DNA of 64,000 bases from Chloracidobacterium sp. (GTDB lineage Bacteria; Acidobacteriota; Blastocatellia; Chloracidobacteriales; Chloracidobacteriaceae): positions 186,001 through 250,000 of the forward strand of contig JANWUV010000004.1 in the NCBI GenBank assembly GCA_025057975.1. Direction: 5' to 3'. Below are positions 1-64,000 of this stretch, piece by piece. The translations under genes and the position numbers were made by a program. The notes under the pieces are model-generated. The model saw only the letters and a list, made by a program, of their open reading frames with translations, did no database searches and was not told the DNA's origin. Position 1 is the first letter of the stretch, and each line of letters starts with the position of its first letter.

Positions 1-455
1 ACGCGCGGATCAATCTCGATGGACATGTCGCCGCTCCAATCAAGGTCAAACGCCGCCTCAATCGAACGCACCAGCCGCTCCATTTGACGCGGCGTCAGAA
101 CATTCGGTGTCCCACCGCCCCAGTGCATCTGGACGACGCGCCGCCGCCCATCAAGCAACGCGGCAATCAAGGCAATTTCCCGCGCCACACGGTCAAGGTA
201 GGCGTCCACCACCTCCGTCTTGCTCGTAACGGCGTTGTTGCAGCCACAGTACAGACACGCCATCGCACAAAATGGCAAGTGAACGTACAAACACAACTCG
301 GCTGCGTCCGGCGCTGTCGCTAACTCCCGCAACGCCGCACGGTAGTCGTCCGCACCGAAGGTGTCGCTCCAAACCGGTACGGTCGGATAGCTCGTATAGC
401 GCGGCCCCGGACGACTATATTTTTGCAGTAGGCGTTCGAGGTTCGGGGTCGTCAT
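1..455 (-). CDS. hemN: Oxygen-independent coproporphyrinogen III oxidase, N-terminal part (runs off the left edge)
   Basis: This radical-SAM enzyme converts coproporphyrinogen III to protoporphyrinogen IX without oxygen, in the cytoplasm, on the path to heme and bacteriochlorophyll. About 151 residues are present. They contain the family opening RYTSYPT, the iron-sulfur motif CAMACLYCGC (the CxxxCxxC pattern), HWGGGTPN and EIDPR, in the order seen in HemN. The ATG at 455 follows a strong AGGAGG about 8 bases upstream. The start lies inside the 3' end of bchE, with a 41 bp overlap, so the two are probably translated together. The N-terminus is complete; the rest lies outside the window. Confidence 0.9.
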   Translation of the reverse strand, partial: MTTPNLERLLQKYSRPGPRYTSYPTVPVWSDTFGADDYRAALRELATAPDAAELCLYVHLPFCAMACLYCGCNNAVTSKTEVVDAYLDRVAREIALIAALLDGRRRVVQMHWGGGTPNVLTPRQMERLVRSIEAAFDLDWSGDMSIEIDPR

Positions 456-2094
456 CGCTTGCCTCCTTCTTTCGACGCAGCGTGACCAACTGCGGGGACT
501 CCGACGCAACTTTGGACGTGTCGAGATCACGTGGGCCGCCGCAGGCGACAATCCCGCCGATGTAGTCCACATCCGCACGCAGCGGCGAACCGGCGCTGTT
601 GAGCGCCGCCAGTTGGTCGCGGCTCAGAATCCGTGATTCGTCGAAACCCAAATCAACCTCGATCCCCAATCCCTTCCGCTTGACGCGCCCAAGGTCATAG
701 AACCGTTTGGTCGCCGTCATTTTCAGAAACGCCTTCAGACAGCCAAGCATATACTTGCGCTTGAAGGCGTCGCGGATGAAGGGATACTCCAGAAGAGCCT
801 TCCGACTGTAGAACTTGCCGTACATCTTCAAGACGCTTTTGAGCACTTCTTCACGCTCCATCTCATCGGGCTGCAGGATGGGCGTCACGAAGTTGTAGCG
901 GGAATAGTCGCGCACTTCGACGCGATCCTTGAGTTCCTCAAACAACTCCGAGAAGGGCCACGGCGTGTACATATTCCAGTTCGCCATGTCCGGGTTCCAG
1001 TCCAGCGCCAGTTCATAGGTTTCCTTGAGCGTTTCGGGCGTTTCGTTTTCCAGCCCCATAATGAACTGCGCTTCGGCTACCATCCCGTTGGCTTTGAGCA
1101 ACTGAATGGCGCGCTTGTTTTCCTGAATGGTGGTCTCTTTGCGGAAGCGGTTGAGATTCATCTGCGTGGCGGCTTCCGTGCCGAGCGAGACGTGAACCAA
1201 ACCCGCCCGGCGGTAGAGCGGCAGCAACTCGGCGTCGCGCAGAATGTCGGTCACGCGCGTGTTGATGCCCCAGTACACATTCAGCTTACGGGCGATGAGC
1301 GCCTCGCACAGCGCGACAAACTTTCTCTGGTTGATGGTCGGCTCCTCGTCCGCAAGGATGAAGAAGCCTACTTGGTGCTCTTTGACGAGGATTTCAATCT
1401 CATCTACAAACTTTTCCGGCGTCCGCGTCCGGTACTTGCGCCAGAACTTCCACTGTGAACAGAAGCGACAGGTGAACGGGCAGCCACGGGCGAAATTAGG
1501 CACGGCGACGCGCACGTTGAGCGGAATGTAGATGTACTGCCCCCAATCCAACACGCTCCAGTCGGGCGTTAGTGAATCCAAGTCGGCAATCGGCGGATGA
1601 GCCGGCGTGGCGACGACGTTGCCTTCGTCGTCGCGGAACGCAATGCCGCGAATAGTGTGACGGGTTCGGCGGTCATCGCCAGCCTCGATGGTGCGTAGCA
1701 GGTTGACGATGATTTCCTCGCCTTCGCCGCGTACGATGTAGTCAATCCACGGTGCTTCCGTCAGCACCTGACCATACATGAAGCTCGGATGAATGCCGCC
1801 AAGAATCGTGACGGCGGTGGGGTTGATGTCCTTGACCAACTTGAGGGTGTCTTGCGCCTTGTAAATCATCGGCGTAATCGCCGTCGCCATCACGATGTCG
1901 GGTTGGTTAGCGCGGATGATGTCGGCCAGCGCCGCGTCCGGCAGGTCGAGCGCCATGGCATCCACAAAGCGATAGTTCGTGTAACCGGCGTGCTTGAGCG
2001 CCCCGCCGATGTAGGCCGACCAGCTCGGCGGCCAGTTGCCGGCGATTTCCGCGCCGCCGCAGTGGTAGTTGGGTTGGAGCATCAGGATTTTCAT
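415..2094 (-). CDS. bchE: Anaerobic Mg-protoporphyrin IX monomethyl ester oxidative cyclase
   Basis: BchE builds the isocyclic (E) ring of bacteriochlorophyll using cobalamin and radical SAM chemistry without oxygen. The 559-residue protein opens with NYHCGGAEIAGNWPP, the signature of the B12-binding domain of BchE. ILGGIH and VRGEGEE follow near residues 100-130, then the 4Fe-4S motif CPFTCRFCSQWKFW near residue 215. ILADEEPTIN, WGINTRV and MYTPWPFS also match the family. I chose the ATG at 2094 rather than one six codons upstream because GAGGTGG sits about 9 bases before it and the protein then starts MKILMLQPNY like homologues. It overlaps hemN, which places two tetrapyrrole steps in one operon and marks the organism as a chlorophototroph. 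Confidence 0.93.
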   Translation of the reverse strand: MKILMLQPNYHCGGAEIAGNWPPSWSAYIGGALKHAGYTNYRFVDAMALDLPDAALADIIRANQPDIVMATAITPMIYKAQDTLKLVKDINPTAVTILGGIHPSFMYGQVLTEAPWIDYIVRGEGEEIIVNLLRTIEAGDDRRTRHTIRGIAFRDDEGNVVATPAHPPIADLDSLTPDWSVLDWGQYIYIPLNVRVAVPNFARGCPFTCRFCSQWKFWRKYRTRTPEKFVDEIEILVKEHQVGFFILADEEPTINQRKFVALCEALIARKLNVYWGINTRVTDILRDAELLPLYRRAGLVHVSLGTEAATQMNLNRFRKETTIQENKRAIQLLKANGMVAEAQFIMGLENETPETLKETYELALDWNPDMANWNMYTPWPFSELFEELKDRVEVRDYSRYNFVTPILQPDEMEREEVLKSVLKMYGKFYSRKALLEYPFIRDAFKRKYMLGCLKAFLKMTATKRFYDLGRVKRKGLGIEVDLGFDESRILSRDQLAALNSAGSPLRADVDYIGGIVACGGPRDLDTSKVASESPQLVTLRRKKEASDDDPEPRTPTAKI

Positions 2095-2409
2095 GGCGCG
2101 TCCACCTCGCAAAATAACAATGACAACAAGGGATCGCGGGGTTGAGGCGCGCCGCCCCCTCCCCGCCGGGGTTTTCGTTCTTTATCCAACGTACATCACC
2201 GTCACCGGACGGACGGGGATTTTTTGAGCCGGGTTTCAGATTTTTGTGGACGCGACATCCCAGCGGACGAAGACAATTTCAATGCTAGCGTTTGTAATCC
2301 ACTTCCTGAAACAGGGCTTTGGTCGTCCCTGCGCGCTTGAACCGGCGTACGGGGTTCTTGGTTGCGTGAACGACAGCCTTTGACACCTTGTCCATAAAGG
2401 GTTTCGCTT
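2095..2409. other. Intergenic region upstream of bchE
   Basis: No gene is supported here. It should hold the bchE promoter on the minus strand and whatever drives the decayed sigma factor on the plus strand. A short GC-rich palindrome followed by T residues (around 2159-2180) is visible, but no plus-strand gene ends before it. I see no clear cobalamin riboswitch. Confidence 0.4.
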
Positions 2410-4849
2410 ATGCCTGACGCCGGCGCGGTACTCGCATCTCCCCCGGTCGCACCAACGACCGGCGCGCGTGTTCAGCCCACGGTTGAGCATCCGGCGACCG
2501 TTAACCGGTTTGTGGAAGAAGTCTATGCTGAGTTGCGGCGGCTTGCGCATGCGCACATGCGGCGTGAACGCCCCGGCCATACCCTCCAAACCACGGCGCT
2601 GGTGCATGAGACCTACCTACGGCTGGCCAGCTGCAAAAACATCAGCCTCCGCGATCGCCGGCAATTTTTCAGCTTGGCGAGCCGCATGATGCGGTGCATT
2701 CTCGTGGATTACGCCCGTGGGGTGGCCGCCGCCAAACGTGGCGGCCGGCGCACATCTGGTCATTCACCGCGACCTGAAGCTGGGCAACATTCTGGTTTTG
2801 GACGACACCGAAGCTGATTGACTTCGGCATCGCCAAGCTGCTGGCGGAGCAAGAGCGGGCGACTAAACGGCGCACCACCACGATTCAGCGTGCGATGATG
2901 CTGCCATACGCTAGCCCCGAACAGGTGCGGGGAGCCGGTCACCACTACCTCAGATGTGTATTCGTTGGGGGGTGGCGCTGTACGAACTGTTGACGGGTTC
3001 GCTGCCGTTTTGCGCCGCAGAGGGATCGCCGTCGCTGGAGTAGTCGCTGGAGTATCAGACTTCAACATGTCGAGTTCAACATGTCGAGCCAACGCCTCCC
3101 AGCGCAGTGACGGGCAACTGTGACGTGGCGGGCGACTTGGACGCCATCCCTTTGCGCGCCATGCATAAGGACTCGCAGGCGCGCTACGCCCCGGCGGAGC
3201 AACTGGCCGCCGACATCGAGCGCTACCTGCAGGAGTGGCCCGTCTTGGCGCGTGGAGCGTCGGCTAGCACAGGAACGCGCCGAACAACGATTTCAGGATA
3301 CTTGGCGGCTGGCGTGGTCGAATGTCTTTGAGCTGCCTGACGCCATCGCGCGGCTGTCCGGTTCAACAGCAGTGCGGGGCTGTTAGTGCAACAGACCCTG
3401 GGGTATCTGGATCGCCTCGGTCAGGAAGCCGGCGCTGACCCAACCTTCCACCGGGAGTTGGGACGCGCGTATATCCGCGTTGGCAAGGTTCAAGGAAGGC
3501 CCTACACAGCGAATCTCGCCGACGTACCTGGCGCGCAACAAAGTTATGCAACCGGCTTGCTATGGCTAGAAAAGGCGCATCAGGCGCGGCCGGCTGATTC
3601 GGCGCGTCAACGTGATCTGAGCGTTAGGCACATAGCCGAGTTGCTGATGTACCGGCTTGGCGACTTTCCTCAAGCACGGCGGCATTTGGAGCGCGCGGCG
3701 GCGCTCCGCAAAGCCTTGACTGAGGCGCACCCCAGAGACCCGGAAGTAGAGTATTTCAACGCGACGTTGGCGATTGCGGAGGGCGATTGATACCACACGC
3801 AAGGCAATGTCGCCGAAGCCTCAGACGGTTTGACGTTGCCCACCACATCTTGGCGCTACTCGCCACGGTGCCGACAGCCGAACCGGATCACCGGCGCAAG
3901 CTGGCCGGAGCGCTTTAGCGCAAAGTGTATTGCTTGGTGTCCCTTGGCTTATGTGCTGAAAACGCAGGACTGCCGGTCGAGGCGAAAATGACGTACCTGC
4001 GGGCGTTGGAACTGCGCCGGACAGCCCTGGCGCTGCGGAGACAACTGGCGGCGGCGAATCCGGCGTCGGTTAAGTTGCGGCGGTCGGTGCTAGACAGTCT
4101 AGTGGACGAAGCCGTGATTACCGGCCGGCTGGGGCGTTACGCGACGGCGCGGATGCTCTTTGAGAACGTCTTTGGGCAATTTCAGGCGCTGGCGGCAGAG
4201 GATCAGACCAACCGCGAGACATGGTTTCTTTATTGAGCTGCTTTGCGATGATGGAGGAGGCGGCCGGTCGGCCAAAAGCCGCGCTGGCGCAATGGAGACG
4301 AATTGAAGTTTTGGCGCACAGATTGGCGGAAGCCGGTTGCGTTGGGAAGGAGGCTCAAGTGGTGTCGTCTGAAACACTGGCCAACGTGATGCGGCTGACG
4401 GCGCAGTGCGGAAACCGGAAAGCAGCACTGGCCGCCGCGCGTGAGTTTGAAACCCACCTCGCCGCCTTCCCGCCTGATGAACTCCGCCGTATGTCGTACC
4501 TGCTAGGGTTGTTGAAGTCTACCGACGATCGAATGAACACGAAGCCGCTCAGTGGGTACAGGCGTCGTTGGCGGAATGGTTGGCGCAAACTGATACGGCA
4601 TCGGCGATGCCTGAAGTCAGCGGCCTAGCGGCGGACATCTACTTAGACGAACAAGCTCCCGACCTCGCAAATCCGCACCAGGCGGTTGAGTTAATGCAGC
4701 GCGTCATGGCGCAACTCGGCGACGGACGGTTGTTGCTGATGCCGCTGCTTGTCAAAGCGTTGGAGCGTGTCGGCGACCGCGACGGTGCCGAGCGTCAACG
4801 CCGAGTGCATGCGCACACCCTACGCACACTGTACGGAGAGCATGCCTGA
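2410..4849 (+). pseudogene. Decayed ECF sigma factor fused by deletion to a Ser/Thr kinase with TPR tail
   Basis: From 2410 to about 2755 the frame encodes an acidobacterial ECF sigma factor start: FVEEVYAELRRLAHAHMRRE, TLQTTALVHETYLRL and FFSLASRMMRCILVDYAR. The sequence then jumps, out of frame, into the middle of a protein kinase: HLVIHRDLKLGNILVL, then DFGIAKLL, then YASPEQVRG. Past 3107 comes GDLDAIPLRAMHKDSQARYA with a C-terminal kinase helix, then TPR-like pieces (3386-3790, 3925-4236, 4221-4628, 4568-4849) in changing frames with stops between them. I read this as a deletion joining two neighbouring genes, followed by several frameshifts. The kinase lacks its ATP-binding lobe, so no function is expected. 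Confidence 0.8.
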
Positions 4850-4922
4850 GTGACGGAAAGCGCAGGCGTCCTACCGGCAAGAAAATCGTCGGTTGGAAGC
4901 TCTGGTCTCGACGGGTGCGCGT

Positions 4923-6299
4923 TCAGCCAGCGGCGCAGCGCGCCACTGACTTGGCGGTTTCAGGGAGCGTCGCGCGCAAATTGGCTATGACGTGGGCGGC
5001 GCAGGCGTGGCCACTCGTCACAGCGCTCTCAATTGTGGCGGGCAGTTCCGTATTCGTCCAGTCGCCAGCCAAGTAAAACCTTGCAACGCCAATCTTGTGC
5101 GGCGGACGGAGGCTTTCCGCTGCGGGCGTCGCCGAAAAAGTCGCTTGCTGCTCCTTGATAACCCGCGCGTGAACTAGTTGCGCCTTATTGACCTTTGACG
5201 TAACCCGCTTTAAATCGTCTAAAGCCAGATTAATCAAGTCTTTAGCCGGCATGTGGGCGATGTCGTAAGCGGCGCTGACGACCAGTGCGAGATGGTGTAA
5301 GCCGGAGACCGGCGTCGTGAACGCCCGCTTATTGAAAACCCACTGGATGGTCGTCCCGATGAGACCAACAAACGGCGCGTCAAAGATCGGCCGGTCAAAC
5401 CATAGGTTGACCGATACAATCGGCGAACTGGTCAGCCGAGCGGCGTTCGGAACGAGTTCACCGGCGTACTTGGCGACATCGTGCGGCGGGGCGCTGCTAA
5501 TGCAGGCGGCGGCCGGAATAGCTTCCCCATTCGCCAAAACAACGCCGGTAAAGCGTCCGCGCTCGACGCGCACCGTTTTGACGGCGGCCTGTAACCGTAC
5601 CGCGCCGCCGCGCGCTTCAATGAAGCGCCGCGCCTGCTCGACGTACAACTCGCTCAAACCAACGGTTGGAAAGACCAGCTTTGAGTCGTCAAAACTTCCG
5701 CCGAAGCCCTGATGCAGGACGCGCATGAGCAGGACGGCGGCGGCGCGCTCCGGCGACTCATTCAGCGTGGCGGTGACAAGCGGATCCCAAAATCGTTTCC
5801 GCATGCGCGGCGACTGCCGACAGTCGCGCAGCCAGTCAGCGACCGTCGCCTCCGCGTAGCGGGCGCGATAGTTCTGCTTGGCGCGCAAAAGATTCCACCC
5901 GACGCGCAGCGTCCCCAGCTTATCGGCCGGCGACAGCCCACCCAAACGGAGCAGTCCAGCCACCATGTGCAGCGGCGCGGGCAGCGGCGGACAGATGAAT
6001 GACGCCGCGCCGTCCGGCGCAAGGAAATCTACGCGCGGCGCATCAAAGGCGCGTACGAGGTGTCGGCTGCCGATCCGTTCCAGAAAGCGCAGCGTCTCGT
6101 GGTAGCAGCCCATCATCAGGTGCTGGCCGTTGTCCACCGTGTCACCGGTGGGTTCGTCCCGCAGCGAATAGGCGCGGCCGCCGAGGCGAGGACGGCGCTC
6201 AAGCACCAGTACGCGCACACCTTGTTCGGCCAGCGCTGTCGCCGCCGCCAGCCCGGCGAAGCCACCGCCAATCACGATGCATTCCCAAGGCGCTGTCAT
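4923..6299 (-). CDS. hpnE: Hydroxysqualene dehydroxylase-type FAD desaturase
   Basis: HpnE is an FAD-dependent amine oxidase-fold enzyme that finishes squalene formation in bacterial hopanoid synthesis. The 458-residue protein begins with a dinucleotide-binding motif IVIGGGFAGLAAATAL and the acidic strand end LVLERRPRLGGRA. VDNGQHLMMGCY near residue 57 is the hallmark that separates HpnE from phytoene desaturases. The C-terminal FAD motif is FYLAGDWTNTELPATIES. It is transcribed leftward behind the LysM gene, 63 bases from it. hpnA at 21125 supports hopanoid synthesis in this organism. A carotenoid desaturase is the main alternative but fits the DNGQH motif less well. Confidence 0.85.
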   Translation of the reverse strand: MTAPWECIVIGGGFAGLAAATALAEQGVRVLVLERRPRLGGRAYSLRDEPTGDTVDNGQHLMMGCYHETLRFLERIGSRHLVRAFDAPRVDFLAPDGAASFICPPLPAPLHMVAGLLRLGGLSPADKLGTLRVGWNLLRAKQNYRARYAEATVADWLRDCRQSPRMRKRFWDPLVTATLNESPERAAAVLLMRVLHQGFGGSFDDSKLVFPTVGLSELYVEQARRFIEARGGAVRLQAAVKTVRVERGRFTGVVLANGEAIPAAACISSAPPHDVAKYAGELVPNAARLTSSPIVSVNLWFDRPIFDAPFVGLIGTTIQWVFNKRAFTTPVSGLHHLALVVSAAYDIAHMPAKDLINLALDDLKRVTSKVNKAQLVHARVIKEQQATFSATPAAESLRPPHKIGVARFYLAGDWTNTELPATIESAVTSGHACAAHVIANLRATLPETAKSVARCAAG

Positions 6300-6362
6300 C
6301 GGGGCGGAAAGGAAAAGGCGTGCCGCTGGGACGCGCCTGTGTGACCACGATCTACGTCCGAC

Positions 6363-6722
6363 CTACGGGATACGGATGACCTGTCCGGGATAAATGAGGT
6401 CGGGGTCTTTGATGGTGTCCCGGTTGTGTTCATAAATTTTCTGCCACGTCGTCCCGTACTGTGCAGCGATCTTGCTCAACGTGTCGCCGGCCTTGACCGT
6501 GTAAGTCCGCCCGCCGCCGTCATCCGTAATCGCAAAAACGAGATCGCCGGCGCTAAGCGAAGGGTCAATGATTTGCCAAGCCTCAAGGAGTTTTTGCTTG
6601 ACTTCCGCCGTCGTGGAGCCGGAAAGCGTCAGCACGCCGTTGGCTTCCGAAGCGGAAAAGTTTGACACGCCGTGCTGGTGCGCCATGTCAATGAGCGAAC
6701 GGTATTTCTCGGTTGCGGACAT
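6363..6722 (-). CDS. BON-LysM protein (Kbp/YgaU-like)
   Basis: The 119-residue protein has a BON-like fold in residues 10-60 (ANGVLTLSGSTTAEVKQKLL) and a complete LysM repeat at the end (TYTVKAGDTLSKIAAQYGTT ... PDLIYPGQVIRIP). This order matches E. coli Kbp (YgaU), a small potassium-binding protein with BON and LysM domains. There is no signal peptide, which also fits Kbp. It follows the BON lipoprotein gene by 12 bases on the same strand, so the two probably share a transcript. The potassium role is inferred from the architecture only. Confidence 0.75.
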   Translation of the reverse strand: MSATEKYRSLIDMAHQHGVSNFSASEANGVLTLSGSTTAEVKQKLLEAWQIIDPSLSAGDLVFAITDDGGGRTYTVKAGDTLSKIAAQYGTTWQKIYEHNRDTIKDPDLIYPGQVIRIP

Positions 6723-6734
6723 CGTAGCGCCCTC

Positions 6735-7100
6735 CTATTGCTCCACCAGTTCGGCGGAGTTGACTTTCTTCGGTTTGGCCGAACCGACGGCAGCCAGCGC
6801 GGCAGCTTTCTTGCCTTTCGGCACCGTCCCCTTGACAGTGACTTCGCCGTTCAGGACCGTGACGGCGACGCTGGTGAATTTCTCCTTCATGAGTGCAGCT
6901 TCGACGGCGCTCTTGAGCTGGATGTCTTCCGGCGACGGTTTGGGCGGCTCTGGCGGCGGCGGTGGCGGCGGCGGCTGTTGTTGGGCGGGCGGCGGCGCGG
7001 CCGGTTTTTTCTCTTCCGAAGTGCAACCGGTTGAGACCATTACACCGGCGGCCAGCGCCAAGCCTAGGCAGGCTGTTGTGAAACTGCGGTGGCGTACCAT
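6735..7100 (-). CDS. BON-domain lipoprotein with polyproline linker
   Basis: The 121-residue protein starts with a signal peptide and lipobox (VMVSTGC, lipidated Cys near residue 26). A linker rich in Gln and Pro follows, with eight consecutive prolines around residues 43-50. The rest is a BON-like domain (LKSAVEAALMKEKFTSVAVT, then GEVTVKGTVP). BON domains commonly bind membranes or polymers at the cell surface. The protein should be anchored to a membrane facing the periplasm, with the BON domain held off by the rigid linker. It is first in a two-gene unit with the BON-LysM protein. Confidence 0.75.
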   Translation of the reverse strand: MVRHRSFTTACLGLALAAGVMVSTGCTSEEKKPAAPPPAQQQPPPPPPPPEPPKPSPEDIQLKSAVEAALMKEKFTSVAVTVLNGEVTVKGTVPKGKKAAALAAVGSAKPKKVNSAELVEQ

Positions 7101-7199
7101 GCGCGGGCTAAATCTCCTAAAACTGGTGATGGCTGTGGGAGCGCGAGCCTACCATACCCTCTTGGCGCCAGCCCAGCGGTAAGATGGGAGTGGGCGGCT

Positions 7200-8444
7200 C
7201 TAATAGGGATTGGGCGCACCTGCCACACACCGCGCCGTATCGCGGGCGATGAGCAGTTCCTCGTCAGTCGGAATGACGTAAACGGCCAGCCGCGCGCCGT
7301 CCTGACTAATCAGACCTTCACGGCGGTTGACGCACTCATGGTTGCGGGCGGGGTCAAGAACTAGTCCAAACCAATCCAAACCGTCGCAAATCCGGGCGCG
7401 TACTTCCGCTGAGTTTTCTCCAATCCCGCCGGTGAAGACCACGGCGTCTGCGCCGTTCATGGCGGCGAGATACGCACCGATGTACTTCTTCGCGCGGTAG
7501 CAAAACATACTGACGGCGAGTTTAGCGCGGCGGTCGTCGTGTTCACGGATTTCGTCCAACAGGTCGCGCATGTCGTTGGTGAGGCCCGATATGCCGAGCA
7601 GCCCTGACTGTTTGTTGAGGAGAGCTTCGATTTCGCGCGCCGTGAAACCTTCCTTCATTTCGAGGAAGTCCACAATTGAGGGGTCGAGGTCGCCGCTGCG
7701 CGTCCCCATCATCAGACCTTCAAGCGGCGTGAAGCCCATGGAGGTATCTACCGACGCACCAGCTTTGATGGCGCAGGCCGAGCAGCCGTTCCCTAAGTGG
7801 AGGGCGACAATGTTGGTATCTTCACGGGATTTGCCAGTGATTTGACGGTAGCGAAAGGCGACATAGCGAAACGATGTGCCGTGAAACCCGTACCGGCGTA
7901 ATCGGTGGCGGCGGTAGAGTTGGTAGGGGAGAGCGTAGAGGTATGCCGTTTCCGGGAGGGTTTGGTGAAAAGCCGTGTCAAAGACGGCGACCTGTGGGAA
8001 GCCAGGGCCAAAGACTTCAGTGCTGGCGCGGATGCCTTTCAGGTTCGCTGGGTTGTGGAGTGGGGCAAGGTCAATACAGGCTTCGATGCCGCGAATGACG
8101 TCGTCAGTAATCAGCGTGGAGCTGGTAAAGCATTCGCCGCCATGGGCGACGCGGTGCCCGACGGCGTGAATATCGGAAATGCTCTGGACTTCGGCAATGC
8201 CAGAATCGCTGGAACAGGCCCAGCGCAGGATTTGCTCGATTGCCTGCCGGTGATCGCGGACAGGGGCGGTTTGGCGAGAAACCTTGCTGTCCACGCGGAA
8301 GGTCAGAACGGCCTCGCCACCGATACGTTCGACAACGCCGGCGGCAAGCCGCCGGTCGGCGTTGTGTTCGATGGCGTGGAGGTCAGTGGCGATGATTTGG
8401 AATTTGACGGAAGAACTGCCGCAGTTGAGAACAAGAATGTTCAT
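7200..8444 (-). CDS. ackA: Acetate kinase
   Basis: This cytoplasmic enzyme interconverts acetyl phosphate plus ADP and acetate plus ATP. The 414-residue length fits the family. Family motifs are present in order: [15 protein letters not shown] at the start, [43 protein letters not shown], and [13 protein letters not shown] near the end. GAGG lies about 9 bases before the ATG at 8444. No phosphotransacetylase gene is adjacent, so it appears to stand alone. It would allow acetate excretion or uptake. Confidence 0.96.
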
Positions 8445-8809
8445 CGTAGAGCCTCACGGAAAGCTGCAGAGTTGATGGCCGCCTACCCTTGAGCCTAATG
8501 GCATCACTTGAAGTGAGTGTGACCTTACGGCAGTAGATAGGGCAAGGCGACCGTTTTTGGCGCACAAGGGTAAGGACGCTTTTACCCACACATTTGGCTT
8601 GCCCCGGCTTTGAAGTTTTGTTTGCCGCCTATCGGCGCTGCGCTGAACGTTCCTCACTGGTGGTAGCATGGGCTGGCCCGCTCGAAGGGCAACGTTTCGG
8701 CGTCCGGTGGCGTCGCCATGCCGCTCCGTCGCCGTCCAAGCGTTCACTGAGCACAACGACGCAACCCTTCCTGACAAGGAACGCCATCCCCACACGAGGA
8801 ACCACCGCC

Positions 8810-10687
8810 ATGCGTGCTATGACCATCCTATGCGCTGTTCTGTGGATCGGGACGCCGGGCGACGGCGTCCTGACCGCCCCACAATCCGCCGCGCAAGGAA
8901 CAACCGCCGCCGCGCCTGATGCGATCGCCGCTTACAACCAAGGCAATCAGGCGCTATCCGCCGGCCGCTATGAAGAAGCCATCCGCTTCTACACCCAGGC
9001 CATCGAGCGTAAGTCCGATTTTCCTGAAGCCCACAACTGGCGCGGGTTCGCCTACCGGGCGCTCGGCCGCCGCGAAGAGGCGCGGCAAGATTTCAACCGC
9101 GCCATCCAACTGCGCCCTAACTACGCCAAAGCCTATGAAAATCGCGCACTGACGCTCTACGAAATGGGCGAATACACCGAGGCTGTCAAGGACTATAACG
9201 AAGCGCTCAAACTCGACCCCAAAGCGACGACCATTTTCGGCTACCGTGGGCTGTGTCACTTTGCACTTGCCCAGTACGACGACGCCATCCGCGACTTTGA
9301 CGCCGCCATCAAGGCCAGTCCGCGCGAGACGTTGTGGCTGGTTTATCGCGGCGACGCCTACAACGCCAAAAAGGACACCCAGCGGGCGCTGGCTGATTTT
9401 GAACAGGCCTTGCTACTTGAGCCGAATAACGTCCGCGCGCGGACGGCGCGGGGCGTCCTGCTCTATGGACAGGGCCAGTACGAACGCGCCATCGCTGATT
9501 TCAATGTCGTTCTGAACGCCGAGCCGAACAATCAAGACATCCTCGCCTATCGCGGTCAGGCCAACATCGAACTCAAACGCTTTGATCGCGCCGTCAAGGA
9601 CTTCGATGAACTCGTACGACTTGCCCCCAACAACGCGCGCGGCTACGTCGGGCGTGGCTTTGCTCGCTTCCAAGTCAAGGACTACGCCCTCGCCAAAGCC
9701 GACTTCGACCGCGCCATTGAACTTGACCCTAACACCGGCAAGGTTTTCTGCTACCGCGCGATGACGTACCGCGAGCTGGCGCAGCTAGCAGCCGCCGACG
9801 CGGATTTCAAGCGGTGCTTCGCGCTCGATGTCGGGCAGAAGGCCGTTTACGGCAAGGCCGCCGAGGATGTCGCTGCGCAAATTGCGCCGCCACCGCCGCC
9901 GCCCCGTGACGAGCCGCCGCCGCAGACAACACGGCGTGACCCTGCGCCAAGCGACCTGCCGCAAAGCTCGCCTACAGCTGGCGGTCGACCGCGTCGTGCG
10001 CCTGTTCAGCCGCCGGTCAGTGACTCAGAGGGAGACGCCGCCGCCCCCTCTCCGCCAAGCGGCACGCCGCCGCGCAACCGTCCGATTCCAAACCAAGACC
10101 CGCCGCCCTACGACGACGAGCCGGCGACCGGCGGCTTGCTACGTACGCGGCCGCCTGCCAGCGCAGGCCGTCCGCCCGCCAATGCCGTTTCGAGCATCGG
10201 CAACCAGCAGGCGCTGGATTTCCTACGCGCCGTGCGCGACGGCAACGAAGCGCGTGTTCGACAAATGCTTCAGCAAGGTATGTCGCCCAACATTGTCGCC
10301 GCCAACGGCATGACGGCGCTGATGACGGCGGCCGAGGCCGGCTTCGGGCGCATCGTGCAGGTGTTGCTGCAAGCGCAGGCCGACACTGACGCAACCGATA
10401 TGCACGGCAGGACGGCGTTGATGTACGCTGCGCGTACCGGCGACATCGCGTGCGTGACGGCGCTGCTGGCGCGCAGCGGCGCAACCGTCAATCTTCAGGA
10501 CGAGGACGGCATGACGGCGCTCATGCACGCTGCCGACCGCGGCCATCGGGCGGCGGTGCGAGCAATTCTAGCGCGACGGCCGGACGTGAATCTGCGGAAT
10601 CGTTCAGGACTCTCGGCCTACAACTTGGCCGTACGGCAGGGTGACATCGAGATTATCAACGCCATCCGCGCCGCCGGCGGCCGGTAG
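8810..10687 (+). CDS. Exported TPR-ankyrin repeat protein
   Basis: A signal peptide (MRAMTILCAVLWIGTP ...) is followed by about ten tandem TPR units, roughly residues 40-370, typified by AIRFYTQAIERKSDFPEAHN and AVKDYNEALKLDPKATTIFG. A Pro-rich linker of about 120 residues comes next (PPPPPPRDEPPP). At least three ankyrin repeats finish the protein (NGMTALMTAAEAGFGRIVQV, HGRTALMYAARTGDIACV, DGMTALMHAADRGHRAAV). I chose the ATG at 8810 over the upstream in-frame 8594 because it gives a clean signal peptide and has AGGA upstream. Both repeat types bind proteins, so a periplasmic scaffold is likely. The partner is unknown. Confidence 0.8.
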   Translation: MRAMTILCAVLWIGTPGDGVLTAPQSAAQGTTAAAPDAIAAYNQGNQALSAGRYEEAIRFYTQAIERKSDFPEAHNWRGFAYRALGRREEARQDFNRAIQLRPNYAKAYENRALTLYEMGEYTEAVKDYNEALKLDPKATTIFGYRGLCHFALAQYDDAIRDFDAAIKASPRETLWLVYRGDAYNAKKDTQRALADFEQALLLEPNNVRARTARGVLLYGQGQYERAIADFNVVLNAEPNNQDILAYRGQANIELKRFDRAVKDFDELVRLAPNNARGYVGRGFARFQVKDYALAKADFDRAIELDPNTGKVFCYRAMTYRELAQLAAADADFKRCFALDVGQKAVYGKAAEDVAAQIAPPPPPPRDEPPPQTTRRDPAPSDLPQSSPTAGGRPRRAPVQPPVSDSEGDAAAPSPPSGTPPRNRPIPNQDPPPYDDEPATGGLLRTRPPASAGRPPANAVSSIGNQQALDFLRAVRDGNEARVRQMLQQGMSPNIVAANGMTALMTAAEAGFGRIVQVLLQAQADTDATDMHGRTALMYAARTGDIACVTALLARSGATVNLQDEDGMTALMHAADRGHRAAVRAILARRPDVNLRNRSGLSAYNLAVRQGDIEIINAIRAAGGR

Positions 10688-10787
10688 TCGGCGGAGTGCG
10701 CCCCTTGCTGTCTCACATCGGGCTTGCGCCTGCCTGTGGGGAGCAGCGAGGAACAGAAGCGGGCAGCCAGAAGTCGTTTAGCCACAC

Positions 10788-12851
10788 CTAATTCGCCGGC
10801 GGTTCATTGGCGGCGGCCGCGACGACCACCCGTTCCGCCAGCGCACGGTCAACCCGAAGCTGACCGCTCTCCTTCATCCGCGCTTTGACGCTGTCAATGT
10901 AAGTCTCGAACAGGTTGTTGGCGCGGTCGCCGCGCAAACGATCAAAGATTTGTTTGCGTTGTTCGGCGAACTTCGTCAAATCGGCGTCCTTCCGCGCCGT
11001 CACGGCGACGACCGCCACTGTCGGCGCGGCGTTGCGGGCGGCGTAAAGCGGCATCGGAATAAGTTCGCCCACCTTGACCTTTTCGGCGTTAGGAAACGCC
11101 GCCGGAAAGGACTTGTTGTCCAAGTAGGCGGTGTCATTGAAATCTTTGATTTCCTGAACCTTGAGCTTCATCGCTTCAGCGGCGGCCTTGAGGCCGGCGG
11201 CGTTTTTCGCGGCGGCGATCAGTTGCTTAGCGCGGTCATAAGCCTTTTGCAGGGCTTTTTCCTGCTTGACCTTAGCAATAACCTTATCGCGGACCTCATC
11301 TAATGTCGCGTCACCCGGCTTCTTGATTTCGACCAACTGCGGAACCGCAAACCCGCCGCGAATCCCAACCTTTTCCCCAACTTCGTTTGGCTCAGTCAGT
11401 GCCGATGTTTTCTCTTCAAACGAAGGGTTGCTGCCGATTTCAGGAACATCATCGCCCGGCATAAAGAACGGTGTTTCGCGCTTAACCTCTTCCGGCTTGA
11501 GTTTGAGTTTGGTGGCGATTGTTGCGGCGGTTTCATCAAAGTTTCGCGTCCGTGACAGCAACGAGACAGCTTCGTCGGCGATTTGCGACGCCTTGGCGTA
11601 GGATAACCGATTGCGAACGATGGCGAGCAATCCCGGCTTAGCTTCCTCAAACGTCTTTACCGTACGGTCAAACACCTTGAAGATGTAGAAGGCATTGCCG
11701 CGTCGGACGGGGTCGCTAACTTCGCCGACGCCTAGACTGAAGGCCGCTTCAACCGGGTCATTGGGCTTGACGTTGGCCCGTTCGATAACGCCCAGGTCGC
11801 CGCCTTTGGGAGCTGTCGCCGTATCCTGTGAGTTGCCCCGCGCCAGCGCCGCAAAGTCTTCCGCTGGGACGCCCTCCTTACCGCGTGCGCGTGCGACCAG
11901 ATCATTCGCCTTCTGGAGTACTTTGTCTTCGTCTTTGGGTGTCAGTACTTTGAGGACAATCTGGCTGACTCGAATCGTCTTCACCTGTTTGTTCGGGTCA
12001 TATTCCCTTTGGAGTTCCTCATCGGACACCGGAATGATTTCCGCCGCCTTGTCCTGACTAACGTAGATGTAGCGCACTTTGCGCCGGTCCTTTGTGAAGC
12101 GGAAATCTTCTTTGTGGGCGTCAAAGTATGTGCGTAGCTCTTCCTCTGTAGGCTCGGCGACTTCTTTCTCGAAGTCAGAAGCCGCTAGTGTGACGTAGCT
12201 CAGCTCAAAGCGTGTATTTTGACGGCGATACTCTTCTTCCGCTTCACGTTGCGAAACCTGTACGCCGCTGGTGATGAAGTTGCGCAGCTTTTCTTCCAAG
12301 ATTGTGTAGGCTAAATCACGCTCAAACGCCACGTAGTTGGTTCCCATCCGTGCCAGTTGCTTTTTATACTTCTCAACACCGATGAAGCGTCCGTTTTCAT
12401 CACGGAACTGCTCGCGCAAGCGCTGCTGGATTTCCCCTTCCGTAGCCGTCAAGCCGAGTCGCTCAGCTTCCAGTTCGATGATGCGCCGCCGGATCAACTG
12501 CTGCAAAATTGCGCGGTCGCTACCCTGCTGCCGGAGTTGCTGGATGCTCAGCGGGAAGTTGGCGCTGCCGGAAGTCAGTTGCGCTGCGTAGCGGCGATAC
12601 ATGCCGACGAGATTGTTCAGCGATTCGGTGTATTCCTTGGCCGTCACCGTCCGGTTGCCGACACGCGCAATAACCGTATCTTCGGGAACGGGTTGGACAG
12701 TTTTTGGGCCGCTCGCACCAAACAGTGACCGTGACGGCAGCGAGTACGCCAAAACCATGATGAACCCTAGAAAGCAGATGATGGCAATCAGCAGGGTGCG
12801 GCGGGATTTGAGCGAGGAACGAATCGCAATTGACGTTTTGGATTGAGCCAT
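10788..12851 (-). CDS. PpiD/SurA-like membrane-anchored peptidyl-prolyl isomerase
   Basis: The 687-residue protein has one N-terminal membrane helix (TLLIAIICFLGFIMVLAYSL) and a SurA-N-like chaperone region. A parvulin domain lies around residues 290-400 (IRVSQIVLKV, GGDLGVIERANVKPNDPVEA, NAFYIFKVFDR). A second helical region with a long C-terminal tail follows. This is the architecture of PpiD, which helps newly exported proteins fold in the periplasm next to the Sec translocon. The ATG at 12851 gives MAQSKTSIAIRSS with the helix at residues 19-40. It sits alone between convergent or unrelated neighbours. Confidence 0.85.
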   Translation of the reverse strand: MAQSKTSIAIRSSLKSRRTLLIAIICFLGFIMVLAYSLPSRSLFGASGPKTVQPVPEDTVIARVGNRTVTAKEYTESLNNLVGMYRRYAAQLTSGSANFPLSIQQLRQQGSDRAILQQLIRRRIIELEAERLGLTATEGEIQQRLREQFRDENGRFIGVEKYKKQLARMGTNYVAFERDLAYTILEEKLRNFITSGVQVSQREAEEEYRRQNTRFELSYVTLAASDFEKEVAEPTEEELRTYFDAHKEDFRFTKDRRKVRYIYVSQDKAAEIIPVSDEELQREYDPNKQVKTIRVSQIVLKVLTPKDEDKVLQKANDLVARARGKEGVPAEDFAALARGNSQDTATAPKGGDLGVIERANVKPNDPVEAAFSLGVGEVSDPVRRGNAFYIFKVFDRTVKTFEEAKPGLLAIVRNRLSYAKASQIADEAVSLLSRTRNFDETAATIATKLKLKPEEVKRETPFFMPGDDVPEIGSNPSFEEKTSALTEPNEVGEKVGIRGGFAVPQLVEIKKPGDATLDEVRDKVIAKVKQEKALQKAYDRAKQLIAAAKNAAGLKAAAEAMKLKVQEIKDFNDTAYLDNKSFPAAFPNAEKVKVGELIPMPLYAARNAAPTVAVVAVTARKDADLTKFAEQRKQIFDRLRGDRANNLFETYIDSVKARMKESGQLRVDRALAERVVVAAAANEPPAN

Positions 12852-13047
12852 GGGCGTCGAACAGTCCTTGCGTGGTGTCGCAGCTGCCCGTGCAGCAAGT
12901 GAAGCCTGCGAGGGTACTGAATTCCCCGTATGAGCGCAATTGGTGTTTTAGGCGGTGGTCGCCGTAGCAGGCGCCGATGTTCGGTTTGCGTTTGAGGGCG
13001 CGGACTTTTCGGCTTACTTGAAAACTGCGCCCATGGTTATCTGGCCG

Positions 13048-13827
13048 TCAAACCAGCCAGCCGATGTCTGGGTGATAGGCGCGACCTAGCAGTCGTCCTT
13101 CCAGACTGCGGTGGTGCTGGTGGTCATGCATGCGGCGGACGACAGCGTTCGGCGGCGTATAGCCGTATGACAACGACTGCCGCCGGACATAGTACGTCCC
13201 AAGGACGGCTGGCACGAAGACCAGCATCCGCCCGTCCTCAACCAAATGCAGAAATAGTTCCCAGTCTTCGTTGCTGTTGACGGCAGAGTCGGTTTGGAAG
13301 CCGCCGCACTGAAGCAGTTGATAAGCATCGCACAGGCTGCACAAGTCAACTTCGTTCGTATGAAAGAGCGACGACCGATAGGCCAGATTTGACCGGAGTC
13401 CCGTCACGCGCCCTTCCTCGCGGACGACGAGGTTGCCGTAGACGACGGCCGCGCCGGTGTCGCGGATGGCGCGGACGAACAAAAACAAATTGTCGCCGAG
13501 GAGTTCATTGTCGGCGTCGAGCCAGCAGATGTAGCGATAACGCGCCATCTGCAAGATGCGGTTGCGGGCTGCGGCCGGCCCCTGCTGTTCCGGCTGAAAG
13601 ACAACGTGCAAGGTAATGTCGGTCAAGGCAGCGCTCGCGTGTGCGAGCCATTCAACCGAGCCGTCCCGCGAAGCGTCGTCCACGACGACGACTTCTCCGG
13701 CGACCCCCTGTGCGGCAAGGGCGCGCAGAGAGCGGCGAGCCGACGCCAAACTGCGCGGCAGAAACAGCCGGTGATTCCAGTTCGCCATGCCGATGGTGAC
13801 GCCGTCCGCCTTAGAAAGTTGCGTCAT
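13048..13827 (-). CDS. Family 2 glycosyltransferase
   Basis: The protein has a GT-A fold: GVTIGMANWNHRLFLPRSL, then VVVVDDASRDGS and the nucleotide-sugar metal motif CWLDADNEL (DxD type). About 259 residues follow from the ATG at 13827; another ATG lies three codons upstream and would overlap the previous gene by 13 bases. It is about 40% similar by eye to its upstream neighbour, including the shared ending GRxYHPxxGWL, so the two arose by tandem duplication. They probably add sugars to a surface glycan. Acceptor and sugar cannot be told from the sequence. Confidence 0.85.
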   Translation of the reverse strand: MTQLSKADGVTIGMANWNHRLFLPRSLASARRSLRALAAQGVAGEVVVVDDASRDGSVEWLAHASAALTDITLHVVFQPEQQGPAAARNRILQMARYRYICWLDADNELLGDNLFLFVRAIRDTGAAVVYGNLVVREEGRVTGLRSNLAYRSSLFHTNEVDLCSLCDAYQLLQCGGFQTDSAVNSNEDWELFLHLVEDGRMLVFVPAVLGTYYVRRQSLSYGYTPPNAVVRRMHDHQHHRSLEGRLLGRAYHPDIGWLV

Positions 13828-14588
13828 GCCAGCCACCCCACGGCGGGATGGTACATCCGCCCGATGAGCCGCCCTTCGCGGCTGCGCAGCTCGTCTTGGT
13901 CGAATATGCGCCGCAGGCGATGGGCCAACGCCTCCGGCGCGACCGTATGCAGCGAACCCGGCGACCGGTGGTAGTACCCGAACACCGCCGGGACGAACAC
14001 CACGCGGGCGTTGCGCGCCAGCAGGCGCATCAGGAGTTCCCAGTCCTCAAGTAGCCCGCGCGTCGTGACGTAGCCACCGGCCGCCAGCGCTGCGTGTGCG
14101 TCCAGCAGGGCAAAGCTGTCCACGTAGTTCTGCCGATACACGCGCGCGTGCAGGGTTTCATTGGAGAGCAGGTCAGGCTGGCCGTCGCCCAGGACGATGA
14201 GGTTGCCGTAGGTCAGCGCCGCATCGGTTTCAAGGGCGGCGCGATAGAAAAGCCACAGGTTTTCCGGTTCGAGTTCATTGTCGGCGTCGAGCAGGCAGGC
14301 GTGGCGATAGGCGGCTTGCGTCAGCCCGACGTTACGCGCCGCGCCCAGCCCGCCGTTTTTTTCAAGCCATACGACGCGCGTTGCGAGGTCGGGGTACTGC
14401 GCCGCCAGATGGAACAGGTATTTTTGCGAGCCGTCCCGCGAGGCGTCGTCCACGATGAGCAACTCGCAGGCGACACCGCGCGCCTGAAGTCGCCGCATGC
14501 CGGCGAACGCCGACCGGATGGCGCGGGGCAGGCAATAGCGATGATTCCAGTTCGGAACGAGGATGGAAACGCCCGCGCGTTTTGACAT
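13824..14588 (-). CDS. Family 2 glycosyltransferase, tandem paralogue
   Basis: The 254-residue GT-A protein begins GVSILVPNWNHRYCLPRAI. It contains LLIVDDASRDGSQKYL and the metal-binding region CLLDADNELEPENLW. EDWELLMRLL near residue 195 matches the acceptor-side acid region of family 2 enzymes. It overlaps the start of the downstream paralogue by a few bases, which points to coupled translation. The shared C-terminal signature YHPAVGWLA is unusual enough to define this pair as one subfamily. No membrane segment is seen, so it should act at the cytoplasmic face. Confidence 0.85.
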   Translation of the reverse strand: MSKRAGVSILVPNWNHRYCLPRAIRSAFAGMRRLQARGVACELLIVDDASRDGSQKYLFHLAAQYPDLATRVVWLEKNGGLGAARNVGLTQAAYRHACLLDADNELEPENLWLFYRAALETDAALTYGNLIVLGDGQPDLLSNETLHARVYRQNYVDSFALLDAHAALAAGGYVTTRGLLEDWELLMRLLARNARVVFVPAVFGYYHRSPGSLHTVAPEALAHRLRRIFDQDELRSREGRLIGRMYHPAVGWLA

Positions 14589-14654
14589 GAGCGCCGTTTC
14601 ACTTTCAGATCGTGGAAAAAACTCCCATAGGCAGCGCGCAGATGCCGCTACTGC

Positions 14655-14934
14655 TCAACTGTTCCTTACTTGCTTACGCCGCTGAAGCCATCGCTCGAAG
14701 GAGGCGGGGCTTTCCTCTAACCTTCGCCCCAACAATAAGCCTTCAATGCCTATGTCCTCGTCAAGCTCCGGCCAGTGGATGCCGTAGCCTGCGCCGCTGA
14801 TTTGGAAACAGGCGCGCTCTTCGGGCGTTCCATGCGCCAAGCGAGGATGCCAGGCAATCGGCACGGCGATGGCCCGCTCATCTTAATCTATAGAGAGCGT
14901 ATCGTCGGTAACTTGAACGTTGGTGATTCTAGGC
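14655..14934 (-). pseudogene. Decayed DUF2442 protein
   Basis: Translation of the minus strand gives a DUF2442 protein: ITNVQVTDDTLSID, a stop, then DERAIAVPIAWHPRLAHGT and GIHWPELDEDIGIEGLLLG. The TAA stop falls where family members carry a residue just before the conserved D-G/E-R. A 69-residue piece from a GTG at 14864 remains open but lacks the first strands. DUF2442 genes usually follow DUF4160 genes and are suspected toxin-antitoxin-like pairs. The DUF4160 remnant lies directly upstream here. Confidence 0.7.
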
Positions 14935-15180
14935 GGAGTGAAGATTGCCGCCGCAGAAAGCAGCCCATCCATGTCGTAGCCTTATCAATATTCTCTCGAA
15001 TGATGGGTTCAATGTCCCGTAACTCTTTCGGCTATAGCCATGACTCTTGACCAGCACAACGTCAGGGTCAAGTCAGAACTTGGCGCTCATGTTTTCACTT
15101 ACGTGGACGTGAGGCAGCTCGCTGCAATTGTTTGACTAGAAGTCAAAACGGTACGGCCCAAGACGTAACGCCGTCGGCAT
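14935..15180 (-). pseudogene. Decayed DUF4160 protein
   Basis: The minus strand reads MPTALRLGPYRFDF, a TAG stop, then ELPHVHVSENMSAKF, a TGA stop where the family has Trp, then LDPDVVLVKSHGYSRK. After a one-base shift it continues KELRDIEPIIRENIDKATTW. This follows the DUF4160 consensus through the full length of about 80 residues. Two nonsense codons and one frameshift make it dead. It pairs with the DUF2442 remnant downstream. Confidence 0.75.
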
Positions 15181-15207
15181 AGACGACTCAACTTCTCAAA
15201 GATACTT

Positions 15208-16134
15208 TCAATCCCGTCGCCACAGCGCCGCAAAGGCCGTCCCCAAACTCGGCTGCTCAAGCCACTCGTCGCACAGGCGGACAACCAGCCGCCATGGCTC
15301 GTCGGTCGCTGCGAAGTTACGCAGCTCGTCTATTGAAGCCAAAACACCGCCGAGAGGTCGTAACGCTGCGGCGTAGCGCGCGTCAAGCTTGACCGGACAG
15401 GCCCCGGCAAGCAAGGCGTCCAGCGCACGGAACGACTCAAAATACGGATGCTCGTGGTGTGAGACCCAGACGTAAAACTGCGTCTTTTCGAGGACGCGCT
15501 CCAACTGCGCCTTGCCCAGTCGGCCGCGGTCGGCGCGTACCTGAAACGGCTCGCCTGGCGGCAGGAACGCCAGTCCGTTCGGCCGCCAATCGGCAAGCGC
15601 CGCCACCAGCGTAGCCCGCTCTGGCGTCAGCCCACCCACGACCGCCCACGGTATGGGTCGCCGGTTAAAAGCTTCCGGCGGCAGAGCGCGGACGCTCATC
15701 AGCTTGCCTTTTTCGGCTTCCGTCGGCGCGTAGCGCAGAAAGCGATAGACGTTTGAAGCGACGCTTTCCGGCGACGCCTGCGGTTGCCGGCCCAGATCAA
15801 GGATGGTCGTCCAGTCAGGGCCGTCCAACTGCCGCTGGAACCAAATGGTTCCCACGCACTCCGCAACCAGCAGAACGCGCTCCGGCGCGCTATTGACCTT
15901 TGACATAAGCGCGTCGGCGTCCGCGCGGGACAGACGCGGATCGTTCACGGTCTCAACCCAGTTGACGACGACGACGCGCGGCGCGGTCGGCGCGGCGAGC
16001 CAGGCGGGCGCGTCCCAGAGGCGCGTATGCTCGCGTAGCGCGGGCGGCAGATCGCGCCACAGCCGCTGCGCCAAATCGGCGTAAAACCAGTCCGTCGCGG
16101 CGCTGTACACGATGTCGGTTTGAGAAACGGTCAT
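15208..16134 (-). CDS. Protein of unknown function, glycosyltransferase-like, paralogue A
   Basis: The 308-residue soluble protein is not a family I can name. It is clearly related along its whole length to the upstream gene: both open with xDIxYS...WxxADxxxRLxxDLP, share VVVVNWxExV and LLxAECVGTxWFxxQ, and end with a block like YFESFRALDALLAGACPVKLD. That last block resembles the donor-site region of GT-B glycosyltransferases of the exostosin/CgeB kind. The two family 2 glycosyltransferases downstream support a glycan role. The start overlaps the previous stop as ATGA. Function is an inference from context and one motif. Confidence 0.6.
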   Translation of the reverse strand: MTVSQTDIVYSAATDWFYADLAQRLWRDLPPALREHTRLWDAPAWLAAPTAPRVVVVNWVETVNDPRLSRADADALMSKVNSAPERVLLVAECVGTIWFQRQLDGPDWTTILDLGRQPQASPESVASNVYRFLRYAPTEAEKGKLMSVRALPPEAFNRRPIPWAVVGGLTPERATLVAALADWRPNGLAFLPPGEPFQVRADRGRLGKAQLERVLEKTQFYVWVSHHEHPYFESFRALDALLAGACPVKLDARYAAALRPLGGVLASIDELRNFAATDEPWRLVVRLCDEWLEQPSLGTAFAALWRRD

Positions 16135-17066
16135 GAGTTTGCGTCTGCGTTTCTGGCAAGGATGGCGGCAAAGGCCTCGCCAAGGGACGGACGCGCCAGC
16201 GCCGCCGCGTAGGTCGCCGCCAGCAACGCCGCCCGTCCTCGGCTTTGCAAGGCTTCTTCAAGTGCGTCAAGCGAGGAGAAGACACAGGGCGCGGTGGCAA
16301 AACAAGCCACATGGTCGGGGTCAATCTTGACGGGCAATGCGCCGCAGCGCAGCGCGTCGTGGACGCGAAAGGTCTCAAAGTATGGAAACGGGTGCTGCGC
16401 GCGCCAGATGTAAAGCTGCGTGCGCTGAAGCAGACGTTCCAGGCCGTCTTGGGTGAGGCGTCCGCTGCCCGGCCGCGCCGGGCCAGCCTCAGTCAGCAGG
16501 AGAAAGCCGTCTGGCCGCCGGCGGACGAGTTCCTGCGCGAACGCGATGCGGGCCGGCGTCCGCATGCCGACCAGCGCCCACGGGATGGGCCGGTCGTCGT
16601 CGCCCGCCGATAACGCAGCGCGGCGGCGGGCGAAGTCGTCCAGCTCGGCGCGCGTCGCTACCGTCCCAAGGACGTGATAGGGTAAGCCGCGGTACGCTTC
16701 CGGTAGCGGGTAGCCGAACCACCCGACTTCGATGAGTTCCGTCCACGCGACGCCTTCGGCGAACTGTTTGTCGAACCATTCCGTGCCGACGCACTCGGCG
16801 GAAAGCAGCGTTCGGCGGGAGGCGGCGGCCAGACGCGCGCAAAGCTGCGAGACTCGTCCGCCAAGCATCGGCTCGCGGACGACTTCCTCCCAGTTGACGA
16901 CGACAACGTGCTCATGCGACTCGCCGGCAAGCCATTCAACCACGTTGAGCAGGCGCGTCGTTGCGCGCAGGTCGGCGGGTAGGTCGGTGTAGAGCCGCCG
17001 GGCGAAATCCGCGTGATACCAGTTGTTGGTATGGCTGTAGATGATGTCTATGCCCACGATATGCAT
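16131..17066 (-). CDS. Protein of unknown function, glycosyltransferase-like, paralogue B
   Basis: This 311-residue protein is the tandem partner of the downstream gene. It shares DIIYSHTNNWYHADFARRL at the start, VVVVNWEEVV, LLSAECVGTEWFDKQ, and YFETFRVHDALRCGALPVKID near residue 260. The ATG at 17066 is chosen because it aligns exactly with the paralogue N-terminus; an earlier in-frame start at 17153 would add 29 Arg-rich residues. With this start the gene begins inside the first codons of the divergent TonB receptor gene. No signal peptide or membrane helix is visible. Confidence 0.6.
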   Translation of the reverse strand: MHIVGIDIIYSHTNNWYHADFARRLYTDLPADLRATTRLLNVVEWLAGESHEHVVVVNWEEVVREPMLGGRVSQLCARLAAASRRTLLSAECVGTEWFDKQFAEGVAWTELIEVGWFGYPLPEAYRGLPYHVLGTVATRAELDDFARRRAALSAGDDDRPIPWALVGMRTPARIAFAQELVRRRPDGFLLLTEAGPARPGSGRLTQDGLERLLQRTQLYIWRAQHPFPYFETFRVHDALRCGALPVKIDPDHVACFATAPCVFSSLDALEEALQSRGRAALLAATYAAALARPSLGEAFAAILARNADANS

Positions 17067-20000
17067 GCCTCTCCGCCGCATCCGGCGGCGCCTCGCTGCG
17101 GCGGCTTTGCTGATTGTCTCGCTCCTTAGTTCAGGGACGCCGGCGCAATCCACCTTGGCGACGCTGACCGGCGTTGTTGTGGACGACCAAGGTTCGCCGG
17201 TCGCCGGGGCGATGGTGACGGTTCACGATACGCGGCGCAACGTTGTTCGGGAAGTCGCCACGGACGCCCGCGGGCGCTATGCGTTCACGGCGCTGGCACC
17301 GACGACCTACCGGGTGACGGCGCGGCGTCCGGCGCTGGGCGTCGCCACCGAAACGCTTGTCACCCTTAGCCTTGATGAACAACGCGAACTGCCGCTGACG
17401 CTCCTGCCGACAGCGGTGTTTGACGCCGAAGTGCGCGCCGATGCGGTTGCGCTCGAAACGACCAATCCGGGCCTCAGCCGCGCCGTCGGCGAGCGCGAGA
17501 TTCAAACGCTGCCGCTGGCCGGACGCAACTTTGTGGATTTGGTCAAGCTTTCGCCGGGCGTGACGCCCGGACGGGAAAATGTCGGCGGCGGGCCGTTCAA
17601 AGAGCCGGACATCGGCGTCGGCGCGGCGGCTGCGCCGCGCATCGCCTTCGGCGGCCAGACCGAACTCAACACGCTCGTCCAGCTTGACGGGCTGGATCAC
17701 GTCCAGACCGTGACGGGCCTGCCGCGCGCGACGCCTTCAACCGAGGCCGTTGAGGCTTTTCGCGTCGCCAACGCGACGTTTGAAAGCGAGTACGGGCGCT
17801 CGCTCAGCGGCTTTGTCAACATCCTGACCAAATCGGGAACGAACGACCGGCGCGGCAGCCTGTACGCCTTTGTCATCAACGACGCCGTCAACGCGCGCCC
17901 ATTGCTGGCGGGGCCACGCCCGGTGTTGCGCCAGCATCAGTTCGGCGCGACGCTCGGCGGGCCGCTCAAGCGCGACCGGCTGTTTTTCTTCACGAGTTAC
18001 GAAGGGCAAAGACGCGCGGAGTCGAACCGCTTTTCGCAGGTTATCTTTGCCAACCTTGAAGCAATCAATCGGGTTCGTCGGCACTACGGCCTAACGCCGG
18101 AGACAACCGACCAGTTGCGGACGGGCGACTATGACTTGGGCTTTGGGCGGCTGGACTGGCGACCTGACGACCGCCAATCGCTGGCGCTGCGCGTCAACGC
18201 GCTGGTCGGAACGACATGCGGCTTTCTGGGCGGGGGCGGGCGGGCTTCCCCGGCGTCCACAACGGCGCGCGACAATCGGACGACCGATGTCACGACAAGC
18301 GGGGCTTACACCGTCGCGTTTTCGCCGACGCGCGTGGGCGAGTTGCGCGGCCAGTGGGCGCGCCGGGATTTCAGCTTTCGCCCGCGCTTCGCCGAGCCGG
18401 CGCTGGAGCTGCCGAACCTCATCGTGATGGGCAAGAGCACTTCCGACGTGGACGACTACCGCGAAGACCGCCTTCAGCTTGCGGGCGCGTTCACGCAGTT
18501 GACGGGCGCGCACACGGTCAAGGTCGGCGGCGACTGGTCGCGGCTCGCCGACGCCGCGCAGTGGGATTTGTTCTATCCGGCGCGCATCATTTTCGGCGGC
18601 CTGCTGCCGGCATTTTTCAACCGGACGCCGGATGGGCGGCCCGACCCGCAGCCGAGCACGTTTTGGTTTCCGTTTGTCACCGGGGCGACGACGGCTCCGC
18701 CGATTCCGTTTCCCTTCCGGCAAGCCGTCCCGGACGCGCTGCTGCCGAACGTGCGAACCCGTCTGACGCACGCGCATTACGGCGCGTTTGCGCAGGATCA
18801 GTGGCGGGCGACGCCGGCGCTGACCGTGACCTACGGCCTGCGGTACGACGCGGAGACCTACCCGCGCCGCTTCCTTGACCGGCGGGACTGGAACAACATT
18901 CAGCCCCGGCTGGGCGTCGCGTGGGGTTTGAGCGGCGGGCGAGGCGTTGTCCGGGCGGGCTACGGGGTATTCGTTGACCGGATCGCGTCGAGCGTCGGGC
19001 AGGTCATTTTCGGCGCGGAATGGATTTCGCGGGGCGACGTAGCGACCGCCCAGCAGCTTTTCGCGGATGTGGCGCGGTTTCCCGGACGGTTTCGGCAGGC
19101 GACAATTGGTGGGCCGCCGTCGGCGACCTCGCCGATTGGCGCAGCGCGCGCGGCTGACATTTTCCTGCGCGGGACGACGAACGCGCCGCCCGGCTACGGC
19201 GTCCCGGTCGGAAGCGCGTTGCCGCCGGGGACGCTCCCCTTACCGACGCCGGAAAGCGGCGCGACGGCCAGTTTCGCGGACAACCTTAGCCGCCGCCTGC
19301 GCAATCCTTACGCCCAACACATCGCGCTGGGCGTCGAGTATGAAGCGTTTGGGGTGGCGTGGTCGGCGAGTTACCTGCGCGTACTGGCGCTCAAGCTGCC
19401 TGGACACACCGGCAATGTGAACGCCTTTCAGACAGGCGTTCTGCCGACCGGCAAACCGATCCTTGGCGGGCGGCGATTTGCGGAATTGGGGCATTTCTTT
19501 GTGACGGACAACCTCGGCGCAAGCGGCTACCACGGCGGCTTTTTCGCAGTGCGGCGCGCATGGCGCAGCGGCTGGTCGTTTTCCGTCGCGCATACGTGGT
19601 CAAAGACGCTCACGACCGTGGATTCCGTCAATAACTTGGCGGATTATCCGGAGGGTCTAACGCTGGAGCGGTTCTTGTCGCGGCAGCATGCGACGCATCG
19701 GCTGGCGGCGACGGTTGCCGGGGAGTCGCCGCGCCAAACTGGTTGGTTGGGCGGCTGGCAGGGCGCGATGGTTGTGGCGCTGGAGAGTGGGCGGCCGTTC
19801 AACGTCTTCGCCGGGGGCGATTTCAACGGCGACGGCAACCCCAACAGCGACCGCCCCGGTCTTTTGCCGCGCAACAGCTTTCGCGGCCCTAGCTTTGCGA
19901 CCGTGGATATCCGGCTGGGACGTAATTTTCGGCTTGGTGAGCGCATCCGTCTGGAAGTGACGCTGGATGCGTTCAACCTCGCTAATCGGGTCAACATCCG

Positions 20001-20127
20001 CGATGTAAACTTGGCGTATGGCGGTATCAACTTGGCGGCGCCGCCTAACCCGTTGCTTCAGTTCGGCGCACCGCGCGACGTGTTCGGTGCGCGGCAGTTG
20101 CAGATGGGTGTCAAAACGCGGTTTTAG
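17041..20127 (+). CDS. TonB-dependent receptor with carboxypeptidase-like N-terminal domain
   Basis: The protein of about 1028 residues has an Arg-rich signal peptide (RRLAAAALLIVSLLSS) and a carboxypeptidase-regulatory-like domain (TLTGVVVDDQGSPVAGAMVT). A plug domain follows (LPLAGRNFVDLVKLSPGVTP, ESEYGRSLSGFVNILTKSGT), then a long outer-membrane beta barrel that ends in Phe (MGVKTRF). This is the Oar-like layout common in Acidobacteriota, often linked to uptake or binding of polymers. An in-frame ATG at 17065 would trim the first eight residues and keep the signal peptide. Either start overlaps the divergent gene start at 17066. The substrate is unknown. Confidence 0.9.
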   Translation: MMSMPTICMPLRRIRRRLAAAALLIVSLLSSGTPAQSTLATLTGVVVDDQGSPVAGAMVTVHDTRRNVVREVATDARGRYAFTALAPTTYRVTARRPALGVATETLVTLSLDEQRELPLTLLPTAVFDAEVRADAVALETTNPGLSRAVGEREIQTLPLAGRNFVDLVKLSPGVTPGRENVGGGPFKEPDIGVGAAAAPRIAFGGQTELNTLVQLDGLDHVQTVTGLPRATPSTEAVEAFRVANATFESEYGRSLSGFVNILTKSGTNDRRGSLYAFVINDAVNARPLLAGPRPVLRQHQFGATLGGPLKRDRLFFFTSYEGQRRAESNRFSQVIFANLEAINRVRRHYGLTPETTDQLRTGDYDLGFGRLDWRPDDRQSLALRVNALVGTTCGFLGGGGRASPASTTARDNRTTDVTTSGAYTVAFSPTRVGELRGQWARRDFSFRPRFAEPALELPNLIVMGKSTSDVDDYREDRLQLAGAFTQLTGAHTVKVGGDWSRLADAAQWDLFYPARIIFGGLLPAFFNRTPDGRPDPQPSTFWFPFVTGATTAPPIPFPFRQAVPDALLPNVRTRLTHAHYGAFAQDQWRATPALTVTYGLRYDAETYPRRFLDRRDWNNIQPRLGVAWGLSGGRGVVRAGYGVFVDRIASSVGQVIFGAEWISRGDVATAQQLFADVARFPGRFRQATIGGPPSATSPIGAARAADIFLRGTTNAPPGYGVPVGSALPPGTLPLPTPESGATASFADNLSRRLRNPYAQHIALGVEYEAFGVAWSASYLRVLALKLPGHTGNVNAFQTGVLPTGKPILGGRRFAELGHFFVTDNLGASGYHGGFFAVRRAWRSGWSFSVAHTWSKTLTTVDSVNNLADYPEGLTLERFLSRQHATHRLAATVAGESPRQTGWLGGWQGAMVVALESGRPFNVFAGGDFNGDGNPNSDRPGLLPRNSFRGPSFATVDIRLGRNFRLGERIRLEVTLDAFNLANRVNIRDVNLAYGGINLAAPPNPLLQFGAPRDVFGARQLQMGVKTRF

Positions 20128-20447
20128 AGTCGCTTCCGTGCGGGTGCAGTGGATTCTCCGAGCGAGCCGCATACGTGGCATGCGGATGAGCCCCACTGCG
20201 CTCTCTAAATGGCGAGCTAACTCAACGGATTGTCCTCGGAAAGCATCCGGCTTGCGACAACGCGCTTGAAGACAGGCTCAATGGTTTTCTAGCCATACAC
20301 GCCACCATCGCAGCTCACTGTTCCTGCTGGTAAAAATGATTTTTCAACTGGATTGAAGCTATTTCCGTGGTTTGGTGGCTTGCAGCCGACTTTGGAAATC
20401 GGCAAGCTTGCAAAGACTGTTTTGCTGAAAAGGGGAGAAATCTGCGC
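20128..20447. other. Intergenic region after the TonB receptor gene
   Basis: No gene is supported in these 320 bases. A short palindrome, CCGCAT...ATGCGG near 20168-20186, may be part of the receptor gene's 3' end. The last 20 bases hold AGGGGAG, the ribosome site for the next gene. Confidence 0.35.
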
Positions 20448-21092
20448 GTGCAATTGGAAAAGGCTTGGCGGTTTGGGCGTCACAGTTTTTGGGTGTTGAT
20501 GTTGAGTGCGAGCGTCGCCTTGCCATTCACAACCACAGGACAAGCGCAACAGGACGGCGGCACGCGCCCGGTACGGGTGACGGCGGTGCATACCCTTGTC
20601 GGCGGACGTGTTCGGATTCAGTTCGACGACGCCTTCCGCGGCGCCTTCCGCCGCGCCCGCATCGCCTACGATGCCGTGGGCGCTTCAACGACGGAAGGCG
20701 ACGCTCTGACGCTGCCGGTGGCGGATGGACTGTTTGACTTGGCTTCAGGACGTGGTGTGATGGTCTGGCGCGGCGGGCTGGCGCTGGAGACGCCTAAAGC
20801 CGACGTGGATTTACGCGGTCTGCGGCTTGACGCCATTGGTCGGTCGCCGTTGTTGTGGGCGACATTGGTCGTTGAGGGGGAGTTAGACAAAACCTTCCCG
20901 CTGTGTACGGTGACGTTGCCGACGGAGCAGCTTCCTGTCCGGCTTATCGGCGGGCGCGTCTTGATGCTGCGGAATGTCGAACTGCGCCTGACGCCGGAAG
21001 GCGCAGCGTGCCTCAATCGGCTGGCTGAACAGGAACAATTTGTCGCAGGTCAGATAGTCGGCGTCGCCAACATTATTGGCATCGTTGAGTAA
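20448..21092 (+). CDS. Exported protein of unknown function
   Basis: I chose the GTG at 20448 because AGGGGAG lies about 11 bases upstream and translation gives a normal signal peptide (SFWVLMLSASVALPFTTTGQAQ). The 214-residue product has no motif I recognise. Alternating hydrophobic strands (VRVTAVHTLVGGRVRIQFDD, LLWATLVVEGEL) suggest an all-beta, cohesin-like fold. The gene is 32 bases ahead of hpnA on the same strand and may be cotranscribed with it. A structural or surface role is possible but not shown. Confidence 0.55.
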   Translation: MQLEKAWRFGRHSFWVLMLSASVALPFTTTGQAQQDGGTRPVRVTAVHTLVGGRVRIQFDDAFRGAFRRARIAYDAVGASTTEGDALTLPVADGLFDLASGRGVMVWRGGLALETPKADVDLRGLRLDAIGRSPLLWATLVVEGELDKTFPLCTVTLPTEQLPVRLIGGRVLMLRNVELRLTPEGAACLNRLAEQEQFVAGQIVGVANIIGIVE

Positions 21093-21124
21093 AAAAGTCG
21101 TTTCCGGCGGCCACACACCCGGCA

Positions 21125-22111
21125 ATGAAGGTTTTTCTCACGGGCGGCACGGGGTTTGTCGGCGCGAATGTCCTGCGTGAACTGCTGTCCGGCGGGGCCG
21201 CCGTACGAGTGTTGGCGCGTCCCAACAGCGACCGGCGCAATCTGGAAGGCTTGGCCTTTGAACTGGTGGAAGGCAGCCTTGACGATCCCTCGCGCCTGAC
21301 GCGCGCCATGGATGGCTGCGAGTGGGTTTTTCACATCGCCGCGCACTACAGCCTGCTACGTCGTGACCGGGCGGCGATTTACCGCACCAACGTGGAAGGT
21401 ACACGACATATCTTGCAAGCGGCGCGGGCCGCCGGCGTCAAGCGCATCGTCCACACCAGTTCCGTCGCGGCCATCGGCGTGCCGCCGGAAGGACAAGTCG
21501 CCGACGAAACCTTCCAGACGACGGTTGAAGAACTGGTCGGCGACTATAAGAAGTCGAAATTCCTCGCCGAACAACTGGCACGGGACGCCGCCCGCGAAGG
21601 GCTGCCGGTGGTGATCGTCAACCCCAGTACGCCGATTGGCCCTTATGACATCAAGCCGACGCCAACCGGCGACATCGTGCTGCGGTTTTTACAGCGCCGG
21701 ATGCCGGCCTACGTGGACACTGGGATGAATCTCATTCACGTCCGTGACGTAGCGGTTGGACACATCCGCGCGGTAGAAAAGGGGCGCGTCGGCGAGCGGT
21801 ACATTCTCGGCCACCGGAACATGACACTGAAGGAAATTCTCGACATGCTGGCCGCCATCACGGGACTGCCCGCGCCGACGCGCCGCCTGCCCCATTGGCT
21901 GCCGATTGTTGTCGGAGCGGTGGATGAATTTTTCCTCAGTCGGCTGACTGGTAAACCGCCGACGGTGGCGTTTGATTCGGCGCGGATGGCGGCACGTCCG
22001 ATGTACTATGACGCCACGCGCGCCGTCACTTACCTTGGTCTGCCGCAGACGCCCATCGAGACGGCGCTTCGTGAAGCCGTCAACTGGTTTCGAGAGCATG
22101 GCTACGTGTAA
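21125..22111 (+). CDS. hpnA: Hopanoid-associated sugar epimerase/dehydratase
   Basis: The protein is a 328-residue extended short-chain dehydrogenase. It has the NAD(P) motif VFLTGGTGFVGANVLREL at the start, the catalytic YKKSK (YxxxK) near residue 140 and PSTPIGPYDIKPTPTG near residue 168. The last phrase is typical of HpnA, the NAD-dependent protein of hopanoid clusters thought to act on the sugar side chain of composite hopanoids. hpnE at 4923 supports the pathway. Other epimerases of the family are the alternative. Confidence 0.85.
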   Translation: MKVFLTGGTGFVGANVLRELLSGGAAVRVLARPNSDRRNLEGLAFELVEGSLDDPSRLTRAMDGCEWVFHIAAHYSLLRRDRAAIYRTNVEGTRHILQAARAAGVKRIVHTSSVAAIGVPPEGQVADETFQTTVEELVGDYKKSKFLAEQLARDAAREGLPVVIVNPSTPIGPYDIKPTPTGDIVLRFLQRRMPAYVDTGMNLIHVRDVAVGHIRAVEKGRVGERYILGHRNMTLKEILDMLAAITGLPAPTRRLPHWLPIVVGAVDEFFLSRLTGKPPTVAFDSARMAARPMYYDATRAVTYLGLPQTPIETALREAVNWFREHGYV

Positions 22112-22148
22112 AGCGCAGGGGGATGTTCCGGGAGCAACGGCGGTATTG

Positions 22149-22859
22149 ATGACGGTACGGGAGACAGACACGCCAGCTATCCCGGCACCGACCGAGTTGG
22201 CAGTGTGCGTCCGTGGCTGGTTCGACGCCGCTTACTGTGCGCAACTCGTCGCAGGCGTCTATGCCGCCCGTGCGCGCTGGGTGGAGGCGTTCGGCGGGTT
22301 GCAGTTTTCGCTAGGACGTGCGTGGTACACCGATTTGGAAATGGGGCGCGAAGACGTTTACTTCGCCGAGGCATCAGCGCATAACGCACTTGTTGAGCGG
22401 TATGCGCCGGGCCTTCAGCGGCGAATGCGACGACTCGTGCGCGCGGCCGTCGGCCGTCCCGTCGTGCAGCGCGAAGGCTGGCGTGGGGCGGGCATTCACA
22501 TTTTCCCGGCGGGCGGCTGGGCGGCGCAGCAGGGCGGCGATATTCACTTCGACACTGAAGGACTTTTGCCAGAACAGCTTGCCGCGCGTGCGCCAGCGCT
22601 AACTGTCGTGGTCATGCTGCAGCCGCCGGTTACGGGCGGCGGTCTGCGGCTGTGGGACGCCGTTTATGTCGGCGCAGATGAACCATCGCCGGAGCAGTTG
22701 GCGCGGCCGCATGCGACGGTCACGTACGGCGTCGGCGATGCCCTCATCTTCGACAGCTACCGGCTGCATTGGATTGAGCCGTTCACGGGTGACCGCGACC
22801 GCCTTTCGGCCACGCTCCACGCAGTGCGCGTCGGCGAGATTTGGGAGAGTTGGTTTTAG
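22149..22859 (+). CDS. Putative 2-oxoglutarate/Fe(II)-dependent oxygenase-like protein
   Basis: The protein of about 236 residues carries IHFDTEG (HxD) near residue 145. RLHWIEPFTGDRDRLSATLH follows near residue 210, giving the distal His and the Arg that would bind 2-oxoglutarate. This spacing fits a double-stranded beta-helix Fe(II) dioxygenase. An earlier in-frame ATG at 22098 overlaps hpnA; the ATG at 22149 avoids this, though neither has a strong ribosome site. The gene directly follows hpnA, so hydroxylation of a lipid or sugar is conceivable. The substrate is unknown. Confidence 0.55.
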   Translation: MTVRETDTPAIPAPTELAVCVRGWFDAAYCAQLVAGVYAARARWVEAFGGLQFSLGRAWYTDLEMGREDVYFAEASAHNALVERYAPGLQRRMRRLVRAAVGRPVVQREGWRGAGIHIFPAGGWAAQQGGDIHFDTEGLLPEQLAARAPALTVVVMLQPPVTGGGLRLWDAVYVGADEPSPEQLARPHATVTYGVGDALIFDSYRLHWIEPFTGDRDRLSATLHAVRVGEIWESWF

Positions 22860-22895
22860 CCGCCTTGCTACGGTCAGGCTGCGTCAGGGGCGCGA

Positions 22896-22917
22896 CAGGC
22901 GGCGTTTCCGCCGCCTG
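22896..22917 (+). terminator. Stem-loop after the oxygenase-like gene
   Basis: A perfect 9 bp stem (CAGGCGGCG / CGCCGCCTG) with a TTTC loop lies 37 bases past the stop codon. There is no U-tract, so it may be a weak terminator or an RNA-stabilising hairpin. Confidence 0.35.
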
Positions 22918-23043
22918 CAATACGACAGGCGCTCCGTGCTGGAAAGCTTTTAGGTTTGGCAATGACGGTTGATTTTGTACTTGAGGCGCAGCCCAAAAGC
23001 GGTGGTTGCTAACCTCAACGTCAACGCTGAAAGGTTTTTACGG

Positions 23044-23883
23044 ATGCCAGTCTCGGCGTGGTTGCGCGCGATAGCGCGCGATTTGTCGCTTGTGTTTTTG
23101 GCGCTGCTGCTGGTTGCGTCCGGCGGGCAGCGTGCGACGCGGGCCGAACTACGCGCGGCGGCGGACTGTTTTGCACTGGACGACCTCGCTCCCCACGAAC
23201 GCGCCCGCGCCGAGGCGCTTTATACCATTGCCTGCGATTTGAAGCCGATGAGTAGCGGCTACGTCCGGTTTCAGTTCGACGCTGCCCGGCCCGATCTGAC
23301 GGATATTGAAACGACACGGCGGCTGCTGTCCCGTTTTCGCTGCAGCGACCGTTTTTACGCCGATGTCCTTGTTTTTGCAGCCGTCTATGACGGCAAGCGA
23401 CAGGCGGAAGGTGTCGTGTTTAACCGGCGGGCGCTGGAGCGGACGATCCGCGCGCACGCGGCCTACTTTGCGCCGTTCGGCGTTACGCCCAACGCTCATC
23501 CAATGGATGCGCTCAAAACGGTGGAGCATGCCGAACGCGCCTTGCGGTGGCGCGGTTACGGATACTTGTTCGGCTATCCTGATGCAGCGGTGGATTTCTT
23601 TGTCGCGGCGGGCGAGTCTCAAGAGGCGACAGGTAAGTTTGTCGCACGCGACTTCGTACACATTCCCAGCTACGCCCGTGAGACGGGAGCGTTTACGTGG
23701 GCTGTGCCGAAGGGACATCAGGAAACCGACGAGGAAAGGCGACTGCGTGCGGAAGCGATGGCGGTTTTGGAAGACTATCGCGCGCGCCGCGCCCGACTCA
23801 TCGGCGATGGGGAACCAGGCGTCGTCGCGCTGCTGCGCGAGCTGACGCAGCGCCCGGCGGCTAAAGCGGCGGCGAAGCCGTAA
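23044..23883 (+). CDS. Exported protein of unknown function
   Basis: The ATG at 23044 gives a signal peptide (LSLVFLALLLVASGG) and a mature chain of about 250 residues. It contains AHPMDALKTVEHAERALRWR, RGYGYLFGYPDAAVDFFV and HIPSYARETGAFTWAVPKGH. I do not recognise the family. The mix of charged helices and aromatic segments suggests a soluble periplasmic protein. The next gene begins 23 bases downstream on the same strand, so they may be coexpressed. Confidence 0.6.
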   Translation: MPVSAWLRAIARDLSLVFLALLLVASGGQRATRAELRAAADCFALDDLAPHERARAEALYTIACDLKPMSSGYVRFQFDAARPDLTDIETTRRLLSRFRCSDRFYADVLVFAAVYDGKRQAEGVVFNRRALERTIRAHAAYFAPFGVTPNAHPMDALKTVEHAERALRWRGYGYLFGYPDAAVDFFVAAGESQEATGKFVARDFVHIPSYARETGAFTWAVPKGHQETDEERRLRAEAMAVLEDYRARRARLIGDGEPGVVALLRELTQRPAAKAAAKP

Positions 23884-23906
23884 AACCGCCACCGAGGTAG
23901 TTCGCC

Positions 23907-24302
23907 ATGGCAGCGCCAACAGCTTGGCAGCTCTACGTTGTTCGCGCAGCAGGCGTCACACAGGTCGCTGTGCCGGCTGAGGCGACTTGGGTGGCGGTCG
24001 GCGGCGGCAAGGATTGCGATATCGTCGTGGATGCGCCGGACTTCCCACAACTGGCCTTTCAAATCGTCCGGCGACCTGACGGCGCGCTGTGGCTGTACAT
24101 TCATCCAGCGCGGCTCTGGTCGGGTGGCCAAACACGGCAGGCGACGCTGCGTGACTCCATCTTTCCACTGACCGAGCCAACAGTCATCGCCATACATGGG
24201 ACGACGACACGCTTTGTCCTGAGTCGGCGCGCGGAGCTTGCAGAAGCGAGGGCTTTGCTCAGCGCAGCCGAGCGAGCTTGGGGCGGAAAAACAGCAATTT
24301 AG
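23907..24302 (+). CDS. Small protein with a weak FHA-like pattern
   Basis: The 131-residue protein contains WVAVGGGKDCDIVVDAPDF followed by FQIVRRPDGALWLYIHP. This resembles the GR...CDI...S/H strand pattern of FHA phosphopeptide-binding domains, though the usual Arg-Ser pair is not clear. It has no signal peptide. A cytoplasmic adaptor is possible; I hold this loosely. It lies between an exported protein gene and the DUF4407 operon. Confidence 0.5.
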   Translation: MAAPTAWQLYVVRAAGVTQVAVPAEATWVAVGGGKDCDIVVDAPDFPQLAFQIVRRPDGALWLYIHPARLWSGGQTRQATLRDSIFPLTEPTVIAIHGTTTRFVLSRRAELAEARALLSAAERAWGGKTAI

Positions 24303-24486
24303 CCTTTTGGGTCGCTGTCTCTGAAGCCACCGTTCAGCTCCGTATGTGTAGGGGCTGTACTTCAAGTAAACCCCTCAGCAAGCTTGCCCAAAATGCAGAC
24401 TGGACAAATCTCTGGCATAAAGCCCGCGACGCGAGCGAAACGCCGCGCGTCGAGTTAGAAGGCTTTGCCGGAGAGGAGTCCCCGCC

Positions 24487-26145
24487 ATGCTGCAACTCAA
24501 CATCAGCCAACCCAACCCGCAACCTAACCAGCCCCAACCGAGCCTGTTCCGCGACCCGTCGCTGACGCCGGCTGGGCTGCCCGTCTCCCGTTGGGAACGC
24601 ATCAGCCGGTTCTTCACCCTGCGCCCCTTTGGCGATGAGTTGCTCACGCCAAGCGCTGACTTCTGGCTGTTGGCGGCGCGCGTTCTCGTCCTTGGCATGG
24701 CGCTGGCGGAAGGCGTCGCCTGGGGTTGGTTTGGAACCGGCGTTGCGACCGGCTGGGCGGGCGTCGGCGCAGGGTTGACCCTCGGCGCAGTGGCGTTCCT
24801 CGTCGTCTGGGCGCTCGACGCTTCGTTGATTGCCGGCGACTTGACCAAGACCAGCCCGCAGCGCAAGTGGGGACTGGCCTTTGTCCGCCTTGGGTTGACC
24901 GTGTTTTCGGTCTGGCTCACCGCGCCGTACTTGACGCAGTTCGTGTTTCGCGCCGACATTGAAGCCGACCTGCGCCGCGATCAAAACGCCGCCGTTGATC
25001 AGGTGCGGCAATCCATCGCCGCCCGCGCCGACGCCAAGCTGGCCGACCTCGACCGCGCCCTCCGCGCCGACCGCGAGGCGCTCATCCTCGAAGTGTCGGG
25101 ACGGGGACGGTCGGGCCGCTACGGCGACGGGCTGACTTCCGGGGCCATCCGCGAGCGCATTGCGTCCGCCGAAGCGCAACGCGCCGCTCTTGAAACCGCC
25201 AGGCAGGACGAGTTGGCGGCGCTCAACCGGGCTGTCGAACAAGGGCAGTTCGAGCTTGTCAAGGCGCGCTGGGGCGTGGCGATGCCGAGCGACTCGCCGA
25301 CCGAGCGGTACGCCCGCATGCGGAAAGTCCTCGAACGGCCTGAAGCGCGCGCGGTGCAGCGGACAATCGAGGGCGGCTTCTGGCTCCTGTGCGTGGCGTT
25401 GGCGCTGTTCAAGCTTCTCCTGCAGAACAAGGCGCTTGAGTACTACCTCTCGGAGGTTTGGCAGGGGCGGTGGCGGCAATACCGCAAGGGCGCGTACGAC
25501 GCTTGGCTGCATCCGTGGGATCGCTCCACGTCGGCTTGTCTGATGTCGCCGGAGACGTTTGTCCGGTGGCACGAAACGGCGCTGCCGCGTTTGCGGATGG
25601 CCGCACAAGCCGACGAGGAAGCGCGACTGGCGGCCGAAGCCGAAGCGCAGGCGGTCGCCGAGCTGACCGCCGCCCGCGCCGAGCTTGAAGCCTACCGCCG
25701 CGCCGAAGCCGAACGCCTGACAACGCTCTACCTCAACCAACGCCAACGCGAATACCTGCAAACAGAGGTGGCTGAACTCGAACAACTCTTCGCCGAGAAG
25801 CTGCAGGCCGATGAGCGCTGCTCGGTCGAGCAACTCAAGGTGTTGAACAAAATGCAAAAGGCGCTTGACCAAAAGCGTGCGGAACTCGTCGCCCACGAAC
25901 AGCAGGCATGCGGGCTGCATTTCCGGGAGCATGAACTGGCGGAAACCTACAACCGGCTGACGGCGCGGATTGAGCGACTTGAAGCGGAAGCCGCCCGCCT
26001 GCAAACCGAGCGCGAACGCCTCAGCGACGTTGCACGCCGACTCCGGTGCGAACTCGCCGCCGCATCCTTTGAGGAAGAAAGCGAACAGGCAAGTCGGTTG
26101 AAGTCGCTGCTGCAACCGACGCCGTCAATCTCAACCCTGCAATAA
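24487..26145 (+). CDS. DUF4407-type membrane coiled-coil protein in a cas2/CARF operon
   Basis: The 552-residue protein has an N-terminal cytoplasmic stretch rich in Pro, Asn and Gln. Membrane segments lie near residues 57-80, 88-112 and 125-148, and one more near 292-315 (ALFKLLLQNKALEYYL region). Long charged coiled coils lie between them and fill the last 180 residues. This layout, with DLTKTSPQRKWGLAFVR after the second helix, fits DUF4407. The next gene, cas2, starts 21 bases downstream and a CARF-HEPN gene follows, so it sits first in a CRISPR-linked operon. A membrane-anchored partner of the defence module is a fair inference; its activity is not known. Confidence 0.7.
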   Translation: MLQLNISQPNPQPNQPQPSLFRDPSLTPAGLPVSRWERISRFFTLRPFGDELLTPSADFWLLAARVLVLGMALAEGVAWGWFGTGVATGWAGVGAGLTLGAVAFLVVWALDASLIAGDLTKTSPQRKWGLAFVRLGLTVFSVWLTAPYLTQFVFRADIEADLRRDQNAAVDQVRQSIAARADAKLADLDRALRADREALILEVSGRGRSGRYGDGLTSGAIRERIASAEAQRAALETARQDELAALNRAVEQGQFELVKARWGVAMPSDSPTERYARMRKVLERPEARAVQRTIEGGFWLLCVALALFKLLLQNKALEYYLSEVWQGRWRQYRKGAYDAWLHPWDRSTSACLMSPETFVRWHETALPRLRMAAQADEEARLAAEAEAQAVAELTAARAELEAYRRAEAERLTTLYLNQRQREYLQTEVAELEQLFAEKLQADERCSVEQLKVLNKMQKALDQKRAELVAHEQQACGLHFREHELAETYNRLTARIERLEAEAARLQTERERLSDVARRLRCELAAASFEEESEQASRLKSLLQPTPSISTLQ

Positions 26146-26166
26146 ACGCTACTGGAGGAACGCCCC

Positions 26167-26460
26167 ATGCCCGCCCCGCGTGAAGCCTTGTTTGTCGTAG
26201 CCTACGATGTCGTCTCCGACCGACGGCGCAACCTGCTGCGCAAGACGTTGATGCGTTACGGCGCGCCCGTTCAGTACAGTGTCTTTGAGTGCCGGTTGAC
26301 GCCGGAGCGGTTGGCGATGTTGCAGGACGAAGTGCGCCGCATCATCCTACCCGCCGTGGACAGCATCATCTACGTAGAGTTTTGCAAGGGCTGTGCGCGA
26401 ACAACCCGCAACCTGGGCGTCGCGCCCAACCGACCTCTCCTGCCGTTTTACGTCTTTTGA
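26167..26460 (+). CDS. cas2: CRISPR-associated endoribonuclease/adaptor Cas2 (copy 1)
   Basis: Cas2 dimers bridge Cas1 dimers during spacer capture. This 97-residue copy has the ferredoxin-like opening ALFVVAYDVVSDRRRNLLRK with the conserved Asp, then VQYSVFECRLTPERL and IIYVEFCKGCAR. It is transcribed rightward between the DUF4407 and CARF-HEPN genes, away from cas1. Its sequence differs strongly from the second cas2 at 28903, so it is not a recent duplicate. GGAGG lies just before the ATG. It may have been recruited from another locus or serve a role other than adaptation. Confidence 0.9.
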   Translation: MPAPREALFVVAYDVVSDRRRNLLRKTLMRYGAPVQYSVFECRLTPERLAMLQDEVRRIILPAVDSIIYVEFCKGCARTTRNLGVAPNRPLLPFYVF

Positions 26461-26483
26461 TTTCTGTGAAAGGGAGCATTGCC

Positions 26484-27728
26484 ATGCGTCAAGCGTCGCG
26501 TCATGTCGTCGCCGGCTTCATCGGCACGGGCAAACAGAAGGAAACCGGCTCCGGCTACGAGCCGACGACCTACCATTTCCCCAATCAGACCAAGCACGAA
26601 GCGTCGGTCTTCGGCGTCGCGTTGTTGAAGTATCTCGCTGCACAGGGACGACCGGCGCAGCGGTGGTTGGTGATGGGTACGGCGCAGTCCATCTGGGATG
26701 CGCTCGTGGAAATTGTTCCCGAAACTCAGTGGGCGTCCATTGAGTCGGTGTGGGATGAAGTCGGTCAAGCCGTCCGCGAAAAGGCCATGACGCAGGCGGT
26801 GCTCGATCGGTGGTCGGCGGCGCTGACGGCGGCGGCCGGGCTGGAAGTCGTCTGCGCGCTGGTCGGCCCGGCGGATGACCGCGATTCGCAGATGCGCGTC
26901 TGGCAGGCGATGTACGAGCAAACGGGCGTCGGCGACCACCTCACGCTTGACATCACGCACGGCTTTCGTCACCAGCCGGTGCTGATGACGTTTATGGCGA
27001 CGACGCTGCGGTGGTTTCGGCGGTTGGCGCGGGTGGACATGTACTACGGCGCGCTGGAGTTGCAGCAGCGCGTCATTGAGCTTCCGCTGTGCAACGACTT
27101 TCTCGACATCGCCGAGGCGCTGGCGACCTACCGGTACACGGACGACTTCAGCCAATTGGTCAACGTCTTTGGGCGCGTGACGCAACCGGAGGAGACGTTG
27201 CTGCGCGATCTTGAGCGCGTCGCCTTTGCCGACAGCGTGAATCGCTTCCCGCGTCATGCGGTGGAAGGTGCGCAGCGCGGCTTGAAAAACTGCGCGGAAG
27301 GAAGCGCCCTTGACCGCGCGCTGGCCGAAGCCCTTGGCGAGTCGGTCGGGTGGATCACCGAGCCTTCTTTTGCCGCCCGCTTGCGCCGCAAGGCTGAGGC
27401 GGCGTTTGAATCCAACCAGCTTTTGAAAGGGATTGTTTTGCTTTACGAGGCGATCTGCGTCGCGGGTTGTCAGCGATTCCAGACGGGCGACCCGCTCAAC
27501 TATCGCTCTCGTCACGGCGCGAAGGAGGCTCTTGAAAATGATCCAGTCTATAAAGACGCATTTGTCGCCGTCAGGAACTTACGCAACAGCGTCGCGCATG
27601 GTACCGCGCCGGAAAGCGCCGAACTGCATGCCGCGCTCGACTTTACCAATCCAAAAGCCGCGCGCGCGCAAATTGATGGCATTGTCAACTGCGGTTTCAA
27701 GCTGCTTGATGATTTGACGGCTCCGTAG
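26484..27728 (+). CDS. CARF-HEPN effector ribonuclease (TM1812/DxTHG family)
   Basis: The 414-residue protein has an N-terminal CARF domain that would bind cyclic oligoadenylate made by Cas10. The diagnostic DxTHG motif is LDITHGFRHQPVLM near residue 157. The C-terminal HEPN domain carries the RNase motif RNLRNSVAHG (R-x4-H) near residue 378. This is the organisation of Csx1/TM1812 effectors of type III CRISPR, which cut RNA when the second messenger is present. The ATG at 26484 follows AAAGGGAG; an open frame extends upstream into cas2 but is not needed. It closes the DUF4407-cas2 operon. Cas10 is not in the window. Confidence 0.88.
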   Translation: MRQASRHVVAGFIGTGKQKETGSGYEPTTYHFPNQTKHEASVFGVALLKYLAAQGRPAQRWLVMGTAQSIWDALVEIVPETQWASIESVWDEVGQAVREKAMTQAVLDRWSAALTAAAGLEVVCALVGPADDRDSQMRVWQAMYEQTGVGDHLTLDITHGFRHQPVLMTFMATTLRWFRRLARVDMYYGALELQQRVIELPLCNDFLDIAEALATYRYTDDFSQLVNVFGRVTQPEETLLRDLERVAFADSVNRFPRHAVEGAQRGLKNCAEGSALDRALAEALGESVGWITEPSFAARLRRKAEAAFESNQLLKGIVLLYEAICVAGCQRFQTGDPLNYRSRHGAKEALENDPVYKDAFVAVRNLRNSVAHGTAPESAELHAALDFTNPKAARAQIDGIVNCGFKLLDDLTAP

Positions 27729-27862
27729 GATAAGGCGTCAAAGGCGAGGGCGAGCGCCTGACAGGCCAAGCGTGGCGTCGGGCGGCGTCGCTTTTACGGA
27801 AGAATGCCAAGCCAGCTGGAAAACTCTTTGTCACTTCACTGAGAGCGTCAAGGTCGGGAGCA

Positions 27863-28153
27863 ATGAATCTGGAAGAACGTCTACAAAGACACCGCGAGGC
27901 GATTCTGGCGTTGGCGGCAAAGCATGGGGCGCGGAATGTGAGAGTCTTCGGCTCGGTGGCGCGCGGCGAAGCGCGGCCGGACAGTGATATTGATCTGCTG
28001 GTCAAAATGGAAGAAGGGCGAAGCTTGCTGGATATATGCGCTTTATCCGCCGACTTGCGCGAGTTGCTGGGCTGTCCCGTGGATGTTGTCTCTGAAGACG
28101 GGCTTTACTGGTTGCTGCGCCGTCGCATTCTTGAGGAGGCTAAGCCTTTGTGA
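27863..28153 (+). CDS. mntA: MntA-type minimal nucleotidyltransferase antitoxin
   Basis: The 96-residue protein carries the nucleotidyltransferase signature VFGSVARGEARPDSDIDLLV (GSxxRG...DxD) and the distal VDVVSEDGLY. MntA adds AMP to its partner HepT and so neutralises the HepT ribonuclease. The gene overlaps hepT by four bases (GTGA), the usual coupling of this toxin-antitoxin pair. Its position between the CARF operon and cas1-cas2 fits the common clustering of HEPN-MNT modules in defence islands. Confidence 0.88.
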   Translation: MNLEERLQRHREAILALAAKHGARNVRVFGSVARGEARPDSDIDLLVKMEEGRSLLDICALSADLRELLGCPVDVVSEDGLYWLLRRRILEEAKPL

Positions 28154-28536
28154 GCAAGGATACGCGCGTCTATCTGGCGCAGATTCTAGAGCGCATCAGC
28201 AGAATCCTTGATTACACCTCTGAGGGACGGCAGTCCTTCATGAATGACATGCGGACGCAAGACGCTGTTATCCGTAACCTTGAGGTGATTGGCGAGGCAG
28301 TCAAGCGTATCCCTGAAGAATTTCGGAAGGCTCATCCACACATCCCATGGCGAGCTTTGGCAGGCTTGCGCGATGTGTTGATTCACCAGTATGACAGCGT
28401 CAATCCGGCTGAAATCTGGCAGGCTATAGATGCCGACTTGAAACCGTTACAAGCGGAAATCCAAGCCGCGCTGCTCCAACTGGAGCAGCCGCAAGAGGAA
28501 GTTGTGAAGGAGACAAAGGAAACTGGAGAAGACTAG
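28150..28536 (+). CDS. hepT: HepT-type HEPN ribonuclease toxin
   Basis: The 128-residue helical protein has the HepT motif RDVLIHQY (R-x4-H-x-Y) near residue 73, preceded by IRNLEVIGEAVKRIPEE, a strong DUF86 signature. HepT cleaves RNA unless AMPylated by MntA. The start is GTG at 28150, inside the mntA stop. The C-terminus has a Gln/Glu-rich tail beyond the usual domain. The module is complete and looks active. Confidence 0.88.
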   Translation: MSKDTRVYLAQILERISRILDYTSEGRQSFMNDMRTQDAVIRNLEVIGEAVKRIPEEFRKAHPHIPWRALAGLRDVLIHQYDSVNPAEIWQAIDADLKPLQAEIQAALLQLEQPQEEVVKETKETGED

Positions 28537-28902
28537 ATACTCGCGCCGTCCAAAATGTAGCGAGCTAGTCCACATTTGGCGTGCGGCGGCGTTCCGCGCT
28601 TTGTCACAGCGCAGCTTGACGCGCCGAAAGCCATAACACAGGAACTTTTTTGAGGAAAAACAACCAGTTTGCGAAGCGTCATAGCGCAGCGTTGTGCGCT
28701 GAAAGCCTGAGTGCCCGCCGATCAAGGGCATCGCCACGTCTTGCGGCGTGGCGCGTGGCGTCGAGCCGCCACGCAGGAAAGCGGCGGAACGCCCCGCACT
28801 CCAAACCGTTGACGCAATTCAACCAAGGTATCGCTACACTTACTCGGCAACTGCTCTAAAAGCTGTCGCCCGCTTCGCGGGCTGTCGGGCTTGGCGCGCC
28901 GC
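28537..28902. repeat. Repeat-rich spacer between hepT and cas2, left copy of a cas1-cas2 flanking repeat
   Basis: No gene is supported. Positions 28750-28805 are a near-perfect 56 bp copy of 30571-30626 on the other side of cas1-cas2. The unit contains a palindrome GTGGCGTCGAGCCGCCAC. Just after it, CCAAACCGTTGACGCAATTC is an inverted relative of two 33 bp units at 30395 and 30467. The whole reads as a small REP-like or MITE-like repeat family. Confidence 0.7.
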
Positions 28903-29181
28903 TCACCACACAATCACGTCAAGGTCTTCGCGCAGGCGTGTGTCGCCGCAGGCGCAACGCCGCGCGCGGCACGCAGCGCACAACCGGTAGAGTCGGACGG
29001 CATCCACGCGCCGGTTGATAACCTTTTTCAAATCGTCAATCAGCTCGCCCACCTGCTCGTCGCGCAGCCAACACTCAAAGACGCTCTTCTGAACGCGCCG
29101 CCCGTAGCGTTCGGCCGTCTCCATGACGCGCCGCAGCCGGCGTGGATCGCGGATGTCGTACGTCAACAGAATGAACTGCAT
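28903..29181 (-). CDS. cas2: CRISPR-associated protein Cas2 (copy 2)
   Basis: This 92-residue Cas2 begins FILLTYDIRDPRRLRRVMET with the conserved Asp and continues VQKSVFECWLRDEQVGEL. It ends with a Cys-rich stretch (YRLCAACRARRCACGD). It lies downstream of cas1 on the same strand with a 68 bp gap, so it is the likely partner of this Cas1 in adaptation. The array lies upstream and is transcribed in the same direction. Confidence 0.92.
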   Translation of the reverse strand: MQFILLTYDIRDPRRLRRVMETAERYGRRVQKSVFECWLRDEQVGELIDDLKKVINRRVDAVRLYRLCAACRARRCACGDTRLREDLDVIVW

Positions 29182-29249
29182 GGCGCGTCTCCTTTCATTG
29201 CCGGGCGCGTTGGCGGTCTTGGTTTGAGCACCGGTTCAGCGGCCCCGGT

Positions 29250-30248
29250 TCAGTGCCAGCCGCGAAAGGGTAGGTAGGGCGTCCCATCGAGGATGGTTTT
29301 CTGAAGCGCCTCGGCCTGTTCGTAGAGCGCGCGGCGCAGGGTTGTCCGCGTCTTGGTTCGGGCGTTGGTGAACTCGCGCGTCATGAGCCGCTCGTACTCG
29401 TAGAGAAACCGCTTCCGCGCCTCGTCGTTGAGCAGGACGCCGCCCTCTTCGGTTTTTATGAAGTCTTCGAGTTCGACAATCGCCAGATTGACCATGTTGA
29501 TGGCGAGGCGGTCGGCGGTGATGGGACGGAACTCCTCGATGAGGTCGAGCGCCAGCGAGCAGCGGCTGTAGAGGACTTCGTGCAAGAAACCGAAGTAGGG
29601 ATCGAGTCCCACGCCGGCGACGGCGGCGACGGCTTCGTTGAGGAGCAGAGAGTAGCCGAAGCTCAGCAGGGCGTTGACCGGATCGGTCGGCGGTCGGCGT
29701 GTCCGTTTTTCAAAGGTGAAGCCGCGTCGGAAGAGGCTGCCGAGGGCTTTGAAGTACACGGCGGCGGCGTTGCCTTCGACGCCGCGCAGTTCGTCGAGGT
29801 CGGCGGCGCGTTCGATACGCGGGCCGACGCTGGAAAGGAAGTCAATGGCGTCGCCGAGGTTGAGTTCGGGATGGTTGCGCTGTTGGCGCGCGAGGTTTTC
29901 GACGCCGTTGGCGACCTTGGCTTGGACGAAGGTTTTGGCCAGCGCCAGTTTGAAGACTGGATCGTTGACGCGCTCAAACTGCCGGGCGCGCAAGGGGGCG
30001 TTTTTGGATTCGAGCGCGGCGAGTCGTCCTTTGAAGCGGCCGGTGACGGTCACAAAGGTGGTGTCAATGCCGGAGGCGAGCAGGTGGCTGATGGCGGCGG
30101 TTGAAAGCTGGATGTGACCGAAGACGACGACCCGTTCCACTTGGAAGTCGTGGACTTCGGCAATAACGCGGCCGTCGCGTTCGAGAGCGAAACGGTTATC
30201 GCGCTTATGGAGTGTTGTGTTTTGTTCGGTCAAGTAAAGCGTCGTCAT
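29250..30248 (-). CDS. cas1: CRISPR-associated integrase Cas1
   Basis: Cas1 integrates new spacers at the leader end of the array. The 332-residue protein has an N-terminal beta domain (TTLYLTEQNTTLHKRDNRFA, then GIDTTFVTVTGRFKGRL). The catalytic helical domain carries the metal ligands Glu in GVEGNAAAVYF near residue 150, His in GFLHEVLYSRC near 223, and the Glu/Asp in ALDLIEEFRP near 237. The ATG at 30248 is chosen because it starts MTTLYLTEQ like homologues and follows AGGAG; the open frame extends another 65 residues without family resemblance. There is no reverse transcriptase fusion. Confidence 0.95.
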   Translation of the reverse strand: MTTLYLTEQNTTLHKRDNRFALERDGRVIAEVHDFQVERVVVFGHIQLSTAAISHLLASGIDTTFVTVTGRFKGRLAALESKNAPLRARQFERVNDPVFKLALAKTFVQAKVANGVENLARQQRNHPELNLGDAIDFLSSVGPRIERAADLDELRGVEGNAAAVYFKALGSLFRRGFTFEKRTRRPPTDPVNALLSFGYSLLLNEAVAAVAGVGLDPYFGFLHEVLYSRCSLALDLIEEFRPITADRLAINMVNLAIVELEDFIKTEEGGVLLNDEARKRFLYEYERLMTREFTNARTKTRTTLRRALYEQAEALQKTILDGTPYLPFRGWH

Positions 30249-30667
30249 AGCGGTCGGCTCTCCTGCGGGAAATGATGTTGGCGAGAGCCTACCGTTGTTG
30301 AGCGAGGGGTGTTGGACAGGCAAGCTTGCCGGCGCTTTGCGTAGGGAAAGCAACGCGCTTCTCAAATTGGAGCAGTTTCCGCGTAAAGGGGAGAGATAAC
30401 CGGTTGAATCGCGTCCACGGTTTGGAGCCGGTACTGCGTCCAATCCGCCGCCAAACCCAGCAGAGCGATAACCAGTTGAATCGCGTCAATGGTTTGGAGT
30501 GCGGCGGCTTGACGCGCCGGATGGCTTCCCAGCTTGTCTTGGGACAACGAACCGCCACGCCTTCCAGCGTGGCACGTGGCGTCGAGCCGCCACGCAGGAA
30601 AGCGGCGGAACGCCCCGCACTCCAAATAGCGGGCTAACTCGCTACGTTGTCTCGGAAACTGCTCTAG
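30249..30667. repeat. Repeat-rich region between cas1 and the distal end of the array
   Basis: It holds two direct copies of a 33 bp unit (30395-30427 and 30467-30499, core GTTGAATCGCGTC) and the right 56 bp copy of the flanking repeat (30571-30626). These are the same sequence family as in 28585-28865. No gene is supported. The cas1 promoter must lie close to 30249. Confidence 0.65.
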
Positions 30668-33600
30668 CCGCGTCTTCAATCCTTCAATCCAAAGCGAATG
30701 GCTTTGCGACGAAACCGGCAAGGCATTGTCGGCGTTTCAATCTGCTTTTAGTCGCGTCTTCAATCCAAAGTCGCTTCACTGTTGGAGGAATAGTTTGACA
30801 CATAGGCTTAGTTTCAATCCGCTTGTAAGCGCGTCTTCAATCCAGAGGGCAACACTTTCCAATTCAAGGATCAGCTCAAGGCCTTCGGCGCTGTTTCAAT
30901 CCGCTTGTAAGCGCGTCTTCAATCCAGAGGCGTCCCCGCAGAGATAGCGGGGACGGCGCACCCGGTGGTGGTGTTTCAATCCGCTTGTAAGCGCGTCTTC
31001 AATCCAGAGCCGCAACATAGCTTGGGACTCTATCATCAACGAGTACCTAGAAGTTTCAATCCGCTTGTAAGCGCGTCTTCAATCCAGAGACTTAGCCGCC
31101 TTTCAGCGCCTTGCCGCCGCCGCCGGTTGCAAGTTTCAATCCGCTTGTAAGCGCGTCTTCAATCCAGAGAGAGAATGGAATTCAAATACATCATTCCTTG
31201 CGTTGGGGTAGTTTCAATCCGCTTGTAAGCGCGTCTTCAATCCAGAGTAGGGCGGTAAATAGGGAGGAGTTATGGAATTGAAAGGCTTGTTTCAATCCGC
31301 TTGTAAGCGCGTCTTCAATCCAGAGCACAGTTAGTTGATTTCGCGCCTACCGTTACGGCGCGCTAGGTTTCAATCCGCTTGTAAGCGCGTCTTCAATCCA
31401 GAGGAAGCACGCCCGCTGTGTGCTGGGAACACACAGCGGGTTTTTATGGTTTCAATCCGCTTGTAAGCGCGTCTTCAATCCAGAGCTCAATTCAGCTGTC
31501 ATCACTGGACCAGGGGTTTACAGCTATAGTTTCAATCCGCTTGTAAGCGCGTCTTCAATCCAGAGACCGGACCCGGAGTGTTCTGGTACGCCCTCATTAC
31601 CCCGGCCCAGTTTCAATCCGCTTGTAAGCGCGTCTTCAATCCAGATTCAGCGGTTATAACCGGACCCGGAGTGTTCTGGTACGCCCGTTTCAATCCGCTT
31701 GTAAGCGCGTCTTCAATCCAGAGCCGGCGCAAGGCCGGGATAGGGTAAACACAGAGGCCGCGCGTTGGTTTCAATCCGCTTGTAAGCGCGTCTTCAATCC
31801 AGAGAACAGGCTGCAAGTAAGCCTCAATGTCGGCGACCAGGCACGTTTCAATCCGCTTGTAAGCGCGTCTTCAATCCAGAGGACTTCGCCGTTTTCGCGC
31901 GCACGGAGGCGCGCACAAGCGTGTTTCAATCCGCTTGTAAGCGCGTCTTCAATCCAGAGGATATATTCTCAATTCCGCGGTCCTCACTGGACCCGGAGTA
32001 TGTTTCAATCCGCTTGTAAGCGCGTCTTCAATCCAGAGTTTCGCGCCTACCGTTACGGCGCGTCAGAAATAGGGCGGTAAGTTTCAATCCGCTTGTAAGC
32101 GCGTCTTCAATCCAGAGGTCTTGGCTAGCCGCCCAGCCGAAAAGGGCGGCAAAGGATAGGGGGTTTCAATCCGCTTGTAAGCGCGTCTTCAATCCAGAGA
32201 TCACGATAGACGACCAGTTACTTTCGCGCTCGCGTCAAAAGCGTTTCAATCCGCTTGTAAGCGCGTCTTCAATCCAGAGGGCTTTGGTGTTTCGCCTCGC
32301 CTTCCCGCCGGGAACGCCGCGGGTTTCAATCCGCTTGTAAGCGCGTCTTCAATCCAGAGGCGGCAAATGGAGAGGCAGAGATGAGATACATTCTCAACTC
32401 CGCGTTTCAATCCGCTTGTAAGCGCGTCTTCAATCCAGAGCTGTCCGCCCTTTTAGGGCGGACGGTCGAAGTAAACCGGGTGCGTTTCAATCCGCTTGTA
32501 AGCGCGTCTTCAATCCAGAGGTGCCCGAAGTGCCCGAAAGATACCAAGGTAACTCAATAGTCGTTTCAATCCGCTTGTAAGCGCGTCTTCAATCCAGAGA
32601 TCAGGCCCTGGTCTGTCGGCTGCGAAACCGGCCGACGGCCGTTTCAATCCGCTTGTAAGCGCGTCTTCAATCCAGAGACGGCCGAGCTTCTGTCCGCCCT
32701 TTTAGGGCGGACGGTCGAGTTTCAATCCGCTTGTAAGCGCGTCTTCAATCCAGAGCGGCCGGAATAGGCGGTATGTAAAAGGAGGAAAAAATGGCAAGGT
32801 TTCAATCCGCTTGTAAGCGCGTCTTCAATCCAGAGGTCGCGCCAGGCGCGACGCCGCTAAGAGCGGCAATCAAGCCCAGTTTCAATCCGCTTGTAAGCGC
32901 GTCTTCAATCCAGAGGTCCTGGGGTGTTCTGGTACATTACTATTACCCCAGACCAGGCGTTTCAATCCGCTTGTAAGCGCGTCTTCAATCCAGAGGCCGC
33001 CGCCTACTTGGCGGCGGTCGAGGCCGGTCTTGACGCGCGTTTCAATCCGCTTGTAAGCGCGTCTTCAATCCAGAGGGGCGGCAAAGGGTAAGAAGGGATG
33101 TTCCTGTTCTTCCTTTTGTTTCAATCCGCTTGTAAGCGCGTCTTCAATCCAGAGTTTCAAGAAGGCCAGTTTTCACGCCGACAAGGAAGCAGGTATGTTT
33201 CAATCCGCTTGTAAGCGCGTCTTCAATCCAGAGGGGCGTTCGTCACGTGGAGTGGTGTCAAGATTTTGAGGTCGGCCGTTTCAATCCGCTTGTAAGCGCG
33301 TCTTCAATCCAGAGGGTATATCCTCAACTCGGCCGTCATTACGACGGCCGGCAGCTGTTTCAATCCGCTTGTAAGCGCGTCTTCAATCCAGAGAGAACCG
33401 GGTTTTTCGACGCGCGGGTAACGCGCGCCGAAGTAAGTTTCAATCCGCTTGTAAGCGCGTCTTCAATCCAGAGGGGCTTTCACCTCGACGGTCGGGTACG
33501 CCGAGACCGCCGAGGCTGTTTCAATCCGCTTGTAAGCGCGTCTTCAATCCAGAGCCATTTTGGAGGCAAGTATGAAGACGAAAGACTTGAAGCGGAGTTT

Positions 33601-36600
33601 CAATCCGCTTGTAAGCGCGTCTTCAATCCAGAGGAGGCCAGGAAGTGGCTGCGAAAAGAGATTTTTACCTCGGCGAGTTTCAATCCGCTTGTAAGCGCGT
33701 CTTCAATCCAGAGCTTGAAAAAAAGGGGAAGGTCGCGCCAGGCGCGACGCCGCTAGTTTCAATCCGCTTGTAAGCGCGTCTTCAATCCAGAGGATGAAAT
33801 ACATCTTGAATGCGGCCGTTATAACCGGCCCAGGGTTTCAATCCGCTTGTAAGCGCGTCTTCAATCCAGAGCAAACATAACCCCCAAAACGGCTCCGGCG
33901 CGGGAATCATTTTGGTTTCAATCCGCTTGTAAGCGCGTCTTCAATCCAGAGCGTGTAAAGGCCCTACGCCTCAATGATGAGGCCCTAGTGGCCGTTTCAA
34001 TCCGCTTGTAAGCGCGTCTTCAATCCAGAGGTCTTCCTCTTAGTTCTAGCGCTTCGTGCGCTGGAAGGAAGAAGTTTCAATCCGCTTGTAAGCGCGTCTT
34101 CAATCCAGAGAATACCCGGTCGACCGGTCGAACCGCACGACGTGCGGTTCGGGGTTTCAATCCGCTTGTAAGCGCGTCTTCAATCCAGAGGAAAATACTT
34201 GACAAGGTGCTCACATCCGAGTACTATACCCACAGTTTCAATCCGCTTGTAAGCGCGTCTTCAATCCAGAGGGGCGTGACGGTTACCCACACATCGCTCC
34301 GCGTCCGCGCCTTGTTTCAATCCGCTTGTAAGCGCGTCTTCAATCCAGAGCGTGCTAATGTAGAGACACTCTTGGCTAGCCGCCCAGCCGAAAGTTTCAA
34401 TCCGCTTGTAAGCGCGTCTTCAATCCAGAGGGCAAGATATGTCCTCAATTCCGCTGTTATCACGAATCCCGGGAGTTTCAATCCGCTTGTAAGCGCGTCT
34501 TCAATCCAGAGTCAAAAAGTAAATAACCCTTGAAAAAAAAAGGGGTAGGTCGTTTCAATCCGCTTGTAAGCGCGTCTTCAATCCAGAGTTTCGCACGGGT
34601 TGAAGCGCGCACAACGCTTGTGCGCGCAACGTTTCAATCCGCTTGTAAGCGCGTCTTCAATCCAGAGTTAGCCTCAATGCCGGAGATGAGGCCCTAGTCT
34701 GCAGGCTAAAGTTTCAATCCGCTTGTAAGCGCGTCTTCAATCCAGAGTTGGTACGTCATCATCACTCCATCCCAGGCCCAGACCTGGGCGTTTCAATCCG
34801 CTTGTAAGCGCGTCTTCAATCCAGAGTTGTCCGGCCTTTTCGGCCGGCCCGTCAGGGTCAACAGGGTCGTTTCAATCCGCTTGTAAGCGCGTCTTCAATC
34901 CAGAGCGGTGCGCGCTTCAAAGCCCACTGGGTCACGCTTACCGGCGGGTTTCAATCCGCTTGTAAGCGCGTCTTCAATCCAGAGAACAGGGTCCAGGTGA
35001 CCCTGAATGTAGGGGACCAGGCACTGGGTTTCAATCCGCTTGTAAGCGCGTCTTCAATCCAGAGGTCAATAGAATCCAGGTTACTTTGAATGTCGGGGAC
35101 CAGGCCGTTTCAATCCGCTTGTAAGCGCGTCTTCAATCCAGAGCTGAAGTATTCCCAGGGTATCACTACCAGCCACTTACGGCCAGGGTTTCAATCCGCT
35201 TGTAAGCGCGTCTTCAATCCAGAGAATCTGTGGGGAAGCGTATAACCTATGCGCTTCCCCTTGTTTCAATCCGCTTGTAAGCGCGTCTTCAATCCAGAGA
35301 GCGCAAGGAAGCCGTCGCCGACTGTGGCGACGGGCTAGTGGGTTTCAATCCGCTTGTAAGCGCGTCTTCAATCCAGAGCCGCGGTAATCCCCAACGCGGG
35401 ACTGTATTGGTACGCTTTATTAAGTTTCAATCCGCTTGTAAGCGCGTCTTCAATCCAGAGCTGGGCCGGGGATGAGGAGTGGATATCCGCCGTCGGCCAC
35501 GGGGTTTCAATCCGCTTGTAAGCGCGTCTTCAATCCAGAGGTAACCCCTAAAAAAAAAGGGGGTAGGAAAAAGAAGTCGCGCCAGTTTCAATCCGCTTGT
35601 AAGCGCGTCTTCAATCCAGAGTTCCTCCTCCTTCTGGCGCTTCGTGCGCTAGAAGGGCGGACAGTTTCAATCCGCTTGTAAGCGCGTCTTCAATCCAGAG
35701 TGGAAAATGTTCCTGTTCTTCCTTCTTGTCCTTGCTCTCCGTGGTTTCAATCCGCTTGTAAGCGCGTCTTCAATCCAGAGCTTCTTGCCGGTTACGGCGG
35801 CTGAAGCTTGGCGCGCGGCGGAAGTTTCAATCCGCTTGTAAGCGCGTCTTCAATCCAGAGGGCACTTACATCCGAGTACTATGCCCACAGTTAGTTGATT
35901 CCGTTTCAATCCGCTTGTAAGCGCGTCTTCAATCCAGAGGGAAGTCGCCGACGCCGCTCGGCGTCGCGCGGCTTCCAAAGAGTTTCAATCCGCTTGTAAG
36001 CGCGTCTTCAATCCAGAGGGCCGAAAAGGGCGGCAAAGGATGGAGGATGTTTCTGTTCTTCGTTTCAATCCGCTTGTAAGCGCGTCTTCAATCCAGAGTC
36101 TTCCTTCTTGTTCTAGCGCTCCGCGCGCTAGAAGGAAAAACGTTTCAATCCGCTTGTAAGCGCGTCTTCAATCCAGAGTTAACCGTATCCAGGTTAACCT
36201 CAATGCCAAAGATGAAGCCCTAGTTTCAATCCGCTTGTAAGCGCGTCTTCAATCCAGAGAATATATGGACTTGAAAGACTTCGCCGTTTTCGCGCGCGTT
36301 GGTTTCAATCCGCTTGTAAGCGCGTCTTCAATCCAGAGAGGACCCTATCCCGGCGCAAGGCCGGGATAGGGTAAACAGAGAGGTTTCAATCCGCTTGTAA
36401 GCGCGTCTTCAATCCAGAGTCTTGGCCGGCCGCCCGGCCGAAAAGGGCGGCAAAGAATGGAGTTTCAATCCGCTTGTAAGCGCGTCTTCAATCCAGAGTG
36501 GAACCCGCAACCGGCGGAAATATTGTCGGCTTCAGTAGGGTTTCAATCCGCTTGTAAGCGCGTCTTCAATCCAGAGGGAAGTGTGTTCCTGTTCTTCCTC

Positions 36601-36971
36601 TTAGTTCTAGCGCTTGTTTCAATCCGCTTGTAAGCGCGTCTTCAATCCAGAGGAAGTGTCGGAAAACTGGACTTCGCAGTGTTTATCGGCGCTGTTTCAA
36701 TCCGCTTGTAAGCGCGTCTTCAATCCAGAGGAACTTAACCCCGTGCCTCGTTGGAGGCACAGGAACCGGGAAAGTTTCAATCCGCTTGTAAGCGCGTCTT
36801 CAATCCAGAGGTAACTCCGGCCCAGGCCCAGACCTGGGCCGGGGATGAGGAATGTTTCAATCCGCTTGTAAGCGCGTCTTCAATCCAGAGTTTCACGGAG
36901 GCTTCAAATGCTAACATCGCATCAATACTTCAAAGTTTCAATCCGCTTGTAAGCGCGTCTTCAATCCAGAG
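30668..36971 (-). CRISPR. CRISPR array, about 79 spacers, 37 bp repeat
   Basis: There are 78 near-identical 37 bp repeats, beginning on the + strand GTTTCAATCCGCTTGTAA and ending CTTCAATCCAGAG. They run from 30811 to 36971, with a mutated copy at 30734 and a partial one at 30668. Spacers are 38-45 bp, average period about 79.5 bp. Read on the minus strand the repeat ends GGATTGAAAC, the usual 3' end in the crRNA direction. The decayed copies lie at the left. Both facts place the leader at the right and transcription leftward. Read as + strand codons, about 28 spacers encode variant pieces of one DUF1874-like protein and about 25 more fall into four other target clusters (see findings). No array-internal open frame is a gene. 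Confidence 0.99.
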
Positions 36972-37160
36972 GCTGCACTCGTAACCCCTTTGCTGTCAAT
37001 AGCCAAATAGCCCCTTTTGGCTAACCCGACCGGCACGACCAGCAACGGCACAAGCCGCCGCCGGCACGCCAAAAGCTAACTGTTTTCAAAGAAAGGACTT
37101 CCCCAGTTGGCTAACCTCCCCCCTTTTGGGGCGTGGACGGGGTTAGCCAACGGGTTGGCT
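36972..37160 (-). promoter_or_regulatory. Probable CRISPR leader
   Basis: This is the sequence next to the last perfect repeat, on the side expected for the leader. It contains the word TTGGCTAAC at 37017 and 37107 and its complement at 37142. GTTGGCTAACC (37106-37116) and GGTTAGCCAAC (37141-37151) form a perfect 11 bp inverted repeat enclosing a nested CCCC/GGGG hairpin. Such repeats could bind a host factor or Cas1-Cas2. The exact transcription start cannot be fixed by eye. Confidence 0.6.
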
Positions 37161-38166
37161 GGCAGGTGGAGGTACGCCTACCGCCAGCTGGCGTCCGGCA
37201 CAGTAAGCGTTCTTGGTTGCTGCAAGCAAGCGCTGGCGGCGGAGGCACGGCCGCTAATGTCGCAAAGCCTCTGCCCTCCCCATACACCCACCCCAGTCAC
37301 CGGCAAACTGTCCCTTTCACCCCACAAGCTTTAGGCATATGCTTCTCTAAGCATATGTTTTCAAGGCAAATCACAAGAGCAATTCCTACTCCCGTGGAGC
37401 AATACCCTAGCGTGCGCTGCGTAGTGGTTTGGCGTGGGGAGTGTTCCGTCGCTTTTCCTGCGTATGGCCAACTGCGACGCGCTATACCAAAGGCTTGGCG
37501 ACAGTGCCTGCCAACGCTCCCTTCACGAAGCGGCGTGGACTCTCTAGGCAAAACGTGTGTCACCCCTCAACATGGTCAAGCGTCCTCAAAGCAAGTCGGT
37601 GCATTTCGGCTTCTAGCGCAGAACGCCGAGTCGGCGCGCGATTCACTCCCAAAGCCTACGCAGCCGACATAAAGCCGTCCCGCTCGACAGGGTAGGGACG
37701 ACCTAGGGCCGTTTTCGCATCAACGCAGCCATACCTAGCATGAACTAATAAGCGATTTGGCGTGTGCCAGCAGACGCCGCCACGCGCCAAGTGAGCGCCT
37801 AGCTCGCTGCGTTTTCTCAGCAAATACGCCAAACTTAGAAAGGTTGCTGCGTACGCTGCTCCGTCCTCGCTCCGATGGGCAGAAACGGTGATGTTACCCA
37901 CCGCACGGCGCACCCAAGCTTCCTCCTAATGCGCGTCTCAGGTAAAAAGCCCGCTATAGCGCCGGTTGCCAAACCACCTGCCGAGAAATCCCTTAGGAGC
38001 GCGCAAACAGCGCCCACAAGCTTGCAACAGTCGCCGTTGTCTGCTCCCCGCTACCAAGCTGAATGCGCTTTTTGCCAATCGGATACAAATCATCCATTCG
38101 TTGTTTCCGCCTTGCCGGAAGCGAAGCAGAGGCAGCAAAGCCAACCATCGTGTGAGGAACTAACCT
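37161..38166. other. Gene-free stretch between the leader and the CARF-winged helix gene
   Basis: About 1 kb without a supported gene. Open frames here have no family resemblance and conflict with each other. A perfect 9 bp stem-loop, CATATGCTT-CTCT-AAGCATATG, lies at 37336-37357. The region is less GC-rich than its neighbours and may be the remnant of a lost gene or carry an untranslated RNA; I see no positive evidence for either. Confidence 0.4.
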
Positions 38167-39330
38167 ATGTCCGCTCCGTCAAAACCAACCGACTACAAAC
38201 GCCGCATCCTACTTGTCGCTACAGGTCTGACGCCGCAGGTCGTGACGGAAACCGTGTACGCCCTGATTCGGCAGCAACCAGCTTTTATCCCAACGGAAAT
38301 CCACCTCGTGACAACCAAAGAAGGGGCGGAACGCGCCCGACTATCGCTGCTGTCGGCCGACCCCGGCTGGTTTCACCGGCTGCGCCAGGATTATCAGCTG
38401 CCGCCTATCGCGTTTGACAGCGAGCGCATCCACGTTCTCCAGGACGCGCAAGGCAACCCGCTCGACGACATCCGCTCGCCGCAAGACAATGAAGCCGCAG
38501 CGGACGCGCTGACGACGCTGGTACGCGATTTGACGGCCGATGACCAGTCGGCGCTGCACGTTTCGCTGGCCGGCGGACGGAAGACCATGGGTTACTACCT
38601 CGGCTATGCGCTGTCGCTGTTCGGACGGTCGCAGGATCGGCTGTCGCACGTGCTGGTGAGCGCCCCGTTTGAGTCGAGTTGGTCATTTTTCTATCCAACA
38701 CCCTACGAGCGCATCATTGAAACGAGCGACAAAAAACTGGTCGACTGTCGAGACGCCGAAGTCACGCTCGCTGAAATTCCCTTCGTCCGTTTGAGGAACG
38801 GCTTGCCGCCGCGTTTCTTGAAAGGTCAAGCGCGCATGAGCGACGTGGTGGCCGCCGCCAACCGCATGCTGCAACCGCCGCAGCTTGTGCTGGATGTGGC
38901 GCAGAAGCGCGTGTGGGCCGACGACATCGAGATTACTTTGACGCCGACCGAATTTGCGCTGCTGCTCTGGCTGGCCGAGCGCGTCAAAGCCGGCAAGCCG
39001 GAAGTGGATCGGAGCGCGCCGGAAGCCTGCGACGAGTTTCTGGAACAGGCAGGGCGCGTCATGAACAAGATGAGCGGCGATTATGAGCGGCTTGAAAAAA
39101 GCCTGCTTGGAGACAAAGAGGAAAAGAAGTCTGCGCGCAAAGGCGATCGCGTCTTGACGGCGAAATACTTCGAGCCGCATAAGTCGCGGATCAACAAGGC
39201 CTTTGAAGAGTCGCTCGGCGAACAGGCCGCCCAACGGTACGCCATCGAAAACGTCGGCAAGCGAAGCGATCCCCACCGGTCACGCTACCGCCTGACGCTC
39301 AAAGACGAGCAAATCATCATCCGCGAGTGA
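38167..39330 (+). CDS. NE0113-family CARF protein with a PhoB-like winged helix
   Basis: Residues 10-180 match the CRISPR-associated NE0113 family: ILLVATGLTPQVVTETVYAL, IHLVTTKEGAERARL, LDDIRSPQDN, SALHVSLAGGRKTMGYYLGY and HVLVSAPFESSWSFFYPTPY. This is a CARF domain, expected to bind cyclic oligoadenylate. Around residues 238-280 the text reads LDVAQKRVWADDIEITLTPT then EFALLLWLAERV, which resembles the wing and recognition helix of OmpR/PhoB regulators. The protein may therefore be a second-messenger-controlled DNA-binding protein. Some relatives are described as ring nucleases, so degradation of the messenger is an alternative. It is transcribed away from the array leader. Confidence 0.85.
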   Translation: MSAPSKPTDYKRRILLVATGLTPQVVTETVYALIRQQPAFIPTEIHLVTTKEGAERARLSLLSADPGWFHRLRQDYQLPPIAFDSERIHVLQDAQGNPLDDIRSPQDNEAAADALTTLVRDLTADDQSALHVSLAGGRKTMGYYLGYALSLFGRSQDRLSHVLVSAPFESSWSFFYPTPYERIIETSDKKLVDCRDAEVTLAEIPFVRLRNGLPPRFLKGQARMSDVVAAANRMLQPPQLVLDVAQKRVWADDIEITLTPTEFALLLWLAERVKAGKPEVDRSAPEACDEFLEQAGRVMNKMSGDYERLEKSLLGDKEEKKSARKGDRVLTAKYFEPHKSRINKAFEESLGEQAAQRYAIENVGKRSDPHRSRYRLTLKDEQIIIRE

Positions 39331-39676
39331 AAGACGTTTCCTCACCAACCTTTCCGCCGAAGTATCGCACTGACGCACGCTTTAACCCTCAGGCGCTTTT
39401 CGAGCAATGTCCCCGTCAGCTTGCCAGCCGGCGGTAGAAAGCGTCACGTGCGGCAAGTAAGCAGACCGTATGGCGGAGAAGCTGGGCGCTCTCACGCCCT
39501 GCCCACCCTACGGAAGCGGCGCGTTGCTTGCCTCGCAGGTTGGGGCAGTCAGCTCAAGGCCGTACGCTCCTTACGCGTGCGGGGAAGCCTGCAGGCCAGC
39601 GGAGAGTTCAGCCTGTTCTCACAAGCGCAGCCATATCGTGAAGCTGCTTGAGAAACAGTCTGGCTGCCCCTTCCGC
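39331..39676. other. Intergenic region between convergent genes
   Basis: I see no supported gene, RNA or clear terminator in these 346 bases. Confidence 0.3.
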
Positions 39677-41065
39677 TTACACCGCTCGCTCGCGCAAGAA
39701 AGCCTCATAGCGACGGCGGTCATCGCGAGGCATTTCCTTGATGTAAATGTACACTACCCAGTTCCGTCCATCCGGGGCGCGGTTGTAGCGTACGGCAAAA
39801 CCACTCATGTGGACCGTTCCGTCAGGGAGGTCAACCTCAATGGCAAGTCGGTTTTTGAAGGCTACCGTGTGATCGCGAATGATGTTGAGCTGTTCTGTTT
39901 CAATCGTGCCGGTCAAAATGCGCAGGCCCTGCGGCGAAGCCTCCTGAACGCGCCCCAGAATCGTCCGTGAGCGGTTGCCCTCGTCGTCCGCGTCAATAAT
40001 CGTCAAGCGCAGAGGTAAGTCGAGGGAGGCCGCCGGCAGTTCCACTGGCGCAACTTCGGGCGGCGATGCTGCAGCAGCGGGTGACGCCGGTACTGTCCCG
40101 GACGGTGCGAAGTATTCCAAGCCACCCTGACGTTGCAGCCAATCCTGACAAACCTCATACACTTCGCGCATCGTCTGCGGACGTTCATCGGGCCGTTTGG
40201 CCAGCATGCGCATAGTCAGCGCCACTAACGCCTCCGGGAGCGCCGGATTGACGAAATTGAGCGGACGCGGCGGCGTGTTTGTTTGCATCTGAAGCACCAC
40301 GCCAGGTGACTTGGCCTGGAACGGCGGCGCACCGGCCAGCATTTCGTACAGGATCACACCCAAACCATAGATATCTGTCCGCGCGTCAAGGGCCTCACCT
40401 AGACAGGCTTCCGGCGAGGTGTAGTAGGGGAGGCGGGCGATTTCCGATCCGGTGTCGTCTGTCACCGAGCCAGCCAACCCCTCCTTGAGGCAAGCCAGCC
40501 CAACGTCGGCGACCTTGACCCGTAGAACTTGGGTTTCGGCGTCGGCAAAGAGAAAAATGTTTTCCGGCTTGAGATCAAGATGCAGCACACCGGCGGCATG
40601 CGCCGCCGCCAATCCTTTCGCCGTTTCACCAGCAATTGCAGCCGCACGGCGCGGTGACAGCGGCCGCCGCGGCCGAAGCTCTTGGCGCAGGTCATGCCCA
40701 GCCACATATTCGGTCACAAGCGCGACATACCCCTGCGCGATCTCCACAACGGCGTAGTAGGCTACGAGATTTGGCTCTTGAAGGCCAGTCAGGCGGTCCA
40801 GGCAGACGCCCAACCACTGCTGACTTTCCGGGCTGGTAGACAAATGCAACGGGAAAACCTTGACCAAGACCTGCTGCCCAGCGACGGCGTCCAGCGCAAG
40901 GTAAGCGTCACCCATGCGCCCGGCGACCAACAAACGGACGACACGAAAGCGGCCGCCCGGCAACTGTGTTGGCCCCGGCGGACCTATCACCAATCGCGCC
41001 CCGTCTTGGACACAGAAGCGCGCGGCATCCTCGTAGCAAGCGTGACATACTGGACACAGCTTCAT
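39677..41065 (-). CDS. Ser/Thr protein kinase with zinc ribbon and PilZ-like domain
   Basis: The 462-residue protein starts with a zinc ribbon (CPVCHACYEDAARFCVQDG) and continues into a kinase domain. The conserved Lys is in VLVKVF, the catalytic loop is HLDLKPENIFLF (HLD in place of HRD) and YTSPEACLGEALDARTDIYG forms the activation segment. The DFG motif is changed to DVG. The last 110 residues (LRLTIIDADDEGNRSRTIL ... VHMSGFAVRYNRAPDGRNWV) look like a PilZ domain, which usually binds cyclic di-GMP. There is no membrane helix, so it should be a soluble kinase. The altered HRD and DFG motifs leave its catalytic strength open. Confidence 0.85.
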   Translation of the reverse strand: MKLCPVCHACYEDAARFCVQDGARLVIGPPGPTQLPGGRFRVVRLLVAGRMGDAYLALDAVAGQQVLVKVFPLHLSTSPESQQWLGVCLDRLTGLQEPNLVAYYAVVEIAQGYVALVTEYVAGHDLRQELRPRRPLSPRRAAAIAGETAKGLAAAHAAGVLHLDLKPENIFLFADAETQVLRVKVADVGLACLKEGLAGSVTDDTGSEIARLPYYTSPEACLGEALDARTDIYGLGVILYEMLAGAPPFQAKSPGVVLQMQTNTPPRPLNFVNPALPEALVALTMRMLAKRPDERPQTMREVYEVCQDWLQRQGGLEYFAPSGTVPASPAAAASPPEVAPVELPAASLDLPLRLTIIDADDEGNRSRTILGRVQEASPQGLRILTGTIETEQLNIIRDHTVAFKNRLAIEVDLPDGTVHMSGFAVRYNRAPDGRNWVVYIYIKEMPRDDRRRYEAFLRERAV

Positions 41066-41236
41066 GACCTTGGCTCTGGTCAGCGGTCTTGGGCAGCGTG
41101 GCCTGTCCGTGCGCCGTTCTGCTGCGCTGTCCTACCACGTCGGCCAACGCAAGGAAACCCCACCTCTTCGCGGCGACACAAAAACCCCTTCGCCTGCTCG
41201 CTTGTCCAAAGCGATGTCGTCGCCAAGCTTGCTGGC

Positions 41237-41743
41237 TTACTTCGCCTTCTTTGTTGACTTCTTCGCTGGCGCGTCCGCCGTCTCCGCCTTGGGTTCCTTC
41301 TTGGCTGGTGGAGGCGTTTCCGCTGATTTCGCCGTCTTCTTCTTCTTTTCAGCGGCTGGAGTGTCTGAGGCGTCCTCCGCTTTCGCCGTTGTTTTCTTGG
41401 CGGTTTTCTTGGCGGACGCCGTTTTTGTCGCCGGGGTATCCGTCGCCGGCGTTTCCGCTACAGCTTGTTTCGCCTTCCCAGTCGCTTTAGTCGCCTTAGC
41501 TGGCGACGCTTCAGCCTCGGCTTTCGAGGCGGCTGACTTTTTGGCTTTCTTGGTTTCCGCTTCGGCCGGGGGCGGCGCAACCGACTCGGCAGCTTCCTTG
41601 GGTGGGGCGGCTTTCTTAGCGGTAGCTTTCTTGGCGGTGGTCGTTACGGTTGCCTCGACTGTGGCTTCCTGCTTCGCAGCGGCTTTCTTGGCGGACGCTT
41701 TTGGCTCAGCGTCGCCGGCTTCAGCTTTGCGTTTCGTCGGCAT
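41237..41743 (-). CDS. Lys/Ala-rich histone H1-like protein
   Basis: The 168-residue protein is almost wholly Lys, Ala, Thr, Pro and Glu, with many KKxAAK and KTAKK units, like bacterial H1-type DNA-binding proteins or the disordered tails of DNA-binding proteins. The ATG at 41743 follows GAAGGAG; the longer open frame upstream has no such site and a different composition. Binding to DNA or RNA is inferred from charge only. Confidence 0.7.
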   Translation of the reverse strand: MPTKRKAEAGDAEPKASAKKAAAKQEATVEATVTTTAKKATAKKAAPPKEAAESVAPPPAEAETKKAKKSAASKAEAEASPAKATKATGKAKQAVAETPATDTPATKTASAKKTAKKTTAKAEDASDTPAAEKKKKTAKSAETPPPAKKEPKAETADAPAKKSTKKAK

Positions 41744-41986
41744 GGGCGCGCTCCTTCTTGTACTTGAGGGAATGGAAACTACAAGATGCTGTGGTGCAAC
41801 CGCCCTTGTACCCAAGAACGATAACTCCACAATATCTGGTGTATAGGGTCGGGTCTCCAACTTGTCAATCGTTTTTTCTACGATTTCAAGAAAAACGCTT
41901 GTTGTGCGAACGCCGATAGCCTTGTGCGCGGCGGTACACTACATAGTATCTCCGTCGCATTGAGGTCGGGTCGGAGGCGGCAAAAC

Positions 41987-42529
41987 ATGGGATTCAAACG
42001 GCGAACAAAGTTTCAAGGCAGGGGCGATGGGCGGCGACCGATTTGGCGGTTTGTGCTTGGGGCTGCGACGGTCATCAGCCTAACGATGGTCGCCTCCGGT
42101 ACGCTTCAGTCACCCGGCGAGTTTTACTCCGATATGGAGGTGCGGCGGCGACGCGAGCGCGATGAGCAGACGCTGGCGGATTTGCGCAAAGCCGGTCAGG
42201 AACTAGAGGCGCTGACGCGACAACTTGCCAAACGGTTCGACGCTGTTCCGCAGGGCGTGCGACCGCAGCTTTCCAACCGCGACCTTGAAGACCTCAAACG
42301 GATTGAAAAACTTGCCAAGCGCGTCCGCGAGCTTCAGGGCGTCAGGGGCGATGGTGAAGACACGCAACCGTTGCCAACTGACTTCGGCGCACAGCTTGCT
42401 CTGCTTTCGCAGTTGAGCGCTGAGGTGCGGCAGGCGGCTGATAAAGCCTCGCGCTTCACGCTGTCGGTAGGCATCCTCTCCCGCACCACCCGCATCCTGC
42501 GTCTGTCACGAAGTTTGCGCAGCGGGTGA
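41987..42529 (+). CDS. Membrane-anchored protein of unknown function
   Basis: The 180-residue protein has a basic N-terminus, one hydrophobic segment (FVLGAATVISLTMVASGT, residues 21-38) and a long charged helical region likely to form a coiled coil. I chose the ATG at 41987. It precedes a VWFA gene by 38 bases on the same strand, a common pairing in Acidobacteriota. Function is unknown. Confidence 0.6.
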   Translation: MGFKRRTKFQGRGDGRRPIWRFVLGAATVISLTMVASGTLQSPGEFYSDMEVRRRRERDEQTLADLRKAGQELEALTRQLAKRFDAVPQGVRPQLSNRDLEDLKRIEKLAKRVRELQGVRGDGEDTQPLPTDFGAQLALLSQLSAEVRQAADKASRFTLSVGILSRTTRILRLSRSLRSG

Positions 42530-42567
42530 CGCCAACTGGTCGCCTATCGCCGTAGGAGGGCGTACGC

Positions 42568-43509
42568 ATGGGTCATCGCCTGTTTCGTCCGATGTTTTGT
42601 CCGGCGCGTCGTCACTGGTTGCGCGCCTGGCTCAGCGTCTGCGGCGGCCTTGCGCTGACGCGCGCGCTTTCCGCCCAGCGCCCTGCGCCGGCGGACGACG
42701 ACACGTTGCGGCTAACGACCGAGTTAGTGTTGGTGAATGTTACCGTCATGGACGAGCAGGGCGGTTACGTGCGCGGGCTGCGGCCGGAAGACTTTATTGT
42801 TTTTCAGGACGGCGCGGCACAGCAGATTGAGCACTTCAGTACAGGAGACGCCCCATTTTGCGCGGCCGTGATGATTGACGCCAGCGACAGCATGCGCGTC
42901 AAACTGCGCAATGCGCAGGCTGCAGCGGCGCATTTTCAATCTTTGATTCGCGCTAACGACGCCGTGGCGGTGTACGCTTTCAGCAGCGCCGTCGAGCAGA
43001 TTCAGGACTTTTCTTCTTCTCGCACTGTTGTCCCGCGCCTGTGGGCCTTGCGGGCGCGCGGAAAGACTCGGCTTTACGACGGACTGCGGGTTGTCATTGA
43101 AGCGCTTGACGCTCGTCCCGAACAGCGGCGAGCCATTGTTCTGATTTCCGACGGCGTTGACACAGCCAGCGACGCCCAGCCGCACGCAATTGCGCGCCAA
43201 GCCGCCCAAGCGGATGTGATCGTGTACGCCATAGACCTGCATGACGCGCGATTCCCAACGCGCCATCCGGCGGAAGCGCGTCATGCGGCTTGGTTGTCCG
43301 ATCTGGCGACGACAACCGGCGGACGCTACATCAAATCACCCGGCGGCGCGCATCTGGCGGCCCGTTTTGCGGAAGTCATCGAGGAACTCCGCGCGCAGTA
43401 CACGATTGGGTTTTACCCACCGAATGGTTACGACGGTCGGACGCACACCATTCGTGTTGTGGTGCGGCGGCCGAATGTGACCTGGCGGGCGCGGAAAAAC
43501 TGTGCTTGA
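42568..43509 (+). CDS. Acidobacterial VWFA-related protein
   Basis: The 313-residue exported protein has a signal peptide-like start, then TTELVLVNVTVMDEQGGYVR and LRPEDFIVFQDGAAQQIEHF. A VWFA domain follows with the metal site MIDASDSM (DxSxS) near residue 110 and LISDGVDTASDAQ near 200. These phrases define the VWFA-related family that is expanded in Acidobacteriota. Such proteins are thought to bind partners through a metal ion at the cell surface or periplasm. The next gene starts at or near this stop codon. Confidence 0.85.
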   Translation: MGHRLFRPMFCPARRHWLRAWLSVCGGLALTRALSAQRPAPADDDTLRLTTELVLVNVTVMDEQGGYVRGLRPEDFIVFQDGAAQQIEHFSTGDAPFCAAVMIDASDSMRVKLRNAQAAAAHFQSLIRANDAVAVYAFSSAVEQIQDFSSSRTVVPRLWALRARGKTRLYDGLRVVIEALDARPEQRRAIVLISDGVDTASDAQPHAIARQAAQADVIVYAIDLHDARFPTRHPAEARHAAWLSDLATTTGGRYIKSPGGAHLAARFAEVIEELRAQYTIGFYPPNGYDGRTHTIRVVVRRPNVTWRARKNCA

Positions 43510-43556
43510 CCCTGTCGTTTTGTGCTCGCCAGACAAATACGCGACGTTTTCACACC

Positions 43557-44543
43557 GTGGAAAGCCTGCTTTTTGTCCACAGTGGCACAGCCGTTGAGTT
43601 TTTGCTTTGTCTGCCGGCTATTCAGGCGACGCGCTGGCGCTTTCCAGAAGCGCGGTTGTGGCTGGCTGCGCCGAACTTCGCCTGTGACCTCGCCCAGCTT
43701 GCCGATTGTGTAGACGCGGTACACCCGCTTGGCGCGCATCGTTCGATGCTCGCTGGCCCCTCTCTCTTCAGGGCCCTACATGCGCTGACTGTTCTGCGCC
43801 AGCAAACCTTTGACGCGGTGATTGGTTTGACGGACGCCATCCCGGAACAAATCGGGATGCTGTTAATCCAGGCGCGACGGCGCTTGACATTGCGGATGCG
43901 CTCCGGGCGAGACAACCAGCATCTAACGGACGCAGCGGCGGCACTTGTCGCGGAGCTAGGCGTCACACCGACGCCGCCAATGCCGCGACTTGTCCTGCCG
44001 CCGGCGGTGCAACAGGCTGAGCGGCAAAAACTCGTCAAACTTGGTTGGCGGGAAACAGGACTAACATTCGTTTTACATCCAACGGTTGGGTTTGCGCCGC
44101 AGGTGTGGCCTGCCGAGCAGTTTGCGCCGCTCGCCGCCCGCTTGGTCGCTGAGTATGACGCGCAGGTGCTCGTCGTTGAGACCGAGGAAGAACCGGGCTT
44201 GACCGATCGGCTGCGAGGGGAATGGAAGCGGTACAAGCTGAAACCAGTGGTTTTGCGCCGCCCGCGCGCCGCGCTGCTGGCGGTCGCCTTAGCACAGGCT
44301 TCGGTTGTGGTAGGGAGCAACCGTGCGCCAGTTCACGTCGCTGTGGCGGTTCAAACGCCAGCTGTTGTGGCGCTGGAAGGGCCTCAAGAGGCAAGCCGGT
44401 TAGCGCCGCGCGGCCCACGCAACCGACTGCTCTATGCCCAACCGGGGCGTCCCGTCAGCCTAGATGATGTGTTTGATGCAGTATGTCAAGTGATAACGGC
44501 TAGCCGTACTGGCGCGCTTTTTGGGTCGGACGGCGGCGGATGA
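43557..44543 (+). CDS. Family 9 glycosyltransferase (heptosyltransferase-like)
   Basis: The protein starts VESLLFVHSGTAVEFLLCLP and has FDAVIGLTDAIPEQIGMLL, FVLHPTVGFAPQVWPAEQFA and ASVVVGSNRAPVHVAVAVQT, the pattern of GT9 lipopolysaccharide heptosyltransferases. The GTG at 43557 gives about 328 residues; a TTG at 43506 that overlaps the VWFA stop (TTGA) is an alternative. Some core motifs are drifted, for instance SNRAPVH in place of the usual SDTGPMH, so the donor may not be heptose. It would act on the cytoplasmic face. Confidence 0.7.
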   Translation: MESLLFVHSGTAVEFLLCLPAIQATRWRFPEARLWLAAPNFACDLAQLADCVDAVHPLGAHRSMLAGPSLFRALHALTVLRQQTFDAVIGLTDAIPEQIGMLLIQARRRLTLRMRSGRDNQHLTDAAAALVAELGVTPTPPMPRLVLPPAVQQAERQKLVKLGWRETGLTFVLHPTVGFAPQVWPAEQFAPLAARLVAEYDAQVLVVETEEEPGLTDRLRGEWKRYKLKPVVLRRPRAALLAVALAQASVVVGSNRAPVHVAVAVQTPAVVALEGPQEASRLAPRGPRNRLLYAQPGRPVSLDDVFDAVCQVITASRTGALFGSDGGG

Positions 44544-44718
44544 TGTTCACGCGCTGGAACGGCGACTGACAAGAAAACCTTTTCAGACGAGGTTTGGGGG
44601 TACTAGGCTTTCACGTGACAAGCCTAACCGCGTCGTCACTCCTAAAAACTTCGGAAAGGTCGTCACGCTCTTTTCCTGCCTCAACCACTGCTCTGTCGCT
44701 TCGAGAGGAAATCGCCCG

Positions 44719-45459
44719 ATGTCATCGCTACACCGTTACGTCAGCTATGCTCTGATTGCGCTTGCCGGTTTAGTTTCGCCGGCCGGTTTCGTTTCCGCCC
44801 AAGAAGACTTCAAGAATCGTCCAACGAGTAGGCAGTCTGCGCCCTCCGACGGACGGCGTGTGATTCCGTCAGGGACGCTGCCCGTCGTCACGGCGCGTGA
44901 GCCACAGAGGCCTGCGCAGCCAATCCGTCGGGGGCAAACCGGGACGCCAGACAGCATCCAGGCAGCGCGCGAATTTTTTACGCTGACCGGGATTCCGGCT
45001 TTTTATGACCGCCAGGTGCAATCCATCCTGCAACAACAACTCCGCGACAACCCGGAACTGCGGCCCTACAGTGATATTCTGCGCGACTTCCTTGAGCGGC
45101 ATGCGTCATGGCGGGCAATTTCGGAAGACCTAACGGTGTTTTTGGCCGACAGCTTTGAAGAACGGGAGCTGCGTCAGCTCAATGCCTTCGCCACGACTGA
45201 CGCTGGACGGAAACTCTTTAGCAACCTTGAACTCTTTGCGCGGGCCGACCTCACACCGGAAAAGCTGCGGCGGTTGTTTGACGAAGTTGAACTCAAACAA
45301 ATTGAGGTCTTTTCACGGACGGCGGTCTTTCAGAAATTCGCCGAGCGCATTCCAGCAGTGTTTGAGGCCGGCGCTAGGGTTGTCAATGAGCGCATTGACC
45401 GGCATGCCGGTGAACTGACCGAGGCCATCCAGCGCCGCCAACAACGACGCTGGCCGTAG
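44719..45459 (+). CDS. Exported DUF2059-like protein
   Basis: The ATG at 44719 follows GAGAGGAAA and gives a signal peptide (YALIALAGLVSPAGFVSAQ). After a Pro- and Arg-rich linker, residues 85-245 are helical with FLADSFEERELRQLNAFATT and GRKLFSNLELFARADLTPEK. This resembles DUF2059, a periplasmic helical domain of unknown role. It stands alone. Confidence 0.65.
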   Translation: MSSLHRYVSYALIALAGLVSPAGFVSAQEDFKNRPTSRQSAPSDGRRVIPSGTLPVVTAREPQRPAQPIRRGQTGTPDSIQAAREFFTLTGIPAFYDRQVQSILQQQLRDNPELRPYSDILRDFLERHASWRAISEDLTVFLADSFEERELRQLNAFATTDAGRKLFSNLELFARADLTPEKLRRLFDEVELKQIEVFSRTAVFQKFAERIPAVFEAGARVVNERIDRHAGELTEAIQRRQQRRWP

Positions 45460-45767
45460 TCCTGCCCGACGATGCGCCAACCTGCGCTTTACAGTGCGCG
45501 CCGGACTGCAATTTGCAAAGCAGCGTCGGCTTGAGAAGCGACGTCCTGTGCTTGCTGCAAAACACTAGCAGGCTTTACACAGTCCACGGGCAAGGCACGT
45601 GAAACCGGCGCGCCTAGCGTGTCCTGGAGCTTTACAGCAGTGTTTAGACCGTACAGTAATGGTTGGTGGGTGTCGGGAAAATGTTGAGTTTCGCTGGCTG
45701 GTGGCGTAAAAGCGCGCCACAGGCGGCTTCCGCCTGAAGCCGGGCTAACAAAGTGCGAGGTTTCCAT

Positions 45768-46247
45768 ATGCCAATCACGGTTACGGTCAACGGCGTCAAA
45801 CAAGCTTGTGACGCGCCGCCGGACATGCCGCTGCTGTGGGTGTTGCGCGACGTACTGGGGCTGACAGGGACGAAGTACGGCTGCGGAATTGGTCTCTGTG
45901 GCGCGTGTACAATTCACCTCAACGGCGTTGCGACGCGCGCCTGCCTGACGCCGCTTGCCGCCGCCGCTGGTAAAAGCATCACGACCATTGAAGGCCTGTC
46001 GCCCGACGGCATGCACCCCGTCCAACAAGCTTGGCGGCTTGAAGACGTAGCGCAGTGTGGCTACTGCCAGCCGGGTCAAATCATGGCTGCGGCGGCGTTG
46101 TTGGCGAAGAATCCAAAACCATCGGATGAAGACATCGCTGCTGCGCTGGCCGGTAACCTCTGTCGATGTGGGACATATCAGCGCATTTACGCAGCCGTTC
46201 GCCGCGCCGCTACGCTTCAGAAAACGCGCGGCAGCGACTCGCGGTAA
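45768..46247 (+). CDS. iorA: Isoquinoline 1-oxidoreductase-like small subunit (2Fe-2S)
   Basis: The 159-residue protein has the plant-type 2Fe-2S motif [16 protein letters not shown] near residue 43 and the second cluster motif [10 protein letters not shown] with [11 protein letters not shown] near residues 100-140. It passes electrons from the molybdenum subunit IorB to an outside acceptor. The ATG at 45768 follows GCGAGG. In related genomes iorA and iorB are adjacent; here a hicAB remnant of about 500 bp separates them. Confidence 0.88.
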
Positions 46248-46290
46248 GCTGTTTCGCGTCACAGCATCGCTGATTTCAGTGCCAGCAGCA

Positions 46291-46574
46291 ATGTGGAAAT
46301 ATGATAAGCTCCGGCGAAAATTGCTGAGCGGTGTCGCGGACGGTGACATTGGATTCTTGGAATTATGCCAATGACTGAAACGCCTCGGTTTTGATGAGAG
46401 GATTAAAGGGGATCATCACATATTTACAAAAAGCGGCGTCGCTGAAATCATCAACCTTCAGCCTAAGAACAATAAAGTGAAACCATACCAAGCAAACAAG
46501 TCAGAAGCATCTTGCTCAAATATGGCCTTGGCGGACATGACGGCAGGAATGATCACTTGCTGGAGCGACAATGA
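46291..46574 (+). pseudogene. hicA: Broken HicA toxin
   Basis: The frame from the ATG at 46291 reads KLRRKLLSGVADGDIGFLEL and meets a TGA at 46372. It resumes LKRLGFDERIKGDHHIFTKS and EIINLQPKNNKVKPYQ. After a one-base shift near 46490 it finishes KQVRSILLKYGLGGHD. The pieces follow the HicA double-stranded RNA-binding toxin throughout, including the catalytic His in DHHIF. One nonsense codon and one frameshift disable it. Confidence 0.75.
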
Positions 46575-46752
46575 CCAGTCGTTCATCATAGAAGTCACGG
46601 AAGTACTGGGCTGTATGGCGGACGGTCAAACCTACCAAGAAGCTGTAGCCAATGCAGGGATCATCATTCAAGATTGGATTGAGACAGCTAAAAGCTTAGG
46701 GCGACCTATCCCTGAACCTAAAGGTAAACAAATGTATGCCGGAAATGCTTAG
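46537..46752 (+). CDS. hicB: HicB-type antitoxin, now without a working toxin
   Basis: The 71-residue protein reads SFIIEVTEVLGCMADGQTYQ and IQDWIETAKSLGRPIPEPKG, which is the HicB partial RNase H fold. I chose the ATG at 46537 because it places the start at the usual distance from the CWSDNDQ strand; a GTG at 46477 would read through the HicA tail. It overlaps the hicA remnant. HicB may still bind DNA or be on its way to loss. Confidence 0.75.
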   Translation: MTAGMITCWSDNDQSFIIEVTEVLGCMADGQTYQEAVANAGIIIQDWIETAKSLGRPIPEPKGKQMYAGNA

Positions 46753-46853
46753 ATTTGGGTCTGAATGATTCTCCTGCTCTTTAGTTTTCTGAAAAATGAC
46801 TTTCTTCCCTCTTTGAGGTCTCTTTGCCGAATTAAGAACAGGAACAAGCGGCC

Positions 46854-48998
46854 ATGACGATGATTACCAAGGTTTCACGGCGCGAGTTTATGGCGGGCGC
46901 AGTGTTTACTGGCGCGGCGCTGACACTGGGGTGCAGCTTCGAAGCCGAAACTGGCTGCGTGGCGGCTGCCGGTGCACCGGCGCTGACTCCGAACGCTTTC
47001 CTTAGCATTCAATCTGACGGCCGCATTGTCGTCACCGTCAACAAAACCGAAATGGGGCAGGGTGTCCGTACCAGCCTCCCGATGCTGGTGGCGGAAGAAC
47101 TCGACGCTGACTGGTCAAAGGTGGTCGTTGAAACGGCGTCGTTTGATCCGGCCAAGTACGGCTTTCAGGGGACGGGCGGCAGCGGCAGCATACGAAGCGC
47201 GTGGGAGCCGCTCCGGCGCACCGGCGCAACAGCCCGCGCCATGCTCGTCGAGGCTGCTGCGCGTCGTTGGAATGTCGCCGCCGCCGACTGCCGGACGGAA
47301 AACGGCTTTGTCATCCATCCGACGGACGCCGCCAAAAAACTCAGCTACGGCGAGTTGGTCGCCGACGCGGCGGCGCTGCCCGTGCCGGACGCCAAAACCG
47401 TCAAGCTCAAAGACCCCAAGGATTTCAAACTCATCGGACGGCGCATCGCGCGCTACGACAACCCGGCGATTGTCACCGGCAAGGCGGTGTACGGCATAGA
47501 TGTTCGCCTGCCGGGCATGCGCTTCGCCACGATGGTTCACCCGCCGGTGTTCGGCGGCAAGCCCAAACAGGTGGATGACACCGCTGCGAAGACCGTGCCG
47601 GGCGTGGAAAAGGTGCTCATGACCGACCGGGGCGTGGCCGTCGTGGCGACCAACACGTGGGCGGCGTTTGAGGGCGCGAAGAAACTGCGCGTGACATGGG
47701 ACGACGGCCCCCACGCCGAGCTGTCGAGCGCCGCTATTCGCGCCATGTTCGCCGAAAAAGCTAAAGCGTCGGGCGATGTGGCGCGCAACGACGGCAATTT
47801 TGACGAAGCTTTTGCGAGCGCAGCCAAAAAGCTCGAAGCCGAGTACGAAGTTCCCTATCTGCACCATGCCACGCTGGAGCCGCAGAACTGTACGGCGCGG
47901 GTCACCGCCGACGGCTGTGAAATCTGGGTGCCGACGCAGTTTCCCAACTTTGTCATGGAGGAAGCTCGCCGGATTACAGGGCTGGACGCCGGGCGCATCA
48001 AGATTCACGTCACACTGCTGGGCGGCGGCTTCGGCCGACGCATTGAAGCCGATTACGCAGCCGACGCAGTGGAAGTCGCCAAGCGGTTGGACGGCGTACC
48101 GGTGCAGGTGACGTGGACGCGCGAAGAAGACATGCAGCACGGCTGGTATCGTCCGGCCAGCCTGCACGTCGTTAAGGGCGGTCTGTCCGCCGCTGGACAG
48201 CCGACGGCACTGCTGCATCGGCTGGTTGCGCCTTCCATCTTTGGTCAGCGCCAACCGGACGGCGGCAAGGGCGTGGATCGCGGCGCAATGGCAGGCATCA
48301 TTACCATGCTGTACGACATACCGAACTTCCGCGCCGAGTACGTCCGCGCCAACACAGGTGTCCCGATTGGCTTCTGGCGGGCGGTGTTCGACTCGCAGAA
48401 CGCCTTCGTGCAGGAGTCGTTCATTGACGAACTTGCCCACGCCGTGCGAGCCGATCCAGTGGCGTTTCGACTCAAATTGCTCGCCAAAGCGCCCCGTCTG
48501 AAAAACGTTCTGGAAATTGCCGCCAAAGCCGCCGGTTGGGGTGAGACGCCGCCTAAGGGCCGCGCGCGCGGCGTAGCATCGCATTTCTCATTCGGAGCTT
48601 TCTGCGCCCAAGTTGCGGAAGTGTCCATTGAAGACGATCTGCCGCGCGTTCATCGGGTCGTGTGCGCAATGGATGTCGGGACAGTCATCAATCCGGGTCA
48701 CCTTGAGGCGCAAATCGAGGGTAGCATCGTCTTCGCCCTAAGCGCGGCGCTTTACGGCGCGATCACTGTTGAGAAGGGGCGGGTCGTGCAGTCAAACTTC
48801 AACGATTATCCGCTCCTGCGAGTGACGGAGATGCCGAAAGTTGAGATTCATTTGGTCAAGAGCGCCGAAGCGCCGTCCGGCGCAGGCGAACCGGCGCTGC
48901 CGCCGACCACTCCGGCCGTCTGCAACGCGCTGTTTGCCCTGACCGGCAAGCGCATTCGCAAACTTCCCATCAAGCTTGAGCCGGATGCGGACGCCTAG
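46854..48998 (+). CDS. iorB: Isoquinoline 1-oxidoreductase-like molybdenum subunit
   Basis: The 714-residue protein is a xanthine dehydrogenase-family molybdopterin subunit. It begins with a twin-arginine export signal (SRREFMAGAVFTGAALTLGC) and contains NKTEMGQGVRTSLPMLVAEE, GTGGSGSIRSAWEPLR, LLGGGFGRRIEADYA and GAGEPALPPTTPAVCNAL. It should hydroxylate a heteroaromatic or aldehyde substrate, using IorA for electron transfer, after export with its cofactor. The substrate is not evident. The next gene overlaps its end by 14 bases. Confidence 0.9.
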   Translation: MTMITKVSRREFMAGAVFTGAALTLGCSFEAETGCVAAAGAPALTPNAFLSIQSDGRIVVTVNKTEMGQGVRTSLPMLVAEELDADWSKVVVETASFDPAKYGFQGTGGSGSIRSAWEPLRRTGATARAMLVEAAARRWNVAAADCRTENGFVIHPTDAAKKLSYGELVADAAALPVPDAKTVKLKDPKDFKLIGRRIARYDNPAIVTGKAVYGIDVRLPGMRFATMVHPPVFGGKPKQVDDTAAKTVPGVEKVLMTDRGVAVVATNTWAAFEGAKKLRVTWDDGPHAELSSAAIRAMFAEKAKASGDVARNDGNFDEAFASAAKKLEAEYEVPYLHHATLEPQNCTARVTADGCEIWVPTQFPNFVMEEARRITGLDAGRIKIHVTLLGGGFGRRIEADYAADAVEVAKRLDGVPVQVTWTREEDMQHGWYRPASLHVVKGGLSAAGQPTALLHRLVAPSIFGQRQPDGGKGVDRGAMAGIITMLYDIPNFRAEYVRANTGVPIGFWRAVFDSQNAFVQESFIDELAHAVRADPVAFRLKLLAKAPRLKNVLEIAAKAAGWGETPPKGRARGVASHFSFGAFCAQVAEVSIEDDLPRVHRVVCAMDVGTVINPGHLEAQIEGSIVFALSAALYGAITVEKGRVVQSNFNDYPLLRVTEMPKVEIHLVKSAEAPSGAGEPALPPTTPAVCNALFALTGKRIRKLPIKLEPDADA

Positions 48999-50607
48999 AA
49001 GCGTGGTCGCTGCGTTGTCACTGCTGGTGTGTTTGGCGGTCGTCCCGGTTGGAGGGCAAGCCGCCGTTCCCGACTATGACCTGCTCATCGCCAACGCGCG
49101 CGTCGTGGACGGCGCGGGCAACCCATGGTTTCGGGCGGATGTCGCCGTCCGGGACGGCCGCATTGTCCGCATTGGGCGCGGACTGTCAGGTACGGCGCGG
49201 CGCGTCGTCAACGCCAACGGGTTGGTCCTCGCGCCCGGCTTCATAGACGTTCATGCGCACGCGGAGGACATTTTTACGCTGCCCGACGCCGAGAACTTCA
49301 TCCGCATGGGCGTGACAACGCTCGTGACAGGCAACTGTGGGTTCTCCGTCATTGATGTAGCCGAATTCCTCAGCCGCTACCGGGAAACACCGCTGACGGT
49401 CAATCTGGCGACGCTCATCGCCCACGGTTCGGTGCGCGCCAAGGTCATGGGGTATGCCGACCGCGCGCCCACCGACGCAGAACTCGCTGAAATGAAACAC
49501 CTGGTCGCCAAAGCGATGGAGGAGGGCGCGCTGGGACTTTCGACCGGGTTGATTTACGCGCCCGGCAGCTTCGCCAAAACCGATGAAATTGTCGCCTTGG
49601 CGAAGGTCGTCGCCCCGTTCGGCGGTGTGTACGCCACGCACATGCGCAACGAGGGCAACGGTGTTCTAGAAGCCATCGAGGAAGCCATTGCGATTGGCGA
49701 GCAGGCGGGGTTGCCGGTGGAAATCTCGCATCTGAAGGTGTCCTCGCCGCGTCTGTGGGGCGCAAGCGACCGGATGCTGGGCCTCATTCGGGCGGCGCGG
49801 GCGCGCGGCGTCGAAGTGACGGCCGATCAGTACGCCTACACGGCTTCTTCGACGGCTCTGGAAATCATGCTGCCAAACTGGGCGCTGGACGGCGGGCGCA
49901 CTGAAGCCGTCAAGCGCCTAGCCGACGCCGAGACGCGCCGCAAAATCAAGGATGAACTCATAGAGAGCCTCAAATCCAAAGGGCGCACGGATTTCAGCTA
50001 CGCCGTCGTCGCTTTCTACGGCGCGAACCGCGACTACAACGGCAAGAACTTGGTGGAGGTAACACGCCTCGCGCAGGGTAGGGATGACCTTGACGCGCAG
50101 GCCGAACAGATTTTGACGATGTATGAGCAGGGCGGCGCAGGGATGATTTTTCACGGCATGCGCGAGGATGATGTCATTCGGATTATGCGCGAGCCGTTCA
50201 CGATGATCGCCGCCGACGCCGGTGTAAGGAAGTTTGGCGTCGGCGCGCCGCATCCGCGCGGCTACGGGAACACCGCGCGCGTGCTGGGGCGGTACGTCCG
50301 TGAGTTGGGTCTGCTGACGCTCGAAGACGCGGTACGGAAAATGACCAGCCTGCCGGCACAGACGTTTCGGCTGGCCGGGCGAGGGTTGATCAAGGAGGGC
50401 TTCGCCGCCGATCTCGTCCTGTTTGACGACCAAGCCGTTTTGGACAAGGCGACCTACGAGCAGCCGCACCAGTTTCCTGTCGGTATCGTTCTGGTCGTCG
50501 TGAATGGCGTCGTTGTGCTGGAGGACGGTAAGTTGACTGGGGCGCGGCCGGGGCAGGCGCTGCGGCGGGCGACGGAAAAGCGGGCGACGGGAGACGTGCG
50601 TCCATGA
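48985..50607 (+). CDS. N-acyl-D-amino-acid deacylase-family amidohydrolase
   Basis: After a signal peptide (LSLLVCLAVVPVGGQA) the protein has the amidohydrolase metal motif APGFIDVHAHAEDIF, then MGVTTLVTGNCGFSV, GALGLSTGLIYAPG, YATHMRNEGNGVLEAI and ISHLKVSS. These match the D-aminoacylase group. It would release free D-amino acids or dipeptides from N-acyl forms in the periplasm. The ATG at 48985 is preferred; TTG at 48976 is an alternative. It overlaps iorB upstream and psuG downstream, so the three form one operon. Confidence 0.85.
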   Translation: MRTPRSVVAALSLLVCLAVVPVGGQAAVPDYDLLIANARVVDGAGNPWFRADVAVRDGRIVRIGRGLSGTARRVVNANGLVLAPGFIDVHAHAEDIFTLPDAENFIRMGVTTLVTGNCGFSVIDVAEFLSRYRETPLTVNLATLIAHGSVRAKVMGYADRAPTDAELAEMKHLVAKAMEEGALGLSTGLIYAPGSFAKTDEIVALAKVVAPFGGVYATHMRNEGNGVLEAIEEAIAIGEQAGLPVEISHLKVSSPRLWGASDRMLGLIRAARARGVEVTADQYAYTASSTALEIMLPNWALDGGRTEAVKRLADAETRRKIKDELIESLKSKGRTDFSYAVVAFYGANRDYNGKNLVEVTRLAQGRDDLDAQAEQILTMYEQGGAGMIFHGMREDDVIRIMREPFTMIAADAGVRKFGVGAPHPRGYGNTARVLGRYVRELGLLTLEDAVRKMTSLPAQTFRLAGRGLIKEGFAADLVLFDDQAVLDKATYEQPHQFPVGIVLVVVNGVVVLEDGKLTGARPGQALRRATEKRATGDVRP

Positions 50608-51557
50608 GGCCGCCGTTGGTACAGGTGGCGCCGGAAGTCGCTGAGGCGCTGGCGGAAGGGCGTCCGGTGGTGGCGTTGGAGAGCGCGGTGATTGCCCATG
50701 GGCTGCCGTATCCGGCGAACATCGAAACGGCGCTGGCGATGGAGACGGCGGTTCGGGCGGGCGGGGCTGTGCCGGCGACGATTGGGGTTTCCGGCGGGGC
50801 GCTGGTCGTCGGCATGGACGAGCGACTGATAACGCAATTTGGCGAGTCGGCGCGCAAGGGGCAGCCCGTAGCGAAGCTGGGCGCGCGTGATTTGGCGGCG
50901 GCCGCAGTGCTGGGGTGGGACGGCGCGACGACCGTTGGCGCGACGGCGCGGGCGGCGGCGCTCGTTGGGATTCAAGTGCTGGCGACAGGCGGCGTCGGCG
51001 GGGTGCATCGCGGCGCGGCGCAAACGTGGGACATCAGCGGCGACCTTATGGCGCTTGCACGTTACCCAGTGATGGTCGTCTGCGCGGGCGTCAAAGCGAT
51101 CCTCGACATTCCGGCGACGCTGGAATGGCTTGAAATGCTTGGCGTGCCAGTGGTTGGCTGGAGGTGCAGCGTATTTCCAGCGTTTTATACGGCCGACAGT
51201 GGTCGTCGGCTGCCCGTTTCGGTCGGACAGGTTGGCGACTTAGCGCGCCTTTGGGCAGTCGAGCGAGCGTGGGGCGGTGGGGGCCTCTTAGTGGTGCAAC
51301 CGCCACCGGAAGAGCTTTCCGACGTTGAGACGGCTATTCAGTCGGCGCTGGCGGAAGCTGAAGCGGCAGGCGTTCACGGAGCGGCAGTGACGCCGTACTT
51401 GTTAGCAAAAGTCAGCGAACTGACCGACGGAAAAAGTTTAGAGGTCAATACCGCTCTCCTCCGACACAACGCGCTGACAGCGGCGGCGATAGCCTGTGGA
51501 CTCGCGCGACCCCCACAAGAGCCAAAACAGTCTTTTCAAAAGGATATAGCGCCATAG
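50604..51557 (+). CDS. psuG: Pseudouridine-5'-phosphate glycosidase
   Basis: The 317-residue cytoplasmic enzyme splits pseudouridine 5'-phosphate to uracil and ribose 5-phosphate. Family blocks are clear: VVALESAVIAHGLPYPANIE, GATTVGATARAAALVGIQVL, ATGGVGGVHRGAAQTWDISG and MVVCAGVKAILDIPATLEWL. The start overlaps the amidohydrolase stop as ATGA. No pseudouridine kinase gene lies next to it in the window. Confidence 0.93.
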   Translation: MRPPLVQVAPEVAEALAEGRPVVALESAVIAHGLPYPANIETALAMETAVRAGGAVPATIGVSGGALVVGMDERLITQFGESARKGQPVAKLGARDLAAAAVLGWDGATTVGATARAAALVGIQVLATGGVGGVHRGAAQTWDISGDLMALARYPVMVVCAGVKAILDIPATLEWLEMLGVPVVGWRCSVFPAFYTADSGRRLPVSVGQVGDLARLWAVERAWGGGGLLVVQPPPEELSDVETAIQSALAEAEAAGVHGAAVTPYLLAKVSELTDGKSLEVNTALLRHNALTAAAIACGLARPPQEPKQSFQKDIAP

Positions 51558-51709
51558 CCCCAGTTTGGCGGACTGTCTGGCCGGACGCGCCGTGCTCGCT
51601 TTCCGCCGCCACTGACCGGCAGGGTAACTTGCTTCATGGACTCGGAAAGCTCAGCGAGTGGCACGACGCCATCCTCTCAAACGCCTCACCTTTGCAGGAA
51701 ACACGTCTG

Positions 51710-52708
51710 TCAAAATGCTTCGTCGAAAGCGACCTCGCCTGTAATGCCGACCTGATAAGCTGCGACGCGCCGTTCGAAGAAATTAGTCAACTCCTGTACG
51801 TCCTGAAGCTCCATGAATGGGAAGGGATTCCGTGCATAGTAGCGCTGTTCAAAGCCAAGCGTCGCTAGCCGCTGGTCGGCGATAAACTCCAAATATTGCC
51901 GCATATCCGCGAGCGACAAACCCGCAACGCCGCCGGAAAGGAGGTCTTCAGCGAACTGCATTTCACAATCCACGGCTTCCTCCAGCATGCGCGTCACGGC
52001 GGTTTCAAGCTCTTCGTCAAACAACTCCGGCTCTTCCCGGCGGACCTGCTCGACGACGGCGAAGGCAAAGTTCATGTGCAGGCTTTCGTCGCGGAACACC
52101 CAGTTCGTCCCCGACGCCAACCCGTGTAGCAGCCCCTTGGAGCGCAGAAAGTACACGTAAGCGAACGCCGCGAAGAAAAACAGCCCTTCGACACAGCTCG
52201 CAAAGCAAATCAAGTTGAGCAGGAAGTTGCGCCGGTCCTCGCGTGTCCGCAGCTCGTCCAGCAGAAAAATTGAATCAATCCACCGCCGGCAAAACTGCGC
52301 CTTGCGCGCAATCGAAGGAATATTGTGGACAGCTGCAAAAGCCTTTTCGCGCTCAACAATATTGGGAATGTAGGTATCGAGCAGGGTCAGGTAGAACTGG
52401 ACGTGTAAGGCCTCTTCAAAAAGTTGTCGTGAAAGGTACATGCGCGCTTCCGGCGCGTTGATGTGTTTGTAGAGATTGAGCACCAAGTTATTGCCGACAA
52501 TCGAATCGCCCGTGGCAAAAAACGCCACCAGACGGTGGATCAAATGCCGTTCGGCGTCAGTCATGCGGTAGTGTAGGTCAACCACATCGGTTGAGAAATC
52601 CACTTCTTCAACCGTCCACGTGTTTTTGATAGCGTTGCGGTACATTTCATAAAAGAGCGGATACCGCATCGGCCGCAACGTTAGATTGAAGCCGGGGTCT
52701 AGCAACAT
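51710..52708 (-). CDS. nrdB: Class I ribonucleotide reductase small subunit
   Basis: The 332-residue ferritin-like subunit makes the radical used by NrdA. Metal ligands are visible in FEEALHVQFY (Glu and His), CVEGLFFF and FRDESLHMNF. The residue four places after the first His is Tyr, so the radical tyrosine is kept. It lies 149 bases downstream of nrdA on the same strand. Confidence 0.93.
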   Translation of the reverse strand: MLLDPGFNLTLRPMRYPLFYEMYRNAIKNTWTVEEVDFSTDVVDLHYRMTDAERHLIHRLVAFFATGDSIVGNNLVLNLYKHINAPEARMYLSRQLFEEALHVQFYLTLLDTYIPNIVEREKAFAAVHNIPSIARKAQFCRRWIDSIFLLDELRTREDRRNFLLNLICFASCVEGLFFFAAFAYVYFLRSKGLLHGLASGTNWVFRDESLHMNFAFAVVEQVRREEPELFDEELETAVTRMLEEAVDCEMQFAEDLLSGGVAGLSLADMRQYLEFIADQRLATLGFEQRYYARNPFPFMELQDVQELTNFFERRVAAYQVGITGEVAFDEAF

Positions 52709-52857
52709 AGATCAGTCCTTTTCTCGCACTGTTGACGGCCGTGCGCGCCGGTTATTTCCCTTTGACAAGCAGGCGTCTTTTTCAGACTTCCAAGCCGCCG
52801 GAACGGCGACGCATCGGACGGGGCGGCTTCACGGCCGCCCCCTACAGGCGGGTGGCT

Positions 52858-55800
52858 TTACTGGCAGGCTTCACAGCTTTCTGGGTTTTCGAGCGCACAG
52901 GCAAGTGCTCCTGCGTCAGCGGCGGCCTTCTTCGACGCCCCAGCCGCCACCGGCACGGTCGCCTTGGCGATGCCTGTCGCCGGTCGCGAGCGCAGGTAGT
53001 AGGTGGTTTTGAGCCCCTGCTTCCAAGCGTACATATACATCGAGGACAACTTGCCAATCGTCGGCGCTTCCATAAACAGGTTGAGTGATTGGGACTGGTC
53101 AATGTACGCGCCGCGCGCCGCCGCCATGTCAATCAACGCGCGCATGGGCAACTCCCACGCCGTCCGGTAGAGTCGTCGAACATCGGCTGGGATTTCCTCA
53201 ATGCCCTGAATCGAACCGTCAGCCAGCTTGATCTTCGTGCGGATGTCTTCGTTCCAGAGACCCAATCGCTTCAGGTCGGCCACCAGATAACGGTTGATTT
53301 GCAGGAAGTCGCCGGAGAGCGTCTCGCGCTTGAACAGGTTGGAGACCTGCGGCTCGATGGCTTCATAACAGCCACAAATCGAGGCAATGGTCGCCGTCGG
53401 CGCAATAGCGATGAGCAGGCTGTTGCGCAGACCCTTGGCCTTGATTCGCTGTTTGAGCGCCTGCCAGCGTTCCACGTCCGGCGGCGTCACACCCCACAGG
53501 TCAAACTGCAAAACGCCGTCCGCCGCACGTGTTTCGTGGAACGCCGGGTGCGGCCCCAGTTCCTCCGCTAGATCGCACGAGGTCGTCAGCGCGTGATAGT
53601 AAATCTCTTCTTGAATGCGCGTCGAAAGCGCCAACGCTTCGGGGCTGTCGAAGGGCAGACGCAGTTGAAAGAACACATCCTGCAACCCCATGACGCCCAG
53701 CCCGACCGGACGCCACTTGCGGTTGGATTCGGCGGCGGCGGGAATCGGATAAAAGTTGATGTCAATAACGCGGTCGAGTTGACGCACCGCTGTCCGAACG
53801 TTGCGCGCCAGTTTCTCAAAATCAAACCGTCCGTCGGTGACATGCCGCGCCAAGTTGAGTGAACCGAGGTTGCAAACGGCGGTTTCCGTCGGCGACGTGA
53901 CCTCGATGATTTCCGTACAGAGGTTTGACAGGTGGACGACGCGGCCGGGCCGCGCCGTCTGGTTGCACTTGCGGTTGCTTGTATCCTTGAAGGTCATCCA
54001 ACCGTTGCCGGTTTGCGCCAGCGTCCGCATCATCCGGTGGTAGAGGTCGCGCGCGCGCACTTGTCGCGTGTAAAGCCGCGCTTCCTCGGCGGCGACGTAG
54101 GCTTTCTCGAAGGCCTCGCCGTACAGGTCGGGAAAATCAGGGACGACTTTCGGATCAAACAACGACCACAGGCCGTCTTCCTCGACGCGCCGCATGAAGA
54201 GATCGGGAATCCAGTTGGCGAGGTTGAGATTGTGCGTGCGGCGAGCCTCATCGCCGGTGTTGTCGCGCAGTTCAAGGAAGTCTTCAATGTCGGCATGCCA
54301 CGGCTCAAGATAGACGCAGCAGGCCCCCTTGCGCTTGCCGCCGTTGTGAGCGAGCGCCGCCGATGTCATGTAGGTTTCGTCGTCCTCGACCTTCAAATCG
54401 TGAACCACCGTCGTCGGCGCAATAGGCGTCACCGACCGCACGCGCGACCAAAGATAGCCGTCGCGGACAAACCAGTTGCGCTTTGTGACCGGTCGACAGC
54501 CGACGAGTTCGGCGATTTCCGGCACGGCGGGAATGCGCAGGTCATAGCACTTGGTCGTTCCTGAAAACTCGGAGGTTGAACCGTCCTGCCGTCGCGCCGT
54601 GTGCGTCGTATCGCGCTCGCGGTACTGTCCCACGCAGGCGATCCCAAGCCGCAAGAGCTGGTAACGCAGACCCTCGACCAGCGGGCGGGATGTGCTGGAG
54701 AAGTAGATTTCCGCGCCGCGCGACACGCCGCCGTCCGTCTCCAGCAGGCCGCGGATGAGCGCCCGCGTCTGGCTCGGCGGTAGATGCGCAAACCGGCGGT
54801 TGATTCGTTTGTCGCCATTGTCGTCGTAAAGGTCGGCGTACGTGAAAGGCAGCGTCGGCGCGCCCGCGCCTACGATGCGCCCGGTGGTCGCCTCCCGAAC
54901 GACGCCGCGCCCGGCGGCGAATCGAACCTGAAGGTAGGTTTCGCCCCGTCCCTCTTCCCAGAAATGAATGCCACGGGCGCGTAGGTATTCACGAACGAAT
55001 TCAAGATGCGCGTCGGATCGAGGGTTACCGGAAACGCCCCACTCGCGCCCGTTCCGCGCCAAGTGACCGTCGCCGAGCAGGATGCCGTACATTCGAGCAT
55101 CGTCGTCGGTCAGTCCGGCGACTGGAACGATTTCCGTCGGGATGACCTGCGCGACATAGTCGCCGGGTTTGAGCGTTCCGGCGGCCACCCAGCGCGGCGT
55201 GCGAACGCCGCGTTCGAGCTGCGCCAGCGTGCGCTTGATGGATTGACCAATCGGAACGCCTGGAATGGCGAAAATCGGGTGGCCGGCAGTGACGCGCACT
55301 GGCTCGACCGCATGCTTGACGCGCAGCTCAACCATGTCGTCCGTCTGCCAGTAGCGCATGTGTTGCTCAACGCGCCGGTAGCGGCCGCTGTGACCAAGCG
55401 CCAGATCGCCGACGCTCACCTTGGCGATAGGTTTAGGGCCGTCAGCGGTGAAAACGATTGTTTCCGGGGCAAAGCACTGGTTGACCGCTGCGACCGATGA
55501 ATCCAGCGTTTTGAGCCATGGGACAATCCCGTTGGAGTGCCCGTTCGTGCCCCGAATGAGCGACCCCTTGGCCCGTACGCGGTGGTACGCCAGCCCAATC
55601 CCGCCGGAGAACTTCGACAGCAAGGCCACGTCCGTGTATTTGTGATAAATCGCCGCTAAGTCGTCTTCCGGCGAGTCCAGCAGGAAACAGGACGAGAGTT
55701 GTTCGTGCTTGGTGCCGGCGTTGAACAGCGTCGGCGTGCTCGCCATGTATTCGAGCGATGACAACAGCCGGTACAGCTCGATGGCCTCGGCGACCGTCCG

Positions 55801-56370
55801 CGCCAACGCGCAGGCGACGCGCAGGAAGAAGTACTGCGGTGTTTCGATGACGGTGCGCGCCGTCGGGTGCCTAAGCAGGTAGCGGTCATAGACTGTCCGC
55901 AGACCAAAGTACTCGAACTCTTGATCGCGTTCGTCGGCGACAACCTCATTGAGTTTGCGCTGATGTTCGGCGACGAAAGTTTGCAGGCGGTCGGCGACAA
56001 GACCGAGCCTGTGGCCGGCATCAATGGATTGTGAGAAGGAGTGAATGTTCTGATTGCGAACTTCCTTGTAGATACAGGTCGCCAACAAGCGCGCTGCAAG
56101 ACGGGCATATTCCGGTTCTTCGACGATAAGCGCCGCTGCCGTGTTGATAGAGAGTTGATCGAGTTCGGCGGTCGTCGCGCCGTCGTAAAGACCACCAATG
56201 GTCTTGGTGGCGACGCGAATGGCATCCACGTTGGCTAGCCCCGTACAGCAGCGACCAACGGCGCGTACGATTTTGTCGAGGTTAACCGGTTCGAGCGTCC
56301 CATTGCGCTTTCTGACGCGCATGGTGGACGGGGCAATGTCGGCTTGGCGGGCAGCGGCGGAGTCGCTCAT
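52858..56370 (-). CDS. nrdA: Class I ribonucleotide reductase large subunit, interrupted by an intein
   Basis: The precursor is about 1170 residues; the mature enzyme would be about 792. An ATP-cone-like domain opens the protein (MRVRKRNGTLEPVNLDKIVR). Catalytic-site blocks are LSSCFLLDSPEDD, FSGGIGLAYHRVR, SNLCTEIIE with AVCNLGSLNL, and LIAIAPTATIASI. The C-terminus has the shuttle cysteines SCEACQ. I chose the ATG at 56370 with GAGAG upstream; an open frame extends 61 codons further with no family resemblance. The intein sits between VNQ and GGKRKGA, a conserved active-site-proximal loop. nrdB follows. Confidence 0.93.
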   Translation of the reverse strand: MSDSAAARQADIAPSTMRVRKRNGTLEPVNLDKIVRAVGRCCTGLANVDAIRVATKTIGGLYDGATTAELDQLSINTAAALIVEEPEYARLAARLLATCIYKEVRNQNIHSFSQSIDAGHRLGLVADRLQTFVAEHQRKLNEVVADERDQEFEYFGLRTVYDRYLLRHPTARTVIETPQYFFLRVACALARTVAEAIELYRLLSSLEYMASTPTLFNAGTKHEQLSSCFLLDSPEDDLAAIYHKYTDVALLSKFSGGIGLAYHRVRAKGSLIRGTNGHSNGIVPWLKTLDSSVAAVNQCFAPETIVFTADGPKPIAKVSVGDLALGHSGRYRRVEQHMRYWQTDDMVELRVKHAVEPVRVTAGHPIFAIPGVPIGQSIKRTLAQLERGVRTPRWVAAGTLKPGDYVAQVIPTEIVPVAGLTDDDARMYGILLGDGHLARNGREWGVSGNPRSDAHLEFVREYLRARGIHFWEEGRGETYLQVRFAAGRGVVREATTGRIVGAGAPTLPFTYADLYDDNGDKRINRRFAHLPPSQTRALIRGLLETDGGVSRGAEIYFSSTSRPLVEGLRYQLLRLGIACVGQYRERDTTHTARRQDGSTSEFSGTTKCYDLRIPAVPEIAELVGCRPVTKRNWFVRDGYLWSRVRSVTPIAPTTVVHDLKVEDDETYMTSAALAHNGGKRKGACCVYLEPWHADIEDFLELRDNTGDEARRTHNLNLANWIPDLFMRRVEEDGLWSLFDPKVVPDFPDLYGEAFEKAYVAAEEARLYTRQVRARDLYHRMMRTLAQTGNGWMTFKDTSNRKCNQTARPGRVVHLSNLCTEIIEVTSPTETAVCNLGSLNLARHVTDGRFDFEKLARNVRTAVRQLDRVIDINFYPIPAAAESNRKWRPVGLGVMGLQDVFFQLRLPFDSPEALALSTRIQEEIYYHALTTSCDLAEELGPHPAFHETRAADGVLQFDLWGVTPPDVERWQALKQRIKAKGLRNSLLIAIAPTATIASICGCYEAIEPQVSNLFKRETLSGDFLQINRYLVADLKRLGLWNEDIRTKIKLADGSIQGIEEIPADVRRLYRTAWELPMRALIDMAAARGAYIDQSQSLNLFMEAPTIGKLSSMYMYAWKQGLKTTYYLRSRPATGIAKATVPVAAGASKKAAADAGALACALENPESCEACQ
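54343..55476 (-). mobile_element. LAGLIDADG intein in nrdA
   Basis: The 378-residue intein begins with Cys (CFAPETIVFTADGPKPIAKV), has the splicing block VTAGHPIF (TxxH) and ends VHDLKVEDDETYMTSAALAHN. Two LAGLIDADG-like motifs, MYGILLGDGHLAR and LIRGLLETDGGV, show a homing endonuclease domain. The residue after the last Asn is Gly, not the usual Cys, Ser or Thr. Removal restores the normal reductase sequence VNQGGKRKGACC. Confidence 0.9.
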
Positions 56371-56700
56371 ATCGCTTTTACTCTCGACATCGGCGATGTT
56401 GTCGGCGGCGGTCCGACCATCCCTTGCGACCGGGAAAGACAAAGGCCGCGAGGCGAGACAGGCAAAACCCCTCACCGAACCAAAGTCGTCGTCTTTTGCA
56501 CCCTGGTTAAGGCTGAAGCAGGCGTGTTTATCGAGGACGGTTACCCTCGACACCTAGGGTTCGCTTGCTTCCTCAAGCGAGCGCGATTGTGTCCGTCCGC
56601 CGCCGGCTTGTCAAGGCTTCAGTACAAGATGTTGTGGGAAATGTCGCCAGAAGCCACCACCGGTCGTAACTCATCCCGTTTCTTTGCAATGAGAAGTGGG
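56371..56700. other. Region upstream of nrdA
   Basis: This stretch should hold the nrdA promoter on the minus strand. I see no convincing NrdR box or riboswitch, and no other gene. The upstream extension of the nrdA frame covers part of it but lacks coding resemblance. Confidence 0.35.
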
Positions 56701-58337
56701 CTTCGGAATTGCCCAAAACGGGGCGGCGCAGCCGCCGTCCCGCCCAAGATCAGCTATCGCAAGTCAGCTATCGCAAGCCGGTCGTCACAATCAGCTTGCC
56801 GAGCGACTGCACCGGGTTGCGGTAGGCGCGGATGTCGCGCCCGAACGACCCGCCTGCAAAGTGCGAGCCGGGGTTGAGCGACCACTCATAGCGGGAACTG
56901 TCGCCGTCGGGCGGGGCAGGGGAGATTCCGCTCGCAGGCCGACGTACTGGTGCGTCGCTATCGCCCGCTCCAGCGGCACAAGACCACCCCCTCTTTCCAG
57001 ACGCGCGGCGGCGGCTTCTCCGGCTCCGTCACCGTGACCAGCACGGTGAACGCTTTGGGCATCACCGTACAGGAAGCAGCGGCGGCGTTTCCACCGGCGA
57101 AACCGATGTCTCCTGTCCTACGAAAATGCCGTTTGGCGGCGGCTTCAGCTCGAACTTCGGCGCCGTGACGGGCAGCTCAAGTGGGGGCGAAACGGCGACG
57201 GTCGTCAGCGCGCCGTCCACCATCTCCAGCACCTCGACCCACACTTTGGCAGGACCGGGCCGCGTAAAGGTCGTCTCGGTCGTCGCGGCGGCGGACTCAA
57301 AGGGCGCAAACGGGCAATTCCAGGTGCGGCTGCCACCGGAAGGTATAGGCTCCACTCGCCGGTTTGCCGTCCACCGTCACCTTGGCGACGAAAGCCTACC
57401 GCCCGCCGACAACCAGCGGTTGGTTCAGCCTAGGTGACGGCTCAACCGTCACCTTGATGTCGGCCACCTCATATTCGAGTGAAGCGCTTTCCAGACTGTA
57501 GCGCGCGCCCTGCACGCCAATGGATGGTAGCTTGCGTAGCTTGGCGAGGGCCCAAGATCGCCAGCCGATTGGCGCCGAGCCGAACTCCGTCGCCTTGGAG
57601 CGCCGGATGAAATCCTGTGAAACTAGTTCGGCTTCACCTGAGCACATGGCGTCCACAAACATCTGTGCGCCAGCGAGTCCGCCCTGACCGAGGCCGCCCA
57701 AGTCAACGAGTTGCGTGTTCTCGTCAAACCGGCTGGCGACGTAAAGCGCCTCAAGCTGCGCGTCAAAAAGCATCCCGCGCGCCGGTCGTGATCACGGTTT
57801 CACCCAGCGCCTTGACCAGCGCCGGGTGCGCCGTTTCAGGGAACGGTATCGCTCCCAGAGCGTTTGCGCTTGTCCGCTGTTGGGGTCGTTGAAAACGCTG
57901 TCATGCAAGAGACCACGCGCGTCGAACATCCGCTCGTAGTCGCCGTTTTGGGTGGCGGCATGGCGCAGCCGCGCCATCATCGAGGCGTAGGCCAGTTCGC
58001 CTGCTGGGTCGCCGCGGCCTCACTCCATGACGCGCATCGTGCCGTCGGGATAAATGAGTCCAATGCGCTTGAGGTTGCGTTTCGCCCAGTCGGTTCCTCC
58101 CTGGGTTTCAAAGACGCCTGATTCGACTTCCGCCCCGTCGGCCGTGATAACGATGTCGAAGTCTTCAAGCGTAAGGTTGAGGACGCCCGACTCACGGCGG
58201 ACGCCCAACTCGCGGAGGATGGCGTCGCGGCAGACATCGCGGACGGCGCAGTTGACGTTCGTATCGGCCTCGTGCGATGCACACTTCAATAGAATGTGGT
58301 ATTGAGGTCTGGGCGCACTGAAGCCTTCCGCAACCAA
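56701..58337 (-). pseudogene. Decayed gene or genes of unknown function
   Basis: Minus-strand fragments follow each other in changing frames: 58020-58337 (ESGVLNLTLEDFDIVITADG), 57792-57980 (ARLRHAATQNGDYERMFDAR) and 57396-57773 (MLFDAQLEALYVASRFDENT). More weakly, a beta-rich piece follows near 57062-57355. Stops and shifts separate them. Codon bias and direction suggest one former gene of about 1.5 kb, perhaps a surface protein with Ig-like modules. I cannot name the family. Sequence errors are an alternative explanation. Confidence 0.45.
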
Positions 58338-58344
58338 GCCGCTT

Positions 58345-58830
58345 ATGAAGAAAGCTCGCTACCGCTTACAGCCGGTTCTGGATGTCCGGGAACAAGCCAA
58401 GAAAGACGCCGCACAGCGGCTGGCCGACGCCCGTCAAGCGTTGGCCGACGCTGAAGCCGAACTTGCCCGCCGGATTGCCGCCGTGGACGCCTGTCGGCAA
58501 CGGCAAGCCGAAGCCGAGACGAGATTGTTGGCCGCCCTGCAGTCTGGTTCGGCCGCCCACACACTGCTGGCGCACCGTACTTTCATAGCCGATTTGAAGG
58601 AGGAGGAAAGACGCCTACAGGACGCCGTTGACCAGCAACGCGCCGCCGTCCAGCGGGCGGAGGCGGCGGTTGAGGCGGCGTTGGAGGGACTTATCGAAGC
58701 GTCCAAAGAGGTGCAAGCGATTGAGAAGCACCGTGAGAACTGGCGACTGGCGCGCAAAGCGGATGAAGAGCGACGCGAAAACAAAGCCAACGATGAATTC
58801 GGTACGTCGCGCCACGGGCGGCAAACCTGA
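58345..58830 (+). CDS. FliJ/SctO-like coiled-coil protein
   Basis: The 161-residue protein begins YRLQPVLDVREQAKKDAAQR, the typical FliJ opening, and is nearly all charged coiled coil. FliJ acts on the cytoplasmic side of the flagellar or type III export ATPase. No ATPase gene is next to it here, but a FlhB C-domain-like gene lies at 63907, so export-apparatus parts are scattered in this region. Other coiled-coil proteins could look similar. Confidence 0.6.
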   Translation: MKKARYRLQPVLDVREQAKKDAAQRLADARQALADAEAELARRIAAVDACRQRQAEAETRLLAALQSGSAAHTLLAHRTFIADLKEEERRLQDAVDQQRAAVQRAEAAVEAALEGLIEASKEVQAIEKHRENWRLARKADEERRENKANDEFGTSRHGRQT

Positions 58831-58985
58831 GTGTGGTTTCCAGTTTAAAGCCTCATCCTTGACGGCTGGCGGCTGTTGGTGTTACGAAGCGAGTAATTTA
58901 TGCATACCGTGTCAATCTCAACAACTTAGAAGCCCAATCCACAACTGACTTATCCGAAAAAAAATTGTTTGGGGAGAAGCTGTAT

Positions 58986-59843
58986 ATGACGCGCAACATT
59001 AGATTAGGTTTGGTGCTAAGCGCTGCTCTTTTGGTCGGGTGGACGACGGTGGATGTTGCGCTAGGGCAAACGCCAACAGTGAGGCGTGAAGAATGCGCCA
59101 TCGGTGACCGGGTCGGCGCCAGTTATGGGATTCTGGAAGGCGGCGTCCGGGTCAATGCAACTGTGACGCAGATCAAACCGATTGAGCAGGTGGTCATTGT
59201 ACTGGACGGTTCGGGGAGCATGATACCGATATATCCCCAGTTGGTCGAGGCTTTGCGCAAAGCGCTTCCAGCGCGGCCGGCCGTGCCGACGGCTATTGTG
59301 CGCTTCAGCGCCCAGAAAGCCGTCTTACAAGACTTCACCACTTCCCGTACGGCGCTTGACGAAGCCCTCGCCAAGGAGCAACGCCTGTGGGCGAGCGGCG
59401 GTACAGGCGACGGTACGATGAAATCCACAACCGACATCTATGGCACGCTGTTGGCGCTCTCTGCGATGACGCAGGGTAAGTTGACGCACTTCATCGTTTT
59501 GACGGACGGTAATGACAGCGTTCAGCAGATTGTGGATGTTTCGCGTGTGCTCAACAATGATATGGTCGTGTCGTACCTGAATTGGGGCTATCGCAGCTTC
59601 AGTGCGCGTGTGGATGAAGCTAACGCCGTGATTGTGACCGGCGGCGGCGCGCGGCGGATGGACATCCCTAATGTGACCCTCCGCTTTCTGGCGGAGCGCA
59701 CAGGCGGCGATATTCTGAACTACGACGATTGGAAAAAGCTCAGTGATTATTTCAAGCGTCGCCTTGGCAACGCGGGCGCGTTGTATCGCGCGACATGGGA
59801 ATCAAACAATCCGCTTGTCCCGTTTTCACTCTCCGCACGTTAG
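58986..59843 (+). CDS. Exported von Willebrand A-domain protein
   Basis: The ATG at 58986 follows GGGGAG and gives a signal peptide (LGLVLSAALLVGWTTVDVAL). The VWA domain has the metal site VVIVLDGSGSMIP near residue 70 and HFIVLTDGNDSVQQIVDV near 170. It starts a run of same-strand genes (FecR-like, TPR, O-antigen ligase-like). A role in surface assembly is possible. Confidence 0.75.
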   Translation: MTRNIRLGLVLSAALLVGWTTVDVALGQTPTVRREECAIGDRVGASYGILEGGVRVNATVTQIKPIEQVVIVLDGSGSMIPIYPQLVEALRKALPARPAVPTAIVRFSAQKAVLQDFTTSRTALDEALAKEQRLWASGGTGDGTMKSTTDIYGTLLALSAMTQGKLTHFIVLTDGNDSVQQIVDVSRVLNNDMVVSYLNWGYRSFSARVDEANAVIVTGGGARRMDIPNVTLRFLAERTGGDILNYDDWKKLSDYFKRRLGNAGALYRATWESNNPLVPFSLSAR

Positions 59844-59893
59844 TCGTTTTTACACCCTCTTGAGCCCTGCCGCACTACTTTGGAGCCTCGCAT

Positions 59894-60610
59894 ATGACAC
59901 GCAGCATACGACTGTTCTTAGCATTGGGTTTGGGGATTGGGATCGCTACCGCCGCATGGCTGCCCCTGGCAGGCGCCGGTGTGGCCGCCCAGGGCGTGCA
60001 GGCGGCGCAGTTGCTGCCGCGCGGCGATGTGAAAATCAACGGCAATCCGGTTGCTGGAAGTATGGCCGTCGCCAGCGGTAGCCGGATTACCACCGGCAAA
60101 AATGGCTACGCCATTCTCAACCTAGCTGGCGTTGGGCAACTGTACCTGGGTGACCGTAGTGAGATTGTTGTCAACTTCCTCGCGGATCGGACGCGCATTG
60201 AGTTGACGGCAGGCATCATCCGTCTGATCAAGGCGGACGGTGCGCCGGTGCAGGTCTTCACGACACGCTGCGCTCACATTGATGTCATGAAGGGGAAAAT
60301 TACTGTCCACGGCGGCCCTGAAGCCTCAGCTCCAGCCATTGAGACTATCAATGAAGGGCAAGCACGGGATTATCCCGAAAGCGCCTATATCCGCTTTGAC
60401 TCGACCGCCTTGGATGATTTTCGCGTCGCTTGCTTTGACTGCGCCGTGTCCGCGTCGCCGTCGCTACCGGTGATTCCGCCTGTGCTCGCCGCCGGCGCGA
60501 ATTCGGCTGTTCTAGCGACTGTAGCGGCCGCCGGCGTGATCGGCGGTATCATTCCCATCATCACCACTGGCAATGATGACCCGCCGGTGAGTCCAGTGCG
60601 CCCGAACTAG
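59894..60610 (+). CDS. Exported FecR-domain protein
   Basis: The 238-residue protein has a signal peptide (FLALGLGIGIATAAWLPLAG) and a FecR domain (SRITTGKNGYAILNLAGVGQ, IELTAGIIRLIKADGAPVQV, CAHIDVMKGKITVHGG). The C-terminal part has a hydrophobic stretch (AVLATVAAAGVIGGIIPIIT) that could span a membrane. In Acidobacteriota such single FecR proteins often accompany VWA and TPR genes. Signal sensing or glycan binding are both possible. Confidence 0.75.
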   Translation: MTRSIRLFLALGLGIGIATAAWLPLAGAGVAAQGVQAAQLLPRGDVKINGNPVAGSMAVASGSRITTGKNGYAILNLAGVGQLYLGDRSEIVVNFLADRTRIELTAGIIRLIKADGAPVQVFTTRCAHIDVMKGKITVHGGPEASAPAIETINEGQARDYPESAYIRFDSTALDDFRVACFDCAVSASPSLPVIPPVLAAGANSAVLATVAAAGVIGGIIPIITTGNDDPPVSPVRPN

Positions 60611-60631
60611 GGCGTCGGTGACGACTGCGCC

Positions 60632-61915
60632 TTGTCGAAGCGGCGACGGCTGATTTCCGGGTGGGCGCTCATCGTTGTCGGTGGTCTCGGTCTTGCTCTC
60701 TCGTTACCGGTTGAGACCACTGACGACGTATGGCAGCAGCGGAAACCTCCAGCGACCTACACCGCTCTGGAACAGGCGGCGGCGCGCGCACCGTCCAATC
60801 CGCGTTTGTGGAGCACGCTTGGGGCGGCGTGCCTCTTTGACCCGTTGCACCTTGACTATCAGGCTTCGGAACGGCACTTGCGCCGAGCGCTGACATTGGC
60901 CCCGTACGACGCTCGCCTCTGGGGCATGCTGGGCGACACTCTCGCCATCAGCGGCAAGGTGGATGAAGCCGAGCGCGTGCTTCGGCGTGCGCACGAGCTT
61001 GCCCCAAACCACTTTATTTCGCAGTGGCGCTTGGCGAACGCCCTCATTCGGGTCGGTAAGCTCGATGAGGCCGTGCCGTACGCGCGCGGCGCGCTGCGCT
61101 CGAATCCGGGACAAGCCATCCTCATGCTCGATTTGGGTTGGCGCGTCTCCGGCGGCGACCGCCGCTTCGTTGAAGCGTTGCTTCCACCCGGAATGTTGGG
61201 GATTGAGTACCAATACCTGCGTCTTCTCCTGACCTACCAACGCATCGAGGACGCCGTCGCACGCTGGCGGGAGGTGCTCCGCGAACAGGACGCTGACCGC
61301 GTCTGGACGAACGCCTTCCTCCAAGACCTCCTGACGGCGCAAGCGTATGAACCGGCGTGGCGCGTCTGGGCCGCCGTCCCGGAGCGGCAGGCGCTTGGTC
61401 TCAAGCGAACGGAAGTTTATGACGGCGGCTTTCGCCAACCCGTCGCCAAAGCACCGATTTTCGAGTGGCGCTTCCGGCAAAACGAGGAAGGCGTGCGTCT
61501 GGCGCGCGACCAAAGGATCGAGAAGCCGTTTGAAGGGAATGCGTTACAGATTGCCTACGATTCGCCTAGTCCCACCTTGACTCACGCGCAGCAGTTGCTG
61601 GTACCGCCGCCGGGCGACTACCGACTGAGCTACTTCGTCCGCAGCGAGAATTTGGTAACGGCGGCACCACCGTGCGTTGAACTGACAAGTCCGCGCCGGC
61701 GCGACTGGCGCATACGTTCAGCGCCCAACTTGCGCGGTACGCAACCGTGGCGGCAGGTGCAGGTGGACTTCACCATACCGCCGGATTTGGGCGCCGTCGA
61801 GCTGTCCATTATGCGCCCGGCGGACTGTGTAACGCCCGGCAATTGTCCAATTACCGGTGTTGTTTGGTTTGGCGGATTTACGCTTGAACCACGAACCAGA
61901 GCCCGTGATGGCTGA
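60632..61915 (+). CDS. TPR protein linked to an O-antigen ligase gene
   Basis: It begins with TTG 21 bases after the FecR gene. A membrane helix (GWALIVVGGLGLALSLPV) anchors about six TPR units, for instance RHLRRALTLAPYDARLWGML and AERVLRRAHELAPNHFISQW. The C-terminal 140 residues form a beta-rich carbohydrate-binding-like domain (DYRLSYFVRSENLVTAAPP). This design is common in proteins partnered with Wzy-type polymerases. It overlaps the next gene by 8 bases. Confidence 0.75.
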   Translation: MSKRRRLISGWALIVVGGLGLALSLPVETTDDVWQQRKPPATYTALEQAAARAPSNPRLWSTLGAACLFDPLHLDYQASERHLRRALTLAPYDARLWGMLGDTLAISGKVDEAERVLRRAHELAPNHFISQWRLANALIRVGKLDEAVPYARGALRSNPGQAILMLDLGWRVSGGDRRFVEALLPPGMLGIEYQYLRLLLTYQRIEDAVARWREVLREQDADRVWTNAFLQDLLTAQAYEPAWRVWAAVPERQALGLKRTEVYDGGFRQPVAKAPIFEWRFRQNEEGVRLARDQRIEKPFEGNALQIAYDSPSPTLTHAQQLLVPPPGDYRLSYFVRSENLVTAAPPCVELTSPRRRDWRIRSAPNLRGTQPWRQVQVDFTIPPDLGAVELSIMRPADCVTPGNCPITGVVWFGGFTLEPRTRARDG

Positions 61916-63248
61916 ACGTTGGTCATCTACGCCAATAACAACGCCTAGGCTGGCGGGCGGGGGCGTGGAAACCATCGTCTTTAGCGTGTTTCTGTTGTGG
62001 CTTCTATGGCTGCCGTTGCCGTTTGGCTCTGTTGAAGGGTGGGCGCGCGCCATCATGCACGCTGGGGCGTTTGGACTTGCCATTTGGCTCGGCCTCTGGA
62101 CGTTGCTGGGACGACACAACGCCGCCATCAGCGCCGGCGCTTTTATCGGCTTTGGTGTGACGGCGTTGGCGCTAGTGCAACTGCTTCCTTTCACCCCAGC
62201 GTCGCTCCAGACAGTGGACGCTTTCTACACACGCCAAGCGGTGGTTCACCTAACGGCGTTAGTCTGCCTTTTTGTTGTGAGCGCTAACCTCTTCACCATT
62301 GAAAGGTTCGGCGTCCTGCTTGTTCGCGTACTCGTCGCCTGGGGCGGCGTTTTTGCGCTCTATGCCATCATGCAGCACTTTATTGGGCAGGGCAGCTACG
62401 CCGCCTTCCGTAAGCTACTGGGCACACCGTTTGGGACGTTTGTCAATCGCAACCACTACGCGGGTTTTATCGAGATGCTGGCACCGTTGGCGGTGGCGTT
62501 AGCGATGCAACGCCGCCGTGGGGCGGACGATGACGCTCGTTGGCTCTACGTTGTGGCGGCAGTTGTCATGCTGCTGTCACTGGCTCTAAGCGCGTCGCGC
62601 GGCGGCTGGATCGCTGGAACGGCTGGCGTGATCTGCGCAGCGGCGCTGGCGGCGCGGACGCAACGACGGCTGCACCGGGCGGCGACCGGTGGGCTGCTCC
62701 TCATCCCGCTCAGCGTCCTTGTCGGCGTATGGTGGATGGGCGTCGAACCGCTGGTGAGCCGGTTGCAGCCAACAGACAACCTACCGGCGACCGCCGATCA
62801 GGTCGCCCGCAGTGTCATCTGGAAAAACGCCCTGACGCTTGTCCGCGAACGACCGTTCACTGGCAGCGGACTGGGAACTTTCCAGATCGCCTACACGCGG
62901 GTTGACACATCCAACGGCGTCAACCGCGTTGAACAGGCTCACAACGACTATCTACAACTCCTCGTGGAAACCGGTTATGTCGGCTTCACGCTAGGGATGC
63001 TGTGGTTGGGGTGGTTTTTCCGTCGGGTGCGGCAGGCGTTGCGGTCGGCGACCGCTAGAGGCCACGATCCAGAACGGCGCTTGGCGCAAATCGGCGCGGT
63101 AAGCGGGTGTGTGGCGTCGCTCGTCCACGGGTTCTTCGACTTCAACTGGCAGATTCCGTCCAACGCAGCCTACTTCGTGGTGCTGGCGGCGCTGGCGACC
63201 GCCGACGGCCGTCCGGCGGCGACGCAAAACATCGAGGGGATGGTGTGA
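61908..63248 (+). CDS. O-antigen ligase/polymerase-like membrane protein
   Basis: The protein of about 446 residues has ten or more membrane helices. The Wzy/WaaL motif region is in the large loop: TPFGTFVNRNHYAGFIEML, LALSASRGGWIAG, and PFTGSGLGTFQIAYT followed by RVEQAHNDYLQLLVETGYVG. It should join or polymerise surface glycans from lipid carriers in the periplasm. The ATG at 61908 overlaps the TPR stop. Together with the TPR protein it forms an export-side glycan module. Confidence 0.85.
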   Translation: MAERWSSTPITTPRLAGGGVETIVFSVFLLWLLWLPLPFGSVEGWARAIMHAGAFGLAIWLGLWTLLGRHNAAISAGAFIGFGVTALALVQLLPFTPASLQTVDAFYTRQAVVHLTALVCLFVVSANLFTIERFGVLLVRVLVAWGGVFALYAIMQHFIGQGSYAAFRKLLGTPFGTFVNRNHYAGFIEMLAPLAVALAMQRRRGADDDARWLYVVAAVVMLLSLALSASRGGWIAGTAGVICAAALAARTQRRLHRAATGGLLLIPLSVLVGVWWMGVEPLVSRLQPTDNLPATADQVARSVIWKNALTLVRERPFTGSGLGTFQIAYTRVDTSNGVNRVEQAHNDYLQLLVETGYVGFTLGMLWLGWFFRRVRQALRSATARGHDPERRLAQIGAVSGCVASLVHGFFDFNWQIPSNAAYFVVLAALATADGRPAATQNIEGMV

Positions 63249-63252
63249 AGGT

Positions 63253-63888
63253 TCACCGGTGGGCGCTAGCGCTCATCTGCGCCAAAGTTTCGTCCTGCAT
63301 CGCCATCAGCCGATCAATGAGTTCGAGCATGCGCAGCGATTGGTGCAACTCTCGGGCCGCCCGCTGGCGTTGCGGTTCCGGGAGCGCCAAAGCTTCTGGG
63401 TCAGGCGTCTCTTCAGGCAACGCTCGCCGCCGGCGGCGCTCAGAGGCGTCGTCTTCTTCACGGGGCAGCACCGCCAGCAGTCGCCGCGCATTGCGCTGTT
63501 GACGGTCAAGCAACCGCCGCAGCAGTTCGCGGCGCATCGTCGGCGTTAGATGCCGCAGCGCGACATCATTGCCTAGCGGGGGAAGAAGTGTGCCGGCCAT
63601 TGTCGGCTGCTGATTGAGACCAAGTAACTCTTCCGTCGCGGAAGCGCCGCCAGTGGACCGAAGTTGTTCCGCCGCCAGCGCCTGTGACGGATCGCGGCCC
63701 AGCAGCGCGTCGGGGAGGATACTTTTTTGTCCGGGGACTTCCGGGGCGGGCAAGCCGCGTGGCTGTCCGACCTCGCCCGGTTGTCCAACCGTTCCTGAAA
63801 CCGGGTTAAGTCGCGTGCCGCTAACACCGCCGGTCGTGCTCGTAGACGGCGGCTGTTGCCGATTGTTGACGCCTCTTATATCCGGCAT
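63253..63888 (-). CDS. Proline-rich protein of unknown function
   Basis: The 211-residue protein has a disordered N-terminal half rich in Pro, Gly and Gln. A helical C-terminal half follows, with LTPTMRRELLRRLLDRQQRN and ARELHQSLRMLELIDRLMAM. AGGAGG lies about 11 bases before the ATG at 63888. It starts 18 bases after the FlhB-like gene, so it may belong to the same export-related unit. I do not recognise a family. Confidence 0.6.
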   Translation of the reverse strand: MPDIRGVNNRQQPPSTSTTGGVSGTRLNPVSGTVGQPGEVGQPRGLPAPEVPGQKSILPDALLGRDPSQALAAEQLRSTGGASATEELLGLNQQPTMAGTLLPPLGNDVALRHLTPTMRRELLRRLLDRQQRNARRLLAVLPREEDDASERRRRRALPEETPDPEALALPEPQRQRAARELHQSLRMLELIDRLMAMQDETLAQMSASAHR

Positions 63889-63906
63889 TGGAACATTTCC
63901 TCCTTG

Positions 63907-64000
63907 TCACAACGACGGCGAGCGGCGGCCGCTCTCAGCCAATGTGTAGGCCCACCGCAGGACAATCGCGATGGCCTCATACAGGTGTTCTGGAATTTCA
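63907..64000 (-). CDS. FlhB C-terminal-domain-like protein (runs off the right edge)
   Basis: The last 31 residues are visible: IPEHLYEAIAIVLRWAYTLA followed by a short tail. This matches the end of the FlhB/YscU export-switch cytoplasmic domain, also found in short stand-alone FlhB-like proteins. Whether it is the full protein or the short form cannot be seen. Confidence 0.6.
   Translation of the reverse strand, partial: EIPEHLYEAIAIVLRWAYTLAESGRRSPSL

Follow-up and report, generated by a model that had tools for sequence, protein, structure and literature searches.

One-sided spacers in two CRISPR arrays of a Chloracidobacterium genome, about a third of them matching the AcrIII-1-containing family PF08960

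The stretch of 64,000 nucleotides analysed here (the window) comes from a Chloracidobacterium genome of 86 contigs and 3.5 Mb, and carries a long CRISPR array, A1. A preliminary description held that the readable spacers of this array are all sense on the plus strand while the array itself is transcribed leftward. Two questions follow from this: how far the one-sidedness extends, and whether it arises by selection or by strand-aware capture. The array and its borders are as follows.

30734-36971, minus strand: CRISPR array A1, 79 repeats (37 nt) and 78 spacers (38-45 nt); leader and repeat orientation indicate leftward reading
30668-30733, no strand assigned: decayed distal repeat remnants at the trailer end of A1
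36972-37330 (right edge approximate), minus strand: leader of A1, homologous to the A2 leader and with blocks common to the leader of the G006 array

The repeat of A1 reads GTTTCAATCCGCTTGTAAGCGCGTCTTCAATCCAGAG on the plus strand and ends in GGATTGAAAC at the 3' end of the minus strand; ATTGAAAC is presumably the 5' handle of the crRNA. A second array with the same repeat, A2 (72 spacers), is found in opposite orientation on the same contig at G000:C4:179363-185097, outside the 64-kb window. The stretch from 36972 to approximately 37330 is near-identical to the flank of A2 along most of its length, and shares blocks with the leader of an array in the sister species G006. Positions 36972-37160, previously included in the array interval, are leader and not array. 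At the end opposite the leader both A1 and A2 have degenerate repeats; in A1 the repeat at 30734 is degenerate and further decayed copies continue leftward to 30668. As the leader lies to the right, A1 would be read leftward, and leftward transcription is supported by the leader and the repeat orientation together. The homology to the A2 flank, the blocks shared with G006 and the degenerate left end all fit the preliminary description, which had placed the repeat end on the minus strand and the leader at the right. A simple scan of positions 36900-37900 found no sigma-70-like promoter.

The relative strand of the spacers was taken from ungapped overlaps among all 150 spacers of A1 and A2. This needs no database, and is a route to strand bias without protospacers. 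The counts include an odd A2 spacer, 57 bases long. At a score of at least 14 there were 73 same-strand pairs and no opposite pair. Lowering the threshold to at least 12 gave 86 same-strand pairs and a single opposite one, which is the stem of a palindromic hairpin, and a score of at least 6 gave 131 and 2, respectively. A looser BLAST count of overlaps gave 145 same and 10 opposite pairs, 7 of the 10 lying on hairpin stems as judged by eye; from the overlap rate of this looser count the target territory was estimated to be about 4 kb. At a score of at least 12, 82 of the 150 spacers fall into 22 groups, i.e. 60 independent relative orientations, and 38 of the 86 pairs join a spacer of A1 with a spacer of A2. 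The strand bias of the two arrays holds far beyond chance.

Identical spacers do not occur among the 150. The overlaps are 86% identical on average and have varying offsets, with exactly the same start in 3 of the 86 and starts within 2 bases in 16 of the 86.

Other arrays were treated in the same way. The sister species G006 has a related repeat and a cas1 gene 83% identical over 332 residues; its array gave 5 same-strand pairs (3 of them within one trio) and no opposite pair, and no overlap between its spacers and those of A1 and A2 was found at score 14. For the remaining arrays of the genus the numbers of same and opposite pairs were 4 and 1 (L098), 11 and 1 (L099), 1 and 1 (L097), 1 and 0 (L094 and L100 each) and 0 and 1 (L046), and arrays L093, L095 and L096 had no overlap pairs. 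Exact starts are shared in 8 of 11 pairs of L099 and 2 of 4 pairs of L098, as PAM-anchored capture gives, whereas the varying offsets in A1 and A2 are such as PAM-free sampling would give.

A larger control set consisted of 31 arrays with at least 8 spacers each (1379 spacers in total) located beside related Cas1 genes in named genomes. These came from 70 loci found by a search with an alignment of two Cas1 proteins, smaller arrays being left out; a search of the named genomes with the Cas1 of this locus found no relative. The 31 arrays together gave 11 same and 2 opposite pairs, and a Blastocatellia array, L105, contributed 6 same and no opposite pairs. In overlap density A1 and A2 are set apart from the control arrays.

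The absolute strand requires a coding sequence. A profile was built on 7 PF08960 members of bacterial genomes (L040 and L044, two of the 9 matches, were left out). Without iteration, at the 99% level, it matched 39 of the 150 spacers in sense and none in antisense; a second uniterated run gave 32 sense and 0 antisense above the highest of 1200 shuffled scores. When the profile was iterated with the spacers themselves, 52 of 150 exceeded the highest of 1200 shuffled scores in sense and 0 of 150 in antisense. At the 99.5% level the numbers were 55 and 3, where two of the three antisense matches are hairpins scoring 22-23 in sense. Among 583 spacers of other arrays (including G006 and two very small arrays), none scored above the null maximum and 2 reached the 99.5% level. 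Judged by these profile matches, about one third of the spacers encode pieces of the PF08960 family, to which AcrIII-1 belongs, a group of viral proteins that turn off type III immunity. Both this target and the hairpins treated below are additional to the preliminary description. The A1 spacers concerned are given below, with three single examples.

31486-36853, plus strand: 25 spacers of A1 encoding PF08960 peptides at the 99.5% level, from A1_10 (31486-31528) to A1_77 (36811-36853)
35461-35503, plus strand: spacer A1_60, encoding WAGDEEWISAVGHG over the GH motif
33474-33517, plus strand: spacer A1_35, encoding AFTSTVGYAETAEA, of PF08960 type, with Tyr replacing the motif His as in contig L072
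32441-32483, plus strand: spacer A1_22, encoding LSALLGRTVEVNRV inside a long hairpin (GTCCGCCC...GGGCGGAC)

Along the gene, the PF08960 spacers begin at the Shine-Dalgarno region, in A1_21 and A2_56, and end with the stop codon, in A2_13, leaving some stretches between them uncovered. A composite of the spacer peptides, which is a chimera of several variants and consists of fragments only, matches PF08960 at 9e-18. It also matches the solved chains of AFV3-109 (2j6b), STIV B116 (2j85), 'protein 114' (2x4i) and 6scf, as well as the CRISPR-associated proteins 8y7f and 8y6z. We take 6scf and 2x4i to be AcrIII-1 proteins, 2x4i to be SIRV1 gp29 and, with its numbering, the His of the GH motif to be H47. 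The replacement H47A inactivates SIRV1 gp29, and AcrIII-1 destroys cA4, according to the sections of PMC7213978 used here. The motif His is kept in 4 of the 5 spacers covering it. The fifth, A1_35, reads GYAETAEA with Tyr in its place, and so does the IMG/VR contig L072. The target protein would be a putative ring nuclease.

In the 18 most distal (oldest) spacers PF08960 occurs once, as against 54 of the other 132, and the encounter with this target is therefore probably later than the founding of the arrays, and lasting. The host has a PF08960 gene of its own (C15:41934), among genes of cobalamin type as judged by eye; it is absent from the own-genome matches of A1 and A2.

With PF08960 coding, or overlap with a PF08960 spacer, as the criterion, the absolute strand is fixed in 56 of the 150 spacers. 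For 42 more, in 13 groups, only the relative strand is given, and 52 have neither. The claim that the readable spacers are one-sided thus stands, by the one-way pairs and the PF08960 peptides; its extension to every spacer is not confirmed, with the absolute strand fixed in 56. Two weaker indicators, a vote of synonymous changes in overlapping pairs (37 for plus, 10 for minus, 20 ties) and counts of SD-ATG (11 in plus, 5 in minus), were also recorded. Codon-usage strand calling was dropped, as it was correct for 24 of 39 known-sense spacers. Leader side, one-way overlaps and the sense coding of PF08960 agree with the earlier suggestion that the crRNAs are antisense to coding sequence.

The genes next to the array bear on how spacers are acquired. 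To the left of A1 lie cas1 and cas2, followed by a cas2-like gene with a Csx1 gene, and to the right a CARF protein of NE0113 type.

29250-30443, minus strand: cas1, core starting near 30251, no RT domain found
28903-29181, minus strand: cas2
26167-26460, plus strand: second cas2-like gene
26289-27728, plus strand: Csx1-type CARF-HEPN gene (longest ORF; the 5' end overlaps the cas2-like gene, and the true start is probably downstream)
38167-39330, plus strand: CARF protein Cas_NE0113 (TIGR02584, named CRISPR-associated ring nuclease Csm6)

A domain search assigned the Cas1 domain alone to Cas1. A reverse transcriptase (RT) fused or adjacent to Cas1, as in RT-CRISPR systems acquiring RNA, was looked for and none was found; the sole RVT_1 match in the genome adjoins a bAvd-like gene, as in diversity-generating retroelements. 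Cas1 here indeed has no RT, as previously noted. Two type III-B cas10-cmr (Cas10/Cmr2) sets are present in the genome, on contigs C15 and C2, neither of them adjacent to the arrays, and the Cmr3 of the C15 set scores below the cut-off of its model. A type III effector therefore exists, and A1 and A2 probably belong to a type III system, likely type III-B, in which either set may load these crRNAs.

We consider A1 and A2 to be the type III memory of one invader family, most likely viruses, with the bias produced by selection, and give this reading a probability of roughly 0.7. Cas1-Cas2 without RT would most likely capture DNA spacers with no strand preference. A type III complex needs antisense guides, and only spacers whose crRNA is antisense to the invader mRNA would protect; lineages with protective spacers would survive, and the arrays would become one-sided. 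The spacers crowd into a few kilobases, about a third falling on AcrIII-1-like sequence, possibly because this is an early transcript whose silencing has to come before the ring nuclease removes the cA4 signal. For cleaving RNA, the Cmr backbone can do without cA4. For one member of the family, STIV B116, early expression is described in the sections of PMC7213978 used here.

The preliminary description had left the choice between selection and capture undecided. Selection alone would suffice, and strand-aware capture need not be assumed, since in Thermus type III systems without RT the unselected spacers come from both strands and a strong bias arises by selection (PMC7515739, the parts drawn on here). 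The competing proposal is that transcripts, or single strands linked to transcription, are taken up and inserted one way with little selection. It gains from the small number of passengers implied by 0 antisense among 52 PF08960 spacers and by the 60 independent orientations. In Thermus, the same parts of PMC7515739 report that 3.2% of reads had two new spacers and that these more often included spacers from cold regions, so some passengers would be expected; none are seen in A1 and A2. The spacers are also unusually rich in hairpins, as those from a single-stranded source might be. Against it are the Cas1 without RT domain, the position of the only RVT_1 match, and the strong bias that selection by itself gives in Thermus. 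Moreover, even RT-Cas1 orients weakly: for the Marinomonas protein merely a slight orientation and nearly unbiased acquisition with respect to strand are reported in the part of PMC5576922 consulted. In the three stretches of the PF08960 gene that were examined the hairpins recur, which suggests that they belong to the target and do not stem from capture. Strand-aware capture as the main cause is accordingly improbable in our estimate.

Database protospacers were looked for as had been proposed, and none was found in phages, plasmids, sister genomes, or IMG/VR as searched with five patterns and one protein. For A1 (30811-36971), BLAST with settings for distant matches gave one chance-level match each in phages and plasmids, and for A2 none in phages and two chance-level matches in plasmids. 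The own genome and the genus yielded the two arrays themselves, repeats of the G006 array and a lone repeat copy on contig C19, and otherwise short matches with E 0.009 or weaker. When A1 was compared with 57 relatives and with the own genome, short matches again appeared, together with stretches which by their spacing resemble repeats of other arrays. Four of the five IMG/VR patterns gave no match; the fifth hit four stretches, with which the spacers, among the matches listed, agree only over the pattern and in fragments of up to 15 bases. The protein scan of IMG/VR identified the PF08960 relatives L072 and L073, with no spacer match longer than 14 bases. The other proteins of L072 gave no signal among the 95 non-PF08960 spacers: above the null maximum there were 3 matches in plus and 2 in minus, and at score 32 there were 5 and 5. 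With no protospacer found, the viral origin of the target, its transcription and its timing are inferred.

Folding was evaluated against dinucleotide shuffles. The 150 spacers are more folded than expected, with a mean z of -1.4 to -1.5 (-1.27 with a damped formula). Cut to 36 nt, they have z -1.37, and the 560 control spacers taken from the genus have -0.27 (P 3e-8); two tiny control arrays are also low (L093, 5 spacers, -1.75; L095, 4 spacers, -1.23), and the G006 spacers have z -0.5 to -0.6. The 1379 spacers of the 31 other arrays have a mean of -0.22, the lowest array, with 8 spacers, having -0.77. For phage windows the means were -0.93 (MS2), -0.28 (phiX174) and -0.30 (P23-45). This hairpin content is not predicted by our best explanation.

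The 55 PF08960 spacers were compared with permutations of their synonymous codons. The observed mean was -12.3 against -8.9 for the permutations (Z -10.6), and a set of 25 in which each overlap group is represented once gave Z -6.7; controls gave -0.5 for host coding sequence and -7.1 for the MS2 replicase. Among three host genes cas10 is slightly folded (Z -2.2) and the other two show no excess. The excess, beyond what the amino acids require, is -3.4 kcal/mol per window. By the same measure six genes of MS2, Qbeta and PP7 lie between -1.1 and -2.3, seven genes of M13 and phiX174 between 0 and -0.8, and three P23-45 genes between -0.1 and -0.9. The hairpin at the C-terminus (A2_30, A2_33, A2_59) has two pairs that change on both sides, but shuffles match this in 222 of 500 cases, so that these three sequences are no evidence for covariation.

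These values raise the possibility that the target is an RNA virus or RNA replicon with a PF08960 gene, the sampled molecule being mostly plus-sense RNA from a genome folded throughout. The excess above the RNA phages and far from the ten genes of M13, phiX174 and P23-45 would agree with this, as would the many variants and the small territory. But no RT is linked to Cas1, no replicase was recognised by eye in the translated spacers (fragments of about 14 residues), and the 50 phage and archaeal virus records with PF08960 relatives include rudi- and lipothrixviruses. The genomes of these two groups are DNA. Furthermore, the 68-kb contig L072, which exceeds the length of any known RNA phage genome, is rich in hairpins in the region of its PF08960 gene. 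Its gene at 2395-3975 has an excess of -2.9 and the PF08960 gene one of -1.6, while for three others the values lie between 0 and -0.9. Averaged over 500 bases, the excess runs from -0.5 to -1.7 at 501-6000 and from -0.5 to 0.2 over what remains of the 10 kb examined, and 20 kb elsewhere on the contig gave -0.5 to 0.2 per kb. The PF08960 gene of L073 has no folding excess. Given L072, a DNA virus is the better default, and an RNA target appears more improbable still than strand-aware capture.

The hairpins may shield the transcript from crRNAs, reflect an RNA genome, or regulate the mRNA. Going beyond the selection reading, one could suppose that the host crRNAs have come to be aimed mostly at the transcript from the invader's anti-CRISPR (AcrIII-1-like) gene, and that the invader recodes this region into a chain of hairpins hiding it from crRNAs; in a variant of this joint proposal, the folded target is an RNA virus with an anti-type-III ring nuclease. 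We regard the combination as speculative and rather unlikely as a whole. If the target reading is true, the spacers of a CRISPR system are turned against the gene by which an invader disarms it. The hairpin excess also makes it testable whether folding of coding RNA can protect transcripts from type III interference.

Repeated hairpins or duplicated spacers could in principle mimic one-sidedness, and the many hairpins, which blur strand, speak for such an artefact. The overlap and PF08960 counts refute it unless the peptide matches are chance: no pair is identical, the overlaps diverge and shift, the peptides run one way only from start region to stop codon, and control arrays lack a comparable density.

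Two spacers outside the PF08960 set were read by eye.

35701-35743, plus strand: spacer A1_63, in which a small hydrophobic ORF begins (MFLFFLLVLALR...)
34191-34234, plus strand: spacer A1_44, reading either as a sigma-70-like promoter (TTGACA-17-TACTAT) or as the last codons of an ORF (KILDKVLTSEYYTHS, then stop)

The hydrophobic ORF of A1_63 is also sampled by other spacers, and A1_44 overlaps A1_65. A promoter in A1_44 would have proved a DNA target, but the spacer is not used in this way, since its sequence allows both readings. Possibly lying upstream of a start site, A1_44 is oriented like the other spacers, which counts against our best explanation.

Strand bias by selection is a known phenomenon, and A1 and A2 are a large natural example of it in a type III-like array without RT at Cas1. 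The arrays are ordinary in direction and unusual in target. Our search of the open PMC literature brought up neither arrays with such a focus on an AcrIII-1 gene nor folded coding sequence acting against type III; phages carrying Acr genes and targeted by spacers are described in PMC12259885, the portion used here reporting no spacers on the Acr gene itself.

The closest known system is that of Thermus thermophilus (Artamonova 2020, PMC7515739, compared here by the parts of the paper cited above), where Cas1 also lacks RT and spacers are one-sided and antisense to mRNA. For one phage the spacers are packed into a narrow early region, as they are packed here. The Thermus data stem from laboratory infections, whereas here there are 150 spacers of natural arrays, many target variants and PF08960 as the main target; an anti-CRISPR in the hot region was merely suggested in that study. 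The Marinomonas type III-B system with RT-Cas1 (PMC5576922, by the part consulted) shares the antisense requirement of interference, but has the RT that is lacking here, with acquisition nearly unbiased in strand. Compared with the AcrIII-1 or STIV_B116-like (PF08960) proteins, the spacer peptides fit from the start region to the C-terminus, with gaps; the protein is here known from fragments alone, one of which has Tyr at the motif His. The ssRNA phages MS2, Qbeta and PP7 likewise have coding sequence more folded than its synonymous permutations, but the folding is stronger here, and the gene content, as far as it was read by eye, is unlike that of Leviviricetes.

A second array, A2, lies in the same genome (G000). 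Its repeat is identical to that of the window array, A1, its leader is near-identical and its orientation is opposite, and the two arrays have targets in common, with 38 overlaps between spacers across them.

G000, contig C4, 179363-185097 (13363-19097 of extracted locus L011): array A2, 72 spacers

One tiny hydrophobic ORF, read by eye as approximately MFLFFLLVLALRALEGKTLFKK, has been sampled repeatedly in several variants.

A1_63, A1_68, A1_74, A2_52, A2_53: spacers with variants of this ORF

A hairpin of the form GCCGCC...AAAA...GGCGGCAAA was seen in several spacers (A1_18, A1_46, A1_72), and by eye a similar one in host sequence past the A2 leader (L011, about 12920-12955). A pattern search for this type of hairpin, allowing 2 mismatches, returned two spacers only.

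Related spacers often share their starting base in arrays of two other genomes of the genus (8 of 11 in L099 and 2 of 4 in L098), with several substitutions between them, as if one protospacer in variant viruses had been captured repeatedly at a fixed anchor.

L099 (genome G005) and L098 (genome G001): arrays with repeat GTGCAAAAATC...

PF08960, the AcrIII-1-like family, is also encoded by the genus itself, in 5 of 7 genomes. A type III-B cas10 set lies at a distance of about 23 kb from the copy in G000.

G000, contig C15, 41934-42236 (L014): PF08960 gene, apparently amid cobalamin genes

The PF08960 gene of one virus contig sits inside a hairpin-rich coding stretch, and the gene at 2395-3975 of this contig is far more strongly folded than permutations of its synonymous codons (Z -9.1).

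L072 (IMG/VR 3300031463_000006): virus contig, 68 kb, hairpin-rich coding stretch at about 501-6000

Distant from A1 and A2, a solitary repeat copy is accompanied by a partial second one.

G000, contig C19, 24006-24078: solitary repeat, matching that of the arrays at 98% over 41 bases

A gene pair in the window is possibly a toxin-antitoxin pair, the first gene being by eye an apparent nucleotidyltransferase and the second encoding a HepT-like protein (53 bits against a model cut-off of 60).

27863-28536: pair of small genes lying between csx1 and cas2

Finally, a locus on contig C18 of G000, where FGE-sulfatase and caspase-domain ORFs adjoin the listed pair, looks like a diversity-generating retroelement.

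L066, 4436-9143: adjoining reverse transcriptase and bAvd-like genes
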